A stretch of DNA of 53,833 nucleotides from Candidatus Hatepunaea meridiana. Its GTDB lineage: Bacteria > Electryoneota > AABM5-125-24 > Hatepunaeales > Hatepunaeaceae. A model generated the notes under the pieces. The model did not search any database and was not told the origin of the DNA. It worked only from the letters and a program-made list of their open reading frames with translations. Positions 1 to 53,833 of this stretch are shown one piece after another. The stretch lies in the NCBI GenBank assembly GCA_030765125.1, contig JAVCDD010000203.1:1-53833 (forward strand). The letters are read 5' to 3'. Numbering within the stretch: position 1 is the first letter of the stretch; each line of letters opens with the position of its first letter. Both the position numbers and the translations under genes were made by a program.

Positions 1-235
1 CATAGCACGGTCAACAGCACGGTTTCAAGTACAGCTTCAGTTCGGTTTCATAGCACGGTCAACAGCACGGTTTCAAGTACAGCTTCAGTTCGGTTTCTTA
101 AGCACGGTCAACAGTACGGTTTCAAGTACAGCTTTCAGCACAGTTTCTTAAGCACGGTCATCGGCACGGTTTCAAGTACAGCTTCAGTTCGGTTTCATAG
201 CACGGTCATCGGCACGGTTTAAAAGACGGTTTTCT
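1..235. repeat. 48-50 bp imperfect tandem repeat, about five copies, cut by the window edge
   Basis: The motif AGCACGGTC starts at positions 4, 52, 101, 151 and 199, giving periods of 48, 49, 50 and 48. Each unit also holds internal sub-repeats of the form AGCACGGT / CAGCACGGTTT / AGTTCGGTTT. Plus-strand frame 1 stays open from the window edge to TAA at 220-222 and would read as a Ser/Thr-rich 16-residue repeat (HSTVNSTVSSTASVRF). The 49- and 50-bp units shift the frame and together restore it. This could be the 3' end of a low-complexity gene, but non-coding satellite DNA is at least as likely. Confidence 0.85.
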
Positions 236-310
236 TTAACATGGGCGAATGTCAATTGTAGAATAATGGGAATTGCAACGGATATACAAAACATCCGATT
301 GTGTCGCGCA

Positions 311-445
311 TCAATTCCCAATTTCTACTTTCAAGATAGGTGATGCTGATTTTGTGGCCTTATCAATGGCTTCTACTGTTTCGTCACCGGGTACCTCGAT
401 GGCAGAAAGCTGTATAGTCTCCACCCGCGTTGAGTTTTCAGGTTT
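311..445 (-). other. Possible remnant of a minus-strand coding sequence
   Basis: On the minus strand 44 codons are open between TAA (446-448) and TGA (311-313). The peptide has a protein-like composition (TRVETIQLSAIEVPGDETVE, then AIDKATKSASPILKVEIGN) but no start codon, and the frame just upstream also reads for about a dozen codons before a stop. No family was recognised. It may be a decayed gene. A competing plus-strand 77-codon frame (273-506, TTG start, no ribosome-binding site) looks less protein-like. Confidence 0.2.
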
Positions 446-556
446 TTATTCAGGCACCATTTCAGCATCACCAGTCAAGAATTGTCACAACTTGAATTCT
501 GGATAAACAAGAATTCAACTGTTTATCATCCTTTCCTTACAATATTGAGCGGCATT

Positions 557-590
557 AACAGCACATAGGTTATGTGCTGTTTTTTTTTCT
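557..590 (+). terminator. Rho-independent terminator-like hairpin
   Basis: AACAGCACATA (557-567) pairs perfectly with TATGTGCTGTT (571-581) across a 3-nt loop, and a run of T follows to 588. The orientation fits a plus-strand transcript coming from the repeat region upstream. No convincing gene precedes it, so what it terminates is unknown. Confidence 0.6.
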
Positions 591-622
591 CTTTTCCTAA
601 CCAAAAGTTAGAGCTCGAAAAT

Positions 623-699
623 AAGGGGACAGTATACATATTTACAAATACTCTTTCAAATAACGACATTCCACAGTAAAATTGGTATACTGTTCCTTG
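623..699. repeat. Inverted repeat with GGGGACAGTATAC arms
   Basis: AAGGGGACAGTATAC (623-637) is repeated in inverted, slightly diverged form as GTATACTGTTCCTTG (685-699), enclosing 47 bp. The mismatches leave G-U pairs in RNA. It resembles a REP or miniature-element palindrome. No transposase is nearby. Confidence 0.5.
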
Positions 700-800
700 T
701 TTTCTGCGCGAACTTTGCACATGTAAAGTTTTATTAAACTGCCTTTCTCACAATATTATCAATTTCGATAGCTATACTCCCTATAATATCACTTACCTTA

Positions 801-829
801 TTGACAGACAGTATACTAATAGTTATATT
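801..829 (+). promoter_or_regulatory. Sigma-70-type promoter for the isocitrate dehydrogenase gene
   Basis: TTGACA (801-806) is followed by a 17-nt spacer and TATATT (824-829). The start codon lies 46 nt downstream. The same box pair recurs before the 31.9-kb transcript and purC, and with a 16-nt spacer before purB. Confidence 0.7.
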
Positions 830-875
830 GATTACGGTTAATAATATCAAATAAATTACTATGGAGAAAACAATA

Positions 876-2195
876 ATGGCAAACTTCGATCGAGTTATAG
901 TTCCGGAAAACGGGACGCCAATAACTATCGAGAACAACGAACTTAAAGTTCCGGATAATCCGATTATTCCGTTTATTCGCGGCGATGGTATCGGTATAGA
1001 CCTTTGGCCTGCTTCACAATTAGTGCTCGATGCCGCAGTCGAGAAAGCTTATGGCGGAAATCGCAAAATCGCCTGGATGAAGATATACGCCGGTGATGAA
1101 GCTGTTGATAAATATGGTGATGGACAGTATCTCCCCGAGGATACAATCAACGCCATCAAGGAATTTATCATCGCAATAAAAGGACCACTAACTACACCTG
1201 TAGGCGGCGGTCACCGCAGTTTAAATGTTTCCCTTCGTCGAATCCTTGACCTCTACGCCTGCGTGCGTCCAGTCAAGTGGTTCAAAGGTGTGCCCTCACC
1301 ATCAGTGCACCCTCACTGGATGGATATTGTCATATTCCGTGAGAATACGGAAGATGTATACTCAGGCATCGAATGGGAACAAGGTACAGATGCTGTTGCC
1401 AAGGTTATCGAATTCATCAATAAAGAGATGGGCAAAAACATCCGTCTCGATTCGGGAATCGGCGTCAAACCTATTTCGATAACAGGTACAAAACGGCTCG
1501 TCCGTAAGGCTATCAAGTACGCTATTGCTGAAGGTCGCAAATCAATTACCTTTATGCACAAAGGCAACATTATGAAGTACACCGAGGGCGCCTTCAAGGA
1601 CTGGGGTTATGAATTAGCCATCGATGAATTTCGTGATTATATCATAACAGAAGCTGAGCTATGGGATGAAGCTATGGCTGAAGACGGCGTTACACCGATT
1701 ACCAAGCCCGGCGCTTTCGCTGAACTGCGCGGTGGCAAACCAGCAGGCGATCCCAACGGCAGGATAATTATCAAGGATCGTATTGCAGACTCGATATTCC
1801 AACAGATTCAAACTCGTACCAATGAGTATGATATTATCGCTACGCCTAACCTGAATGGTGACTATATCTCCGATGCAGCTGCGGCTATGGTTGGTGGACT
1901 CGGAATGGCTCCCGGCGCTAATATCGGTGACTTTATCGGTCTGTTTGAAGCCACACATGGCACGGCTCCTAAATATGCCGGACAGGATAAGGTCAACCCC
2001 GGTTCATTGATGCTCTCCGGTGTGATGATGCTTAATTACCTCGGCTGGCGCGAAGCCGGTGAAATGATAGAGAAAGCCATCAAGCGCACTATCGAAGTCA
2101 AGACGGTTACCTACGACCTGCATCGCCAGATGGAAGGCGCAACCAAAGTCTCGTGCTCTGGTTATGCGGCGGAGATCGTCAAAAATATGGTGTGA
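876..2195 (+). CDS. icd: NADP-dependent isocitrate dehydrogenase
   Basis: Oxidative decarboxylation of isocitrate to 2-oxoglutarate in the TCA cycle; cytoplasmic. The product has 439 residues from ATG 876, chosen over the in-frame ATG at 861 because GGAG (863-866) then lies about 9 nt upstream. Substrate residues match the E. coli enzyme with a constant offset of two: S115, N117, R121, R131, R155 and Y162 (motifs [20 protein letters not shown] and [14 protein letters not shown]). The cofactor loop [12 protein letters not shown] keeps the Lys-Tyr pair typical of the NADP form. The slightly longer length than the 416-residue E. coli protein is ordinary for the family. It is a single-gene unit with its own promoter, followed by a palindromic intergenic region. 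Confidence 0.96.
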
Positions 2196-2198
2196 TTT

Positions 2199-2411
2199 TT
2201 TTACTGCAGAGGGCGCAGAGAACACAGAGGATTAGAATTTAAAGTTCAGAGTTCAACCTTCAGGTTGTTTTGTAGTTCAGAGTTCGCGCTTTAGCGTGTT
2301 AAAACAACCTGAAGGTTGAACTCTGAACTTAGCATCCCGAAGCATCGGGACGAACTCGGAACTCAGTAATAAAATAATCCTTTGTGTTCTTCGTGCCCTT
2401 CGTCGTGAACA
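2199..2411. repeat. Nested palindromic element with outer arms like GxxExxY-element ends
   Basis: A 30-nt arm (2242-2271) and its exact reverse complement (2301-2330) enclose a second partial unit, AGTTCAGAGTTCGCGCTTTA (from 2274). The TTCAGAGT-CGCGCTT core relates it to the palindromes at 22921 and 47369. Further out, GAACACAGAGGATT (2220-2233) and its near-complement AATCCTTTGTGTTC (2380-2393), which runs into TTCGTGCCCTTCG, form imperfect outer arms resembling the ends of the GxxExxY element at 12861-13301. A small hairpin TCCCGA-AGCA-TCGGGA (2335-2350) lies between. From 2412 to 2626 only a possible promoter is visible. Confidence 0.8.
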
Positions 2412-2558
2412 ATCTACATACAAAATTAGAAGAAGGTCAGACTAAGTATCGGTAAAATTGCACCTGCAGTTACTACTTAATACATCAAATCAAGCTGTAA
2501 ATTGTACTTATTAGAATCCTTTCAAATAATTCACGTCTTCTATATGTCAAAAAGTAAC

Positions 2559-2587
2559 TTGACAGTGTGTATATTTTATATTACTTT
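2559..2587 (+). promoter_or_regulatory. Possible promoter of the TonB receptor gene
   Basis: TTGACA (2559-2564) is followed, after 17 nt, by TACTTT (2582-2587), 40 nt before the chosen ATG. The -10 box is weaker than the TATATT seen at the other promoters of the window. Confidence 0.35.
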
Positions 2588-2626
2588 AATAAGACAGGAA
2601 GTTTAAGAAGGAATCTTGAGGTTATA

Positions 2627-5600
2627 ATGCCAATTGTTACAACTCGCTTAATACGAATTTTCCCAATAATAATCATCTTTATCTGTTTTGCAGCAGGAAT
2701 AACCGTCGCAGGTAATACAGGTAAGCTTACAGGAAAGGTTACAGATAAAGAAACCGGTAAAGGTATTGTCTCTGCAAATATAATTGAAGTAAACAAGGAG
2801 TGGGGTGGTGCTACCGACTTTGATGGTGATTACACTATCATTAACATACCTTCAGGCATATACAGTATTGAGATATCGTGCATTGGTTATCATACCATTA
2901 CTATCACCGATATTGTATTTCATGCAGATATAACGACACCACTGGATATTGAACTTACACCTGATACAATCAAGCTAAAAGAAGTTATTGTCAAGGCGAA
3001 GAGGAAACTCGTTGAAGTGAATGTAACGCAGTCCGAGATACGCTTTGACAAAGGAACCATCATAAGTATACGTCCGGAAGAGGTTGGAACAATTCTTTTT
3101 ATTACTCCCGGTTTCAAACAGGACGAAGACGGGCGTTTTCATGTGCGTGGCAGCCGCGAGGGTGAAGTGGCGATTATTATTGACGGTGTCGATCTTCGCG
3201 ATCCCTTGGTTGCTACCAATTCTTCTGTTTCCTTCGGCGCTGAAAGCGTCGAAGAAATAAACGTTCTTTCCGGTGGTTTCAGCGCGGAATATCCTGGAGC
3301 CGGGGCAATTGTGCAGATAACGACGTCTGAAGGCTCCGCCCGCGGCTATTCTGGTAGACTTGAATATCAGACCGACCGTATTATTGATACTTATTCTTTC
3401 GATACAGACCGTGGTGAGTTTTCGATAGGCGGACCTGTTCCGTATAGTAAAGAATTGCTTGGTAAGCCAGTAACCTTCTATCTTACGACAATTGGAAAAC
3501 TAACCGACACTTACACGCCTTTCGATATTAACCGTTCATCCAGTGATTACATTGGAATCGGCATCAAGCTTCCGGAACGACAGCAAAACTCCTTTCAGAC
3601 TTCTCTTAAACTTGCTTATAAACTAACCGATACTAAGAAATTAACATTAAATTTAACCGAATCCTTCAGTCGATGGGATATATACCCGATGGGTGAAGGC
3701 GGTATAGCGGGAAACTATGGTTATAACTATAAATACAACCTGGAAAACCGTCCCTGGGCGCAGAATAAACGCTTTTCAGGTACACTCACATTCATAAACC
3801 AGTTAAGCCAGAAGACATTTTACGAAATTAAACTCATAACATTCCGCACACATTCATTTGTCCAACCACGCGGCAAGAGCATCGGAGAATTTACACTCCA
3901 GGGAGATATAGAGGATAACTTCATCAATGCCTTTGACGCAAACCGGAACGGAAAATTAGAGTCCGGTGAATATACCGATTCAGACGGTAACGGTTTTATG
4001 GATGGTTATGTTGACTATAACGGGAATTGGATGTTTGACGGTGGTGGAGAAGGTTACGAAGACCTGAATTTGAACGGTCGGTGGGATCGAGGTGAGGACT
4101 GGGTTGATCTTAACGGGAACGGCATCTATGATGCTGCTGAGCCCTGGATAGACGTTGTTAATCCTTTGACTGGTGAGAATAACTTAGGAGTGTTTGATCC
4201 CTGGGATACTTACAATGATCTGAATGGAAATGGTCGCTGGGATCCCGCTGAACCACAATTGCCTGAACACGACTGGAACCGAAACGGAATTTGGGACGGA
4301 GAGAGGTTCATAGACGCCGACGAAAACGGACGATACGATCCCTGGGAACCATGGGATGATATTAATGGCAATTACCTTTGGGATGAAGGCGAACCTTATG
4401 TTGACTCCAACGGTAACGGTAAATTTGATTATTCTGAAGGATATGATGACAAGAATCGGAATGGACAGATAGACCGTCGGGATCTCGTTCGCAATGTGGA
4501 AGATTGGGATTCTTCCGAGCCATATATTGATGGAGACGCCTTTTACGATACAGGTGAGCCGTTCATTGACGAACCTGATCCGATTACCGGCGAATACAAC
4601 GGTCGCAGGGACGAGGGGGAGATTTTCTTTGATCTACCGTCATCGCTGAATCCACAAACAGGCGCTGGTTATTTCTTTATTGGCACGGAAAGGACATTAA
4701 ATGGTCAATACGATGCACCTAACGGTGGTTTTGACGAATATGAACTTTTCACACGTCCGGCTCAATGGAACTTCAGTTCTGATCCATCCCGACCTGTTAT
4801 CTACAACTTTGATGAAGAAGCACGCGGAGAAGATTGGCCTGAAGATATTTATTCATTAATAGTCAGCAAATCTACCTGGATTAACCGAAGCCTGCACGAT
4901 ACAGATGTGCCGGTGTTTGACTTTCCTAACAATAATCCAGATGTTGACAAGGAATGGTGGTCTGATTATAATAAAAATGGTCGCTGGGACTCTGATGACG
5001 GGTTCCTTAATAAAGGTGTGTGGGATTATACCGCGTTTTGGCAGGATCGTATTTCTACTGAATATACCCTGAAATTTGACATTCAAAGTCAGGTTACAAA
5101 ACACCACGAGATGAAATCCGGCGCTGAAATTAAATTACGCGACCTGCAGATGCAGATGATTCAGCAACCTGATAAGCCGTATACAGGTGAAGCTGCATTA
5201 CCTGCTGGCAGTCCTTATCCTGATCGAGGTGGTATCCGTGATTTCTATCGATATAAACCCATTGAAGGCGCCGCATACATCCAGGACAAGATGGAGTTCG
5301 AGGGATTGGTTGTTAATGCTGGAATAAGAGGTGATTTCATTCGACATGATCCTGATGTAGTTGATGAATTCCGTGAACGGCTTGAACGCGATGAACCCGG
5401 CGCTATTCTGGCTAAGAAAGGCACCTGGCGAATCAGCCCTCGTCTCGGAATTTCACATCCTATCACCGAACAGGCAAAGCTCTATTTCAATTACGGTCAC
5501 TTTTATCAGGCGCCACAATTCCAGTACTTCTATCGGTCAGCCACTGCTAACTTTGATGCTAATGCCATTATCGGCAATCCTAACCTGGAATACGAAAAAA

Positions 5601-6400
5601 CCGTTCAATATGAATTAGGTGTTAACACACAGATTTCCGAATTTGTGGTTGTTGATATTTCCGGCTACTATAAAGATCAGTATGACCTGATCTCAACATC
5701 TGACGAGCGTTGGAAGAACCTGACACTTGACAGATATGTCAATCTCGATTATGGCAGGATGCGGGGCTTCGAGCTATCAATTGAGAAGCGTCCGTCTCAT
5801 CATTACGCATTGACATTTAACTATGACTTCAGCTATGCCTATGGCAAGGCTTCCGACCAGCACGCCAATCGTGATGATCGTTTGAAGAACGTTCCTTATA
5901 ATTGGGATGAACATCCGCTTAACTGGGACGAAACGCATAAGATTAACGCATACCTGACGGTTCTTTATGCCCAGGGTGAGCATCCGCAATTCCTGTGGCT
6001 GGTGCTGCCGGATGACTGGATGATGACGCTGCAATGGAGCTTCGGTTCAGGTCTTCCTTATACGCCGTCCAGATATTTAACCGGTGAAGAAAACCAGAAC
6101 CTTGTTCTCCCTAATTCATATCGTCGCCCCTGGAATGAAATGACAACGCTGAAATTTGAGAAATACTATACAATTAATCATAAAACAGGAAGCAGGTTAT
6201 TCTTTGGTTTCACTGTAACGAATCTCTTCAATAAGCGAAATATCAATTCTGTTCACACCGCAACCGGCACACCGGACAAAGCGGTGAACCCGCTTGATCC
6301 GGGATATAATCCATTCGAAAACCGCACCGATTTCGATGCCAATCCTCGAAATATCGGATCAAGCAGGAATGTATTATTCAGAATCGGGACGACGTTTTAA
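2627..6400 (+). CDS. TonB-dependent outer-membrane receptor with DxNxNG calcium-binding-type repeats
   Basis: Predicted outer-membrane transporter or receptor of 1257 residues. ATG 2627 is preferred over the upstream frame start because TTGAGG lies at 2614-2619 and a signal peptide (PIIIIFICFAAGITVAG) follows directly. Order: carboxypeptidase-regulatory-like beta-sandwich (about 30-115, GKVTDKETGKGI), TonB plug (about 120-235, with GFKQDEDGRFHVRGSREGEV and IIIDGVDLRDP), then a barrel of roughly 1000 residues ending in Phe. The barrel is interrupted at about 437-620 by at least eleven DxNxNGxxD motifs such as DLNGNGRWD, DWNRNGIWD and DSNGNGKFD, with another near residue 780. These resemble EF-hand or thrombospondin-3 calcium loops. 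It is the first gene of a run that includes exported proteins and a PorV-like protein. Substrate unknown. Confidence 0.88.
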   Translation: MPIVTTRLIRIFPIIIIFICFAAGITVAGNTGKLTGKVTDKETGKGIVSANIIEVNKEWGGATDFDGDYTIINIPSGIYSIEISCIGYHTITITDIVFHADITTPLDIELTPDTIKLKEVIVKAKRKLVEVNVTQSEIRFDKGTIISIRPEEVGTILFITPGFKQDEDGRFHVRGSREGEVAIIIDGVDLRDPLVATNSSVSFGAESVEEINVLSGGFSAEYPGAGAIVQITTSEGSARGYSGRLEYQTDRIIDTYSFDTDRGEFSIGGPVPYSKELLGKPVTFYLTTIGKLTDTYTPFDINRSSSDYIGIGIKLPERQQNSFQTSLKLAYKLTDTKKLTLNLTESFSRWDIYPMGEGGIAGNYGYNYKYNLENRPWAQNKRFSGTLTFINQLSQKTFYEIKLITFRTHSFVQPRGKSIGEFTLQGDIEDNFINAFDANRNGKLESGEYTDSDGNGFMDGYVDYNGNWMFDGGGEGYEDLNLNGRWDRGEDWVDLNGNGIYDAAEPWIDVVNPLTGENNLGVFDPWDTYNDLNGNGRWDPAEPQLPEHDWNRNGIWDGERFIDADENGRYDPWEPWDDINGNYLWDEGEPYVDSNGNGKFDYSEGYDDKNRNGQIDRRDLVRNVEDWDSSEPYIDGDAFYDTGEPFIDEPDPITGEYNGRRDEGEIFFDLPSSLNPQTGAGYFFIGTERTLNGQYDAPNGGFDEYELFTRPAQWNFSSDPSRPVIYNFDEEARGEDWPEDIYSLIVSKSTWINRSLHDTDVPVFDFPNNNPDVDKEWWSDYNKNGRWDSDDGFLNKGVWDYTAFWQDRISTEYTLKFDIQSQVTKHHEMKSGAEIKLRDLQMQMIQQPDKPYTGEAALPAGSPYPDRGGIRDFYRYKPIEGAAYIQDKMEFEGLVVNAGIRGDFIRHDPDVVDEFRERLERDEPGAILAKKGTWRISPRLGISHPITEQAKLYFNYGHFYQAPQFQYFYRSATANFDANAIIGNPNLEYEKTVQYELGVNTQISEFVVVDISGYYKDQYDLISTSDERWKNLTLDRYVNLDYGRMRGFELSIEKRPSHHYALTFNYDFSYAYGKASDQHANRDDRLKNVPYNWDEHPLNWDETHKINAYLTVLYAQGEHPQFLWLVLPDDWMMTLQWSFGSGLPYTPSRYLTGEENQNLVLPNSYRRPWNEMTTLKFEKYYTINHKTGSRLFFGFTVTNLFNKRNINSVHTATGTPDKAVNPLDPGYNPFENRTDFDANPRNIGSSRNVLFRIGTTF

Positions 6401-6404
6401 GAAA

Positions 6405-6505
6405 ATAGCGAATTACGAAATAGCGAATTACGAAATGAGAAAACGAGAAATGCGAAATAGAGAAGTGCGAAGGATGAATATGCGACAGGAGTGTCGCATC
6501 TACTA
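6405..6505. repeat. Short direct repeats and a GCGACA/TGTCGC hairpin
   Basis: GCGAATTACGAAATA occurs twice in tandem from about 6408, with degenerate relatives (GAGAAATGCGAAAT). ATGCGACA-GGAG-TGTCGCAT (6479-6498) is a perfect hairpin followed by CTACTA. The same AGTAGAxGCGACA arrangement is found at 19767-19980, so this is a single-hairpin member of that family. There is no T-run, so it is not called a terminator. Confidence 0.6.
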
Positions 6506-6561
6506 AAAACAAAAAAATCTGCGTAATCTGCGGATAATAATAAAAAACAATCGGAACAAGA

Positions 6562-8547
6562 ATGAAGGATGTTTCTATATTTATACTACTATTATTTCTT
6601 TTAATACTCTTCTCTGGCTGCGATGACAACGGTACTCCTACAATAGTAGAGTTTCGCGGTAATCCTATTAAGGGTTCGATAACAGGTGTGCTTGGGCTCG
6701 GTGGCAGTCCTTATCTCGCTGTTGAAACTCTTATAGTTCCGGCAGGTTCGGAACTGATAATCGAAGCGGGCGTCGAAGTGCGCTTTGAACAAGGTATCCC
6801 CTTTGAGGTTTATGGCAAGATTACAGCCCATGGCACGGAATCAGCCCCCATCACTTTCACTTCCGGTCTGACATATCCTGATAGAGGTGATTGGGATGGT
6901 ATCTGGTTGATAGATTCGGATCCGGCGAGCAGTTTCGAGTATTGCCGTTTCCTATGGAGCGCTAAATACGGTAATCGCTATATCAAGAAAACTGAAAATG
7001 GACAACTTGATAGTACACTCTGGGAATACGGATCTATTACTTGTATCCGAAGCAACCCGACTATCAAACGCAGTTGGTTTCTTGTCGGTGGATTCCATGG
7101 TTTGTATTGCGATACAAGCTCTAATCCAACACTTGAAAACTGTGTGTTCTACGAAAATGCAGGGCACGGTGTTTTTGTTCATCCCACAGCAGATCCGGTT
7201 ATTCGTTATAATATTATTATTGAAAACGGTGACTATGGATTATTCTGCCAGATGGAAGGTGTGGATTCGCGCGCTGATATTCAACTTGATAATAACATCA
7301 TCTGGTCGAATTTCTCCGGTGAATACAATGAGTTGTCACCAGATTTGTTAGGACGTGTGGATCAGGTTAACGGTAACCTTGATAGCTGTGATTATCGTTA
7401 TAACCTTCGTCTGAACCCAGGATTTACTAAGCCGGAAGCTCCAGACTGGGACTTTCACCTTGATCCCTGGTCTGCCGCTATTGATGCAGGACCGGAAGAC
7501 GATAATGTTCAAGACGCAGATGGGACAAGGATAGAGCTTGGGATTTATCCTTATTACTACCGCCCCGGAGAGATCAGACGACTGTTGACCGTTGATCGTC
7601 TGGAGAGCGCACGCAGCCCTTATTATATGAGTTGTGATGTGTATCTACCGGCAGGCAACAACCTTACTATCGAACCCGGTGTTGAAGTGCTTGTTGAAGG
7701 TCTTTTCCGATTTCGGTCAGTCGGCAGGCTTGTTTCAAATGGAACTGCTGATGAGCCGGTGGTTATTAAGTCCGCTCTCGGTGATGATGGCTTAGGGGAT
7801 TGGATAGGTTTGATTTTTGAAGCTGGCGGTGATGAAGGAACGGAATTGCTTTATACTACTATAGCAAATGCGCACATTGGCATTCATTTAAATCAGAGAG
7901 ATGCAATAATCGATCATTGCATTATTGAGAAGTCGGATTCTGTTGCCATTTTTTGCGATGACTATGCAGCGCCGGACATCTTCGATTGCATTATCAGAGA
8001 TAATTCAATTGCTGGAATAATTTGTAAATATAACAGCGCTCCTGAAATTCGCAGGAATATAATCTCAGGTGGGGATGGCTATGGCATCTTTGCGCTCGAA
8101 CATTCAATGCCGATTATCAAAAATAATGCGATTATAAAAACCGCAACAAGCGGATTACGCTTCGAAAATCTCTCCAACGCCACGGTTCACAATAATACAA
8201 TAGCGCTAAACGGTTATTTCGGTATTTTCTGTGAAAACAACTCATCTCCTGACATCAGGAATAATATAATCTATAGGAACGGCACCGAGCTTCGAGGCGG
8301 CATGGGAATAATAGCAGAATTAACTTCCCGACCGGTTATAGAGTACAATTGCTTCTGGGAACACCCGGTAAGCGCTGTTGATATTTCAGAGGATACGACA
8401 TTTTCAGCAACAAACATCCAGGTTGACCCGCAGTTTACAGATGTAGAACGTGGAAATTTCCATCTAAAAACCGGATCCCCTTGCTTAACCGGAGGTGATC
8501 CCAACATTGATCAGGAAATGGGGGCGTACGGAGGCCCAGGTAATTAG
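6562..8547 (+). CDS. Right-handed beta-helix lipoprotein
   Basis: 661 residues, predicted surface or periplasmic lipoprotein: the signal peptide ends in the lipobox LFSGC with Cys19. Two beta-helix halves (about 25-330 and 340-655) each begin with a cap motif, LIVPAGSELIIEAGVEV and LTIEPGVEVLVEG, and continue with NosD/pectate-lyase-like coils rich in NNII, NNTI and IIRDNS turns. It ends MGAYGGPGN, a common end of such helices, with no CTD. No catalytic residues for polysaccharide cleavage are evident, so a binding or structural role is as likely as an enzyme. The TAG stop lies inside the left arm of the following palindrome. Confidence 0.8.
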   Translation: MKDVSIFILLLFLLILFSGCDDNGTPTIVEFRGNPIKGSITGVLGLGGSPYLAVETLIVPAGSELIIEAGVEVRFEQGIPFEVYGKITAHGTESAPITFTSGLTYPDRGDWDGIWLIDSDPASSFEYCRFLWSAKYGNRYIKKTENGQLDSTLWEYGSITCIRSNPTIKRSWFLVGGFHGLYCDTSSNPTLENCVFYENAGHGVFVHPTADPVIRYNIIIENGDYGLFCQMEGVDSRADIQLDNNIIWSNFSGEYNELSPDLLGRVDQVNGNLDSCDYRYNLRLNPGFTKPEAPDWDFHLDPWSAAIDAGPEDDNVQDADGTRIELGIYPYYYRPGEIRRLLTVDRLESARSPYYMSCDVYLPAGNNLTIEPGVEVLVEGLFRFRSVGRLVSNGTADEPVVIKSALGDDGLGDWIGLIFEAGGDEGTELLYTTIANAHIGIHLNQRDAIIDHCIIEKSDSVAIFCDDYAAPDIFDCIIRDNSIAGIICKYNSAPEIRRNIISGGDGYGIFALEHSMPIIKNNAIIKTATSGLRFENLSNATVHNNTIALNGYFGIFCENNSSPDIRNNIIYRNGTELRGGMGIIAELTSRPVIEYNCFWEHPVSAVDISEDTTFSATNIQVDPQFTDVERGNFHLKTGSPCLTGGDPNIDQEMGAYGGPGN

Positions 8548-8695
8548 TGTCTGACCGAAAACCCGCGTTTAACTGGATATTAATCCTCTTTTGTCATTCC
8601 CGCGAAGGCGGGAATCCAGGAGAAACAACAGATTATCTGGATTCCCGCCTTCGCGGGAATGACAAAAGGTGGGCTTTTCGGTCAGACACTAATTA
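8541..8695. repeat. Nested palindrome containing dRS3-like ATTCCC-N8-GGGAAT
   Basis: Outer arms 8541-8564 and 8671-8695 (TAATTAGTGTCTGACCGAAA and complement) differ by a single extra base. Inner arms 8589-8619 and 8637-8667 are 31 nt and perfectly complementary, and include GTCATTCCCGCGAAGGCGGG. The core ATTCCCGCGAAGGCGGGAAT fits the ATTCCC-N8-GGGAAT pattern of Neisseria dRS3 elements and similar repeats in many genomes. The inner unit recurs at 51725-51814. The left outer arm includes the stop codon of the preceding gene. Confidence 0.92.
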
Positions 8696-8774
8696 GTAGA
8701 TTGAACACTTCTGTCTACCAGCGGGCTTTGGAAGGTTTTTACACATCAATCAAGAATGTCTGACCTGCCCGACT

Positions 8775-11729
8775 ATGAATATAAGGTACAAAGTGAAATT
8801 ATACATCAAACCATTAAATCGAATATTAATGCAACAGCAAACGTTATCATTTGGTGGATTATCGGGGATAATATTTTTTATATTAATATCATTCCTGCTG
8901 CTGTTCCCGTTAATTTCCCGAGCGGCGTTAGATACTCCTGCACAAGAAATAAAACCCAAGGGACCTGTCCGAACCGATGTATCCCAGATAAACAAGATGA
9001 ATCGAGTGCATCGGCGTTCTAATATCTATCTGAACATTACAAACTGGGGTTTCTTTGGTAACACCGGTGAAAACAGGACACGTGATAAAGATTATATGAC
9101 CGATCCATGTACGGGTGAATGGGCGCCACAGTGTGAATATCCAGGTGGGTCAAGAATTAATTATATGTTTATGGGATCGCTATGGCTAGGCGCTCTGATC
9201 AGGGCAGAGGGTTTCGAATATCCCAGAGTTTCAGTCGGTATGGATGGATGGTTGTCCGTGCATGAGTTCTGGCCTGGTGAAGGAGCGACTAACAGCCAGG
9301 ATAATGGCATAATTGAACGCACGACATTACCTCTTGAATATGACTGTATCGGAAATTATATCGGCGGTTTCCAGGATTCCGCCATTTCTGAACAAGATTT
9401 CGTCTGCTCATATAGCGACACTTTAACAGAACCCTTCTTTGTAACTGAAGACGCTATGGACGGTCCTCATAATCCTCTCGGGATAAAAATCGTTCAGAAA
9501 TCTTATACCTGGACGTATAACTATGCGCAGAATTTTATTATCATTGACTGGGAAATTGAGAATATTGCCGGTAACTACCTGAAGAATTTGTATGTAGGCT
9601 TATATATAGATGCCGACGTTGGCAGAGTAGGAAACATGGAACGACATACTGACGACATCAACGGTTTCCAGAAGTGGTTCTATTATGAGACAGAAACAGG
9701 GCTTGATTCTTCAGTGATAAATACAGCCTGGATTGCGGATAACGACGGAAGGCATCAGGATGTTTCTTCAGGTACTGATTTTGAAGCGCCGGCTGTTACC
9801 GGTGTGCGTGTTGTACGGGCGCCAAATCCGAAACTCAGAACGTCGTACAATTGGTGGATTTCAAACGGTGATCCGGATCTTGACTTCGGTCCATCCTGGA
9901 AAGATGACGGCGCTCCGGCTGCATGGACAAACGTCTACGGCACACCTATGGGGGATGTCAAGAAATACTTTGTACTCTCCAATCGCGAATTCGACTATGA
10001 TCAGGTTTATGTTCGGGATGCTGAATATATTGGAGAACACTCCCAAGTTTTCCTTGACCGCTGGGATCCGGATGCCGACCCACTTGAAACTCACGATTGG
10101 AAAGTACCAGGAGTGGATGATGAAACTCCAGAGAACCTATTAGACAACCTTGCTAATGGCTACGATACTCGCTATTTATTGTCTTGGGGACCACTCGGCA
10201 TCTTCGATCACTATGATGATGCCGGCAATCGTATCTATCGTTTAAATCCCGGGGAAAAGTTCTCGATGACCATTGCTGTCGTTGCCGGTGATAACTTCCA
10301 CGATCCTAATAATCCCCAACCAACAAATGAAATAATAGATCCAGATCTTTTCAACTTTAACAGCCTGCGTTACAATTCCGATTGGGCGGCACGTGTCTAT
10401 GATAACCCTATGATAGATACCCCTATTTACGATTGGGGCGCTGATGGAATACCGGGAACCGGAGACCAGGGCGAAAATGATGGTATTCTGGACACAGGCG
10501 ATGGCTGGTTCGGTGAAGATGTTGGCAATGATGGGTTGTTTGGTATTGATCCCGGAGATACTTGCTATGTATGGATTGGTGAAACCAAGGAAATACATAT
10601 CTATCCTGGTCCTGACCCAGATGGATCCGAAAATGACGAACATCTGTCCCTTTCCGAAGATACCTTTGACAGACCTAAATACCTGGAATACACCAAACAA
10701 AACGGCATGCTCGACTATGGCGACGGACATCCTGATTTCAAAGGACCTCCCCCGCCTCCGACTCCAACACTTAATCCTGTCAAAGACCCCATTAGGATTC
10801 AAGTTAATCCCGACTCATTGTTTATTATTGATGATGCCTTCCTTGAAAAGCACGTAGTGATACACTGGAGCAAATATCCCTCTGAGAATCCCGATTACAA
10901 GGATCCGTTCTCGCGCGAATGGGATTTCGAAGGCTATCGTGTCTATATTTCAAACACTAATATTGAACGTGATTTCGCTTTGCTCGATGAATTTGACCGC
11001 ATTGACTATGCATTGTACAGCGGTCGCGATTCCCTTGCTTCACAGCCTGTTACTGATCCGAGTGATTTGCCGGAAGATGGATTCTACACCGGTATTTATC
11101 TCTATGGCAAGGAGGTCGGCAAGAATATCGGGTTCTTCGGTCATAATGACCTTTTGACCGATACTCTGACTAATCCTGTAAACTGGGACTACTACTATAT
11201 AATCAGGGATGCGCACCCAATGGTCCCGCGTTATTATTCAGTGACCTCATTTGACTATGGTGATTATAAGACAGGCACTGAATCACTTGAAACAGCAAAA
11301 ATTGCCAACTCGATTTATATGGCTCCTTCGGGAAATCAAAGAAATCCAGTGATGGTCGTGCCTAATCCATATCGTGCCAACGAAGATTATACAGTTGAGC
11401 ACGGTGGTGTATCATGGGAGAATCGCAATGACGGCACTTATGACTTTTTCCCACAGACGGATAGGAGGCTTTATTTTTATAATCTACCGATGCATTGCCT
11501 GATTCGAATTTATACTGTATCTGGCGACCTGGTGGACATCGTTCCACATAATTTGCCAGGTGATGATAATCAGGGATGGGCTGACGATTATGCTGAAGCC
11601 TGGGATCTGAACTCACGCAACCACCAGCAGGTTGTGTCCGGTATGTACCTGTTCACCGTTGAGGAATTTGATGATAATAACAAGAATACCGGTGATATTG
11701 AGGTCAGCAAGTTTGTAGTGATAAGATAA
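8775..11729 (+). CDS. Large exported protein with a VVPNPY-type C-terminal domain
   Basis: 984 residues if started at ATG 8775; ATG 8829 (MQQQTLSF) is an alternative that places the signal peptide (FFILISFLLLFPLISRAA) nearer the N-terminus. Neither has a clear ribosome-binding site. The body has no family I can name. It contains a DxGxDGIxGTGDxGEND-like acidic stretch around residues 556-590. The last 110 residues (VVPNPYRANEDY, LIRIYTVSGDLVD, SGMYLFTVE, KFVVIR) are a variant of the T9SS/FlgD-Ig-like C-terminal domain common in FCB candidate phyla. Its position between a TonB receptor, a beta-helix lipoprotein and a PorV-like protein supports a cell-surface role. Confidence 0.7.
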   Translation: MNIRYKVKLYIKPLNRILMQQQTLSFGGLSGIIFFILISFLLLFPLISRAALDTPAQEIKPKGPVRTDVSQINKMNRVHRRSNIYLNITNWGFFGNTGENRTRDKDYMTDPCTGEWAPQCEYPGGSRINYMFMGSLWLGALIRAEGFEYPRVSVGMDGWLSVHEFWPGEGATNSQDNGIIERTTLPLEYDCIGNYIGGFQDSAISEQDFVCSYSDTLTEPFFVTEDAMDGPHNPLGIKIVQKSYTWTYNYAQNFIIIDWEIENIAGNYLKNLYVGLYIDADVGRVGNMERHTDDINGFQKWFYYETETGLDSSVINTAWIADNDGRHQDVSSGTDFEAPAVTGVRVVRAPNPKLRTSYNWWISNGDPDLDFGPSWKDDGAPAAWTNVYGTPMGDVKKYFVLSNREFDYDQVYVRDAEYIGEHSQVFLDRWDPDADPLETHDWKVPGVDDETPENLLDNLANGYDTRYLLSWGPLGIFDHYDDAGNRIYRLNPGEKFSMTIAVVAGDNFHDPNNPQPTNEIIDPDLFNFNSLRYNSDWAARVYDNPMIDTPIYDWGADGIPGTGDQGENDGILDTGDGWFGEDVGNDGLFGIDPGDTCYVWIGETKEIHIYPGPDPDGSENDEHLSLSEDTFDRPKYLEYTKQNGMLDYGDGHPDFKGPPPPPTPTLNPVKDPIRIQVNPDSLFIIDDAFLEKHVVIHWSKYPSENPDYKDPFSREWDFEGYRVYISNTNIERDFALLDEFDRIDYALYSGRDSLASQPVTDPSDLPEDGFYTGIYLYGKEVGKNIGFFGHNDLLTDTLTNPVNWDYYYIIRDAHPMVPRYYSVTSFDYGDYKTGTESLETAKIANSIYMAPSGNQRNPVMVVPNPYRANEDYTVEHGGVSWENRNDGTYDFFPQTDRRLYFYNLPMHCLIRIYTVSGDLVDIVPHNLPGDDNQGWADDYAEAWDLNSRNHQQVVSGMYLFTVEEFDDNNKNTGDIEVSKFVVIR

Positions 11730-11737
11730 TAGGATTC

Positions 11738-11777
11738 ATTGCTGTATTGTTGCTCAGCAATACAACAATACAGCAAT
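11738..11777. repeat. Hairpin with ATTGCTGTATTGTTG arms
   Basis: Arms 11738-11752 and 11763-11777 are perfectly complementary around a 10-nt loop, just after the stop of the preceding gene and before the PorV-like gene. Related AACAATACAACAATAC strings flank the palindrome at 50.7-51.0 kb. Confidence 0.65.
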
Positions 11778-11810
11778 ATAACAATCAAACAATCAATAAA
11801 GGTCAAATAC

Positions 11811-12860
11811 ATGAATCGGCTTATAAAGATCATTTTAATAATATTCTTTTCATCCTTCATCCTTCATCCTTCATCCTTATTTGCACAGGCGAAGGTTGGA
11901 ACGGCTGGGTTGCAGTTTCTTAAGGTTGGCGTGAGCGCCCGCGCTGTGGGGATGGGGGAAGCTTTTACAGCCGTTGCTAACGATGCATCCGCGCTATATT
12001 ACAATCCAGCCGGATTGATTCAGCTTACCAAGCCGGAAGCCACCTTTACTTTGATTAATTATCCTGCTGATATTAAGTTTATATACATAGGCGGAATCAT
12101 TCCCACACCGATTACCAGCGGTGTGCTTGGCATTCAGATGACATCCTTGTTCACCGATGATATGATTGAAACCACACCTTCAATGATTTACGGCACCGGA
12201 CGAACCTTCACCGCCAGCGACCTTGCCGCTGCTGTAACTTACTGTCAACGATTAACCAATAAATTTTCTGTAGGGGCGTCATTTAAATATCTTAGTGAAC
12301 ATCTGGCGAATGCCACAGCTAACGGCTGGAGCGCTGATGTAGGAACGTTTTATACTACTGGATGGAAGAAAATAAACATCGGGATGGTTATACAGAATTT
12401 TGGCGCTGATATGAAGTTTGAGGACACACCATTTCCGTTGCCTATTATTTTCAAATTTGGCGCATCAATGACAGCTCTCGAAAAAGGACCTTATTCGTTA
12501 TTGTTATCCGGTGAATTCCTGCATCCTAACGACAATGTTGAGATTTATAATATAGGCGCTGAATTCAGCTATATGCGAATGTTCAGTCTTAGATTTGGAA
12601 AACGAGTTAATGCCTTGGTACGTGATTCTTGGTTGGCTTATGATGAAGACAGCCAGCGCGATCCCTTTGTGGAATATCCTTTATTTGAAAAGGACTATAA
12701 TGGTGATTTATCATTGGTTCTGGATGGCGTGTCATTTGGTGTTGGTGTAAAAATTCCTGAAGCCGGCGTGAATATTGACTATGCCTGGGGAGGATTAGGA
12801 ACGCTCGGTGGAGCGCATCGGTTTACTATTGGGTATATGCTTGCAGGGCGGCTCTTTTAA
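11811..12860 (+). CDS. PorV/PorQ-like outer-membrane beta-barrel protein (UPF0164-type)
   Basis: 349 residues from ATG 11811, chosen because an AAAGGTC-like ribosome-binding site lies 8-10 nt upstream and a signal peptide ending SSLFAQA follows. The N-terminal block GTAGLQFLKVGVSARAVGMG, then AFTAVANDASALYYNPAGL, is the hallmark of the FadL-related PorV/PorQ/UPF0164 group. In Bacteroidetes PorV is the shuttle that carries T9SS cargo from the translocon to the attachment complex. Here it sits beside genes whose products carry type A-like CTDs, which fits that role. No other T9SS subunit is in the window, so involvement in secretion is inference. PorV and PorQ cannot be told apart from sequence reading alone. 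Confidence 0.82.
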   Translation: MNRLIKIILIIFFSSFILHPSSLFAQAKVGTAGLQFLKVGVSARAVGMGEAFTAVANDASALYYNPAGLIQLTKPEATFTLINYPADIKFIYIGGIIPTPITSGVLGIQMTSLFTDDMIETTPSMIYGTGRTFTASDLAAAVTYCQRLTNKFSVGASFKYLSEHLANATANGWSADVGTFYTTGWKKINIGMVIQNFGADMKFEDTPFPLPIIFKFGASMTALEKGPYSLLLSGEFLHPNDNVEIYNIGAEFSYMRMFSLRFGKRVNALVRDSWLAYDEDSQRDPFVEYPLFEKDYNGDLSLVLDGVSFGVGVKIPEAGVNIDYAWGGLGTLGGAHRFTIGYMLAGRLF

Positions 12861-13301
12861 TTCACCACGAAGAACACGAAGGGCACGAAGAAGATAAAAA
12901 ATCAATTTGATAAGTTATCTAATAAAGTTATTGGGCTGGCTGTGGATGTGCATAGACAACTTGGACCGGGATTGCTTGAATCAACTTATGAGCAGTGCCT
13001 GGCTTATGAATTGAGTAAGCTGATATACCATTTTAATTACAGAATGTTCTTCCGGTGAAGTACAAAGAAATAAAGATTAATAGTGGATATAGAATTGACA
13101 TTATTGTTGATAATAAAATCATTATTGAGCTAAAAAGTGTTGATAACTATTACGCATCCACGAAGCGTAATTTCTCGCTTATATGAAACTGTCCGGAATC
13201 AAAATCGGTTTACTAATGAGTTTTAATGTAGAATACTTAAAGGATGGACTAAAGCGAATGGTACTATAAATCTTCGTGCTCTTCGTGTCCTTCGTGGTGA
13301 A
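12861..13301. mobile_element. Element-like unit: 31-bp terminal inverted repeats around a dead GxxExxY gene
   Basis: Left end 12861-12891 (TTCACCACGAAGAACACGAA...) and right end 13271-13301 are inverted repeats matching at 29 of 31 positions. Both are built from reiterated ACGAAG units. The interior is entirely the GxxExxY-family pseudogene. Similar ACGAAGGACACGAAG strings stand alone at 53469-53495 and inside 2380-2411. No transposase gene is present. That the arms mobilise the unit is inference. Confidence 0.65.
12901..13269 (+). pseudogene. Frameshifted GxxExxY-family protein gene
   Basis: Three plus-strand segments together read as one GxxExxY protein (PF13366-type). They are NKVIGLAVDVHRQLGPGLLE and STYEQCLAYELSK from about 12915, LPVKYKEIKINSGYRIDIIV and ending IIIELKSVD from about 13053, and [20 protein letters not shown] then KDGLKRMVL to TAA 13267-13269. 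A frameshift near 13022-13045, another near 13140 and a TAA where the family has Gln (in HEAQFL) break it. GxxExxY is named for its G-x-x-E-x-x-Y motif, seen here as GLLESTY. The function of the family is not established. Confidence 0.85.
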
Positions 13302-13366
13302 ATAAACAACTTAACAACATACGAGGTTTAAGGGTGAAGAAACCTCATTAAAAGATTGGTGGACAA

Positions 13367-16300
13367 GTGCATTTTCTAATGTATAAAAAACTTGGTATCG
13401 CAGCATTTATTATCTTATTACTTACTCTTCAAGCAGTGGCTTTAGACGTTAGTGATACTTTATCCGGTGGGTCATGGACATTAGCTGACAGTCCTGTTCG
13501 TGTTGTCGGTGACATTGTTCTTCCGGATGGAAACCGGCTCACTATTGATCCCGGAGTTCTGATAGATTTTACCGGACCGTATAACTTCGTGATTAATGGT
13601 TTGTTACAGGCGGTTGGTACTCGCACGGACAGCATTGTATTTACAAGTGAGTTCAGAGTGGAACACCCGGATTCAATTAGCAAGCGTTGGAAAGGATTAC
13701 GTTTTGAAAATGCTGATCGAGGCTGCAAACTGACATTTTGTATCGTCGAATTCAGTTATGCTCGTGGTAATTGGCCTGAGAATTGTGGGGGTGGTGTGTA
13801 TGTTAACGGAAGTTCACCCGAGATTAGAAGATGCAGTATAAGATATAACAAAGCTGATGGTGACGGCGGTGGTATCTATGCAATGTTTACTACGTCAATT
13901 GTAAGAAATAACTTGATATATGGGAATTTCTCCGGTAACTTTGGCGGTGGTATATTTATCACCTATTCAGAGCCTAAGATTATTAACTGCACCATTGCAA
14001 AGGACAGCGCCCTCGGATGGGGAGGTGGCATCTTTGTTGGTACTGAAGGTGAACCAAATATAACTAATTGTATAATATCACATAATTTTCAAGATTTATG
14101 GGATGGCGATCTTCCTTCAGGGGATCAGTTCTTCAATAATCTGGCTCGTATACGTTCAGCAGAACCCAAGATAGTCTTTTCCTGCATTCCTCACCCAGCA
14201 GATAAATTTCCGGGTACGGGAAATATAAATAGCGATCCGGAATTCCGGTCTGTTGATCTGGATGAACTTGATTTTCAGCTTAAATATTCATCTTCTTGTA
14301 TAGATGCCGGTGACCCTGAAATGAACCCCAGCGCCGAGCCGGATATCTTAGTAAACAGGATAAATATAGGAGCTTATGGCGGAACGGAAGACGCTGCATT
14401 ATCGGTTCCGGTAATATTCAATGATTTCTCTGATATTGGAATTACACTGAGTTTTGGTAGTATCCGTTGTACCACTCAAACAAGTAGGGAAATTAAAATA
14501 GAAAACAATGGTCATTACAACTTGTTTTTATATGATTTTAGATTTGAAACCTCCGTCTTCTTCCCCGATTCTGTCTTCGATGAAGTCAAAAAAATTATGG
14601 TTCCTGAATTCACTACCGAACCAATTGAACCGGAGGGAGTGGGAAAATTTAATATCAATTTCCTACCGTTGGAACTTGATACAATAATGGACACACTTAC
14701 GATAATATCAAATGATACTCTCCATCCGCTTATTCGTTTGCCGCTTATGGGAATTGGAATTTATCCAAAAGCTTTTATTGAGGATACTTTGCTGGACTTC
14801 GGTGGAAAACAGATTGATGTCAGACACAGGGATACACTCTATGTGCATAATCAGGGCAGCAGCAATCTTCGAGTCTCTTCCGTGAGCATTCAAGGAGATA
14901 ATTACACAGCATCAGTGGATGATAATGATGTCGATGATGGTGATTCCACAGCGATAATTGTTATATTCCTTCCCACTCACCCTGAAAAATATGAAGCAAA
15001 CCTTACTATACGCACGAATGATCGAGACCTCTTGATACCACTTGAAGGTACAGGAACCGGTCCTAAGATGATAATAGAAATTGATTCTTTATTTATGGGC
15101 TATGCTTATGCTGCAGATGATGGGGACACGGTTACTTATTCTATAAACATTTCAAACATAGGCAGCGAAGAGTTGGTTGTAACTGAAGCAAACGTTGCAG
15201 ATGTTGCTTTTTCTGTTAACCTGCCTGATAATGGATTAAGGATTGCTGTTCGAGACACTATGGAACTTCCAATCAATTTTCATCCATTGAATCCGAACGA
15301 GGATTATCAGGATTTGCTGTTTATCTTAAGTAATTATCCGTTACCGGATACTGTTGAATTGTATGGAACCGGTATGGCGGAACCCGGAGCCTATGTATTC
15401 GGCGACGTTGGCGGAGCCACTTGGGATTGGGCGGACGATCATCCTGATTATATCATCCTCGATTCCGTTTACGTTCCTGCGCATGCACCGCTGCGGATTA
15501 TGCCCGGTGCCCGCATCTTGTTTGAACCGAATGCGTTTATGCGGATAGATGGTGAATTAAGAGCAATTGGGCTGCCAGATGATTCTATACGATTTATACC
15601 TCGTGACCAATCAGGGGAATATTCCGCACGTTGGGGTGGTATTCACCTTAGTTACGAAGATGCCACACGTATGGCATACTGTCTGATTCAGGGAAGTAGA
15701 GAAGGCGTTCATATCCGTGAGGCTTCTCCATTGATCCAGTTCTGCACCATTACTGACAACATCGATACATCCCAAACAAGCGATGGTGGTGGTTTCCATA
15801 TTGAGAACTCAGGCGCACGTATTGCAGGTTGTATCGTTAAAAATAATCGTGCTCAAAACGGCGGCGGCATCTTTATTCTTAACTCCAAACCTGTAATAAA
15901 CAACTGTATTATCCGGAACAATGCAGCCATTAACGGCGGTGGTGTTTATATGAAATTCCTGGTAGGCGCTCTATTTCAAAGTAATCTTATATATGGGAAC
16001 ACAGGCGGAGCAGTAAGTATCCATGATCATTCCGCTCCAAGATTGATTAATAACACGATTGCGAATAACATGGATGGAGGCATCACAGCGACGATACGTA
16101 GTGTTCCTGTGTTGATGAACACTATTCTCTGGAATAACGGTGGAGACACCGAAATAAAGCTTTATCAACAATCCAATACACTTGTTTCCTATTGTGGTAT
16201 CGAGGGGAATTTCGATGGAACGCATAACTTGAATCTTAATCATAATGATATGAACCCGCAATTTGCTGATGCTGATGCTGGAGATTATCGGTTATTAACA

Positions 16301-17386
16301 GGTTCTCCCTTAATAGATACCGGTAATCCGGAACGGATATACCGCGATCTCTTTTTCCCTCCTTCAATGGGGGTGAATCGTTGTGATATTGGAGCGTATG
16401 GCGGTCCCTTTAGCGGTAGCTGGACTATACCGGACGTCTCTATTTCACTGTTTCAGAATCCTGCATTCCCACAGTGGATTGACATCTTCGTTACTTCACT
16501 GGGTGAATTTCAGGAAGCCCCCGTATGTTCAGTCGAGTTCAGTGACATTCCGGCGTTCAGCATTCAACTTAACCAGAATCCCAGTGACGACTGCACTTAT
16601 ATGGGGAGCTATGAAGCCTCCACTGACGGTAGTTTATTCATCACCGTTAGTGCAGTGATGAGTGGCGGTAGAAATCAGAAAGTCAGCCGGTCTTATGAAC
16701 TTACACTAATTGAACCGGGTGGTGGTACAATCCGTATGGTTGGTGTGATAGGTGAGATGACTTTGCCTTCTGAATCTTATGATAACAATCTTGTAGTTTT
16801 ATCAGGATGCGATCCCGATCCAATCAAACCATCTAACGGTAAAATCTTCCTGTCACCGCTGTTCTTCATTAGGGGACTTGATGTATCACTGTTAGATTTC
16901 GGGAAATTGAGCTTGGAATTTGAAGGAAACAACTGGCTGGACAGCGACCTTGATCAGCTTGGTATTTATCGGCTGGAAAACGGAGTCTGGATACGTTTGA
17001 AAGGTGGATACGATAACGGTTACATCACCGGACTGCTCGACAGGGGAGGATGCTTCGCTATTGCTTTGGATGAACATTACTCTGCATCTCTTGAAGATAA
17101 CGTCCCACGCACCGCAGGTCTGATTAAAGCTTATCCTAATCCTTTCAATCGGAAAGTAACTATTATGTTTGATATAATACGAACATCAACGGTTCAATTG
17201 TCGGTTTATAATCTGGCAGGTCGTCAAGTTGCTAATCTGGTCAACAGCACACTTTCTCCAGGGTCTCATACTGCCGTCTGGGACGGAAGAATGGACGACG
17301 GCAGTTGGCTGCCAAGCGGTATCTATTGGGGTCGACTTGACAGCGATGAGGAAATGCGGTTGGTTAAGCTGTTACTTTTAAGGTAA
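13367..17386 (+). CDS. Secreted beta-helix / HYDIN-like / T9SS-CTD surface protein
   Basis: 1339 residues from GTG 13367 (GGTGG at 13358-13362, close spacing); ATG 13379 is possible and also leaves a full signal peptide (IAAFIILLLTLQAVALD). Domains: beta-helix 1 (about 30-345, cap LTIDPGVLIDFTG), two or three choice-of-anchor-D/HYDIN-like Ig domains (about 360-670, e.g. IIVIFLPTHPEKY, LTIRTNDRDLLIPLEGTGTG), beta-helix 2 (about 675-1005, ending GAYGGPFSG), an uncharacterised region, and a type A-like CTD from about 1253 (YPNPFNRKVTIMF, SVYNLAGRQV, SGIYWGRLDS). The product should be exported through Sec and anchored by T9SS. Partner or substrate unknown. Confidence 0.85.
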   Translation: MHFLMYKKLGIAAFIILLLTLQAVALDVSDTLSGGSWTLADSPVRVVGDIVLPDGNRLTIDPGVLIDFTGPYNFVINGLLQAVGTRTDSIVFTSEFRVEHPDSISKRWKGLRFENADRGCKLTFCIVEFSYARGNWPENCGGGVYVNGSSPEIRRCSIRYNKADGDGGGIYAMFTTSIVRNNLIYGNFSGNFGGGIFITYSEPKIINCTIAKDSALGWGGGIFVGTEGEPNITNCIISHNFQDLWDGDLPSGDQFFNNLARIRSAEPKIVFSCIPHPADKFPGTGNINSDPEFRSVDLDELDFQLKYSSSCIDAGDPEMNPSAEPDILVNRINIGAYGGTEDAALSVPVIFNDFSDIGITLSFGSIRCTTQTSREIKIENNGHYNLFLYDFRFETSVFFPDSVFDEVKKIMVPEFTTEPIEPEGVGKFNINFLPLELDTIMDTLTIISNDTLHPLIRLPLMGIGIYPKAFIEDTLLDFGGKQIDVRHRDTLYVHNQGSSNLRVSSVSIQGDNYTASVDDNDVDDGDSTAIIVIFLPTHPEKYEANLTIRTNDRDLLIPLEGTGTGPKMIIEIDSLFMGYAYAADDGDTVTYSINISNIGSEELVVTEANVADVAFSVNLPDNGLRIAVRDTMELPINFHPLNPNEDYQDLLFILSNYPLPDTVELYGTGMAEPGAYVFGDVGGATWDWADDHPDYIILDSVYVPAHAPLRIMPGARILFEPNAFMRIDGELRAIGLPDDSIRFIPRDQSGEYSARWGGIHLSYEDATRMAYCLIQGSREGVHIREASPLIQFCTITDNIDTSQTSDGGGFHIENSGARIAGCIVKNNRAQNGGGIFILNSKPVINNCIIRNNAAINGGGVYMKFLVGALFQSNLIYGNTGGAVSIHDHSAPRLINNTIANNMDGGITATIRSVPVLMNTILWNNGGDTEIKLYQQSNTLVSYCGIEGNFDGTHNLNLNHNDMNPQFADADAGDYRLLTGSPLIDTGNPERIYRDLFFPPSMGVNRCDIGAYGGPFSGSWTIPDVSISLFQNPAFPQWIDIFVTSLGEFQEAPVCSVEFSDIPAFSIQLNQNPSDDCTYMGSYEASTDGSLFITVSAVMSGGRNQKVSRSYELTLIEPGGGTIRMVGVIGEMTLPSESYDNNLVVLSGCDPDPIKPSNGKIFLSPLFFIRGLDVSLLDFGKLSLEFEGNNWLDSDLDQLGIYRLENGVWIRLKGGYDNGYITGLLDRGGCFAIALDEHYSASLEDNVPRTAGLIKAYPNPFNRKVTIMFDIIRTSTVQLSVYNLAGRQVANLVNSTLSPGSHTAVWDGRMDDGSWLPSGIYWGRLDSDEEMRLVKLLLLR

Positions 17387-17401
17387 AAAATTTGAAGTTC
17401 A

Positions 17402-17425
17402 GCGCGGGGATTAATCCCTACGCGA
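17402..17425. repeat. Palindrome around GGGATTAATCCC
   Basis: GGGATTAATCCC (17407-17418) is a perfect 12-bp palindrome, flanked by GCG on the left and CGCG on the right. It lies 20 nt after the beta-helix gene and has no T-run. Confidence 0.5.
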
Positions 17426-17483
17426 AATTAGCACTCAACAAAATTTCATTAGTTATTCTTACACATAATACTGAGGTGTATAA

Positions 17484-19748
17484 ATGCGCATATTTACTAT
17501 AACCATCCTATTAATATTTGGATTAACATCGTTTGGTCTAATAGGTTGTGATGATGACGACAATCCTGTTGTGCCATCTGAAACTGTTCCGCCGGTTGCT
17601 CCGTCTAACTTGACAGCACAATTATTATCAGCAACGGTGATTTCCTTATCATGGTTATGTAATGCGGATAATGAAGATGGTTTTGAGATTGAGGAAAGTA
17701 TAGGTGACGATAGTAACTTCAGCATAGTAGATAGCACAGGTCGTAATGCCACATCACTAATTCTGACACACAAACAACCGGAAACGACTTACTATTACCG
17801 TGTCAGGGCTTACAATACCAGTGGGTATTCTGACCACTCTAACCAAGCTACGATTATCACTTCTACTGTTTTAAACAAACCGGACAATCTTGAAGCAAGA
17901 ATCATTTCGGAATCAGAAATTAGAATAAATTGGGTGCACGACTCGGATGATGAAGATGGTTTCATCATTGAACAAAGCATTGATAATAACAGGAGCTTTA
18001 CATATCTCGACAGCATTGACCAAGATACCACTAATATAATACTTAGTGGCAAACAAGCTGGTATAACTTATTATTTCCGAGTTTTTGCCTATGATGACAT
18101 TAGCCATTCCAATTATTCAAATGAAGTCTCTGTGACGACATCAGTGCCTCGTACACCTCGCGACCTATCCGGTGCTGCTGTTTCAGAAACTCAGATAGAG
18201 TTAATGTGGTGTGATATATCAAATAATGAGGATGGTTTCATAATTGAGGAAAGTATCGGTAATAACGAATCCTTTTCTGTAATTGATAGTACAGATCATA
18301 ATATTGAATCACTGACTTTAAATGACAAACAAGCCGACACTACGTATTACTATCGTATTCAATCCTATAACAATATAGGAAATTCTGTATATACCAGAGA
18401 AGTATCTGCGGTTATATTACCTCGTACACCTGTGAATCTAACCGCAGTAGCTGTTACACCATTTGGTGTTCATATTTCCTGGAGTTTAAACTCTAGCAAT
18501 GAGGATGGTTTTCACATTGAAGAAAGCGTCAACGATACCAGTGATTTTACATTAATCAACAGTCCGGGAAGTGGTATAACATCAATATCTTTGAACGATA
18601 AACAAGCTGGAACTACCTACCATTATCGCATACGAGCTTATAATGCTTTTGGTAATTCTACATTCTCAGAAGTATCTACAGCTTCTATACCCGTTTGGAG
18701 CAAGACGTATGGCGGAAACGAACGTGATATCTGCACCGATTTTCTGCCAATATCGGATGAGGGATATATAGCTACCGGGTATACAAGTTCTTCTGGCGAT
18801 GGAGAGTATGATGTCCTTTTAATAAAAATGGATAATGAAGGAAATGAGTTATGGAGCCGCACCTTAGGCGGGAACGGTTCAGACAAAGGCTCAAGCGTTC
18901 AGCCAACTTCTGATGGTGGTTATATCATAACCGGATTAACAAGGTCGTATGGATCTGGAAGATGGGATGTCTTGTTAATCAAGACAGACAGCGAAGGAGG
19001 TCTGCAATGGATGAAAACATTCGGGAGAAGCGGTGAAGATTGGGGGGCTTGCGTAAAATCAACCCTGGACGGTGGATTTATAATTATAGGAACGACTTAC
19101 TCCTATATTACTGATAATAATGCAATCTGGTTAATAAAAACCGATGAATCCGGCAATCAGCAATGGAATCGGGTATATGATCAATATGATGAGGAAAGCC
19201 GTGATGGCAAAGGTCTCACAATTCACCTCGCTCCTGATGGCGGATATATTATTGCCGGAACGATGTTGATAAAAACGAATAGTGAGGGTTATATTCAGTG
19301 GAGTCGGACTTTCGGGAATGGTACTGGCAATAGTGTCGAACTTACTATGGACGGTGGATATATTGTTGTGGCGGACACCGTGGATGACGATGATGAAATA
19401 TTAGGTGTGATGTTAATAAAGATGGATACCGAAGGTAACGAGCAGTGGTGTCGGACGTTCACTGACGGAAGAGGTTATTCTGTCCAACCGGCAGCGGATG
19501 GTGGATTTCTGATTACAGGCGAGACCGCAGGATATTATGGCGATAGAGATTGTGATATGTGGTTAATCAAGACGGATGAATTTGGCTTTAAACAGTGGAA
19601 TCGTAACTTCGGGGGGAGTGGAAAAGATTGGGGCATCATTGCTTACCCAACCATTGATAATGGTTTTTTATTAGTTGGATCTACAGAATCCTATGGCAAT
19701 GGTTCAGTAAGTATGTGGTTAGTAAAAATTGAATCGCAGTTGTATTAG
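17484..19748 (+). CDS. FN3-propeller surface lipoprotein
   Basis: 754 residues, with GAGGT (17472-17476) ahead of the ATG. The lipobox LIGC with Cys22 is followed by an acidic DDDDN stretch, so it is probably an outer-membrane lipoprotein. Four fibronectin type III domains (about 38-410) share the motifs NEDGFxIEES and DKQAxTTYYYRIxxYN. Residues from about 410 to the end are tandem 50-60 residue blade-like repeats of the form SDGGYIxTGxTxSxGxGxxDVLLIKxDxEGxxxW. The same repeat family is found in the CTD proteins at 30-45 kb. There is no CTD here. The last 12 codons and the 3' flank are duplicated downstream. Function unknown; adhesion or scaffold is an inference. Confidence 0.82.
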   Translation: MRIFTITILLIFGLTSFGLIGCDDDDNPVVPSETVPPVAPSNLTAQLLSATVISLSWLCNADNEDGFEIEESIGDDSNFSIVDSTGRNATSLILTHKQPETTYYYRVRAYNTSGYSDHSNQATIITSTVLNKPDNLEARIISESEIRINWVHDSDDEDGFIIEQSIDNNRSFTYLDSIDQDTTNIILSGKQAGITYYFRVFAYDDISHSNYSNEVSVTTSVPRTPRDLSGAAVSETQIELMWCDISNNEDGFIIEESIGNNESFSVIDSTDHNIESLTLNDKQADTTYYYRIQSYNNIGNSVYTREVSAVILPRTPVNLTAVAVTPFGVHISWSLNSSNEDGFHIEESVNDTSDFTLINSPGSGITSISLNDKQAGTTYHYRIRAYNAFGNSTFSEVSTASIPVWSKTYGGNERDICTDFLPISDEGYIATGYTSSSGDGEYDVLLIKMDNEGNELWSRTLGGNGSDKGSSVQPTSDGGYIITGLTRSYGSGRWDVLLIKTDSEGGLQWMKTFGRSGEDWGACVKSTLDGGFIIIGTTYSYITDNNAIWLIKTDESGNQQWNRVYDQYDEESRDGKGLTIHLAPDGGYIIAGTMLIKTNSEGYIQWSRTFGNGTGNSVELTMDGGYIVVADTVDDDDEILGVMLIKMDTEGNEQWCRTFTDGRGYSVQPAADGGFLITGETAGYYGDRDCDMWLIKTDEFGFKQWNRNFGGSGKDWGIIAYPTIDNGFLLVGSTESYGNGSVSMWLVKIESQLY

Positions 19749-19980
19749 TATTATCAACTGAAAAATAGTAGAAGCGACACTTTTGTCGCTTGAACTTCCG
19801 TATTTCAAAGACATTGCGCAAGCGACACTCTCAGGTTGTCTGAGAGTATGTGGTTAATAAAAAGCGAATCACAGTTATATTAGTTTTATCAACTGAAAAA
19901 TAGTAGAAGCGACACTCTTGTCGCTTGAACTTCCGTATTTCAAAGACATTGCGTAAGCGACAAGAGTGTCGCTTCTACTA
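19711..19980. repeat. 135-bp direct duplication of a gene 3' end, with GCGACA/TGTCGC palindromes
   Basis: Unit 1 begins at GTATGTGGTTAGTAAAAATT (19711) inside the FN3-propeller gene. Unit 2 begins at 19846 with GTATGTGGTTAATAAAAAGC. Unit 2 still reads SMWLIKSESQLY plus TAG, against SMWLVKIESQLY plus TAG in the gene. Each unit carries a hairpin of the type AAGCGACACTCTTGTCGCTT. In unit 2, 19901-19926 and 19955-19980 are perfectly complementary 26-nt arms. The single hairpin at 6479-6498 is related. Confidence 0.92.
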
Positions 19981-20019
19981 TTGTAAAGTAAATTTAGCAT
20001 TTACAAAAGGAAGAAGTTA

Positions 20020-22896
20020 ATGTATCGTTACTTATCTCTTTTGACTATAATCTTTTTAATAGGATTTGCATTACTGGTTAGCAGTTGTTCCGATGATGAC
20101 AATGGTAATCCTGTTCAGCCTGCTAATGATCCACCAGCAGCGCCATCCAATCCATCCCCAGCGGATAGTGTTGAAAACCTGGATGTGGATGTAATACTAT
20201 CCTGGGACTGTAGTGATCCTGATGGCGATCAGTTAACATATAATCTTCACTTTGGCACATCAGAAGTTCCGAGAATGGTAAGTCATGACAAGACTGAAAG
20301 CAGCTATGAATTTCATGATCTGGAATATAATCAAATTTACTATTGGAAGGTCATTGTAAAAGATGACCATGGGCATAGGACTGATGGTCCAGTCTGGAGA
20401 TTCACAACCATCAACCGACCACCTGATGTCCCCATTGATCCATCTCCGGCAGACAGCGTTATAGATCAGGCATTAGACATTACTTTATACTGGAATTGCA
20501 ATGACCCGGATGATGATTCATTAACTTATGATGTCTTTTATGGAACATCTGAAGACTTGGAATTAGTTAGCGACAACCAGTCAGAACAAAGTTATATCCC
20601 TGAAGGTCTGGAACATAGCACAACGTATTACTGGAAAATCGATGCTAATGATGATAATCTGACGACTGAAGGAGCAATCTGGCGTTTCACAACCGCTCCA
20701 CCAGGTAACCAGCCACCAAATGAACCGACTACTCCTTCTCCTGAAAACGAAGCATCAGAGCAAGCGATAGACGTTAATTTGGACTGGGAATGCAGCGATC
20801 CGGAAGGTGATCCGATGACTTATGATGTTTATTTTGGAACTGCTGAATCTCCTCCTCTTGTCAGCGGTGATGAGACTGAAAGCTCCTATATTCTGGATTC
20901 ATTGGAGTACAACCAGACCTATTATTGGAAGATTATTGCCAGAGATAACCACAATCATTACAGAGAGGGTGAAATATGGCATTTTACTACCCTTAATATA
21001 GTTCCTGATCTACCTGTAAATCCATTCCCTGAAGACGGCGCAGAAGAGCAGGAAGTAGATATTGTTCTATCCTGGGAATGCACTGATCCCGATGGTGACC
21101 CGCTGACTTATGATATCTATCTCGGAATCTATGAAGATGAAGATTCACTGATAACGGTCAGTGAAGAACAGTCTGAGAATAGCTATGAACCTGTTGATCT
21201 ATTATACCGCCAGACTTATTACTGGAAGGTTATAGCTGAAGACAGTAATGGTGGTTCTACCGAAAGTCCGATCTGGCGATTTACTACTTCAATGACAGGT
21301 AATCAACCTCCTAAGGCGCCAAGCGACCCTTCACCTGAAGATGAAGGGATAGTAGATAGTCTTGACGTTGAATTAAGTTGGGAATGTATTGATCTGGATG
21401 GCGATACTTTAATCTTCGATGTTTTTTTCGGTACCTTTGAAGATACATTAATCCAAATAAGTGCAGATCAATATGAAACGAACTATAATCTTCCTGATAC
21501 TTTAATGGTTAATACTCCTTATTATTGGAGGATTATTGCTAAAGATAATCATGATACCACTGAAGGTGCAGTCTGGAACTTTGTAATCAACCATCCACCT
21601 GAAGCGCCGACGGTACTTTCTCCGGTTGATGAAGCAACTGACCAGATGATTTATCTTGGTTTAAGCTGGGAATGCTGTGATCCGGACAACGACCTAATCA
21701 CCTATGAGGTTTATCTTGGTACAACGGGAAATCCATCACGCGTAGAACGCAACCTTGATACCTGTTATTATGAACCGGAAGATATCGAGTATGATCAGAC
21801 TTACTATTGGAAGATAGCAGCAATGGATGATCATGGTCATTCGATTGAAAGCGCAGTTTGGAGCTTCACAACTGCTGAGAATCTGCCACCGGAACTGCCA
21901 TTTAACCCTTCTCCTGAAGACAGAGCAATAGATCAACCGATTGATGTTGTTCTGAGTTGGGAATGCAGCGATCCGTATGGTGATCCGTTGACTTATGAAG
22001 TATACTTCGGCATATCGGAAGAAGACATGGAACGCGTTAGTAGCGATCAGGATGAAACCAGCTTTGATCCTGAAGACTTTGAATATCTGCCTTACTACTG
22101 GAAAGTGGTAGCCAATGATGGTCATGGTCTTGAAACAGAGGGTCCTGTATGGAGCTATGCCACGCCAAGGGAACGTGATTTTGAGCTTGGTGATACTGGA
22201 GTCAACATCTCAATGATCTGGATTCCTTCGGGGGCCTGGGCTTCAACCGGATCATTTATGATGGGCGCCCAACCGAATGAACAGGATGCTGATGATAATG
22301 AGTATCCGCGCCACCAGGTCACTCTGGAGTATGGATTCTGGATGAGTAAGTATGAAGTGACACAGGCTCAATGGGTGGCGGTAATGGGTGAAAACCCATC
22401 AAAGTCTCAAGGTGATAATCTTCCGGTTGAACGTGTATCCTGGAATGACGTCCAGTCCTTTATAAGCAACTTGGAACGTCGCACACCATTCCAATTGCCC
22501 ACTGAAGCGGAGTGGGAGTATGCATGTCGAGCCGGTTATGATGAGACGCGTTTCCCTTGGGGGGAAGACCCTGACTATGAACAACTGAGTGATTATGGTT
22601 GGTTTAGTGAAAACGGCGATGGACAAACACACGATGTAGGCCAGAAACAGCCGAATCCTTGGGGTTTGTTTGATATGCACGGTAATGTCTGGGAGTGGTG
22701 TGCAGATACATACCATAGCAATTATACAGACGCACCAGACGATGGAAGCGCTTGGGTTGAACGAGATGACCATAATTATATCTTCCGAGGTGGAAGCTGG
22801 TTCAGCAATGCAGAATCTTGCCGATCTGCTAAACGCAGTCGGGGTGGTATATCATACTTCAGCTACACGCTTGGCTTCCGTCTTGTACGGAAATAA
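20020..22896 (+). CDS. Lipoprotein with seven FN3-like repeats and an FGE/SUMF1-type domain
   Basis: 958 residues, with AAGGAAG ahead of the ATG. The lipobox VSSC has Cys23, followed by acidic residues. Seven repeats of about 90-95 residues (about 38-720) have the consensus PSPxDxAxxQxxDVxLSWECSDPDGD, then LTYDVYFGTSE and YYWKI. Residues about 725-958 are a formylglycine-generating-enzyme/sulfatase-modifying-factor fold: FMMGAQPNEQDADDNEYPRH, VTQAQWVAVMGENPS, LPTEAEWEYACRAG, GNVWEWCADTYHS, FRGGSWFSNAESCRSAKRS. True FGEs have two active-site cysteines in the last block; the first is Ser here, so sulfatase activation is unlikely. Such domains also act as ligand-binding or structural modules. 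Confidence 0.87.
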   Translation: MYRYLSLLTIIFLIGFALLVSSCSDDDNGNPVQPANDPPAAPSNPSPADSVENLDVDVILSWDCSDPDGDQLTYNLHFGTSEVPRMVSHDKTESSYEFHDLEYNQIYYWKVIVKDDHGHRTDGPVWRFTTINRPPDVPIDPSPADSVIDQALDITLYWNCNDPDDDSLTYDVFYGTSEDLELVSDNQSEQSYIPEGLEHSTTYYWKIDANDDNLTTEGAIWRFTTAPPGNQPPNEPTTPSPENEASEQAIDVNLDWECSDPEGDPMTYDVYFGTAESPPLVSGDETESSYILDSLEYNQTYYWKIIARDNHNHYREGEIWHFTTLNIVPDLPVNPFPEDGAEEQEVDIVLSWECTDPDGDPLTYDIYLGIYEDEDSLITVSEEQSENSYEPVDLLYRQTYYWKVIAEDSNGGSTESPIWRFTTSMTGNQPPKAPSDPSPEDEGIVDSLDVELSWECIDLDGDTLIFDVFFGTFEDTLIQISADQYETNYNLPDTLMVNTPYYWRIIAKDNHDTTEGAVWNFVINHPPEAPTVLSPVDEATDQMIYLGLSWECCDPDNDLITYEVYLGTTGNPSRVERNLDTCYYEPEDIEYDQTYYWKIAAMDDHGHSIESAVWSFTTAENLPPELPFNPSPEDRAIDQPIDVVLSWECSDPYGDPLTYEVYFGISEEDMERVSSDQDETSFDPEDFEYLPYYWKVVANDGHGLETEGPVWSYATPRERDFELGDTGVNISMIWIPSGAWASTGSFMMGAQPNEQDADDNEYPRHQVTLEYGFWMSKYEVTQAQWVAVMGENPSKSQGDNLPVERVSWNDVQSFISNLERRTPFQLPTEAEWEYACRAGYDETRFPWGEDPDYEQLSDYGWFSENGDGQTHDVGQKQPNPWGLFDMHGNVWEWCADTYHSNYTDAPDDGSAWVERDDHNYIFRGGSWFSNAESCRSAKRSRGGISYFSYTLGFRLVRK

Positions 22897-22920
22897 AAGA
22901 ATAAAGTATGTAAGTAAAAG

Positions 22921-22998
22921 CTCAGAGTGCGCGCTTCAGCGCGTAAGGTCTTTAGAATGAGGGATACAACTAACACGCGCTGAAGCGCGCACTCTGAA
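22921..22998. repeat. Palindrome of the TTCAGAGTGCGCGCTTCAGCGCG family
   Basis: CTCAGAGTGCGCGCTTCAGC continuing to 22944 pairs with 22975-22998 at 23 of 24 positions around a 30-nt spacer. The left arm plus spacer (GCGTAAGGTCTTTAGAATGA, then GGGAT) is nearly repeated at 47369-47417, and the element at 2242-2330 shares the core. It lies between two lipoprotein genes. Confidence 0.9.
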
Positions 22999-23034
22999 CC
23001 TTATTTTCAAGGAAATATATACAAAAGGATAAAA

Positions 23035-23697
23035 ATGCGGGATTATTTTATTCCAACTCTTTCTAAGGACATGAGCTGGAGATCAATTCATGCTATTGTC
23101 TTTCAAGTTTTTTCACTTCTTATCTTTCTATCAGTCCTTATAGGTTGTAATGGCGATACGGGTCCATCAGAACCTGAAGCTACAGCACAGGATAAGGTTG
23201 ATCAGGGTTGGGAGCTTTTCGAGGATGCGGATTATATCCCCGCCCTCGCTGCCTTTCAATCAGCGATTGATATGGATGCAACCTTAGCCGACGCTTTTAA
23301 TGGCGCAGGTTGGTCTGCTGGTAAGATTCCTGGATGCCTTGAAGATGCTGCTAACTTCTTCGAGCGCAGTCAGATAGATAATGAAATTCCTATTGATGCC
23401 TTAGGTGGATGGTTATTTGTAAATTATCAGCTTGGAGAATGGGAAAATGTCATCCTGCAAGCTGAAACGCTGATGCAGGATCAATCAGGCTGGAGATTCT
23501 ACCACGAACAAACCGTTGATTTCCTGGATGTCAGGCTGGTAGTGGCAATGTCATATTTTAATCTGGGTAATTTCGATTTAAGCCTTGAAATTATCGTTCT
23601 TTACTTAAACGAATCTTTTGAGGTTGACGTATCCACACAGGCGGGTCGTCGTGAGCTGAATGAAGAAATTGAAAGATTAAGGGGAATATATGGTTAA
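23035..23697 (+). CDS. TPR-like lipoprotein
   Basis: 220 residues, preceded by AAAGGA. A long N-region precedes the hydrophobic stretch and the lipobox LIGC (Cys39). The mature part contains about three tetratricopeptide-like helical pairs (DQGWELFEDADYIPALAAFQ then SAIDMDATLADAFNGAGW; ALGGWLFVNYQLGEWENVIL; VAMSYFNLGNFDLSLEIIVL). TPRs usually mediate protein-protein contact; the partner is unknown. The TAA stop overlaps the next ATG by 8 nt, which suggests translational coupling. Confidence 0.75.
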   Translation: MRDYFIPTLSKDMSWRSIHAIVFQVFSLLIFLSVLIGCNGDTGPSEPEATAQDKVDQGWELFEDADYIPALAAFQSAIDMDATLADAFNGAGWSAGKIPGCLEDAANFFERSQIDNEIPIDALGGWLFVNYQLGEWENVILQAETLMQDQSGWRFYHEQTVDFLDVRLVVAMSYFNLGNFDLSLEIIVLYLNESFEVDVSTQAGRRELNEEIERLRGIYG

Positions 23698-25630
23698 TCA
23701 ATCCGTCGTAGTTGACCGCAACCACGACTACAAACAAAGCGTTCTTTGCAGGCAGATACTTGCATTTACATTCGTCATATTTGTGATATTCGTCTTGGGA
23801 AGTTGCGATAACTTTATCGGTGATATAAAAGGTGAAGCTACATCAAATCATTTACCGGTTATAGAATTTGTCAATGTTCCTGTTGAGAATGACACCTTTT
23901 CTTATGCACCTGTCATTCACTGGAAAGGACGCGATGCAGATGGTTTCGTAGAAAAATATTACTATGCCGATATAATCTTTTCATCAGACATTCCTGATCC
24001 TGACTACTATATAGATTTCATTCCGGCTGATGCCTGGATCGAAACAGAAGCAACATCCGATACAGTCTATCTACTGACCGAAACAGGTGTAATCACCGAG
24101 CATGTTTTCTATATTAAATGTATTGATGATAAAGACACATATTCAGACGTCATATATCGCACGTTTTGCCGTTCCAATCAAGCGCCTTATGTTCCCGAAA
24201 TTAAATGGTGGAGTTCACCCGATACCGCCTATGCAAACGATGTAACTATATCGGATACCCTTTATTGTCTGGAAAATATAACTGATACTTGGCCCGGGTT
24301 AGGATTCTCCTGGAAATCATCAGATCGTGATGATACGGACTTATATGCGATTCCTCTCGAATACCGCTATTATTTAGAGAAGGTTCCTCATGATACAATC
24401 TGGGAATGGGTTGCCAGCGACTGGACGAACGGTCAGGAAATTCAATTTGCTGGATTAGAAACCGGACACTATATATTCACCGTCTGGGTGAGAGATGATG
24501 GTTTCGAGAAATCAGTTCGTCCAGCTACTGCTACATTTGACGTCTACAAGCCAACCTTTGAACAACAACTTTTATTGCTTAATGTTACTAAAGAGGATGA
24601 AGGCGCTAATGAGGGACGTGGGAATGTTGTGTCTGGTTCGCAGATCGGTGAGTTATATCAACGCCTTAGCCAGATTGTTGGTGATGTTGAGTACGTTCAT
24701 TTACCAAGTTCTGACGAAATAGAACCATTTAAATCTTTCCTCGGTAGATTTAAATTGATTGTACTTTTTTCAGAGAACTTAGCCAGTGTGGATATAGATA
24801 TTGAGGATGACCTGATTAGTTACCTTAACATCGGAGGTCGTCTTTGGGTAACAGGATATTTCGCGCGAAAAAACAATATAATTGGTGATAGACTTTTAGG
24901 TCTTGCCAGATCTTCCTTTGCGGGTCCGGCAGCGACATCCATATCCAAACAACCTGATTTCATAGGCGCTTCCGCTGGTGTCAGTGAAATGCCTGATATT
25001 GTGATTGATACCACAATAATATCTGAAACATACTGGGATTTCCGTAAAAGCGCCTGGGATTTTGCTCTTCTTCCGGGTGTAGATATTATGGCTACGGGAG
25101 AAGGCGCTGAAACAGTTTACTACTATACATCATATACCGATACTTTATCAGGCGATGTATATAATGATATAGCTGAAGTTAAAGTATTTGCCGACACTAT
25201 TTATTATCCTCCTGTTCCCGTAGATTGCATAATTAAAATGCCGAAGAACCGAATACTTGATATCGGTCGTGTGGAGAATATCTCAAGAGGCGTTATTGGT
25301 GAAGTTCAGAGCTGGACTAACAACGCCTGGCGGTCTGGTAGTAATATATTAGCTATTGCAAAGATCAGCTATCCTTTCGGGGAACCCTGGTCGGTTGAAG
25401 ATACAATCCTGGTTGATTACCGTTATCAACCTACATCAGAAACTCACTTACGACCTTGCGCAATAAGGTTTGAGAAATTGTCTTTCCCCACCGAAGGGCA
25501 GGGAATGGAATTACGTTATCGATTAGCTGTATTTTGTTTCCCGCTCTATTTCCTGGACAATAGTGACAATTCTGTTGATGAAATGTTTACCAATATGATA
25601 CAATGGTTCTTCTGGCCTGCTGCGCATTAG
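23690..25630 (+). CDS. Large lipoprotein with an Ig-like N-half and a possible Rossmann-type C-half
   Basis: 646 residues, start overlapping the TPR gene. The hydrophobic segment FTFVIFVIFVLGSC ends in a lipobox (Cys39). The first about 270 residues look like two Ig-type sandwiches (VIHWKGRDADGFVEKYYYAD; LGFSWKSSDRDDTDLYAIPL). About 285-440 contain LLLLNVTKEDEGANEGRG, LGRFKLIVLFSE and LISYLNIGGRLWVTGYF, reminiscent of glutamine-amidotransferase-like or ThuA-like sandwiches, but no catalytic triad was recognised. Similar Ig-plus-sandwich lipoproteins occur in FCB candidate phyla with no assigned function. It probably works with the coupled TPR lipoprotein. Confidence 0.65.
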   Translation: MVNQSVVVDRNHDYKQSVLCRQILAFTFVIFVIFVLGSCDNFIGDIKGEATSNHLPVIEFVNVPVENDTFSYAPVIHWKGRDADGFVEKYYYADIIFSSDIPDPDYYIDFIPADAWIETEATSDTVYLLTETGVITEHVFYIKCIDDKDTYSDVIYRTFCRSNQAPYVPEIKWWSSPDTAYANDVTISDTLYCLENITDTWPGLGFSWKSSDRDDTDLYAIPLEYRYYLEKVPHDTIWEWVASDWTNGQEIQFAGLETGHYIFTVWVRDDGFEKSVRPATATFDVYKPTFEQQLLLLNVTKEDEGANEGRGNVVSGSQIGELYQRLSQIVGDVEYVHLPSSDEIEPFKSFLGRFKLIVLFSENLASVDIDIEDDLISYLNIGGRLWVTGYFARKNNIIGDRLLGLARSSFAGPAATSISKQPDFIGASAGVSEMPDIVIDTTIISETYWDFRKSAWDFALLPGVDIMATGEGAETVYYYTSYTDTLSGDVYNDIAEVKVFADTIYYPPVPVDCIIKMPKNRILDIGRVENISRGVIGEVQSWTNNAWRSGSNILAIAKISYPFGEPWSVEDTILVDYRYQPTSETHLRPCAIRFEKLSFPTEGQGMELRYRLAVFCFPLYFLDNSDNSVDEMFTNMIQWFFWPAAH

Positions 25631-25636
25631 GATTTT

Positions 25637-25686
25637 GGGCTTTAGGCTTTTGGCTTTAGAATCCTAATGCCAAAAGCCTAAAGCCA
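25637..25686. repeat. Palindrome with GGGCTTTAGGCTTTTGGC arms
   Basis: GGGCTTTAGGCTTTTGGC (25637-25654) and GCCAAAAGCCTAAAGCCA (25669-25686) are complementary at 17 of 18 positions. TAGGATT and AATCCTA add further complementarity around and inside. It lies 7 nt after a stop codon; no T-run follows. Confidence 0.8.
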
Positions 25687-25700
25687 ATTATTAAAAAAAG

Positions 25701-27395
25701 ATGTTACCAATTCAACCCAAACGAAAAAAAGAAGCACAGCTTTTGATTGCAATCGCTGTGCTTTATTTTGTAATGTGGTTAATAGTTCCCAAGCCTGCGT
25801 TCTGGGGATTAGACAATGGGTTCAAATTCCAGGGTGCGCGCGCTTTTGCTGAGACAGGTCAGCTTGGAATCACTTATGATGGTGCAGAGTTTGACCCTAA
25901 AGGTGGCTTCAGACCGATAGTATTTCCCTTTGGTATAATGAACGGGGACAAACAAGTTCCGGTTTTCCCTGTTATATTTATGATACTTTGTGGTATTTTC
26001 TATGCGCTTTTTGGAGCTGTTGGTCCGCATCTTTTACCATTGTTAGGTGGATATTTCTGTCTGGCAGCGAGTTGGTTTATGTGGGTTCGTTTTCGTCCAG
26101 GAACAGATGGTCGTTTATTCCTGCTTATGCTTGCAATGGGTTCCCCCCTTCTCTTTTACAGTATGACGCTATGGGAACATTCTATATCTATGGCGTTTGT
26201 GATACTCTCATTTACATTTCTAATTGTCAACCCGGAAGGCGCTAACTATGAAAGGTTTTCCAAAACCTGGGAAATAGCAATCGCCGGTCTTTTATTAGGT
26301 CTGGCAACTGCTTTTCGAACCGAAGCGGTCTTCTGGGTGATAATCCAGATTGTATTCTGGAAATACACTGGACGGAATATAAATGAAATCAAATACTATT
26401 TCTTTGGTTTAGTAATCGGACTTGGTACATTCCTGTTTATAAACTACTTAATGACAGGCTCGTTCATTCCTCTTCACGTAACAAGTAATTTTAACAATCA
26501 CTACGGAAGTAGTTATTTAAGCGCTTTCATTTCACGCGCAAGTAACCTTTACATCATAACATTCCAGGGTTTCAAAACAAAGTATATATCCATCGCCTTG
26601 TCTATACCGCTGTTAATCATTGCGTTAACACTTAACTGGCGGAAAGTAAAAAAAATGAATTATTATTTAGCGGCAGGTGTTTTTATTACCTGGATAATAT
26701 ATTTTTCCCTGATGATAACCGCAGGTGATAGAGCTTCTTACACTATAAATTCAGGTGGGCTATTCTGGGTTGTGCCGTTTGCGGCGCTTTCAGTATTACC
26801 TTTTAAGAGTAAAAAACAACCGGTTTCTTGGCGGATTTTCTGGGCTGGTCCACTGTTATACTTCTTGATTATGGCTTTGATCACACCGACTCTTCGTGGT
26901 GTACATTGGGGACCGCGCTTCGTTCTTCAGGCGCTGCCGTTTATAGTAATATTTGGCGCTGTGCGTACTAATCGCTGGTGGAAACGTTATCCTACTACCA
27001 GATTAGTGATAGTCTTGCTGATTGCAATATCAATTGTAAACCAACTTTATTCTTATAATATTCTATTTGAACAACGAAAGACGAATGCAGCCTTGAATGA
27101 ATGGGCGGCAGCAGCAGGATCCGATCCTGCCTTAGCTTCAATGTGGTGGCTGCCCGGTGACGTATCGCTGGCTTCAGATCGAGTCCCCTGGTACATTACA
27201 GGTCATAGCAGCCGCATCCCGATTATTGTAAATGAATTCCGAAAAAAAGGTATTCCAAGGTTTACCTATTACGAACACCCGCCGTATCTGACTGAAGAGT
27301 TCTGGTGGAGTGTCGGTGCGGAAATGAAGGAAAAAGATTATTTTCTGAAGGGTGACGGTAGACTGCGGAGGTGTACGTTTAGGATAATTCGATAG
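25701..27395 (+). CDS. Polytopic membrane protein, probable GT-C-type glycosyltransferase
   Basis: 564 residues with about ten hydrophobic segments from residue 12 to about 455 and a soluble C-terminal end. The first extracytoplasmic loop after TM1 carries WGLDNGFKFQGARAF, an acidic residue placed as in GT-C enzymes that use polyprenyl-linked sugars (ArnT/PMT-like, family 39). The C-terminal end (MWWLPGDVSLASDRVPWYIT) resembles the external domain of similar proteins. This suggests glycosylation of lipid or surface protein, plausible beside many exported proteins. The family assignment is tentative; an unrelated polytopic protein is possible. No clear ribosome-binding site. Confidence 0.55.
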   Translation: MLPIQPKRKKEAQLLIAIAVLYFVMWLIVPKPAFWGLDNGFKFQGARAFAETGQLGITYDGAEFDPKGGFRPIVFPFGIMNGDKQVPVFPVIFMILCGIFYALFGAVGPHLLPLLGGYFCLAASWFMWVRFRPGTDGRLFLLMLAMGSPLLFYSMTLWEHSISMAFVILSFTFLIVNPEGANYERFSKTWEIAIAGLLLGLATAFRTEAVFWVIIQIVFWKYTGRNINEIKYYFFGLVIGLGTFLFINYLMTGSFIPLHVTSNFNNHYGSSYLSAFISRASNLYIITFQGFKTKYISIALSIPLLIIALTLNWRKVKKMNYYLAAGVFITWIIYFSLMITAGDRASYTINSGGLFWVVPFAALSVLPFKSKKQPVSWRIFWAGPLLYFLIMALITPTLRGVHWGPRFVLQALPFIVIFGAVRTNRWWKRYPTTRLVIVLLIAISIVNQLYSYNILFEQRKTNAALNEWAAAAGSDPALASMWWLPGDVSLASDRVPWYITGHSSRIPIIVNEFRKKGIPRFTYYEHPPYLTEEFWWSVGAEMKEKDYFLKGDGRLRRCTFRIIR

Positions 27396-27819
27396 GGAAT
27401 TGATTAAGGTCTCACTACCCAAGCTTGGTGGTATGCACAGTGTTTAAAACATTGTCACATCGTCACAGAGAGGGTGCAAAGCCTTTGTGGGTAAGGTCCC
27501 GAGGGTGTGACGATAATGTGATGGAAGGTGACGAAACGAGGTGTTGTAGTGTCGTGGTGTCGGAGTGTTGGGCTACGTAACTGATCTGTACAAATAATCC
27601 AAGTAAAAAAACACAGAAGAAATAATTAGATTATTGCATTTACCTATTTTTCTCATTATATTTAAGTTTTGCCTGTAGAGTGACAGTTTGTATTTGATTT
27701 GGCTTTTTGAACCTTTAATATTTCAATGCCTAATGATTCAGTATGACTATAAACTCTGGATTACCTCTCCCCGATCAGCAAATCGCATCTCAACTAATTC
27801 CGCTTTGCGTTTAGGCGCT
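27396..27819. other. Intergenic stretch with imperfect palindromes, no gene seen
   Basis: TGTCACATCGTCACAGAG (27444 on) and GGGTGTGACGATAATGTGAT (27504 on) form an imperfect inverted repeat. GGGCTACGTAACTGAT (27569 on) matches a string in the repeats at 31.8 and 40.9 kb. An upstream TTG (27688) is in frame with the subtilase gene, but the 44 extra codons are not signal-peptide-like and are taken as non-coding. Confidence 0.5.
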
Positions 27820-29745
27820 ATGAGTAATATCTCTATCATAGTGATTCTTGCATTTATTACGTTCCTGAATATAGCCCATGCCGCATTGAAACCCCGTTGG
27901 ACTCCGCCCAAACCGGAATATACTGTTCTGTCCGATGACTGTTATCGATATTGCATTTCGGTTAAATTCGTCGAAGACAGCAGGATACGTATGCGAGAAA
28001 ACCGGCTTTTGTCATTGTCCGGTCATGACATGTCCCCCTTCAACAGTGTGATGCAGAGTTACAAAACAACCAGCCTGACTCGTCTTTTCAGCCGCCCGGA
28101 ATATCTACTTGAAGCCGAACGTGAAACCGGGCAACAGCGTTCCGGAAAGCAGCTTGGCGACCTCAATAACTACTACAGGGTGATACTCGACTCTTCAGAA
28201 AATCCCGAAAGATTCATCGACGATCTGAACCGACTAAATATCGTTGAGATAGCGTATGCTCAGGCTCATTATGAACTTTGCAATGACATCCCACCTGAAA
28301 CCCCCGATTTCAGTGACAGACAGGGATATCTTTACGAAGCACCGGATGGGATCGATGCGGTTGCAGCCTGGGAGCAGATTGGTGGTAAAGGTGAAAATGT
28401 GAAAACAATCACCATCGAGCTAGATTACGATCATTATCACGAAGATCTGAAGGCTTTGTTCTACCTTAATTATGATGTGTATGGAGTAGGCAACCATGGA
28501 GCAGCCGATGGGGGAATATTGACAGCAGTTCATAATGAATATGGCGTCAACGGTATTTGCCCGGAGTCATCGATTGGAATGTTTGCAATGTTACATTCTG
28601 TTGCAGACGCAATAAACATCTCTTCCGATACCATTGACGAGGGTGATATAATTCTTTGTGAATGGGCTTCCCGGGCAGGCAATGTCCAGGTTCCTGTGGA
28701 ATATTTCCAGGAAAACTTCGACGCTATCGAAACCGTTACAGCTAATGGAATAGTATTTATTGAACCTGCATCCAATTCTAATGCAGATTTGGACGATGAG
28801 AGGTTTGAAGGAAGGTTTAATCCGGAGAGAAGACATTCAGTAGCAATATTCGTTGGTGCAGGTGCGCCACCTTCGGGAAATCATGGCGAACCAAGATCGA
28901 GAATAGAATTCTCAAACTACGGTTCGCGATTAGACCTTCAGGCATGGGGCAGAGAGATAGTGACTTGTGGACTTGGCGATCTGTTCTATCCCAATGAAGA
29001 TCACCGGCAAATGTACACCTCGAATTTTAATGGCACAAGCGGAGCCTCTGCCATTGTTGCCGGTGCAGTTGCATGCCTGCAGGGAATGTGTAAAACCCGA
29101 ACCGACGGTCAGATATTACTTACGGCTGAAGAAATCCGTGATATCCTTGTTGGGACCGGAACGCCGCAGAACCGAAATGGACATCAGGGGCATATAGGTC
29201 CTCAGCCTGATTTAGCTGAAGCGATGGAAGAACTTGAGTTTCCTTTCGGCTATTTAAGCGGTACGATAACCGACGCTGAAACAGAAGATCGAATAGCCAA
29301 CGTTTCAATCAGAACGCGTTGTGAGGAAACGCAGGCGGATGAGGAGGGTAACTGGATAATTGCTGAGGCGATAGCGCTCGGTGAAGTGTACATAACCACT
29401 ACCGCAGAAGGTTATAATGATTCGACCAGTGTGATCCTTGATTTTGAAGAGGATGACAGGCTTGAGATAAATATGAGTCTCCTGCACCCGGAGTTTATTT
29501 TGTCAGACAGTTCTGTGAATCCTGCCTTGGAAACTGAATCTTCGTTTGAATACCCTTTTACAATTGAGAACAATGGAAATGGCTTTCTGGACTGGTCTGC
29601 AGAAAAGACTATTATTAATGATAGTGATGTTGTTGATTGGGAATTGCGCAATTCACACAATGCCGGTGAATTATTGGATGACCACAGGCTTGGCGGTGTT
29701 GTTTACGTGGATGACAGGTATTACATAATCCTACCAAATACCTGA
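27820..29745 (+). CDS. Subtilisin-like (S8) serine peptidase with catalytic-Asp substitution, CTD lost by frameshift
   Basis: 641 residues from ATG 27820, followed by a signal peptide (ISIIVILAFITFLNIAHAA). The peptidase domain spans about 175-490. The His block is VGNHGAADGGILTAV (His226), the Asn region IEPASNSN, and the Ser block FNGTSGASAIVAGAV (Ser407). The usual VIDxG block reads TITIELDYDHYHEDL: the position of the catalytic Asp is Glu200, with Asp two residues later. From memory, a minority S8 subgroup has a DIE...HEDL block of this kind, so activity is not excluded. A carboxypeptidase-regulatory-like domain (about 495-570) and an Ig-like piece follow. The frame then stops at 29743-29745, and a CTD continues in the +1 frame. 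Confidence 0.8.
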   Translation: MSNISIIVILAFITFLNIAHAALKPRWTPPKPEYTVLSDDCYRYCISVKFVEDSRIRMRENRLLSLSGHDMSPFNSVMQSYKTTSLTRLFSRPEYLLEAERETGQQRSGKQLGDLNNYYRVILDSSENPERFIDDLNRLNIVEIAYAQAHYELCNDIPPETPDFSDRQGYLYEAPDGIDAVAAWEQIGGKGENVKTITIELDYDHYHEDLKALFYLNYDVYGVGNHGAADGGILTAVHNEYGVNGICPESSIGMFAMLHSVADAINISSDTIDEGDIILCEWASRAGNVQVPVEYFQENFDAIETVTANGIVFIEPASNSNADLDDERFEGRFNPERRHSVAIFVGAGAPPSGNHGEPRSRIEFSNYGSRLDLQAWGREIVTCGLGDLFYPNEDHRQMYTSNFNGTSGASAIVAGAVACLQGMCKTRTDGQILLTAEEIRDILVGTGTPQNRNGHQGHIGPQPDLAEAMEELEFPFGYLSGTITDAETEDRIANVSIRTRCEETQADEEGNWIIAEAIALGEVYITTTAEGYNDSTSVILDFEEDDRLEINMSLLHPEFILSDSSVNPALETESSFEYPFTIENNGNGFLDWSAEKTIINDSDVVDWELRNSHNAGELLDDHRLGGVVYVDDRYYIILPNT

Positions 29746-29935
29746 ACAGAGCGATATTCTAATTTATATATACAATATCCAGGGTCGATTGGTAACTAAG
29801 TTAGTCGAGGAAAGGATAGAAGCTGGATTCTATAGGATGGTCTGGAAAGGAACCGACAAGCCATCCGGTCTCTATATCTGTAGGATGGAAGCGGCAGAAT
29901 ATGCCAGGAATATTAAGATCGTGTTGACAAAGTAA
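29741..29935 (+). pseudogene. Out-of-frame T9SS CTD of the upstream peptidase gene
   Basis: In the +1 frame, starting at CCT 29741, 64 codons read PEQSDILIYIYNIQGRLVTK, then LVEERIEAGFYRMVWKG, PSGLYICRMEAAEY and KIVLTK, ending TAA 29933-29935. This is the second half of a type A-like CTD. The YPNPFN part is not recognisable; HNPTKY in the third frame may be its remnant. The join to the peptidase ORF therefore needs an indel, and probably a small deletion, near 29720-29745. It may be real gene decay or a sequencing or assembly error. Confidence 0.8.
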
Positions 29936-30024
29936 GCGGCAACACCGTTGACACAACATATTCTACTGCAACGTTATTAATTTCGGTATCCTTGCATAAT
30001 GGCATTTTAAATAATGTTTTCACT

Positions 30025-31761
30025 ATGATCAGAAACTTTACAATATTACTCATTTTAATATGCAATATAGTCTATGCCCAACCGCAAGTTATATGGCATA
30101 GAATCTTCAGTGGCAGATGGTGTGATAGATGTCTTGAAGTAATACAGACTCCAGACAACGGTTATGCTTTAGCAGGAGAAAGAGGTTATGGTGTTTCACC
30201 AAATATTAAAACGGACTTTTACCTTGTGAGAACTAACGAAAATGGTGATAGTTTATGGTCTCGACATTATGGTGGAAATGATGGTGAAAATTGTTCCGCA
30301 ATTCTTCAAACAGAAGATGGAGATTTTCTTCTCGCGGGCAAAACCGAAAGTTACGGTGCTGACTTCTCAGATGGGTGGATAGTTAAAACCGATTCGGAAG
30401 GAGATGTAGTCTGGTCACGAACTTATGGCAGAGATTCAGAATTTTTTAGTTCAATCATCCCTATTACTGACAACCGGTATGCTTTAATTGGAATGGGTGG
30501 CGCCTGGAACTACTACTTTGTAATAATAGATGAAGATGGTGAGGAGCTTTTTGCTGATGAGTACGGTGGCAGAGGAGCTGAATTCGGACGAAGCCTCGTT
30601 CAAACTCCAGATGAAGGATTTCTACTGGCGGGATCGAGTACTTCCTTTGGTGAAGGTGGCTACGATATGTACCTGATTAAGATAGATGAAGAAGGCGAAA
30701 TCGAGTGGACACAGACCTATGGTGGTGAAGCCAATGATTACTGCCAATCAATTATTAGAACTATTGATGGTGGTTATGCTTTAGCCGGTGGAACAAGAAG
30801 CTACGGTGCAGGTGAGGTTGATTTCTACTTAGTTAAAATTGATGAAGATGGTGAAGAACAATGGTCGAGTACTTATGGCAGACGTTATGATGATCTGTGT
30901 TTTTCCATGCTCCAGTTGGAAAACGGTGATTTTGTTCTGGCTGGGTATTCAAACAGACGAGATGAAGGAAATGGTGATGATTTTTATATAATTAGAGTTG
31001 ATTCCTGTGGTGAGTTAATATGGGAACAAAACTTTAATTCAGGCAGATTGATTAATGAGGTGTGTTACTCTCTAATCCAAACATCCGACGGTGGTTATGC
31101 GCTTGCAGGTAAAAGTAATCTTATAGTAGGAAATAGTTACGATTTCTATTTGGTTAAGCTTGGCACCGACATGATCGCCTGGCTGCCTCTTCCCGACAGC
31201 AGTTTCATTGAAGGCGATTCCCTGATTTATGACATAGAATACTTCTACGATTACTTCATTCCTACTGCATATCAGGATTCAGTCCTTGCCTTTTCAGTTG
31301 ACGACGGCGAACATATCTACGGTGTATTTGAAGAAGAACGTTTAATCATAACCGCAGAAGAAAACTGGTTTGGCGTCGATTCGCTGATGCTTACCATAGC
31401 TGAAGCTGACAGCGAGGATAACTGTGACAGCGCCTGGTTGCATCTTACAGTCGAGGAAAACAAGGATGTCAACGATGTTACCAATTACCCTCTCCCACTA
31501 TCCTTCACCCTTCACAATGCCTTCCCTAATCCTTTCAACTCACAGACCCGGATAGCCTACAATCTGCCTCAAGCAGGATTAGTCACTCTAAACGTCTATG
31601 ATATAACCGGCAGGCAGGTAACGACGTTGGTTGATGGAGTTATGAACGGAGGGCGATATTCGGTTGTCTGGGATGGGGGTTGTTTGATGTCCGGATTGTA
31701 CCTTGTCCGGATGAAAACGCCAGAGGGGGTGTGGATGACAAAGATGGCGTTGGTGAAGTAG
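30025..31761 (+). CDS. Secreted propeller-repeat protein with T9SS CTD
   Basis: 578 residues from ATG 30025 (signal peptide NFTILLILICNIVYAQ), preferred over an in-frame TTG at 29992. About six or seven blade-like repeats (about 25-395) carry TxDGGYALAGxTxSYGxGxxD, then YLVKIDExGEExW, with a TYGG link. They are the same family as in the 17.5- and 38-45 kb genes. An Ig/cadherin-like segment (about 400-485) ends WLHLTVEE. The type A-like CTD starts at about residue 499 (FPNPFNSQTRIAYNL, LNVYDITGRQV, SGLYLVRMKTPEGVWMTKMA). The last 20 codons and the 3' flank recur at the end of the gene at 43842-45579 and, detached, at 40857-40935. Function unknown; likely surface exposed. Confidence 0.82.
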   Translation: MIRNFTILLILICNIVYAQPQVIWHRIFSGRWCDRCLEVIQTPDNGYALAGERGYGVSPNIKTDFYLVRTNENGDSLWSRHYGGNDGENCSAILQTEDGDFLLAGKTESYGADFSDGWIVKTDSEGDVVWSRTYGRDSEFFSSIIPITDNRYALIGMGGAWNYYFVIIDEDGEELFADEYGGRGAEFGRSLVQTPDEGFLLAGSSTSFGEGGYDMYLIKIDEEGEIEWTQTYGGEANDYCQSIIRTIDGGYALAGGTRSYGAGEVDFYLVKIDEDGEEQWSSTYGRRYDDLCFSMLQLENGDFVLAGYSNRRDEGNGDDFYIIRVDSCGELIWEQNFNSGRLINEVCYSLIQTSDGGYALAGKSNLIVGNSYDFYLVKLGTDMIAWLPLPDSSFIEGDSLIYDIEYFYDYFIPTAYQDSVLAFSVDDGEHIYGVFEEERLIITAEENWFGVDSLMLTIAEADSEDNCDSAWLHLTVEENKDVNDVTNYPLPLSFTLHNAFPNPFNSQTRIAYNLPQAGLVTLNVYDITGRQVTTLVDGVMNGGRYSVVWDGGCLMSGLYLVRMKTPEGVWMTKMALVK

Positions 31762-31788
31762 GGGATTGGAATGCGGAATGATTTCCCC

Positions 31789-31816
31789 GGCTTCGGAGAA
31801 ACCGGGCTACGTAACT
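31789..31816. repeat. REP-like palindrome CCGG-TTCGGAGAAA-CCGG
   Basis: TTTCCCCGGCTTCGGAGAAA followed by CCGGGCTACGTAAC sits just after the stop of the propeller gene. The same unit, diverged, is at 40927-40960, and its right end is at 27569-27584. The first two copies follow a shared CTD tail, so they may have travelled with it. Confidence 0.6.
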
Positions 31817-31880
31817 GAGTTGAGGTTTCGCTTTGCTAAGGAAAATAACTTATAATATCCTATAGAGAGCAGCTTAATCC

Positions 31881-31909
31881 TTGACATTTTGCTTTCTATT
31901 GTGTATATT
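31881..31909 (+). promoter_or_regulatory. Sigma-70-type promoter
   Basis: TTGACA (31881-31886), a 17-nt spacer and TATATT (31904-31909). It is the same pair as before icd. The next open frame begins only at 32268, which leaves a leader of about 350 nt interrupted by a terminator. Confidence 0.7.
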
Positions 31910-31915
31910 GCTTAA

Positions 31916-32108
31916 TGAGATTAGCATGTAGCAGGTTTTTTGATTAGTCGTGGTAAATCATTACTTAGAATAGAGCAGAAGATGTTTCAGTGTTATTACA
32001 AATACAGAAGTTTCCCAACAAGACCCGGATCCGTAGGTTCTGGGATTGATGGTGTCAGTTTATAATGCCCCGTCCGAGCAAAGCGCTTTGGCGGGGTATT
32101 TTTATTTT
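31916..32108 (+). ncRNA. Candidate small RNA or attenuator leader
   Basis: The segment between the promoter at 31881-31909 and the terminator ending about 32108 is some 190 nt long and has no credible ORF. It can fold: TCCCA (32014-32018) with TGGGA (32041-32045) encloses AGACC and GGTTCT, and the terminal hairpin follows. I recognise no Rfam-type family (not 6S, SRP or tmRNA by eye). It could be an independent sRNA or a regulated leader of the giant beta-helix gene. Confidence 0.4.
32065..32108 (+). terminator. Rho-independent terminator
   Basis: ATGCCCCG (32065-32072) pairs with CGGGGTAT (32092-32099), with one G-U pair. The loop holds the palindrome CAAAGCGCTTTG. A T-rich tail runs TTTTTATTTT to 32108. 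No gene ends just upstream, so it terminates the transcript from 31881-31909 or attenuates it. Confidence 0.7.
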
Positions 32109-32267
32109 GAGGCGGTAACGCTTCAATAAAAAGACATCGGGCGCGTCTGCCAACATTGAAACAAAGCGCTCGGTAACAGTAAGAAAGGGGCTGACACGGG
32201 GGTGACCCTTTGGATACCACTCTATAATAAAAATTGACCCGTGGAACATTTAATTAAGGAGATTACA

Positions 32268-35200
32268 ATGAAAGCGTACAAAAGTTCGTTTGGTCTGGGT
32301 TTGATATTAGCCATGTGCTTCATTGCATCGCTATCTTTCGCTCTGGATGACCATGTCAATTGGCCAGCAATATTGCCGGAAAGCTTAGCGCCGTTGGAGA
32401 ACGTGGAGGCCGGACAGTTCTTTCTTTTGGATCAGGCAGCGATCAATAATCTTGCTGATCGCAATAATGGAGTGATCACACTTGTTAATCAAAACAAAAT
32501 CGAAGATAATATGGGTGATGTACCCGAGGGTGTGGAGCAAATTCAACCATTAGACTATTTTGATGATGTGGACTACATCATTATGTCTGATCTTATCTTT
32601 GGAGACCTCGACGGGGAAGCATCGGCTGATTTAGTTATCACCACTGATGATGGAGATAATCAGGGTCCGGTCACCATCTGGTTTGCTCTTTCGTCGGGAA
32701 CCCAGGAAGACCCTGAAGGCCAAATAGAGGTGGATGAAGAAGGCTGGTATGGGTATTGCGGCGGTATTACCCAAGTCTGTAAATTCGTCTTCCGTAACGA
32801 ATTTACGTTCACCTGCGGAGAAGCTGAAGGTGATCCGAGTATTTTCACAACATGGCCTCTTGAGTTCATAGACGTTGAAGACCCAGAAAATATAGAGCTT
32901 GTATTAGGCGGGCTGGCGGATTATTTCATTATTGATGATGCATTAGGCGGAGACTGGCCCAATGAGGATTATAGTCGCTTCTTTTGGTATGATGAAGAGG
33001 ACATTATTCATCTCGATCCGTTTCTTCCTTGGACGGATAGGGCATGCGCAGGCGGTTTTATTTTTGAGTCACCTGGGCAACACACAATAATCAATACAAC
33101 TTTTGAATATTTAATTGGAACTGCTGACTTACAATCAACCCTTGAGGATGATCCCCATGGCGATGGACAACTGAGAGTATGGGATGCCGATCCGGGGGAC
33201 GCTTACGCGATCAAGTTAGCAGGCAATGGTGGGACTATTGTCTTCAACTCATCAATTATTCGGAATAGCTATTTCCACGGGATATTCATTGAGGGAGATG
33301 ACTGGACTGTAAATATCGAAGGTGGAAGCGTAGAACAGATAGGCTATACGATACCACGCCTACTTGTAGGGGATGATCCAGAGGAAATTGAACCCGCGCC
33401 CATCAACGACATCGGTGATGGGATTTCATTATTCAGTGATGACAACGCTCTAATTATAACCAATAACGCTGAAGTTCGTTCAAATTTTGCTTCAGGAATT
33501 CAAGTTCACCATCATTCCGGAAATGACATTGACATAGATGGAGCTACGGTAATCAGGAATAATGGTATTGCCGGTATAGAGTTGGATGATTGTCCAGCAG
33601 CAAATACTGTAGATGTAACCGAGGCATCCGTGATTTATCAAAATGATCTCGGTATTTTAGTATTCTCTTGTTTCCAGAACCGGATTAATCTTTCAAATGT
33701 CGATATTAACAGGAATACGACGGGTATTTCAATTAAAGGCGGAAGTTTCAACCGGATCGATTGTGATCATTGTATAATTGATGGAAGTGAAGATCCACGC
33801 CAACAATGTGGCATTCAGTTAATCCGAACATCGCAAGAGGAAGAGACCTCCGATAACATTATTAATCTACAAAATTCAACACAAATAATTAACCATTCAA
33901 TTAATGGTATAGATGTCTCTCATTCGGATCGAAACAAAATCAATATTGGAACCGTTAATGGTGATTGTGAAATAAATTGCAATCTGGGTAAAGGTATTAA
34001 TCTATACCTGAGCGACGACAATGAAATCAAGATTGATAACCAGTCAAATGTATATAATAACAGAGGAGATGGCATACTGATCCAAGGGATTATTACCGAT
34101 AACGTTAGAAATGAATGTATTAAAAACAAAATCCAAATAGATAACCAGAGTCATGTAAATCACAACGGTATTATTTTTGGAGATCCTGAAGACCCTGAAG
34201 ATCCTGATGTACATCTAGAACGTAGCGGTATAAAACTCAAGGTCACGGGGAAAACCACTGTTGAAGTGCTCGATCATTCAACCGTTAACAATAACGGTGA
34301 ACATGGTATACACGGCATTGCCAGTATAAAGGACACCATCAAATTGGGCGATAATTCGTTCACTAATTTAAACAACAAATCAGGAATCAAAATAATGAGT
34401 TGGGCTCTTTCGGAGGATGCCTATATTGCACGCCTATGTCAAGTAAGTCTGGAGGGAGCATCCGAATCAAATCAAAATAAGGGCATCGGGGGAGACGATG
34501 ACAACAACGGTGGTGTTGTAATGATCGGAGACCGGCATACGATTATTTTAGATAATTCGACATGTAATCAAAACGGTACGGAATTAGTAGGTAATGAAGA
34601 GGGAGGATACGGAATCCGAAACAAAGCGTATGCAGGGGAAGCTGATACCTACAGTCGGACCTTCATCACAAACAACTCATCTGTGAATGGTAACGGGCAC
34701 ACAGGAATAAATTGTGTAAGATGCAAGGAATTGGAAGTAACCGATTCTGAGGTTCAGGGCAATGGTTTGGACGGTATTCATGTCGTGAAACCCGGTACCG
34801 ATGGTGGATCATCCAGTCTTACAGTAAATATATCAGGATCCACAATCGGCGGTGAGGGGAATTTGGGCAACGACGGTGATGGTATTGAGATAGATGGGGA
34901 CAGGGTATTTTGCGAAGTTTTTTCGATCAATGTTGGTAATGTTGAAAACGAGACCAGGATTGAGAATTCTACGGAAAATGGACTACTTATTTTAGGCGTA
35001 CCATCTAACTGGCAGAATTTTACACCGGAAATCAATCTGATCAATTCCGATTTTGTTGATAACAATATAGGCGTCTATCTAACTGAGGGAGAATGGAGTA
35101 AAGATATAATTGTAAGTGGGTGTGAATTCACTGGAAATGAGACCGCAGGAATTAGACTGTTCTACGAAAAGTACACAAGATTAGACATACTCGCAACTGA

Positions 35201-36119
35201 CTTCGACAATAATTCAACTGGAGTGATGATCGGCGATTATGAGGGAGGTATGGACTTTTGTGATGGACTTGATTTAAGAATTATGGATCTATGCACGTTT
35301 ACAAATGCTACTAATTGTGGCATTTTCGTGCACGGTGAAAGTGAAAGTGAGATTGAAGGTTGCCGCCTTAAGGTTCTCATTGAAGGAGCTACCTTCAATG
35401 CTAATGAAGAAGCCCACATCAAATTCCTGGGTGGTCCACTTAAAGGGTGGATAGATTCAGAAACGTGGAGTGATCATGCTACGATCCGTAAGTGTTATTT
35501 TGAAAATGGGAATATCGGTGTGGATCTCGTCCAACACGAACCAGATGAGGAGGATACCGACCAGCCCGATGTCCATATCAGGAACAACTACTTCGTTGAT
35601 GTGCAGGAAGCAGGGGTGCGCTTGGAATACTACGATTTTGACGACGATAATGAAGGCAGAACTGTTATCTATAATAATACCTTTTGTCTCGTAAATGAAG
35701 ACGAGGATAGTCAGATAGGAGTCAGTATTGTCAATACTGACGATGGCAATGACCCTCGGCTTGATCAGGAGAGCATTTCCTTCAACATTTTTAGCGAACT
35801 TCCCAATAGTGTTGCCTTCGATCAAGATGTCGGTTTTACCATGTGGTACAACTGCTTCTTCGATGCGCCGGTGTCGCACTGCGCCGAACCTGAAGTAGAT
35901 AATGGCAATATCCTCGCGGATCCACAGTTTAACGGAGGTGAAGATCCGGAAGAGCGATTGCTTTGGACTTCACCTTGCATTAACGCTGCTACGGATGTCG
36001 AATACCTTCAGGAGGTGGAAATTGCTGTATTCGGCGATACGACAGTAATTAACGAAATCGAGTACGCAAGTTTGCAGACTTTGGCTGCACCGGAGGAGGA
36101 TATACCGCCGGTATATTAG
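32268..36119 (+). CDS. Giant right-handed beta-helix surface protein, part 1 of a frameshifted gene
   Basis: 1283 residues from ATG 32268, with AAGGAG at 32256-32261 and a signal peptide (SFGLGLILAMCFIASLSFAL). After about 250 residues, including an LDG-like acidic region, there is a long beta-helix (about 265-1250) of repeats such as NNNGEHGIHG, NGNGHTGINC and RNNYFVDVQEAGVRLEYYD, typical of NosD/PbH1 solenoids. It stops at TAG 36117-36119 without a CTD. Between about 36068 and 36077 the sense switches to another frame (ADFGCTGGGYTAGILDHHHY), which runs on into the ORF at 36173. One indel therefore splits an original gene of 32268-37927, about 1885 codons. Confidence 0.8.
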   Translation: MKAYKSSFGLGLILAMCFIASLSFALDDHVNWPAILPESLAPLENVEAGQFFLLDQAAINNLADRNNGVITLVNQNKIEDNMGDVPEGVEQIQPLDYFDDVDYIIMSDLIFGDLDGEASADLVITTDDGDNQGPVTIWFALSSGTQEDPEGQIEVDEEGWYGYCGGITQVCKFVFRNEFTFTCGEAEGDPSIFTTWPLEFIDVEDPENIELVLGGLADYFIIDDALGGDWPNEDYSRFFWYDEEDIIHLDPFLPWTDRACAGGFIFESPGQHTIINTTFEYLIGTADLQSTLEDDPHGDGQLRVWDADPGDAYAIKLAGNGGTIVFNSSIIRNSYFHGIFIEGDDWTVNIEGGSVEQIGYTIPRLLVGDDPEEIEPAPINDIGDGISLFSDDNALIITNNAEVRSNFASGIQVHHHSGNDIDIDGATVIRNNGIAGIELDDCPAANTVDVTEASVIYQNDLGILVFSCFQNRINLSNVDINRNTTGISIKGGSFNRIDCDHCIIDGSEDPRQQCGIQLIRTSQEEETSDNIINLQNSTQIINHSINGIDVSHSDRNKINIGTVNGDCEINCNLGKGINLYLSDDNEIKIDNQSNVYNNRGDGILIQGIITDNVRNECIKNKIQIDNQSHVNHNGIIFGDPEDPEDPDVHLERSGIKLKVTGKTTVEVLDHSTVNNNGEHGIHGIASIKDTIKLGDNSFTNLNNKSGIKIMSWALSEDAYIARLCQVSLEGASESNQNKGIGGDDDNNGGVVMIGDRHTIILDNSTCNQNGTELVGNEEGGYGIRNKAYAGEADTYSRTFITNNSSVNGNGHTGINCVRCKELEVTDSEVQGNGLDGIHVVKPGTDGGSSSLTVNISGSTIGGEGNLGNDGDGIEIDGDRVFCEVFSINVGNVENETRIENSTENGLLILGVPSNWQNFTPEINLINSDFVDNNIGVYLTEGEWSKDIIVSGCEFTGNETAGIRLFYEKYTRLDILATDFDNNSTGVMIGDYEGGMDFCDGLDLRIMDLCTFTNATNCGIFVHGESESEIEGCRLKVLIEGATFNANEEAHIKFLGGPLKGWIDSETWSDHATIRKCYFENGNIGVDLVQHEPDEEDTDQPDVHIRNNYFVDVQEAGVRLEYYDFDDDNEGRTVIYNNTFCLVNEDEDSQIGVSIVNTDDGNDPRLDQESISFNIFSELPNSVAFDQDVGFTMWYNCFFDAPVSHCAEPEVDNGNILADPQFNGGEDPEERLLWTSPCINAATDVEYLQEVEIAVFGDTTVINEIEYASLQTLAAPEEDIPPVY

Positions 36120-36172
36120 ACCACCATCATTACAACATTATTAACGATGTTGACATCACTGAAGATACCGAG

Positions 36173-37927
36173 TTGGAAGCGGATGATTATGAAGTCATAG
36201 ACAACCTGACAGTTACGAGTGGTGATATGTTGACAATCAATCCTAACACGGCTTTCTTCCTATATGAGGATGCTTTGATCAAGGTTTACGGCGGGATAAC
36301 CGCCAACGGCTGGGAAGAGGATGAGCGTCGCATCTGCTTCACTAATTTTCCAGGTGAAGATTGCTGGGATTGCATTTACTTTTATAATCCCAACCGTGAA
36401 TCAACTCTTGATGGCTGCACTATTCTGAACGGGCACTACAACGTGCGCTTATACGATCCATCGCTGCCGTCAGCTTCACGAGTAAGAGTGGATCGTTGTT
36501 ATATCGGAGGTTCTTGTTCCAGCAATATCAGATTGTATGGTCCAATTCAGTTGATTTGTGAACGTACGGAAATCACTGAAGCCGGTTTCGTCGGTGTATA
36601 TATTGCCTACAACACCCCCGCGCAGGCAAGTCAATTCAATGAGGTTACAATCACCGATAACGGCACGAATCAATATGAATGCGGAGTGAGAGTTAAAAGT
36701 AGTAACGCTGTCTTTAACGCCTGCGAAGTCTCCTTAAACTACGGTTATGGATTTTATCTGTACAGTGATGCTATTATAACTCTCAATGAGGGTCCGAATT
36801 TTAATACTCCGAACCTGGTTTACAATAATGGTCAAAGCTTAGACCAGAATCACGATTACCTTGGTGCGGAAATTCGTGTTCGGAATGGATCAGCGCCAGA
36901 GTTAGGTCCCACAAACCTTTGGGATATTGATGATGAAGGTCAGGGAGAAGGTGATCGATTAGGGAAATTCATATCCAAGGATGACACTGCTCCCGATGCT
37001 CTCACTTTAGATGGAAGTCATCTGGGAGATGGTTGGCATGGTGCTGAAGACTGGGATGATGAGGATGATGAAATGCTTCAGGCGCATTTCTGGTGGGATG
37101 GAGCAGGTGAACTCAACACTACTAACACATCGCATCTTTATCTTGATGACGGACCGCCGATACCCGACAGCTTTGAGGATTTCGAATATGCAAGAATGCT
37201 GCACGAAGGAGGCGAGTATGCCCGAGCCATCGATCTTTACTGGCGGTTCATTATAGATGGGGATTACACTGCCACCAAACGCATTGCACTTGTTCAACTT
37301 CAGTCGTGTTACATCGGTTTAAACGATGACTGGGATGAATTCGGATCGCGTTGCCTCCAGGTTGCCGAAAGAAACGCAGAAGACCAAACCTACTTTGGTT
37401 GGTCGGCGAGAAAGCGCGCCTGTTTCGCTGCATTCTATGATAACAGACCGGAGAGAGCAATAGAAGAACTAAGAAGTCTGCTCAATGAAGCTCCCTATCC
37501 GTCCGACAGTCTCTGCGTGGAGATGGATATTCTCTGGATTGAAAACACGCTTGAAGACCACGTTGATGCAACCGGTAATGGATTGGCGAGAATCTTAGTT
37601 CTGGAAGATATGCTGGAAACCATCGACGAGGGACGGGAAAGTAAACTTAATCCCAATGTTCCAATGTCTTTTGTCTTTAATCCAGCGTATCCTAATCCCT
37701 TCAACTCGACAACATCCCTGCGGTTCTCAATGCCTCAGGAGGCGCTGGTAGAGATCAAAGCTTATGACCTTTCCGGGCGTTACGTAAATACCGTTATCAA
37801 TAAGGTGCGGGCAGCGGGCGAACATCAGCTTAACTGGACGGCAGATGACCTTCCTTCCGGAACGTATCTCATCCGGTTCAAGGCGTCTGAATTCAAAACT
37901 ACTCAGAAAGTAACATTGATCAGATGA
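36173..37927 (+). CDS. Part 2 of the giant gene: beta-helix, TPR-like region and T9SS CTD
   Basis: 584 codons from the TTG at 36173. The same frame is open and protein-like from about 36077 (FGCTGGGYTAG, then HHHYNIINDVDITEDTELEA), so the TTG is not a true start. Domains: beta-helix with cap LTVTSGDMLTINPNTAFF (to about 310), TPR-like helices (about 330-475, ARMLHEGGEYARAIDLYWRF; AAFYDNRPERAIEELRSLLN), and a CTD (YPNPFNSTTSLRFSM, EIKAYDLSGRYVNTV, SGTYLIRFKASEFKTTQKV). The TPR-to-CTD half is homologous to 43135-43845 and to the fragment at 40971-41382. It has no signal peptide of its own. TGA overlaps the next ATG (ATGA). Confidence 0.82.
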   Translation: MEADDYEVIDNLTVTSGDMLTINPNTAFFLYEDALIKVYGGITANGWEEDERRICFTNFPGEDCWDCIYFYNPNRESTLDGCTILNGHYNVRLYDPSLPSASRVRVDRCYIGGSCSSNIRLYGPIQLICERTEITEAGFVGVYIAYNTPAQASQFNEVTITDNGTNQYECGVRVKSSNAVFNACEVSLNYGYGFYLYSDAIITLNEGPNFNTPNLVYNNGQSLDQNHDYLGAEIRVRNGSAPELGPTNLWDIDDEGQGEGDRLGKFISKDDTAPDALTLDGSHLGDGWHGAEDWDDEDDEMLQAHFWWDGAGELNTTNTSHLYLDDGPPIPDSFEDFEYARMLHEGGEYARAIDLYWRFIIDGDYTATKRIALVQLQSCYIGLNDDWDEFGSRCLQVAERNAEDQTYFGWSARKRACFAAFYDNRPERAIEELRSLLNEAPYPSDSLCVEMDILWIENTLEDHVDATGNGLARILVLEDMLETIDEGRESKLNPNVPMSFVFNPAYPNPFNSTTSLRFSMPQEALVEIKAYDLSGRYVNTVINKVRAAGEHQLNWTADDLPSGTYLIRFKASEFKTTQKVTLIR

Positions 37928-39393
37928 TAGCTATTCTCAAACAGATAATGATTTATGTGGGGCGGTTATTTTGCCGCCCTGCACTAATCCTATGGTTGTC
38001 AATGTCATTATTGGCGCTGCTGAACTCGCAACTTATCGCTCAACCCGATACATTGTGGGTTAGATACTATGATATGCATTCTTGTTATGACATGAAACCT
38101 GTTTCAGACACATCATTTGCGTTGGGTGGAAGTACAAATTCTCTCGAGAGTAGAGGAGATTTCCATCTGGTAGTAACCGACACTGCCGGCAGGGAATTGT
38201 GGAACCGTGTTTTAGTTGATACAGGTAGATGGAATAGTCATGTTTCCAGCATTTCATTGTCAGACAATGGAGAATTGATGTACATGGTCGGTACAGGTCG
38301 TACTCCATCTGATGGTTCGGGATTTATCGCTCTATTAAGTTTGGAGGGTGATTCCCTGTGGATGCTTCCCTATGGGGGATTACTTGCATATTTAACAACC
38401 TCACTCCCTGATGAAAACGACGGTGTTTATGTTGCAGGATCTACGAACGATTACAACGAATACGGATCACGCGACGGTTACCTGCTTAATGTCGATGAGG
38501 AAGGTGAGGAGCTATGGTATCAGGTTTATGGAGGAGAAGGAACCGACACCTTTTCTGACATGGTGCATACGCAGGATGGTGGATTTGCATTGGTTGGTAG
38601 AACCTCATCGTTTGGTGGAGGGGGACAGTTTTACTTAGTTAAGACGGATTCACGTGGTGAAGAACAGTGGTCCGGTGCTTATGGTGATTCTGTTAATTCT
38701 GACATAGCGGTGACAATTGGTGAAATGCCTGACGGAGGTTTCGTTATGGCAGGATGGACAGCGCAGGGAATACATACTGATATGCTGGTTATCCGCGTAA
38801 ATGAAGAAGGGGAAGAAGTTTGGCAAAGATGTATCGAGGATCGTGAGAAATTTCGAGATCTCGTAGTTTTACCAAATGGTGATTTTGTGTTGGCAGGTGA
38901 TGGTCCCGGCACACCGCATGACCTGATTCTAATACGTATGAATGAAGACGGCGAGATCATCTGGGAAGCTACCTGGGATATGCCTGGGCGGTCACAATGC
39001 TACTCGGTGGTGATGTTACAGGACGGAGGATACGCGCTTGCTGGACACTTAACCGGTAGTCCTGTATTCCTGGCACGCACCGAACCCGATCCGGTCAATG
39101 CAATATGGGAAGTCGATCCTTCCTTTCCAAGTTTGTTTACGCTTCATTTACCTTACCCCAACCCCTTCAATTCGATGACATCATTCAAATTCTCACTGCC
39201 TCAAGAGTCGCAGGTTGAGATCAAAGCTTACGATCTTTCCGGGCGTTACGTCGATACCGTTGTCAATATAGTGCATGCGGCAGGTGTACATCAATTAAAC
39301 TGGACGGCTGATGACCTTCCTTCAGGAATGTATCTCATCCGATTCGAGGCTTCGGAATTTAAAACGACTCAGAAAGTAACATTGATCAGATGA
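37924..39393 (+). CDS. Secreted propeller-repeat protein with T9SS CTD, tandem copy 1
   Basis: 489 residues. The ATG overlaps the preceding TGA, so translation is probably coupled; no ribosome-binding site is visible. A signal peptide (LILWLSMSLLALLNSQLIAQ) precedes blade-like repeats (about 45-390; DGGFALVGRTSSFGGGGQFY, LVKTDSRGEEQWSGAYGDS) and a CTD (YPNPFNSMTSFKFSL, EIKAYDLSGRYVDTV, SEFKTTQKVTLIR) close to that of the giant protein. The next gene has exactly the same length and is near-identical over long stretches, e.g. from SVDEEGEELWYQVYGG onward. A palindrome lies in the signal-peptide codons. Role unknown; a surface display protein is inferred. Confidence 0.82.
   Translation: MIAILKQIMIYVGRLFCRPALILWLSMSLLALLNSQLIAQPDTLWVRYYDMHSCYDMKPVSDTSFALGGSTNSLESRGDFHLVVTDTAGRELWNRVLVDTGRWNSHVSSISLSDNGELMYMVGTGRTPSDGSGFIALLSLEGDSLWMLPYGGLLAYLTTSLPDENDGVYVAGSTNDYNEYGSRDGYLLNVDEEGEELWYQVYGGEGTDTFSDMVHTQDGGFALVGRTSSFGGGGQFYLVKTDSRGEEQWSGAYGDSVNSDIAVTIGEMPDGGFVMAGWTAQGIHTDMLVIRVNEEGEEVWQRCIEDREKFRDLVVLPNGDFVLAGDGPGTPHDLILIRMNEDGEIIWEATWDMPGRSQCYSVVMLQDGGYALAGHLTGSPVFLARTEPDPVNAIWEVDPSFPSLFTLHLPYPNPFNSMTSFKFSLPQESQVEIKAYDLSGRYVDTVVNIVHAAGVHQLNWTADDLPSGMYLIRFEASEFKTTQKVTLIR
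37959..37980. repeat. Palindrome in signal-peptide codons (GGGCGG...CCGCCC)
   Basis: GGGCGG (37960-37965) and CCGCCC (37974-37979) form a hairpin with an 8-nt loop around codons 12-19 of the gene starting at 37924, encoding GRLFCRP. An equivalent palindrome is at the same place in the next three CTD genes. Confidence 0.7.
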
Positions 39394-40859
39394 TGGTTTT
39401 TGTTAAACAGAACGTAAATATTACAGGGCGGCTATTATGCCGCCCTGCACTAATCCTATGGTTGTCAATGTCATTATTGGCGCTGCTGAACTCGCAACTT
39501 ATCGCCCAACCTGACACATTGTGGGTTAGATACTATGATATGCATTCTTGTTATGACATGAAACCTATTTCGAATTCCACTTTCGTTTTGTGCGGTAGTA
39601 CTAATTCACTTGAAAGCCGTCGTGATTACCATGTTTTGTTAACTGACAGTACCGGTGAGGAGTTGTGGGAGCGTCTATTGATCGATACAGGCAGGTGGAA
39701 TTCGGATGCCTATGATGTTTCGATCTCAGATGATGGAGGTTCAATCTACTTAGTAGGCGATGGGCGTACACCATCGGATGGATCGGGATTTATTGCGCGG
39801 ATAAACATGGAAGGTGATTCTCTCTGGATGCTTCCCTATGGGGGGCTACTTGCATATTTAACAACCTCTCTTCCTGATGAAAACAACGGTGTATATGCAG
39901 CAGGATCTACGAACGATTACAGCGAATACGGATCTCGTGACGGTTACCTGCTTAGTGTCGATGAGGAAGGCGAGGAGCTATGGTATCAGGTTTATGGAGG
40001 GAGGGCTACAGATACCTTCTGGGACATGATTCGCACAACCGACGGTGGATTTGCCTTGACGGGTCAGACTTCATCGTTTGGTGGCGGGGGACAATTTTAC
40101 CTGGTGAAAACCGATTCCGTCGGTGAAGAGCAGTGGTCCGGGGCTTATGGTGATTCTGTTAATTCTGAAATTGCTGTGACAATTGGTGAAATGCCTGACG
40201 GCGGTTTCGTTATGGCAGGATGGACAGCGCAGGGAATACATACTGGTATGCTGGTTATCCGTGTAAATAATGAGGGTGAAGAGCTTTGGCAAAGATGTAT
40301 AGAAGATCGTGAGAAATTTCGAGATCTCGTAGTTTTACCGAATGGTGATATTGTATTAGCAGGTGACGGTCCCGGAACTCCCGAAGACCTTATTCTAATA
40401 CGTATGAATGGAGACGGCGAAACCATATGGGAAGCTACCTGGGATATGCGGAGACCCTCAGAATGTCACTCGGTGGTGATGTTACAGGATGGTGGATACG
40501 CGCTTGCAGGACACCTAACCGGTAGTCCTGCATTCCTTGCTCGCACCGAACCCGATCCTGCCAATGCCATCTGGGAAGTCGATCCTTCATTTCCGAATCT
40601 GTTTACACTTAATCCCGCCTATCCCAATCCCTTTAACTCGACTACAGCCCTGCAATTTTCACTGCCACAGGAGTCCCCGGTCGAAATCAAAGCTTATGAT
40701 CTTTCCGGGCGATATGTCGATACCGTTATCAATATGGTACGAGCGGTTGGCGTACATCAGCTTAACTGGGAAGCTGATGACCTTCCCTCAGGAATGTATA
40801 TCATTCGCTTTGAGGCGTCTGAATTCAAAACTACTCAGAAAGTAACATTGATTAGATGA
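39390..40859 (+). CDS. Secreted propeller-repeat protein with T9SS CTD, tandem copy 2
   Basis: 489 residues, the immediate tandem duplicate of the gene at 37924 (offset 1466 bp), again with an ATGA overlap to the gene before. The signal peptide LILWLSMSLLALLNSQLIAQ is identical to copy 1. Divergence is concentrated in the first repeat region (STFVLCGSTNSLESRRDYHV against SFALGGSTNSLESRGDFHLV). The CTD is YPNPFNSTTALQFSL, EIKAYDLSGRYVDTV, SEFKTTQKVTLIR. Directly after TGA the DNA continues with the tail of a different CTD gene, so the 3' boundary is a recombination joint. Confidence 0.82.
   Translation: MMVFVKQNVNITGRLLCRPALILWLSMSLLALLNSQLIAQPDTLWVRYYDMHSCYDMKPISNSTFVLCGSTNSLESRRDYHVLLTDSTGEELWERLLIDTGRWNSDAYDVSISDDGGSIYLVGDGRTPSDGSGFIARINMEGDSLWMLPYGGLLAYLTTSLPDENNGVYAAGSTNDYSEYGSRDGYLLSVDEEGEELWYQVYGGRATDTFWDMIRTTDGGFALTGQTSSFGGGGQFYLVKTDSVGEEQWSGAYGDSVNSEIAVTIGEMPDGGFVMAGWTAQGIHTGMLVIRVNNEGEELWQRCIEDREKFRDLVVLPNGDIVLAGDGPGTPEDLILIRMNGDGETIWEATWDMRRPSECHSVVMLQDGGYALAGHLTGSPAFLARTEPDPANAIWEVDPSFPNLFTLNPAYPNPFNSTTALQFSLPQESPVEIKAYDLSGRYVDTVINMVRAVGVHQLNWEADDLPSGMYIIRFEASEFKTTQKVTLIR
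39424..39447. repeat. Palindrome in signal-peptide codons (CAGGGCGGC...GCCGCCCTG)
   Basis: CAGGGCGGC (39424-39432) and GCCGCCCTG (39439-39447) pair perfectly around a 6-nt loop, at codons 12-20 of the gene starting at 39390. Confidence 0.85.
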
Positions 40860-41382
40860 AAACGCCGGAAGGGGTGTGGATGACAAAGACGGCGTTAGTG
40901 AAGTAGGGGATTAGATTGCGGATTGATTCCCCAGGTTTCGGAGAAACTAGGCTACGTGGCTGTTTTTAGAAATGGATATCCTGTGTGCGGAGGAGACAGC
41001 CGAGTTAATGCACACGGATGATGCCAGTTCCATTCATAAGCATATCACCGAGACCGAAGAGCAGATATTGAAAGACTGCTTGCAGAGGAGGAAGAGAAAC
41101 AGGTGCTGCCGCTCCTGCCATCAGAGATTGAGCTGACAGCAGTTTACCCCAATCCCTTCAACAACGTCGTTCAGATTCAGTATGCCCTTCCGGAAGATGC
41201 TGATATCAGGCTGGTGGTCTATGACATGACGGGTCGTGAGATTGCGGTTTTGTTCAGCGGTGGTCAGGCTGCAGGAACACATCAGACATTCTGGAGTAGT
41301 CAAGGTGTGGCATCGGGTTCTTATGTTCTTTGTCTGGAATCGTCAGGCGTGACCGAAACCCAAAAACTGGTACATATATTAA
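40857..41382 (+). pseudogene. Mosaic of two CTD-gene fragments
   Basis: Fragment 1 (40857-40935) reads MKTPEGVWMTKTALVK plus TAG and then a 3' flank, as at 45530-45612 and 31709-31790. It is joined to the previous gene through a shared GATGA. A REP-like unit follows (40927-40960). Fragment 2 (40962-41382) matches 43425-43845, the end of the TPR-CTD gene: MDILCAEETAELMHTDDASS, then after a 2-nt insertion (near 41069) ERLLAEEEE, SEIELTAVYPNPFNNVVQIQ and SGSYVLCLESSGVTETQKLV. A further 1-nt change removes the stop, so the frame drifts into the next gene. It has no start or signal peptide. The longest open piece (41103-41534) is an artefact of this decay. Confidence 0.82.
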
Positions 41383-43122
41383 ATGATATTACTGAAACAC
41401 TTCAGCGTACAGGCGGTTGTCACCGCCTGTACGCTGCTATTTCTCATTCCTGCCATTGTCCATGCCCAACCGGATACGTTATGGACGCGAGACCTCGGTT
41501 GTGGTGGTATGCCAATGGCAGCGATTCAGATTAGGGACGGTGGCTTTGTGATTGGCACTTCAGACTGGAATGGCGACCAAGATTGTGATAATATAGATTA
41601 TTCCATTATAAAAACAGACTCCCTTGGTTTTGTGGAATGGCGGGAGTTTTATACACTTATTCCCGATACTATAGAGGCAGATGAGCTGGTATATGATATC
41701 AAACAATTGCCGGACGGGGATTACGTATTAGTCGGAAGCGGTCCTGGGGGAAGCGGTGCGATGATAGTCCGGACTGATTCGGCAGGTGAAATGCTTTGGT
41801 CGAGGTATTACTCTTACAGAGAGTTTGCATCGTTCTCATCTTGCGCTCTCGCTGACGAAGACAACGTTGTTTTGGTGAATGGCTCGTCCATCGCCGCGAA
41901 GATAAATCTTGAGGAAGGGGACGTTGTTTGGCGGCGTAGTTATGTAGTAGATCGTAGCGGGATACTCTATCAGCTTGCCAAAGCCAACGATGGTGGATTT
42001 CTATTGACGGGAACGATCACTTCCATCGGCGAGGGTTCTGGGGACATGTATGCAGTTAAGATCGATAGCGATGGAGAGGTTGAATGGCGTAATACCTACG
42101 GAACGGAATACTACGAGGTGATCACCAATGCATTGCAAACAGCGGATGACGGTTATTGTTTGGTTGGGCAATCCCTTCGCAATCATGCACACTTTGGAAT
42201 GATTGTCCGCACCGATTCCGAGGGCGAAGAAATCTGGCGGCAGATTTATACCAATGAGGAAGAAATTACTTTGGGATCTTTTAATACGGTTGTCGAAGCC
42301 CCCGATGGTGGATTTGCGATGGGGCTATATACTGGTGGGGATAACGTCCGCTTATCACGTGTTAATTCGGGAGGTGAATTTATTTGGAGCGCTTTATATC
42401 CAGTAGGTGGAGGTCAATATCGTTTTTATTCTCTCCTACTAATGGAAGATTTTGGTTACGTATTGGGCGGCTTCGCTAGTGGTGACTGGCTGATTCGCAC
42501 AGAGCCTGATGAGTTAAGCGAGAGCGCCTGGGATTTGCAGGCATCAGAAGATGACCATGACTTCGGTGGTGTGCCTCTTGATTCGGTGCAGATATGGGAG
42601 TTGACCCTGACCAACGAAGGTCAGCAGCCTGTGGAAGTGTTGGACATTACAACTGACAGCGTGGCTTTCAGTGTTGAGTTTGAGGACATCCTGACCTTGG
42701 AGCCCGATGAAGAAGCATCTATTCCCTTGATGTTTACTCCGACCGATTCCATCGCTTACACCGGCGCCTTGACGATTCACACTTATTGGCGAGATGTAAC
42801 GGTTGAGTTGTCGGGAACGGGTGTGGCGCTGTCTGCGCCGGAAGAGCCGAATGTTCTGCATGAATATGCTCTCTATTCTGTTTATCCCAATCCCTTCAAC
42901 CTCGAGACTCAGATCAGTTACTCGCTACCTGTTCCATCGGATATAATCCTGACCATCTATGACATCTACGGTCGCAGAGTGCAGAATCTAATTAGCAAGC
43001 GTCATGAAGCAGGGCACTACCAGGCTGTGTGGCAAGGGGAGGGAATACCGACCGGTATGTATTTCCTGCGATTAGAAGCAGGTGATTTTATCCAAACCCG
43101 CAAGATCATGTTACTCAAATGA
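41383..43122 (+). CDS. Secreted propeller/HYDIN protein with T9SS CTD, tandem copy A
   Basis: 579 residues; signal peptide TACTLLFLIPAIVHAQ. Blade-like repeats (about 30-375, e.g. ANDGGFLLTGTITSIGEGSG, YAVKIDSDGEVEWRNTYG, GGGQYRFYSLLLMEDFGYVL) are followed by a choice-of-anchor-D/HYDIN-like Ig domain (about 385-485, WELTLTNEGQQPVEVLDI, IHTYWRDVTVELSGTGVAL). The CTD is YPNPFNLETQISYSL, LTIYDIYGRRVQNL, TGMYFLRLEAGDF, RKIMLLK. The body is a close paralogue of 43842-45579, but the CTD after SAPEEPN is different. The ATG lies where the decayed upstream frame would have ended (ATGA arrangement). A perfect 15-bp palindrome occupies codons 7-18. Confidence 0.82.
   Translation: MILLKHFSVQAVVTACTLLFLIPAIVHAQPDTLWTRDLGCGGMPMAAIQIRDGGFVIGTSDWNGDQDCDNIDYSIIKTDSLGFVEWREFYTLIPDTIEADELVYDIKQLPDGDYVLVGSGPGGSGAMIVRTDSAGEMLWSRYYSYREFASFSSCALADEDNVVLVNGSSIAAKINLEEGDVVWRRSYVVDRSGILYQLAKANDGGFLLTGTITSIGEGSGDMYAVKIDSDGEVEWRNTYGTEYYEVITNALQTADDGYCLVGQSLRNHAHFGMIVRTDSEGEEIWRQIYTNEEEITLGSFNTVVEAPDGGFAMGLYTGGDNVRLSRVNSGGEFIWSALYPVGGGQYRFYSLLLMEDFGYVLGGFASGDWLIRTEPDELSESAWDLQASEDDHDFGGVPLDSVQIWELTLTNEGQQPVEVLDITTDSVAFSVEFEDILTLEPDEEASIPLMFTPTDSIAYTGALTIHTYWRDVTVELSGTGVALSAPEEPNVLHEYALYSVYPNPFNLETQISYSLPVPSDIILTIYDIYGRRVQNLISKRHEAGHYQAVWQGEGIPTGMYFLRLEAGDFIQTRKIMLLK
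41403..41436. repeat. Palindrome in signal-peptide codons (15-bp perfect arms)
   Basis: CAGCGTACAGGCGGT (41403-41417) and ACCGCCTGTACGCTG (41422-41436) pair perfectly with a 4-nt loop, at codons 7-18 of the gene starting at 41383 (SVQAVVTACTL). Confidence 0.92.
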
Positions 43123-43134
43123 TTACTTGAAAAA

Positions 43135-43845
43135 ATGCGACGAGAGCAGTGGGGCAGATGGATTGCTGAGGAACCAGCTTCATCGCAGGCATCAGCTGCA
43201 GCTCGCTGCATACTTCACACAGAAAGGGCAAGAGGCGGGGATTTGAACCGTTTACGTGCAACTCTACTACAGTTATCGAACAGATTGAGAGAAAATTATC
43301 CTACACTCCGGTGGACAACACGGAATCTTGCTATTCAATGCCTCATTTATCAAGACCAGTACGAGGAAGCAATAGCCGAATATCGCAGACTACAGAGGGT
43401 AGCGCCTAACGAGATCGAACGGCTGTTTGTGGAAATGGATATTCTGCTTGCAGAGGAAACAGTCGAGTTAATGAACACGGATGATGCCAGTTCCATTCAT
43501 CAAAGTATATTAGAGACCGAAGAGCAGATTGAAAGACTGCTTGTTGAGAAAGAAGAGAAACTGGCGCAGACGCTTCTGCCGTCTGAATTTGAACTGACCG
43601 CCATTTACCCTAACCCGTTCAACGAATTGGTTCAGATTCAATATGCTATTCCCGAAGCAGCAGAGATCAGATTAGCGGTCTATGATGTCACAGGGCGTGA
43701 TGTTGCAATTCTGTTCAACGAAAGACAGATAGCCGGTGCGCATCACACCTTCTGGAACAGTAAAGGGATAGCAACCGGTTCCTATATTCTTCGTCTGGAA
43801 TCTTCAGGAAAGCTATGCACCCAAAAACTTGTACTCATTAAATGA
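43135..43845 (+). CDS. TPR-like protein with T9SS CTD, 5'-truncated
   Basis: 236 codons. About residues 1-140 are TPR-like helices (YQDQYEEAIAEYRRLQRVAP) homologous to 36173-37927, then a CTD (YPNPFNELVQIQYAI, LAVYDVTGRDVAIL, TGSYILRLESSGK). There is no signal peptide and no ribosome-binding site before the ATG, which lies 10 nt after the previous stop. A CTD without a Sec signal could not reach the T9SS, so this is probably the surviving 3' part of a larger gene like 32268-37927. Its own end is duplicated as the fragment at 40962-41382. Its TGA overlaps the ATG of the next gene. Confidence 0.65.
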   Translation: MRREQWGRWIAEEPASSQASAAARCILHTERARGGDLNRLRATLLQLSNRLRENYPTLRWTTRNLAIQCLIYQDQYEEAIAEYRRLQRVAPNEIERLFVEMDILLAEETVELMNTDDASSIHQSILETEEQIERLLVEKEEKLAQTLLPSEFELTAIYPNPFNELVQIQYAIPEAAEIRLAVYDVTGRDVAILFNERQIAGAHHTFWNSKGIATGSYILRLESSGKLCTQKLVLIK

Positions 43846-45579
43846 TGAATCTAAAGCAAATCAAGGCACAGACGGCAACAGCCGTCTGTGCCATTCTCTC
43901 TCTCATTCCCGTTGTTGTCTTATCTCAACCGGACGCCCTTTGGACACGAGCAATACGTAACGGTAGTGATCCGATGTCAGTCATCAGAACGAGTGACGGT
44001 GGTTTTGCGATTGGAGGATCGGGATGGTGCGGCGATCAGGATCGTCGGGATCAAGATTTTTCAATCATCAAGACGGATTCGGCTGGTTCTATGGAATGGC
44101 GGGAGTTTTATACGCTTATTCCAGATACGCTTCATCAGACGGAACAAGGACATGCAGTCCTGCAACTATCTGATGAGGGGTATGTTTTAGTCGGTACAGG
44201 TCCCGGAGGGATTGGAGGTATGATCGTGAGGACCGATTCAAACGGTGAATTGGTTTGGGCACGATATTATGAGATCCCTCTAAGTATTTATGATTGTGCA
44301 CTTGCAACAGATGGTAATATCGTAGTTGTAAACGTAACAAGCGTGGCGAGAAAGATAGATGTTGAAGAAGGTGAAATAGTCTGGGAGCGAGGGTATGCAG
44401 TTGAGCGCAGCGGAACGTTTTGGAACATTACCAATACCGCTGACGGAGGATTTCTGTTGACAGGGAGTATCTCCTCCATCGGCGAGGGTTCCGGTGATAT
44501 GTATGCGGTAAAGATAGACGGCGAGGGGGAGGTAGAATGGTACAACACTTATGGCACGGAATACTCTGAGACAATAACCGATGCGGTTCAGACTTCTGAT
44601 GGAGGGATATTGTATGGTGGGTCAATCATATCGCGATCGTGCCCACTTTGGAATGATTGTCCGCGCCGATTCAGAGGGTGAAGAGATATGGCGACGGATA
44701 TTTACTAACAATGAAGATATTAGGTTGGCGATATTCGGTGTGGTAGTCGAAACTCCGGATGGCGGATTCGCAATGGGTCAATCCACCGGTGCGGAAAATG
44801 TCCGCCTATCACGTGTTAATTCGGAAGGTGAATTCATTTGGAGCGCGTTGTATCCTGTAGGTGGAGGTCAATATGATTTTTATTCTCTAATATTGATGGA
44901 AGATTTCGGATATGTGCTGGGAGGTTTCTCTGGCGTCGGCGACTGGTTAGTGTGCACCGAGCCGGATGAGTTAAGCGAGAACGCCTGGAATTTGCAGGCA
45001 TCCGATGATGACCATGATTTCGGTGATGTGCATCTTGATTCGGTGCAGATATGGGAGTTGACCCTGACCAACGAAGGTCAGCAGCCTGTGGAAGTGTTGG
45101 ACATTACAACTGACAGCGTGGCTTTCAGTGTTGATTTTGATGACATCCTGACCCTGGAACCAGACGAAGAAGCATCTATTCCCGTGACGTTTACTCCGAT
45201 AGATTCCATCGCTTACACCGGTGTTTTGACAATTCACACTTATTGGCGGGACTTAGTGGTTGAATTGTCGGGAACGGGTGTGGCGCTGTCTGCGCCGGAA
45301 GAGCCGAACAGTCTTCGAAAATTTGCCTTGCATGAAGTCTACCCCAATCCATTCAATTCAGTAACAACCCTACAGTATGATGTCAGTCAAAACACAAACC
45401 TTCAACTATCCGTCTACAATCTTAACGGAAGGCTTGTAGAAATCCTCTATAACGACAATATCAAACCCGGTTCCTATAGTTTAACCTGGAATGCCGGACA
45501 TTTGCCGTCTGGGCTGTACCTTGTCCGGATGAAAACGCCGGAGGGGGTGTGGATGACAAAGACGGCGTTGGTGAAGTAA
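43842..45579 (+). pseudogene. Secreted propeller/HYDIN protein with T9SS CTD, tandem copy B, frameshifted
   Basis: The paralogue of the gene at 41383, split in two frames. 43842-44681 has the signal peptide (TAVCAILSLIPVVVLSQ) and the first repeats; 44581-45579 has the rest. Removing one G from the GGG at 44604-44606 restores SDGGYCMVGQSYRDRAHFGM, matching ADDGYCLVGQSLRNHAHFGM in copy A, and gives about the same total length (578 against 579 residues). The HYDIN domain is almost identical to copy A. The CTD is different (YPNPFNSVTTLQYDV, LSVYNLNGRLVEIL) and ends LYLVRMKTPEGVWMTKTALVK like the gene at 30025. It could be real decay, slippage in the G-run, or a sequencing error. Confidence 0.85.
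43865..43892. repeat. Palindrome in signal-peptide codons (12-bp perfect arms)
   Basis: GGCACAGACGGC (43865-43876) and GCCGTCTGTGCC (43881-43892) pair perfectly with loop AACA, at codons 8-17 of the gene starting at 43842 (KAQTATAVCA). Confidence 0.92.
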
Positions 45580-45687
45580 GGGATTAGATTGCGGATTGAA
45601 TTCCCTGGTTTCTAACAAGGATATGCAGGATAAACAGGATGTTTTATTCGACCCCTTCAATGTCGCTACTGGAGTTGGGATTTGGTT

Positions 45688-45706
45688 CGGTGGGTTTCAC
45701 CCACCG
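45688..45706. repeat. Palindrome CGGTGGG-TTTCA-CCCACCG
   Basis: Perfect 7-bp arms (45688-45694 and 45700-45706) in the about 200-bp gap before the adenosyltransferase gene. ATTCACATTCATTCCCTTCT and ATTCACATTTATCCCTTTGG (45711 and 45752) form a degenerate direct repeat beside it. No promoter was recognised. Confidence 0.6.
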
Positions 45707-45779
45707 CTATTCACATTCATTCCCTTCTGGAATGCGTAGGTTATTCACATTTATCCCTTTGGGAATAATACAATCACTA

Positions 45780-46304
45780 ATGAAAAGCTACATCCAAATA
45801 TACACCGGCAACGGAAAAGGTAAAACCTCAGCCGCCCTCGGTGTTGCCCTGCGTGCGGCTGGCGCCGGGCTCCAAACCTTATTGATTCAATTTATGAAGG
45901 ACGGCTTCCCCTACAGTGAGATGATCTCGCTGCCGCTGCTATCCGAATTCATAACGGTTGAAAAATATGGCTCTGACGTGCACGTGCTCGAAAAACGTCA
46001 ACCTACCACTGAGGAGCGTTTACTCGTAAAACAAGGACTCAATCGGGCTCGCCTGGCTCTAACCGTTGGTGATTATGATGTCCTGATCCTCGATGAGATA
46101 TGCGTTGCTGTTCACTTCGATTTTTTCACTGCTGAAGAGGTAGCCAAGCTATTCGACCTTCGACCGGATAATGTTGAGTTGATACTGACAGGAAGATATT
46201 GCCCCAAAGAATGGATAGAGCGCGCCGATCTGGTGACTGAAATGCGAGAGGTAAAGCATTATTTTAATAAAGGTGTGTTGTCGAGGAAGGGGATTGATTG
46301 TTGA
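45780..46304 (+). CDS. cobO: Cob(I)yrinic acid a,c-diamide adenosyltransferase (CobO/BtuR type)
   Basis: Transfers the adenosyl group of ATP to the cobalt of corrinoids during coenzyme B12 synthesis or salvage; cytoplasmic. 174 residues from ATG 45780, which starts directly at the conserved SYIQIYTGNGKGKTSAALG; the 47 upstream in-frame codons run through repeat DNA and are excluded. The P-loop GNGKGKTS binds ATP in the inverted manner of this family. DYDVLILDEICVAVHF carries the Walker-B-like DE, and LILTGRYCPKEWIERADLVT is the usual C-terminal block. No other cobalamin gene is adjacent. It converges with the tat genes across a hairpin. The ribosome-binding site is weak. Confidence 0.9.
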   Translation: MKSYIQIYTGNGKGKTSAALGVALRAAGAGLQTLLIQFMKDGFPYSEMISLPLLSEFITVEKYGSDVHVLEKRQPTTEERLLVKQGLNRARLALTVGDYDVLILDEICVAVHFDFFTAEEVAKLFDLRPDNVELILTGRYCPKEWIERADLVTEMREVKHYFNKGVLSRKGIDC

Positions 46305-46321
46305 AAAAGTAAGAAAGTGCG

Positions 46322-46357
46322 AAAGAAAAACTGGCTGTCAGGGACGACGCCCTGACA
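46322..46357 (-). terminator. Rho-independent terminator of the tat genes
   Basis: TGTCAGGG (46336-46343) and CCCTGACA (46350-46357) pair perfectly around 6 nt. On the minus strand the hairpin is followed by GCCAG and TTTTTCTTT. Longer arms (GTAAGAAAGTGCGAA against TTCGCACTTTC...CTTTCTTAC) enclose it from about 46309 to 46400, so the region can also form a cruciform between the converging genes. Confidence 0.7.
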
Positions 46358-46389
46358 ACAGGTTCGCACTTTCTCACTTCCTCACTTTC

Positions 46390-46569
46390 TTACTTTTTCT
46401 TAATAACATCATCAAACTCATCCAATCCTATCTGGCGTTTGAACTCGTAATAATTACGTTTAATATCGCGCATAATCCTGCCCCACGTCCGTAGAAATTC
46501 GGGCAATTTCTTTCCACCAAACAATAACAGCGCCGCTACAGCAACGACAAGAAGTTCCGAGCTGCTCAT
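46390..46569 (-). CDS. tatA: Sec-independent translocase component, TatA/TatE-like
   Basis: 59 residues on the minus strand: MSSSELLVVAVAALLLFGGK, then KLPEFLRTWGRIMRDIKRNY and a charged C-end ending KKK. This is the short TatA/B/E architecture: one N-terminal membrane helix, the FGGKKLPE hinge and an amphipathic helix. TatA forms the protein-conducting assembly for folded proteins at the inner membrane. The ATG overlaps the tatC TGA (ATGA), so the pair is translationally coupled. It is at the short end for TatA. TatB is not in the window; a single TatA-type protein can serve both roles in many bacteria. Confidence 0.88.
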   Translation of the reverse strand: MSSSELLVVAVAALLLFGGKKLPEFLRTWGRIMRDIKRNYYEFKRQIGLDEFDDVIKKK

Positions 46570-47345
46570 TCTGTTTTTTCTCTTTTACGAATGGCGATGG
46601 ATGCCATAATTATTCCTAATTCATATAATACTATCAACGGGATTGTTAAGACAACCTGAGTAAATATATCCGGTGGCGTTATAAATCCGGAAGCGATCAG
46701 TATACCGATAAACACATAACGGCGGTACTTACGCAACTGCTTCGTTGAAACAATCCCTAATCGAGCCATTAGGTAGACAATCAACGGCAGTTCAAAAACA
46801 ACTCCAAATGCAACCAACAGCCTTAGTGAAAAATCCAGGTATTTCCCCAACGACCAATTTACAGTCATATCATCGAGAGCGAACGAACGGAAATATTCAG
46901 TCGCATAAGGCAGTATCCAATATCCGAATGCAGCGCCCAGTATAAATGCAAATACAGACAGTATTACTACCGGTATTATTATCTTCTTTTCGTTCTTATA
47001 AAGCGCAGGGCTGATGAAGCCCCATAGCTGGCTGAACCACACAGGTGAAGATAAAAATAGCCCCGCCACAAACGCTACTTTCAACCGAACGACAAATCCC
47101 TCAGTAGGCTGTAATAGGGCAAGATGTGCGGCATCGTCGGTGGGGAATGTCTGAGTTATAAATTCTAACAGGTACTTGGAAAAGATCAAACATATCCCGG
47201 TTCCAATAGCCAAAAACAAGACGGCTCGAACAAGCCTGATTCGCAATTCCTCAAGGTGAGAGAGGAAGTTCATAATAAGCGATGAAGAAGGCTCGCTATC
47301 GGTTTCTTTATCTGAAGTCCCTTGCGGTAGCTGCTCAGGGATCAT
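46566..47345 (-). CDS. tatC: Sec-independent protein translocase TatC
   Basis: 259 residues, six predicted membrane helices. The N-terminal cytoplasmic motif MNFLSHLEELRIRLVRAV contains the conserved HLEELR that contacts twin-arginine signals. The first periplasmic loop and TM2 (LLQPTEGFVVRLKVAFVAGL), SSPVWFSQLWGFISPALYKN, and the C-terminal block YVFIGILIASGFITPPDIFT are standard. AAGGAA lies about 8 nt before the ATG. The N-terminus has an extra polar stretch of some 25 residues. It is the first gene of a tatC-tatA pair, separated from purQ by a palindromic element. Confidence 0.95.
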   Translation of the reverse strand: MIPEQLPQGTSDKETDSEPSSSLIMNFLSHLEELRIRLVRAVLFLAIGTGICLIFSKYLLEFITQTFPTDDAAHLALLQPTEGFVVRLKVAFVAGLFLSSPVWFSQLWGFISPALYKNEKKIIIPVVILSVFAFILGAAFGYWILPYATEYFRSFALDDMTVNWSLGKYLDFSLRLLVAFGVVFELPLIVYLMARLGIVSTKQLRKYRRYVFIGILIASGFITPPDIFTQVVLTIPLIVLYELGIIMASIAIRKREKTE

Positions 47346-47368
47346 GTCAATTTCCTTGGAAAATAGCG

Positions 47369-47448
47369 TTCAGAGTGCGCGCTTCAGCGCGTAAAGTCTT
47401 TATAATAATAGAGGGATTAGTCAAAATGTGCTAAGCGTGAACTCTGAA
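47369..47448. repeat. Palindrome of the TTCAGAGTGCGCGCTTCAGCGCG family, right arm diverged
   Basis: TTCAGAGTGCGCGCTTCAGC and the following GCGTAAAGTCTTTATAATAA...GAGGGAT match 22921-22965 almost base for base. The right arm (GTGCTAAGCGTGAACTCTGA) has decayed. It lies between purQ and tatC. Confidence 0.85.
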
Positions 47449-47457
47449 CCAGGCAGG

Positions 47458-48195
47458 TTATCTGATAGAATCAATCACCGACTCAAAAATACCCACTCCA
47501 TCAGGTTCCCCCAAAAGCGGGTCGCAACGCCGCTCAGGATGCGGCATCATGCCTAAAACATTACCCTTAATGTTCACTATTCCTGCGATGTTGTTCAATG
47601 AACCATTAGGATTGGCTTTAGGTGTAACGTTTCCCTCAGCATCACAATATCGAAATAATACTTGCTGATTTTTTTCCAGCTTCTTAAGCTCATCTGATGG
47701 TAGGTAAAAATTTCCCTCGTTATGCGCTATCGGGAACTTGATGACTTGTCCTGATTGAAGGTTTCGTGTGAAAGGTGTGTCTGTTCTTTCTACTCGGAGG
47801 AAGACCTCACGACAGATAAAACGTAAACCCTCGTTGCGCATTAGAGCGCCCGGCAGTAATTTCGTCTCTGTGAGCACCTGAAAACCGTTGCAGATACCGA
47901 TTACCAACCCACCTCGGTCAGCGAAAGCAATCAACTTTTCAACAACAGGCGCAAAACGGGCTATAGCGCCTGCGCGCAAATAATCGCCGTAGCTGAATCC
48001 ACCTGGAAGAATAACCGCATCCATGTCATCCAGATTCGTATCGCGATGCCAGATCGGCTTGATATCCTGACCGCAGATCCGACCAATAGCGTCAAGTGCA
48101 TCCTTATCGCAGTTGGATCCGGGGAATATAACCACACCCAAGCGAGTAACACGCTTTGTAAGATTGGTGTTACGTTCAGGCAGCGTCATCTTCAT
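47458..48195 (-). CDS. purQ: Phosphoribosylformylglycinamidine synthase, glutaminase subunit
   Basis: Supplies ammonia from glutamine to the PurL/PurS complex in step 4 of purine synthesis. 245 residues as given. The class I glutamine amidotransferase triad is visible: Cys102 in GICNGFQ, His218 and Glu220 in MMPHPER. The conserved opening [10 protein letters not shown] starts only at residue 21, so a GTG start near codon 16 is possible; the listed ATG overlaps the end of purS by 20 nt. Last gene of the purC-psd-pssA-purS-purQ run. purL is not in the window. Confidence 0.95.
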
Positions 48196-48427
48196 CTATC
48201 TTAATATCGAAGGTTTCCATTAAGGGATTGGTTAATATTTTGTGGCTGAGTTCCTGAATTCTCTTCATCACATCCGGATCACTATTATCTATTTCAAGTT
48301 CGATTAATTTGCCAATCCGAACCGATTTCACTTCATCATAACCTAATTGTTGCAAGGAATGCAGGACTGCTTTACCCTGGGGATCAAGTATTGCCGGTTT
48401 AAGTCGAATATAAACGCGTGCCTTCAT
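48176..48427 (-). CDS. purS: Phosphoribosylformylglycinamidine synthase subunit PurS
   Basis: 83 residues, the usual size. PurS bridges PurQ and the small PurL in Gram-positive-type FGAM synthase. Characteristic stretches: [40 protein letters not shown], and the tail [22 protein letters not shown] precedes the ATG, which overlaps the pssA TGA. Confidence 0.93.
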
Positions 48428-49212
48428 CGTTTTCTCCTGCGGCTGCGACGGCTTGATTGACGAGGGGATATAATGGACGTTTCCGGGACGTCATCTTCAC
48501 TTTGCTGTGGTCGCAACTTCCGTAATTGGACTGTCAAAATTTCAATAGGTCCGGTTATCACGTATGTCAACATTAACGGAAACAACGTATAAGCTGGTTT
48601 CCAGATCATTAAAAATGCTGTGATAATGAGTATAGAGACGCCTATCCAGGGATATTTTGACCCGTGAATCCTTACAACCGGCATTCGCCGGTATGGTATC
48701 GGGCTTATCATCAATAATGATAATGCAGGGATAATTGAGAACCATAGTGGTTGATTAGCTACACTGCCATGCAGGTTATGAATATATACATAAAAACCAA
48801 CAATAACCAATGCAGACGAGGGAAGCGGCAGTCCGATAAATCCTTTTTTTTGTGGAGAGCTTATGGATATAAGGTTATAACGAGCCAAACGTAATGCGCC
48901 TGCCAATAAAGGCAGGAAAGCAAGTGTTATACCAATAATTCCTAACGGTTTAAACACTGTCATATAGATCAGCAACGCAGGTGCGACACCGAAGGAAACA
49001 ACGTCTACCAAGCTGTCAATTTCCATGCCGAATTTGCTGTCAGAGTGAACCAATCTTGCAACCAGTCCATCTAAACCATCCAGTATAGCAGCAATAACTA
49101 TAAACCAGCAGGCTTTCGTATAATTTCCCTGGCAGATTTCTAATATTGCATAGAAGCCAAGAAACAGATTGCCAATAGTGATAGTATTTGGTAGCATAGC
49201 TTTTTTATACAT
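48424..49212 (-). CDS. pssA: CDP-diacylglycerol-serine O-phosphatidyltransferase
   Basis: Makes phosphatidylserine from CDP-diacylglycerol and serine at the inner membrane. 262 residues. The CDP-alcohol phosphotransferase signature DG-x2-AR-x8-G-x3-D-x3-D is exact (DGLVARLVHSDSKFGMEIDS then LVD, about residues 48-70). About six further hydrophobic segments follow, and the C-terminus is an Arg/Ser-rich cytoplasmic tail ([14 protein letters not shown]). GGAG lies 9 nt before the ATG inside the end of psd. Its neighbour psd uses its product, giving the two-step route to phosphatidylethanolamine. Confidence 0.94.
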   Translation of the reverse strand: MYKKAMLPNTITIGNLFLGFYAILEICQGNYTKACWFIVIAAILDGLDGLVARLVHSDSKFGMEIDSLVDVVSFGVAPALLIYMTVFKPLGIIGITLAFLPLLAGALRLARYNLISISSPQKKGFIGLPLPSSALVIVGFYVYIHNLHGSVANQPLWFSIIPALSLLMISPIPYRRMPVVRIHGSKYPWIGVSILIITAFLMIWKPAYTLFPLMLTYVITGPIEILTVQLRKLRPQQSEDDVPETSIISPRQSSRRSRRRKR

Positions 49213-49870
49213 TGGTAAATTCTCCTATAATAGTTTCACCTGCGGTGACTTTATCTCCCAGGTTAACTCTGAATCTAACGTTATCCGGTAGAAAGAGATC
49301 AACTCGTGAACCAAAACGTATAATACCGATTCTTTCACCTGTTGACAATGCATCACCAGATTCAGGATGGAATACAATACGTCTGGCAAGAAAACCGGCA
49401 ATCTGACGAAAAGCCAGTTCACCGAAGGAAGTATCCATAATAATTTCAGTATGTTCATTTTCCATAGCTGCAGCAGGTTTAAAAGCAGATTTAAAACTTC
49501 CTAACCGGTGTTCTGCGCGTATGACAGTACCACTAAAGGGCGCTCGGTTTACGTGAACATTCAGTGGAGACATAAATATAGATACACGTTGGCCGGACGG
49601 AGATAGCGGGCTGTTAAGTGCATGATCCAGAGCAATAATCTTACCATCTGCAGGTGAAACTACGATGTTTTCACCCTTCGGAATTGTTCGCATTGGATCA
49701 CGGAAGAAATAGACTACCGCTAAAAACCATATAGACGTTATCGCAGGCAGCCATAATCCCCGTCCACCGAATGTCAATAATGAAAAAATCACCGCCACAA
49801 CCACTAGAATGGCGCTGATAGTGATAATCCTCCCACCTTCAGGCGCTAATGAGACTTTATGCATGCGCAT
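49205..49870 (-). CDS. psd: Phosphatidylserine decarboxylase, short (PSD-A) type
   Basis: Converts phosphatidylserine to phosphatidylethanolamine. 221 residues. Membrane segments at about 17-52 are followed by VVYFFRDPMRTIP, VSPADGKI, FMSPLNVHVNRAPFSG and the self-cleavage region IGIIRFGSRVDLFLP, where the Gly-Ser bond is expected to give the pyruvoyl cofactor on the small subunit. The short length and GSR motif match the archaetidylserine/PSD-A subgroup rather than the LGST-type E. coli enzyme. The start overlaps the purC TGA (TGATG), and the end overlaps pssA by 8 nt. Confidence 0.94.
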   Translation of the reverse strand: MRMHKVSLAPEGGRIITISAILVVVAVIFSLLTFGGRGLWLPAITSIWFLAVVYFFRDPMRTIPKGENIVVSPADGKIIALDHALNSPLSPSGQRVSIFMSPLNVHVNRAPFSGTVIRAEHRLGSFKSAFKPAAAMENEHTEIIMDTSFGELAFRQIAGFLARRIVFHPESGDALSTGERIGIIRFGSRVDLFLPDNVRFRVNLGDKVTAGETIIGEFTNV

Positions 49871-50580
49871 CAGATTTTACTAATTCGTTCCAGAATTTCC
49901 TGATATGCCTGATCGACACCTCCCATATCGAAACGGAACCTGTCTTTATCGAGTTTCTTATGTGTTTTACGATCCCAGAAGCGACAGGTGTCGGGGGATA
50001 TCTCATCGGCTATGATTAGTTCTCCTTTTTCATCTCGACCGAATTCGAGTTTAAAATCAACCAATATGAGACCGCGTCGCTCAAGGAATGATTTCAGAAT
50101 AGCGTTTACTTTTGCGGTGATTCTGAAAATTGACCTGATCTCATCCGGAAGCGCTATACCCAAAGCATAAGCGTGATACTCGTTAATCAATGGATCGCCG
50201 AGATCATCATTTTTTAGATAAATCTCAAATACTGGATGATCTAATGCTTTGCCATCCTGGAAACCGAGACGTTTAACCAACGAACCTGTAGCAATGTTAC
50301 GCATTACTGCTTCAATAAGGACTATGTCAACTTTTTTTACCAGCATTTCGTTCGGCGCCTGGATTTGAATAAAGTGAGTTGGCACATGATAACTCTCAAG
50401 ATACTCGAAAAAGATGGATGAGATCGCACAATTGATTTCACCCTTCTTACTAATTGAACCTTTCTTAACACCATTGAATGCACTGGCGTCGTCTTTAAAT
50501 TCCTGGATTACAAGGGCTTCGTCTTCTGTGGTATATAATCTTTTTGCCTTACCCTCTAAAATTAATTCCTTTTTCTCCAA
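49870..50580 (-). CDS. purC: Phosphoribosylaminoimidazole-succinocarboxamide synthase (SAICAR synthetase)
   Basis: ATP-dependent condensation of CAIR with aspartate in purine synthesis. 236 residues, the usual length. Typical blocks: LILEGKAKRLYTTEDEALVI, FKDDASAFNGVKKGSISKKG, EAVMRNIATGSLVKRLG, LVDFKLEFGRDEKGEL and ISPDTCRFWD. The start is TTG (50578-50580) with AGAGGT 8 nt upstream. It heads a five-gene run with phospholipid genes inside it and follows a TTGACT-N17-TATATT promoter. purB, the enzyme acting on its product, is 1.5 kb upstream on the same strand. Confidence 0.96.
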   Translation of the reverse strand: MEKKELILEGKAKRLYTTEDEALVIQEFKDDASAFNGVKKGSISKKGEINCAISSIFFEYLESYHVPTHFIQIQAPNEMLVKKVDIVLIEAVMRNIATGSLVKRLGFQDGKALDHPVFEIYLKNDDLGDPLINEYHAYALGIALPDEIRSIFRITAKVNAILKSFLERRGLILVDFKLEFGRDEKGELIIADEISPDTCRFWDRKTHKKLDKDRFRFDMGGVDQAYQEILERISKI

Positions 50581-50629
50581 TGAAATGAACCTCTTTAAAT
50601 TTTTATGACTATACGTAGTGTAACCTTTT

Positions 50630-50658
50630 AATATAATAAAGATTTATTGAACAGTCAA
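50630..50658 (-). promoter_or_regulatory. Sigma-70-type promoter of the purC run
   Basis: On the minus strand TTGACT (50653-50658) and TATATT (50630-50635) are separated by 17 nt, about 50 nt before the purC start. Confidence 0.65.
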
Positions 50659-50710
50659 CAAAATCAAATCGATATATTGCTTTATTGTTGTATTGTTATA
50701 TTGTTTGATC

Positions 50711-50892
50711 GGTTATGCCTTTAGCTCAGCCGGAGTAGCGCAGCTTGCTGCGCGCTCGCAAGCAGACACGCATGCGCCACCGTGCAAAAACGCAGCAAGC
50801 TGCGCTACTCTGGTATTATTAAGTGGACGCGCAGCAAGCTTCGCTACTCCAGTGTTATTAAGTTTATACATTGCTGAGCTAAAGGCATAACC
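50711..50892. repeat. Nested palindrome with 20-bp perfect ends and three GTAGCGCAGCTTGCTGCG arms
   Basis: GGTTATGCCTTTAGCTCAGC (50711-50730) is exactly complementary to 50873-50892. Inside, GGAGTAGCGCAGCTTGCTGC (50732 on) has one inverted copy at 50791-50810 and a second, slightly altered, at 50830-50850. Strings such as TATTGTTGTATTGTTATATT (50683 on) and AACAATACAACAATACAATA (50996 on) flank it in inverted orientation, so the whole purC-to-hydrolase gap is palindromic. The 65-codon plus-strand frame across it looks spurious. Confidence 0.9.
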
Positions 50893-51024
50893 TATTTGTT
50901 TGATTGTTTCATTGTTGCGTTGTTATCAGGTTTCAACCCCGAAACTTCAGGATGGAATGCAAAACGGGATAATTTTTGCTGGCAGCTTTCAGGAAACAAT
51001 ACAACAATACAATAATTAAAACCA

Positions 51025-51675
51025 TCACATCTGTTGAATAATATCTTCAGTTGTAGTTATGTATGCAAATCCAAACGCCAGATTAAGTAAACTCGCCAGA
51101 TGCATCTCTTCACTAATGGAACCGGTGGCATCTGCAAGGAAGAAAGTTCTATAATCACGGTAATACGCATCGCGTGCTGTGGATTCGCAGCACATATTCG
51201 TCATTACACCTGAAATAACAACATCTTCAATTTTAAGGCAGCGCAATATCGTTTCTAAATCGGTATTATAAAATGCTGAATACCGATGTTTGAGGATAAC
51301 CTTCTCTTCAGCCAAAGGAACAATATCACGATGAATCACACTTTCAGGACTTCCTTCAAGACACATACCTTCCCACCACCATTCCATAATACCGGCATCG
51401 AGTTTCTGAGGATGATGAACGTGCCGAGTGTAGATAACAGGTCGGTTTAGTGTTCGAAAAGCATTGATGAGTTTCTGGATATTCGAGAGGATTATATAAC
51501 CGCTGTCAATATATGTCGGTGAAGAAGGGTCCAGAAAGAAGTATTGCATATCGATTACTAATAAGGCTGCCTTTTCGGAATGGAGTTTCAGATAATGCTG
51601 GTTATATGGTGATATCTTTTCCAACCAGGCGTCAGTTTTGGTTCTGATTGATTCTGCTGTAACATAAGGTTTCAT
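51025..51675 (-). CDS. Isochorismatase-family cysteine hydrolase
   Basis: 216 residues. The family triad is present: Asp42 in LLVIDMQYFF, Lys129 in VILKHRYSAF and Cys162 in GVMTNMCCESTARDA, as in nicotinamidases, carbamoylases and isochorismatases. An N-terminal extension of about 30 residues precedes the core. The substrate cannot be assigned: HVHHPQ (86 on) and WWWEGMCLEG (99 on) line the expected pocket but match no characterised enzyme I recall. It stands alone between palindromic elements, with a weak ribosome-binding site and no recognised partner gene. Confidence 0.88.
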   Translation of the reverse strand: MKPYVTAESIRTKTDAWLEKISPYNQHYLKLHSEKAALLVIDMQYFFLDPSSPTYIDSGYIILSNIQKLINAFRTLNRPVIYTRHVHHPQKLDAGIMEWWWEGMCLEGSPESVIHRDIVPLAEEKVILKHRYSAFYNTDLETILRCLKIEDVVISGVMTNMCCESTARDAYYRDYRTFFLADATGSISEEMHLASLLNLAFGFAYITTTEDIIQQM

Positions 51676-51724
51676 ATTTGTCTTTTAGTTTGAAAGATTA
51701 ATGAATCTGTTGAAATACTTCCCG

Positions 51725-51814
51725 TTTTGTCATTCCCGCGAAGGCGGAAATCCAGGTTGAAGAGCTTTAAATACTTAAAAACTCTGGATTCCCGCCTTCG
51801 CGGGAATGACAAAA
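51725..51814. repeat. dRS3-like palindrome, second copy
   Basis: 31-nt arms 51725-51755 and 51784-51814 carry GTCATTCCCGCGAAGGCGGA and its complement (one mismatch) around a 28-nt spacer. The right arm is identical to 8637-8667. The element starts about 50 nt upstream of the hydrolase gene. Confidence 0.92.
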
Positions 51815-51872
51815 TGGGAAGGAAATCCTGTAATGATTGATTTTTCAACAGAATCATTAATGGGGAAGAATT

Positions 51873-51965
51873 ATGAGTATACGTTCAGAACGCCAATTTT
51901 CAAGGGATCGTAATGTCGAAGGCAGCTCAACCAAGTATGAAAAAACGGCATTACCAGGTGATTAA
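51873..51965 (+). CDS. Possible 30-residue small protein
   Basis: ATG 51873 to TAA 51963-51965 on the plus strand, with GGGGAAG (51862-51868) close upstream. The peptide is polar (SIRSERQFSRDRNVEGSSTK then YEKTALPGD), with no membrane segment and no recognised family. It lies between two palindromes. The Shine-Dalgarno sequence is the only evidence; it may be chance. Confidence 0.2.
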   Translation: MSIRSERQFSRDRNVEGSSTKYEKTALPGD

Positions 51966-51966
51966 T

Positions 51967-52048
51967 TTGGAGTGCGCAAGCCATGCTTGCGTCTTATGTT
52001 GTAATAATGTGCATTGTAAACCGCGCAAGCATGGCTTGCGCACTCCAA
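51967..52048. repeat. Palindrome with 25-bp perfect arms (GTGCGCAAGCCATGCTTGCG)
   Basis: 51967-51991 and 52024-52048 are exactly complementary over 25 nt with a 32-nt spacer. Each arm contains the smaller palindrome CGCAAGCCATGCTTGCG. It lies 49 nt after the purB stop and could end transcription, but no T-run adjoins it. Confidence 0.92.
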
Positions 52049-52097
52049 AACATTGAATACGTGTGAGATAATTCTATTTTTCAAGAGAATCGCAAAA

Positions 52098-53399
52098 CTA
52101 CAACCCCACACGCTTAAATGGAATATCCGTCCGCTTTAACACCGCTTCCTCATCAAATATCTCATCAAGCTTGTCTCCAACTGCTGCTATGATCTTCTTA
52201 TCATCTCTTATACGTTCCGCCAAACTTTGCCCACCAGTCCGAACCGCCAAGGCATGCTGTTGAACACGATGATAGATATCTTGATCCTCAATACCAGCGT
52301 ACTTAAGGGCAGTCAGAAGCGCACCGGACATCATTAAGCCTCTGTCATTGTTGATATTTTCTCTCATTCTATCCTTGTCGACAATCCAGTTCTCAATGAC
52401 CCAGGTGATTCGCTCAAGCATATAATATGTCAGTGAAGTTGCATCAGGCAGGATAATCCGTTCAACTGAAGAGTGACTAATGTCTCTTTCGTGCCAGAGT
52501 GGTAAGTTCTCAAAAGCTGCAATAGTATAAGATCTGAGTAATCGTACCAGACCACACATATTCTCAACGGAAACCGGATTTTTCTTATGAGGCATTGCAG
52601 AAGAACCGCGCTGTCCTTTGCTGAACGGTTCGTATATCTCTTCAACTTCACTATGCTGCAGTAATCGAATTTCGAGAGCGATACGCTCCACTAACCCACC
52701 GATCATTGTTAGAGTTGTAACGAATTCGGCGTGACGGTCGCGTGCTATAACTTGTGTTGAGATTGTATCAGGCAGGAGGTCGAGCATGTCAAGGATACGT
52801 TCCTCTTGGTCTGGAGTTATTGAGGGATAAGTTCCGACAGCACCTGATAGTTTGCCAACGCGCACGGTTTCTATGGCGCGTTTCAGACGATCAATATCGC
52901 GATCGGCTTCAGCTATCCAGCCACAGATTTTCCAACCAAGCGTGTACGGTTCAGCGTGTACGCCGTGCGTCCTGCCCGGCATCAATGTGTCCTTGTGAAG
53001 CAATGCTTGTTTGCCAAGCGCTTCGCGCAGATTTTCCAATCGAACAAGTATGTGTGCACCGGCTTGTGTAAGAGCGATACTCAACGCTGTGTCAATTACA
53101 TCATAAGACGTCAATCCCAAATGCAGCCAACGTTTGAGATCGTCTAACGAGTCGCCGACTGATTGGAGAAATGCAATAACGTCATGCTTGACAACAGTTT
53201 CATAATCGTTAATCTTATCTGTATCAAAAGCGGCGCGACTATGAATTTCAGCAGCAACTTCAACGGGAATGATGCCGTCTTCGGCGTAGATATCAATCAC
53301 AGCGAGTTCGACCTTCAGTACACGTTCCCATTTGGAACATTCTCCCCAAAGGTCTTCCATTATCTTCGGAGTATAACGTGGAATCATAATTGTATTCAT
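52098..53399 (-). CDS. purB: Adenylosuccinate lyase
   Basis: Cleaves SAICAR and adenylosuccinate, releasing fumarate. 433 residues as listed, the usual size for the short bacterial form. Motifs: WLHLGLTSYDVIDTA (about 91-105), the His block PGRTHGVHAEP (His145) and the family signature KGQRGSSAMPHKKNP (about 261-275) with the catalytic Ser loop. The in-frame ATG at 53387 (MIPRYTPKIM) matches the usual N-terminus of the family better; neither start has a clear ribosome-binding site. Confidence 0.96.
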   Translation of the reverse strand: MNTIMIPRYTPKIMEDLWGECSKWERVLKVELAVIDIYAEDGIIPVEVAAEIHSRAAFDTDKINDYETVVKHDVIAFLQSVGDSLDDLKRWLHLGLTSYDVIDTALSIALTQAGAHILVRLENLREALGKQALLHKDTLMPGRTHGVHAEPYTLGWKICGWIAEADRDIDRLKRAIETVRVGKLSGAVGTYPSITPDQEERILDMLDLLPDTISTQVIARDRHAEFVTTLTMIGGLVERIALEIRLLQHSEVEEIYEPFSKGQRGSSAMPHKKNPVSVENMCGLVRLLRSYTIAAFENLPLWHERDISHSSVERIILPDATSLTYYMLERITWVIENWIVDKDRMRENINNDRGLMMSGALLTALKYAGIEDQDIYHRVQQHALAVRTGGQSLAERIRDDKKIIAAVGDKLDEIFDEEAVLKRTDIPFKRVGL

Positions 53400-53415
53400 T
53401 CTGTTTTTTGTTTAT

Positions 53416-53443
53416 AATATACAAAAGTAATCTGATAAGTCAA
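53416..53443 (-). promoter_or_regulatory. Sigma-70-type promoter of purB
   Basis: On the minus strand TTGACT (53438-53443) and TATATT (53416-53421) are separated by 16 nt, about 17-29 nt before the candidate start codons. Confidence 0.55.
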
Positions 53444-53468
53444 AGTCATTTGCTGTAATACTTTTATA

Positions 53469-53495
53469 ACCACGAAGGACACCAAGAACACGAAG
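53469..53495. repeat. Solitary GxxExxY-element-like end
   Basis: ACCACGAAGGACACCAAGAA followed by CACGAAG resembles the 31-bp terminal repeats at 12861 and 13271. No partner arm and no GxxExxY reading frame are nearby. Confidence 0.55.
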
Positions 53496-53528
53496 ATTGT
53501 TATTTAAAATTCCCTTTAAAAATAGCTG

Positions 53529-53603
53529 CGTTTTGCGAGCGAAGCGGAGCAATCCCTGCGGGTTAGGAGGAGATTGCTCCGTTACTTCGTTCCTCTCAAA
53601 ACG
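53529..53603. repeat. Palindrome with CGTTTTGCGAGCGAAGCGGA arms
   Basis: 53529-53554 (ending GAGCAATC) and 53572-53603 (starting GATTGCTCCG, ending CTCAAAACG) are largely complementary with a few unpaired bases, around a 17-nt spacer. Similar GCGAAGC-GCAATC repeats are scattered in many bacterial genomes. From 53604 to the window end nothing further was recognised. Confidence 0.75.
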
Positions 53604-53833
53604 ATTTTTCAAACTTTGTCGAGTCGTCACAGCTATCACGTTTTCCTTTCGTGCTTTTTCTGGTGATGAAGCGGTTTATCATTATCTATCAATGATTTAT
53701 TCTAATAAACTGAAGTTTCGCACCTTTTGTAAACTGTTGTAATCATTGATTTGTTTTCAGTCATGGAAATTGTATTCATGGCATAATCAACAATATATGA
53801 ATTTCCATTTATATGCATTATGCGGTTTTATTA

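Follow-up and report, generated by a model that had tools for sequence, protein, structure and literature searches.

A candidate non-coding transcription unit of about 190 nt ahead of a giant beta-helix gene in Candidatus Hatepunaea meridiana

What is encoded between the secreted protein gene at 29992-31761 and the giant beta-helix gene that follows it on the plus strand in Candidatus Hatepunaea meridiana? A first-pass annotation of this intergenic region saw a promoter, a foldable segment without an ORF and a terminator in succession, and proposed either an independent small RNA or a transcription-attenuation leader. The region was re-examined within the whole stretch of DNA available (hereafter the window, 53,833 nt), which comes from a genome (G000) of 5.31 Mb in 382 contigs that is 92% complete. 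The element appears to be a self-contained non-coding transcription unit of about 190 nt belonging to a tiny lineage-specific family, and the chances that it works as a trans-acting small RNA are roughly even. It is probably a regulatory RNA of an ordinary kind, specific to this lineage. The features on which this reading is built are collected in Table 1; the likely start of the beta-helix gene is the ATG found after AAGGAG.

Table 1. Features in and around the element (window coordinates)
Feature	Position	Strand	Remarks
Conserved stretch 5' of the promoter	31815..31880	+	Common to copies C119 and C154; blastn homology from 31815
Sigma-70-like promoter TTGACA-N17-TATATT	31881..31909	+	11/12 consensus matches; hexamers at 31881-31886 and 31904-31909
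Predicted transcript, about 190 nt	31916..32108	+	Both ends inferred from promoter and terminator positions, unmapped
Conserved core, including GAAGATGTTTCAG	31938..32018	+	72% identity to the G003 relative (blastn)
ATG frame of 27 codons, probably not coding	31982..32065	+	Same frame in C119
Intrinsic terminator (hairpin at 32064-32100, then a T-rich tail)	32064..32108	+	-22.7 kcal/mol; same hairpin in C119
Downstream element CTTCAATAAAAAGACATCGGGCGCGTCTGCCAA	32121..32163	+	Outside the predicted RNA; common to G003
Possible separate promoter for the beta-helix gene, GTGACC-N15-TATAAT	32202..32228	+	10/12, short 15-nt spacer; weak
Giant beta-helix gene	32269..36119	+	ORF listed as 32241-36119, from GTG 32241; Pfam Beta_helix 6.5e-14

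The promoter described by the first-pass annotation is indeed present, and taken by itself it is no more than chance would provide: sites with at least 11 of 12 matches number 4 when both window strands are counted, and 100 order-1 random windows give 1.64 on average (sd 1.30). What lifts the element above chance is its copies. A complete paralogue in the same genome (C119:3395-3685) runs from promoter to terminator at 82% identity (E 1.1e-74), and a partial one (C154:1543-1738, 83% identity, E 6.9e-48) follows the element to 32007 only. Both keep a promoter with a 17-nt spacer, TTGACT-N17-TACATT in C119 and TTGACA-N17-TATATT in C154. Upstream, 31815-31894 is 85-95% identical to C119 in 20-nt bins, and C119 and C154 have a still longer stretch in common (527 nt at 86.7%). 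C154 has its terminator half replaced or missing; its promoter leads straight into an ORF for a secreted protein, with about 226 nt from the -10 hexamer to the ATG. The search of the own genome scored the best 40 of 88 nucleotide candidates, so that the paralogues number at least two. Homology to C119 ends at 32102, inside the T-tract of the terminator, and the genes beyond it are unrelated, a beta-helix gene in the window versus an LVIVD propeller gene in C119; the unit thus seems to travel without its neighbor gene.

A further relative is found in another genus of the same family (G003), at 68.6% identity across 229 nt, covering 31938-32163 of the window. The core and the position of the hairpin are kept across the two genera, whereas the promoter sequence is not conserved. 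This relative also precedes a giant beta-helix gene (1286 aa), and the conservation that had been named as a check on the proposal is therefore borne out by two paralogues and one copy from another genus. A co-oriented, secreted-looking gene lies 3' of the element in 4/4 copies, although the base rate of such neighbors is high because genes of this kind fill the window. In the G003 locus (L021, about 4476-4730, minus strand), the counterpart of the window's AAGGAG..ATGAAA (32257-32274) leads to an early stop, and the G003 beta-helix ORF starts about 200 nt beyond that stopped start region.

Beyond these copies the family seems to end. The core profile scores of all four far exceed those of random sequence, and a four-copy profile finds only these four convincing among 9 family genomes (best 150 of 1202 candidates scored in G000) and nothing else convincing among 39 phylum genomes (at most the best 70 candidates per genome). 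Weak copies may be missed in such searches because only the best candidates were scored. Weak matches in other genomes have E values of 0.07-0.6. L012 and L014 were judged to be chance, the former lying by eye within an apparent ATP-synthase gene set. When the promoter-proximal part alone is the query, it returns the three own copies and then short weak matches only. A pattern scan of a named genome collection, which may omit records close to the own genome, recovers a single record, JABMRV010000184.1 ("bacterium isolate bin.11"), that of G003. Phages, plasmids and viral contigs hold no match to the element, and an origin from any of them was rejected on that ground. The beta-helix protein P0001 has an orthologue in 1 of 9 family genomes, its own.

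The terminator hairpin with its T-rich tail, as announced by the first-pass annotation, ranks first among the plus-strand candidates of the window in a custom scan (runner-up -16.8 kcal/mol), and the best hairpin in n=8 order-1 random windows also reaches -16.8 kcal/mol. It was missed by a scan tool because its stem has an internal mismatch. Published mean energies are -20.2 kcal/mol for 3' terminators and -16.5 for the 5' terminators of attenuators, and the window terminator is nearer the first value than the second (PMC2965389). The same hairpin accounts for the folding: the full predicted RNA of 193 nt has a z of -2.88, but this is due to the terminator, and the remaining AT-rich body (31916-32060) is at chance versus shuffles (z -0.72, and 0.02 for the C119 equivalent). 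The "foldable segment" thus holds for the whole RNA and fails for its body. When the window, C119 and G003 are aligned, the terminator hairpin takes up 43 alignment cells, 97.7% of them paired in register, against 41-61% in slid versions of the alignment. These pair counts take in three sequences, C154 being left out because its hairpin half is missing (in alignment A1 it is badly aligned beyond 32007). Covariation, also suggested as a check, yields one compensatory pair, but 155 of 500 shuffles of these three complete sequences do as well. The alignment fits a conserved hairpin without going far to prove it. In G003 the T-tail of the hairpin is poor.

The region is not strictly "without an ORF", since it contains an ATG frame of 27 codons. 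If this frame encoded a small protein or a leader peptide (27 residues), that could explain why the start codon and the reading frame at the 5' end are common to all four copies, and why the stop codon adjoins the terminator hairpin in both the window and C119. Against this, the synonymous/non-synonymous codon changes number 0/5 between the window and C119, 0/9 between the window and G003, and 1/6 between C119 and G003 (few sites), so nearly all are non-synonymous. The frame has 27 codons in C119, 9 in C154 and 18 in G003, its end thus differing in the last two, and no conserved Shine-Dalgarno sequence was found before it among the copies. A coding function was rejected on the codon changes and the shifting frame ends, and we consider it very improbable. 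With no sign of coding selection the frame is probably not coding, and the earlier wording stands in that sense. The conserved leader peptide that would mark a leader-peptide attenuator is likewise not seen.

The first-pass proposal is thus partly supported; between its two roles we only lean, toward the small RNA. Several traits expected of an independent small RNA gene are found here: its own predicted promoter, kept in both own-genome paralogues, an intrinsic terminator within the predicted transcript, and, on few sites, no coding constraint. The sequence itself shows the copies, how far they are conserved, that the terminator is strong and that coding selection is absent. Transcription from the housekeeping-type promoter would yield about 190 nt of RNA before stopping at the strong intrinsic terminator. 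Most transcripts would end near 32103-32108, giving a stable small RNA with the terminator hairpin as its stabilizer, and the conserved, weakly structured core (31938-32018) would then most likely base-pair in trans. Transcription, the efficiency of termination, the pairing and any target are predictions of this scheme; the copies themselves lie at the front of gene clusters for secreted proteins. Also in its favor, the complete unit is kept before unrelated genes, and a TATAAT lies beyond the terminator in both complete own-genome copies, where it could serve the gene separately (in C119 as CTGGTA-N15-TATAAT, 9/12, with a poor spacer). Other features weaken it. The copies are four, three of them complete; the body folds at chance level and the covariation is within that of shuffles; C154 looks like a leader, and G003 has a poor T-tail and a promoter that is not conserved.

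The first rival is a 5' leader with attenuation, which we regard as possible though less probable than the small RNA. The promoter at 31881 would then serve the beta-helix operon, with a signal deciding between a stop at 32108 and read-through. The terminator does lie between the promoter and the gene to be regulated, the element stands before a co-oriented secreted-protein gene in every copy, and in C154 the same promoter and leader run into the gene without a terminator. The stretch from the terminator to the beta-helix start holds no promoter candidate that reaches 9/12 with a spacer of 16-18 nt. Attenuators that stand ahead of non-homologous genes are known (PMC2965389). However, the terminator is very stable (-22.7 kcal/mol), and thermodynamic folding, which considers the RNA without any protein, revealed no antiterminator shared by the copies. 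When the transcripts are truncated ahead of the 3' arm, the CCCC core is unpaired in C119 (p <=0.05) and mostly unpaired beyond its first C in the window, while G003 has no shared upstream partner. Nor is there any Rfam riboswitch or T-box in the window. A specialized NusG paralogue is equally lacking: G000 has a single NusG match (in a genome that is 92% complete), hence no sign of an antiterminator of the LoaP/RfaH type (LoaP/RfaH/UpxY). The sequence GGCGGTAACGC at 32111-32121 is ops-like; control of the ops/LoaP type at this site was rejected, as only one NusG was found.

The roles of small RNA and leader may not be exclusive, by analogy with Rli51 of Listeria monocytogenes, which is reported to be both an attenuator and a trans-acting sRNA (PMC11394854). 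As in the element, a short RNA is there made by termination before a secreted-protein gene. For Rli51, however, an alternative antiterminator fold is predicted (PMC11394854), whereas none is common to the copies of the element, and no sequence relation is claimed. A bolder scheme would have the promoter-RNA-terminator cassette duplicate before different secreted-protein operons, the terminated RNA pairing in trans with sister leaders and thereby switching the operons jointly or singly; such an RNA-controlled regulon we hold to be a long shot.

The preference for a small RNA must also be set against a third explanation, in which the element has no RNA function of its own and is the duplicated remnant of the promoter and leader of a secreted-protein gene, with ATGTTTCAG as the old gene start. 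This reading draws on two subtilase paralogues, one in the window (27504-28373) and one in C150 (L022 1368-2224), whose 75.5% identity reaches the upstream region. Each may carry an N-terminal extension, M(F/I)QYDYKL, followed by what looks like a signal sequence, and at the 5' end of their ORFs (window 27.7 kb, and C150) stands ATG(T/A)TTCAGTATGACTATAAA, similar to the motif of the element. In the window subtilase the motif comes 70 nt after TTGCAT-N17-TATATT, a similar distance to that in the element, where the TATATT at 31904 precedes it by 72 nt (77 in C119, 74 in C154). The C150 gene scores 14.1 bits against the profile and the window subtilase 8.8, the best of 60 random windows being 8.6. 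The likeness, of borderline significance, hints that the element arose from a subtilase-like gene of this type, of which it would keep the 5' end and the promoter. That it is nothing else than a remnant is unlikely in our view, since the likeness covers little sequence at significance values near the limit (E 0.138 and 0.15), and the short hairpin architecture found in two genera is unexplained by decay alone.

No known RNA family could be recognized by the first-pass annotation, and this was confirmed: Rfam 15 gives no match at gathering score in the whole window, and a lax search of 31762-32270 returns best E values of 2.8, 3.6 and 5.3. A known family was rejected accordingly. 6S RNA is about 190 nt long and has its own promoter, two traits in which the element resembles it. 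It was rejected as an identity, as the element has no Rfam match, lacks the long closing stem between its ends and the long rod with paired ends, and has several paralogues. Among systems described elsewhere, the attenuator "regulons" and mobile attenuators come close, in that similar terminator-bearing elements stand before unrelated genes in one genome (PMC2965389). The element differs from these in three respects: it has no phage, plasmid or viral match, its copies carry the promoter too, and its terminator is stronger than the 5' terminator mean (PMC2965389). In Flavobacterium psychrophilum, structured 5' transcribed regions and independent transcripts have been mapped experimentally (PMC9723704). 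These are the same kinds of transcripts, and the paper also mentions type IX secretion; the lineage is another one, and the transcripts are mapped there and predicted here (PMC9723704). The literature on type IX secretion with small RNA, leader or attenuation has this lineage in no title among the matches listed. If the reading is right, an uncultured lineage that abounds in secreted beta-helix proteins and in proteins with type IX tails would have a small RNA or terminated leader without an Rfam family, and this would offer a first handle on the control of its secreted-protein repertoire. Its general interest is limited, because lineage-specific small RNAs and leaders are common.

Other elements surround the unit. 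The one downstream of the terminator reads CTTCAATAAAA..GACATCGGGCGCGTC..GCC..AAATGGAAACA, with inverted GC-rich arms. Its two copies in G003 (L021 4765-4814 and 11207-11248, minus strand) are both 5' of beta-helix genes, so that it occurs in two genera, 5' of three such genes. Upstream, a dispersed palindromic, REP-like repeat, TTTCCCCGGCTTCGGAGAAACCGGGCTACG, occupies 31762-31831 (mainly 31783-31816). It lies at the 5' end of the query and makes up 43 of the 46 own-genome matches listed, the query itself being one of the 46; it occurs on both strands of many contigs, with a second window copy at 40907-40957. In C154, at about L010 165-290, there is a weak DNA match to the end of an FGE-sulfatase-domain gene (window 22785-22835), and a 34-residue reading of the same stretch resembles the template repeat of a diversity-generating retroelement. 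Farther along the window, 37924-39393 and 39390-40859 form a tandem duplication; each encodes a secreted protein of 489 aa with Por_Secre_tail, and the two proteins are 82% identical.
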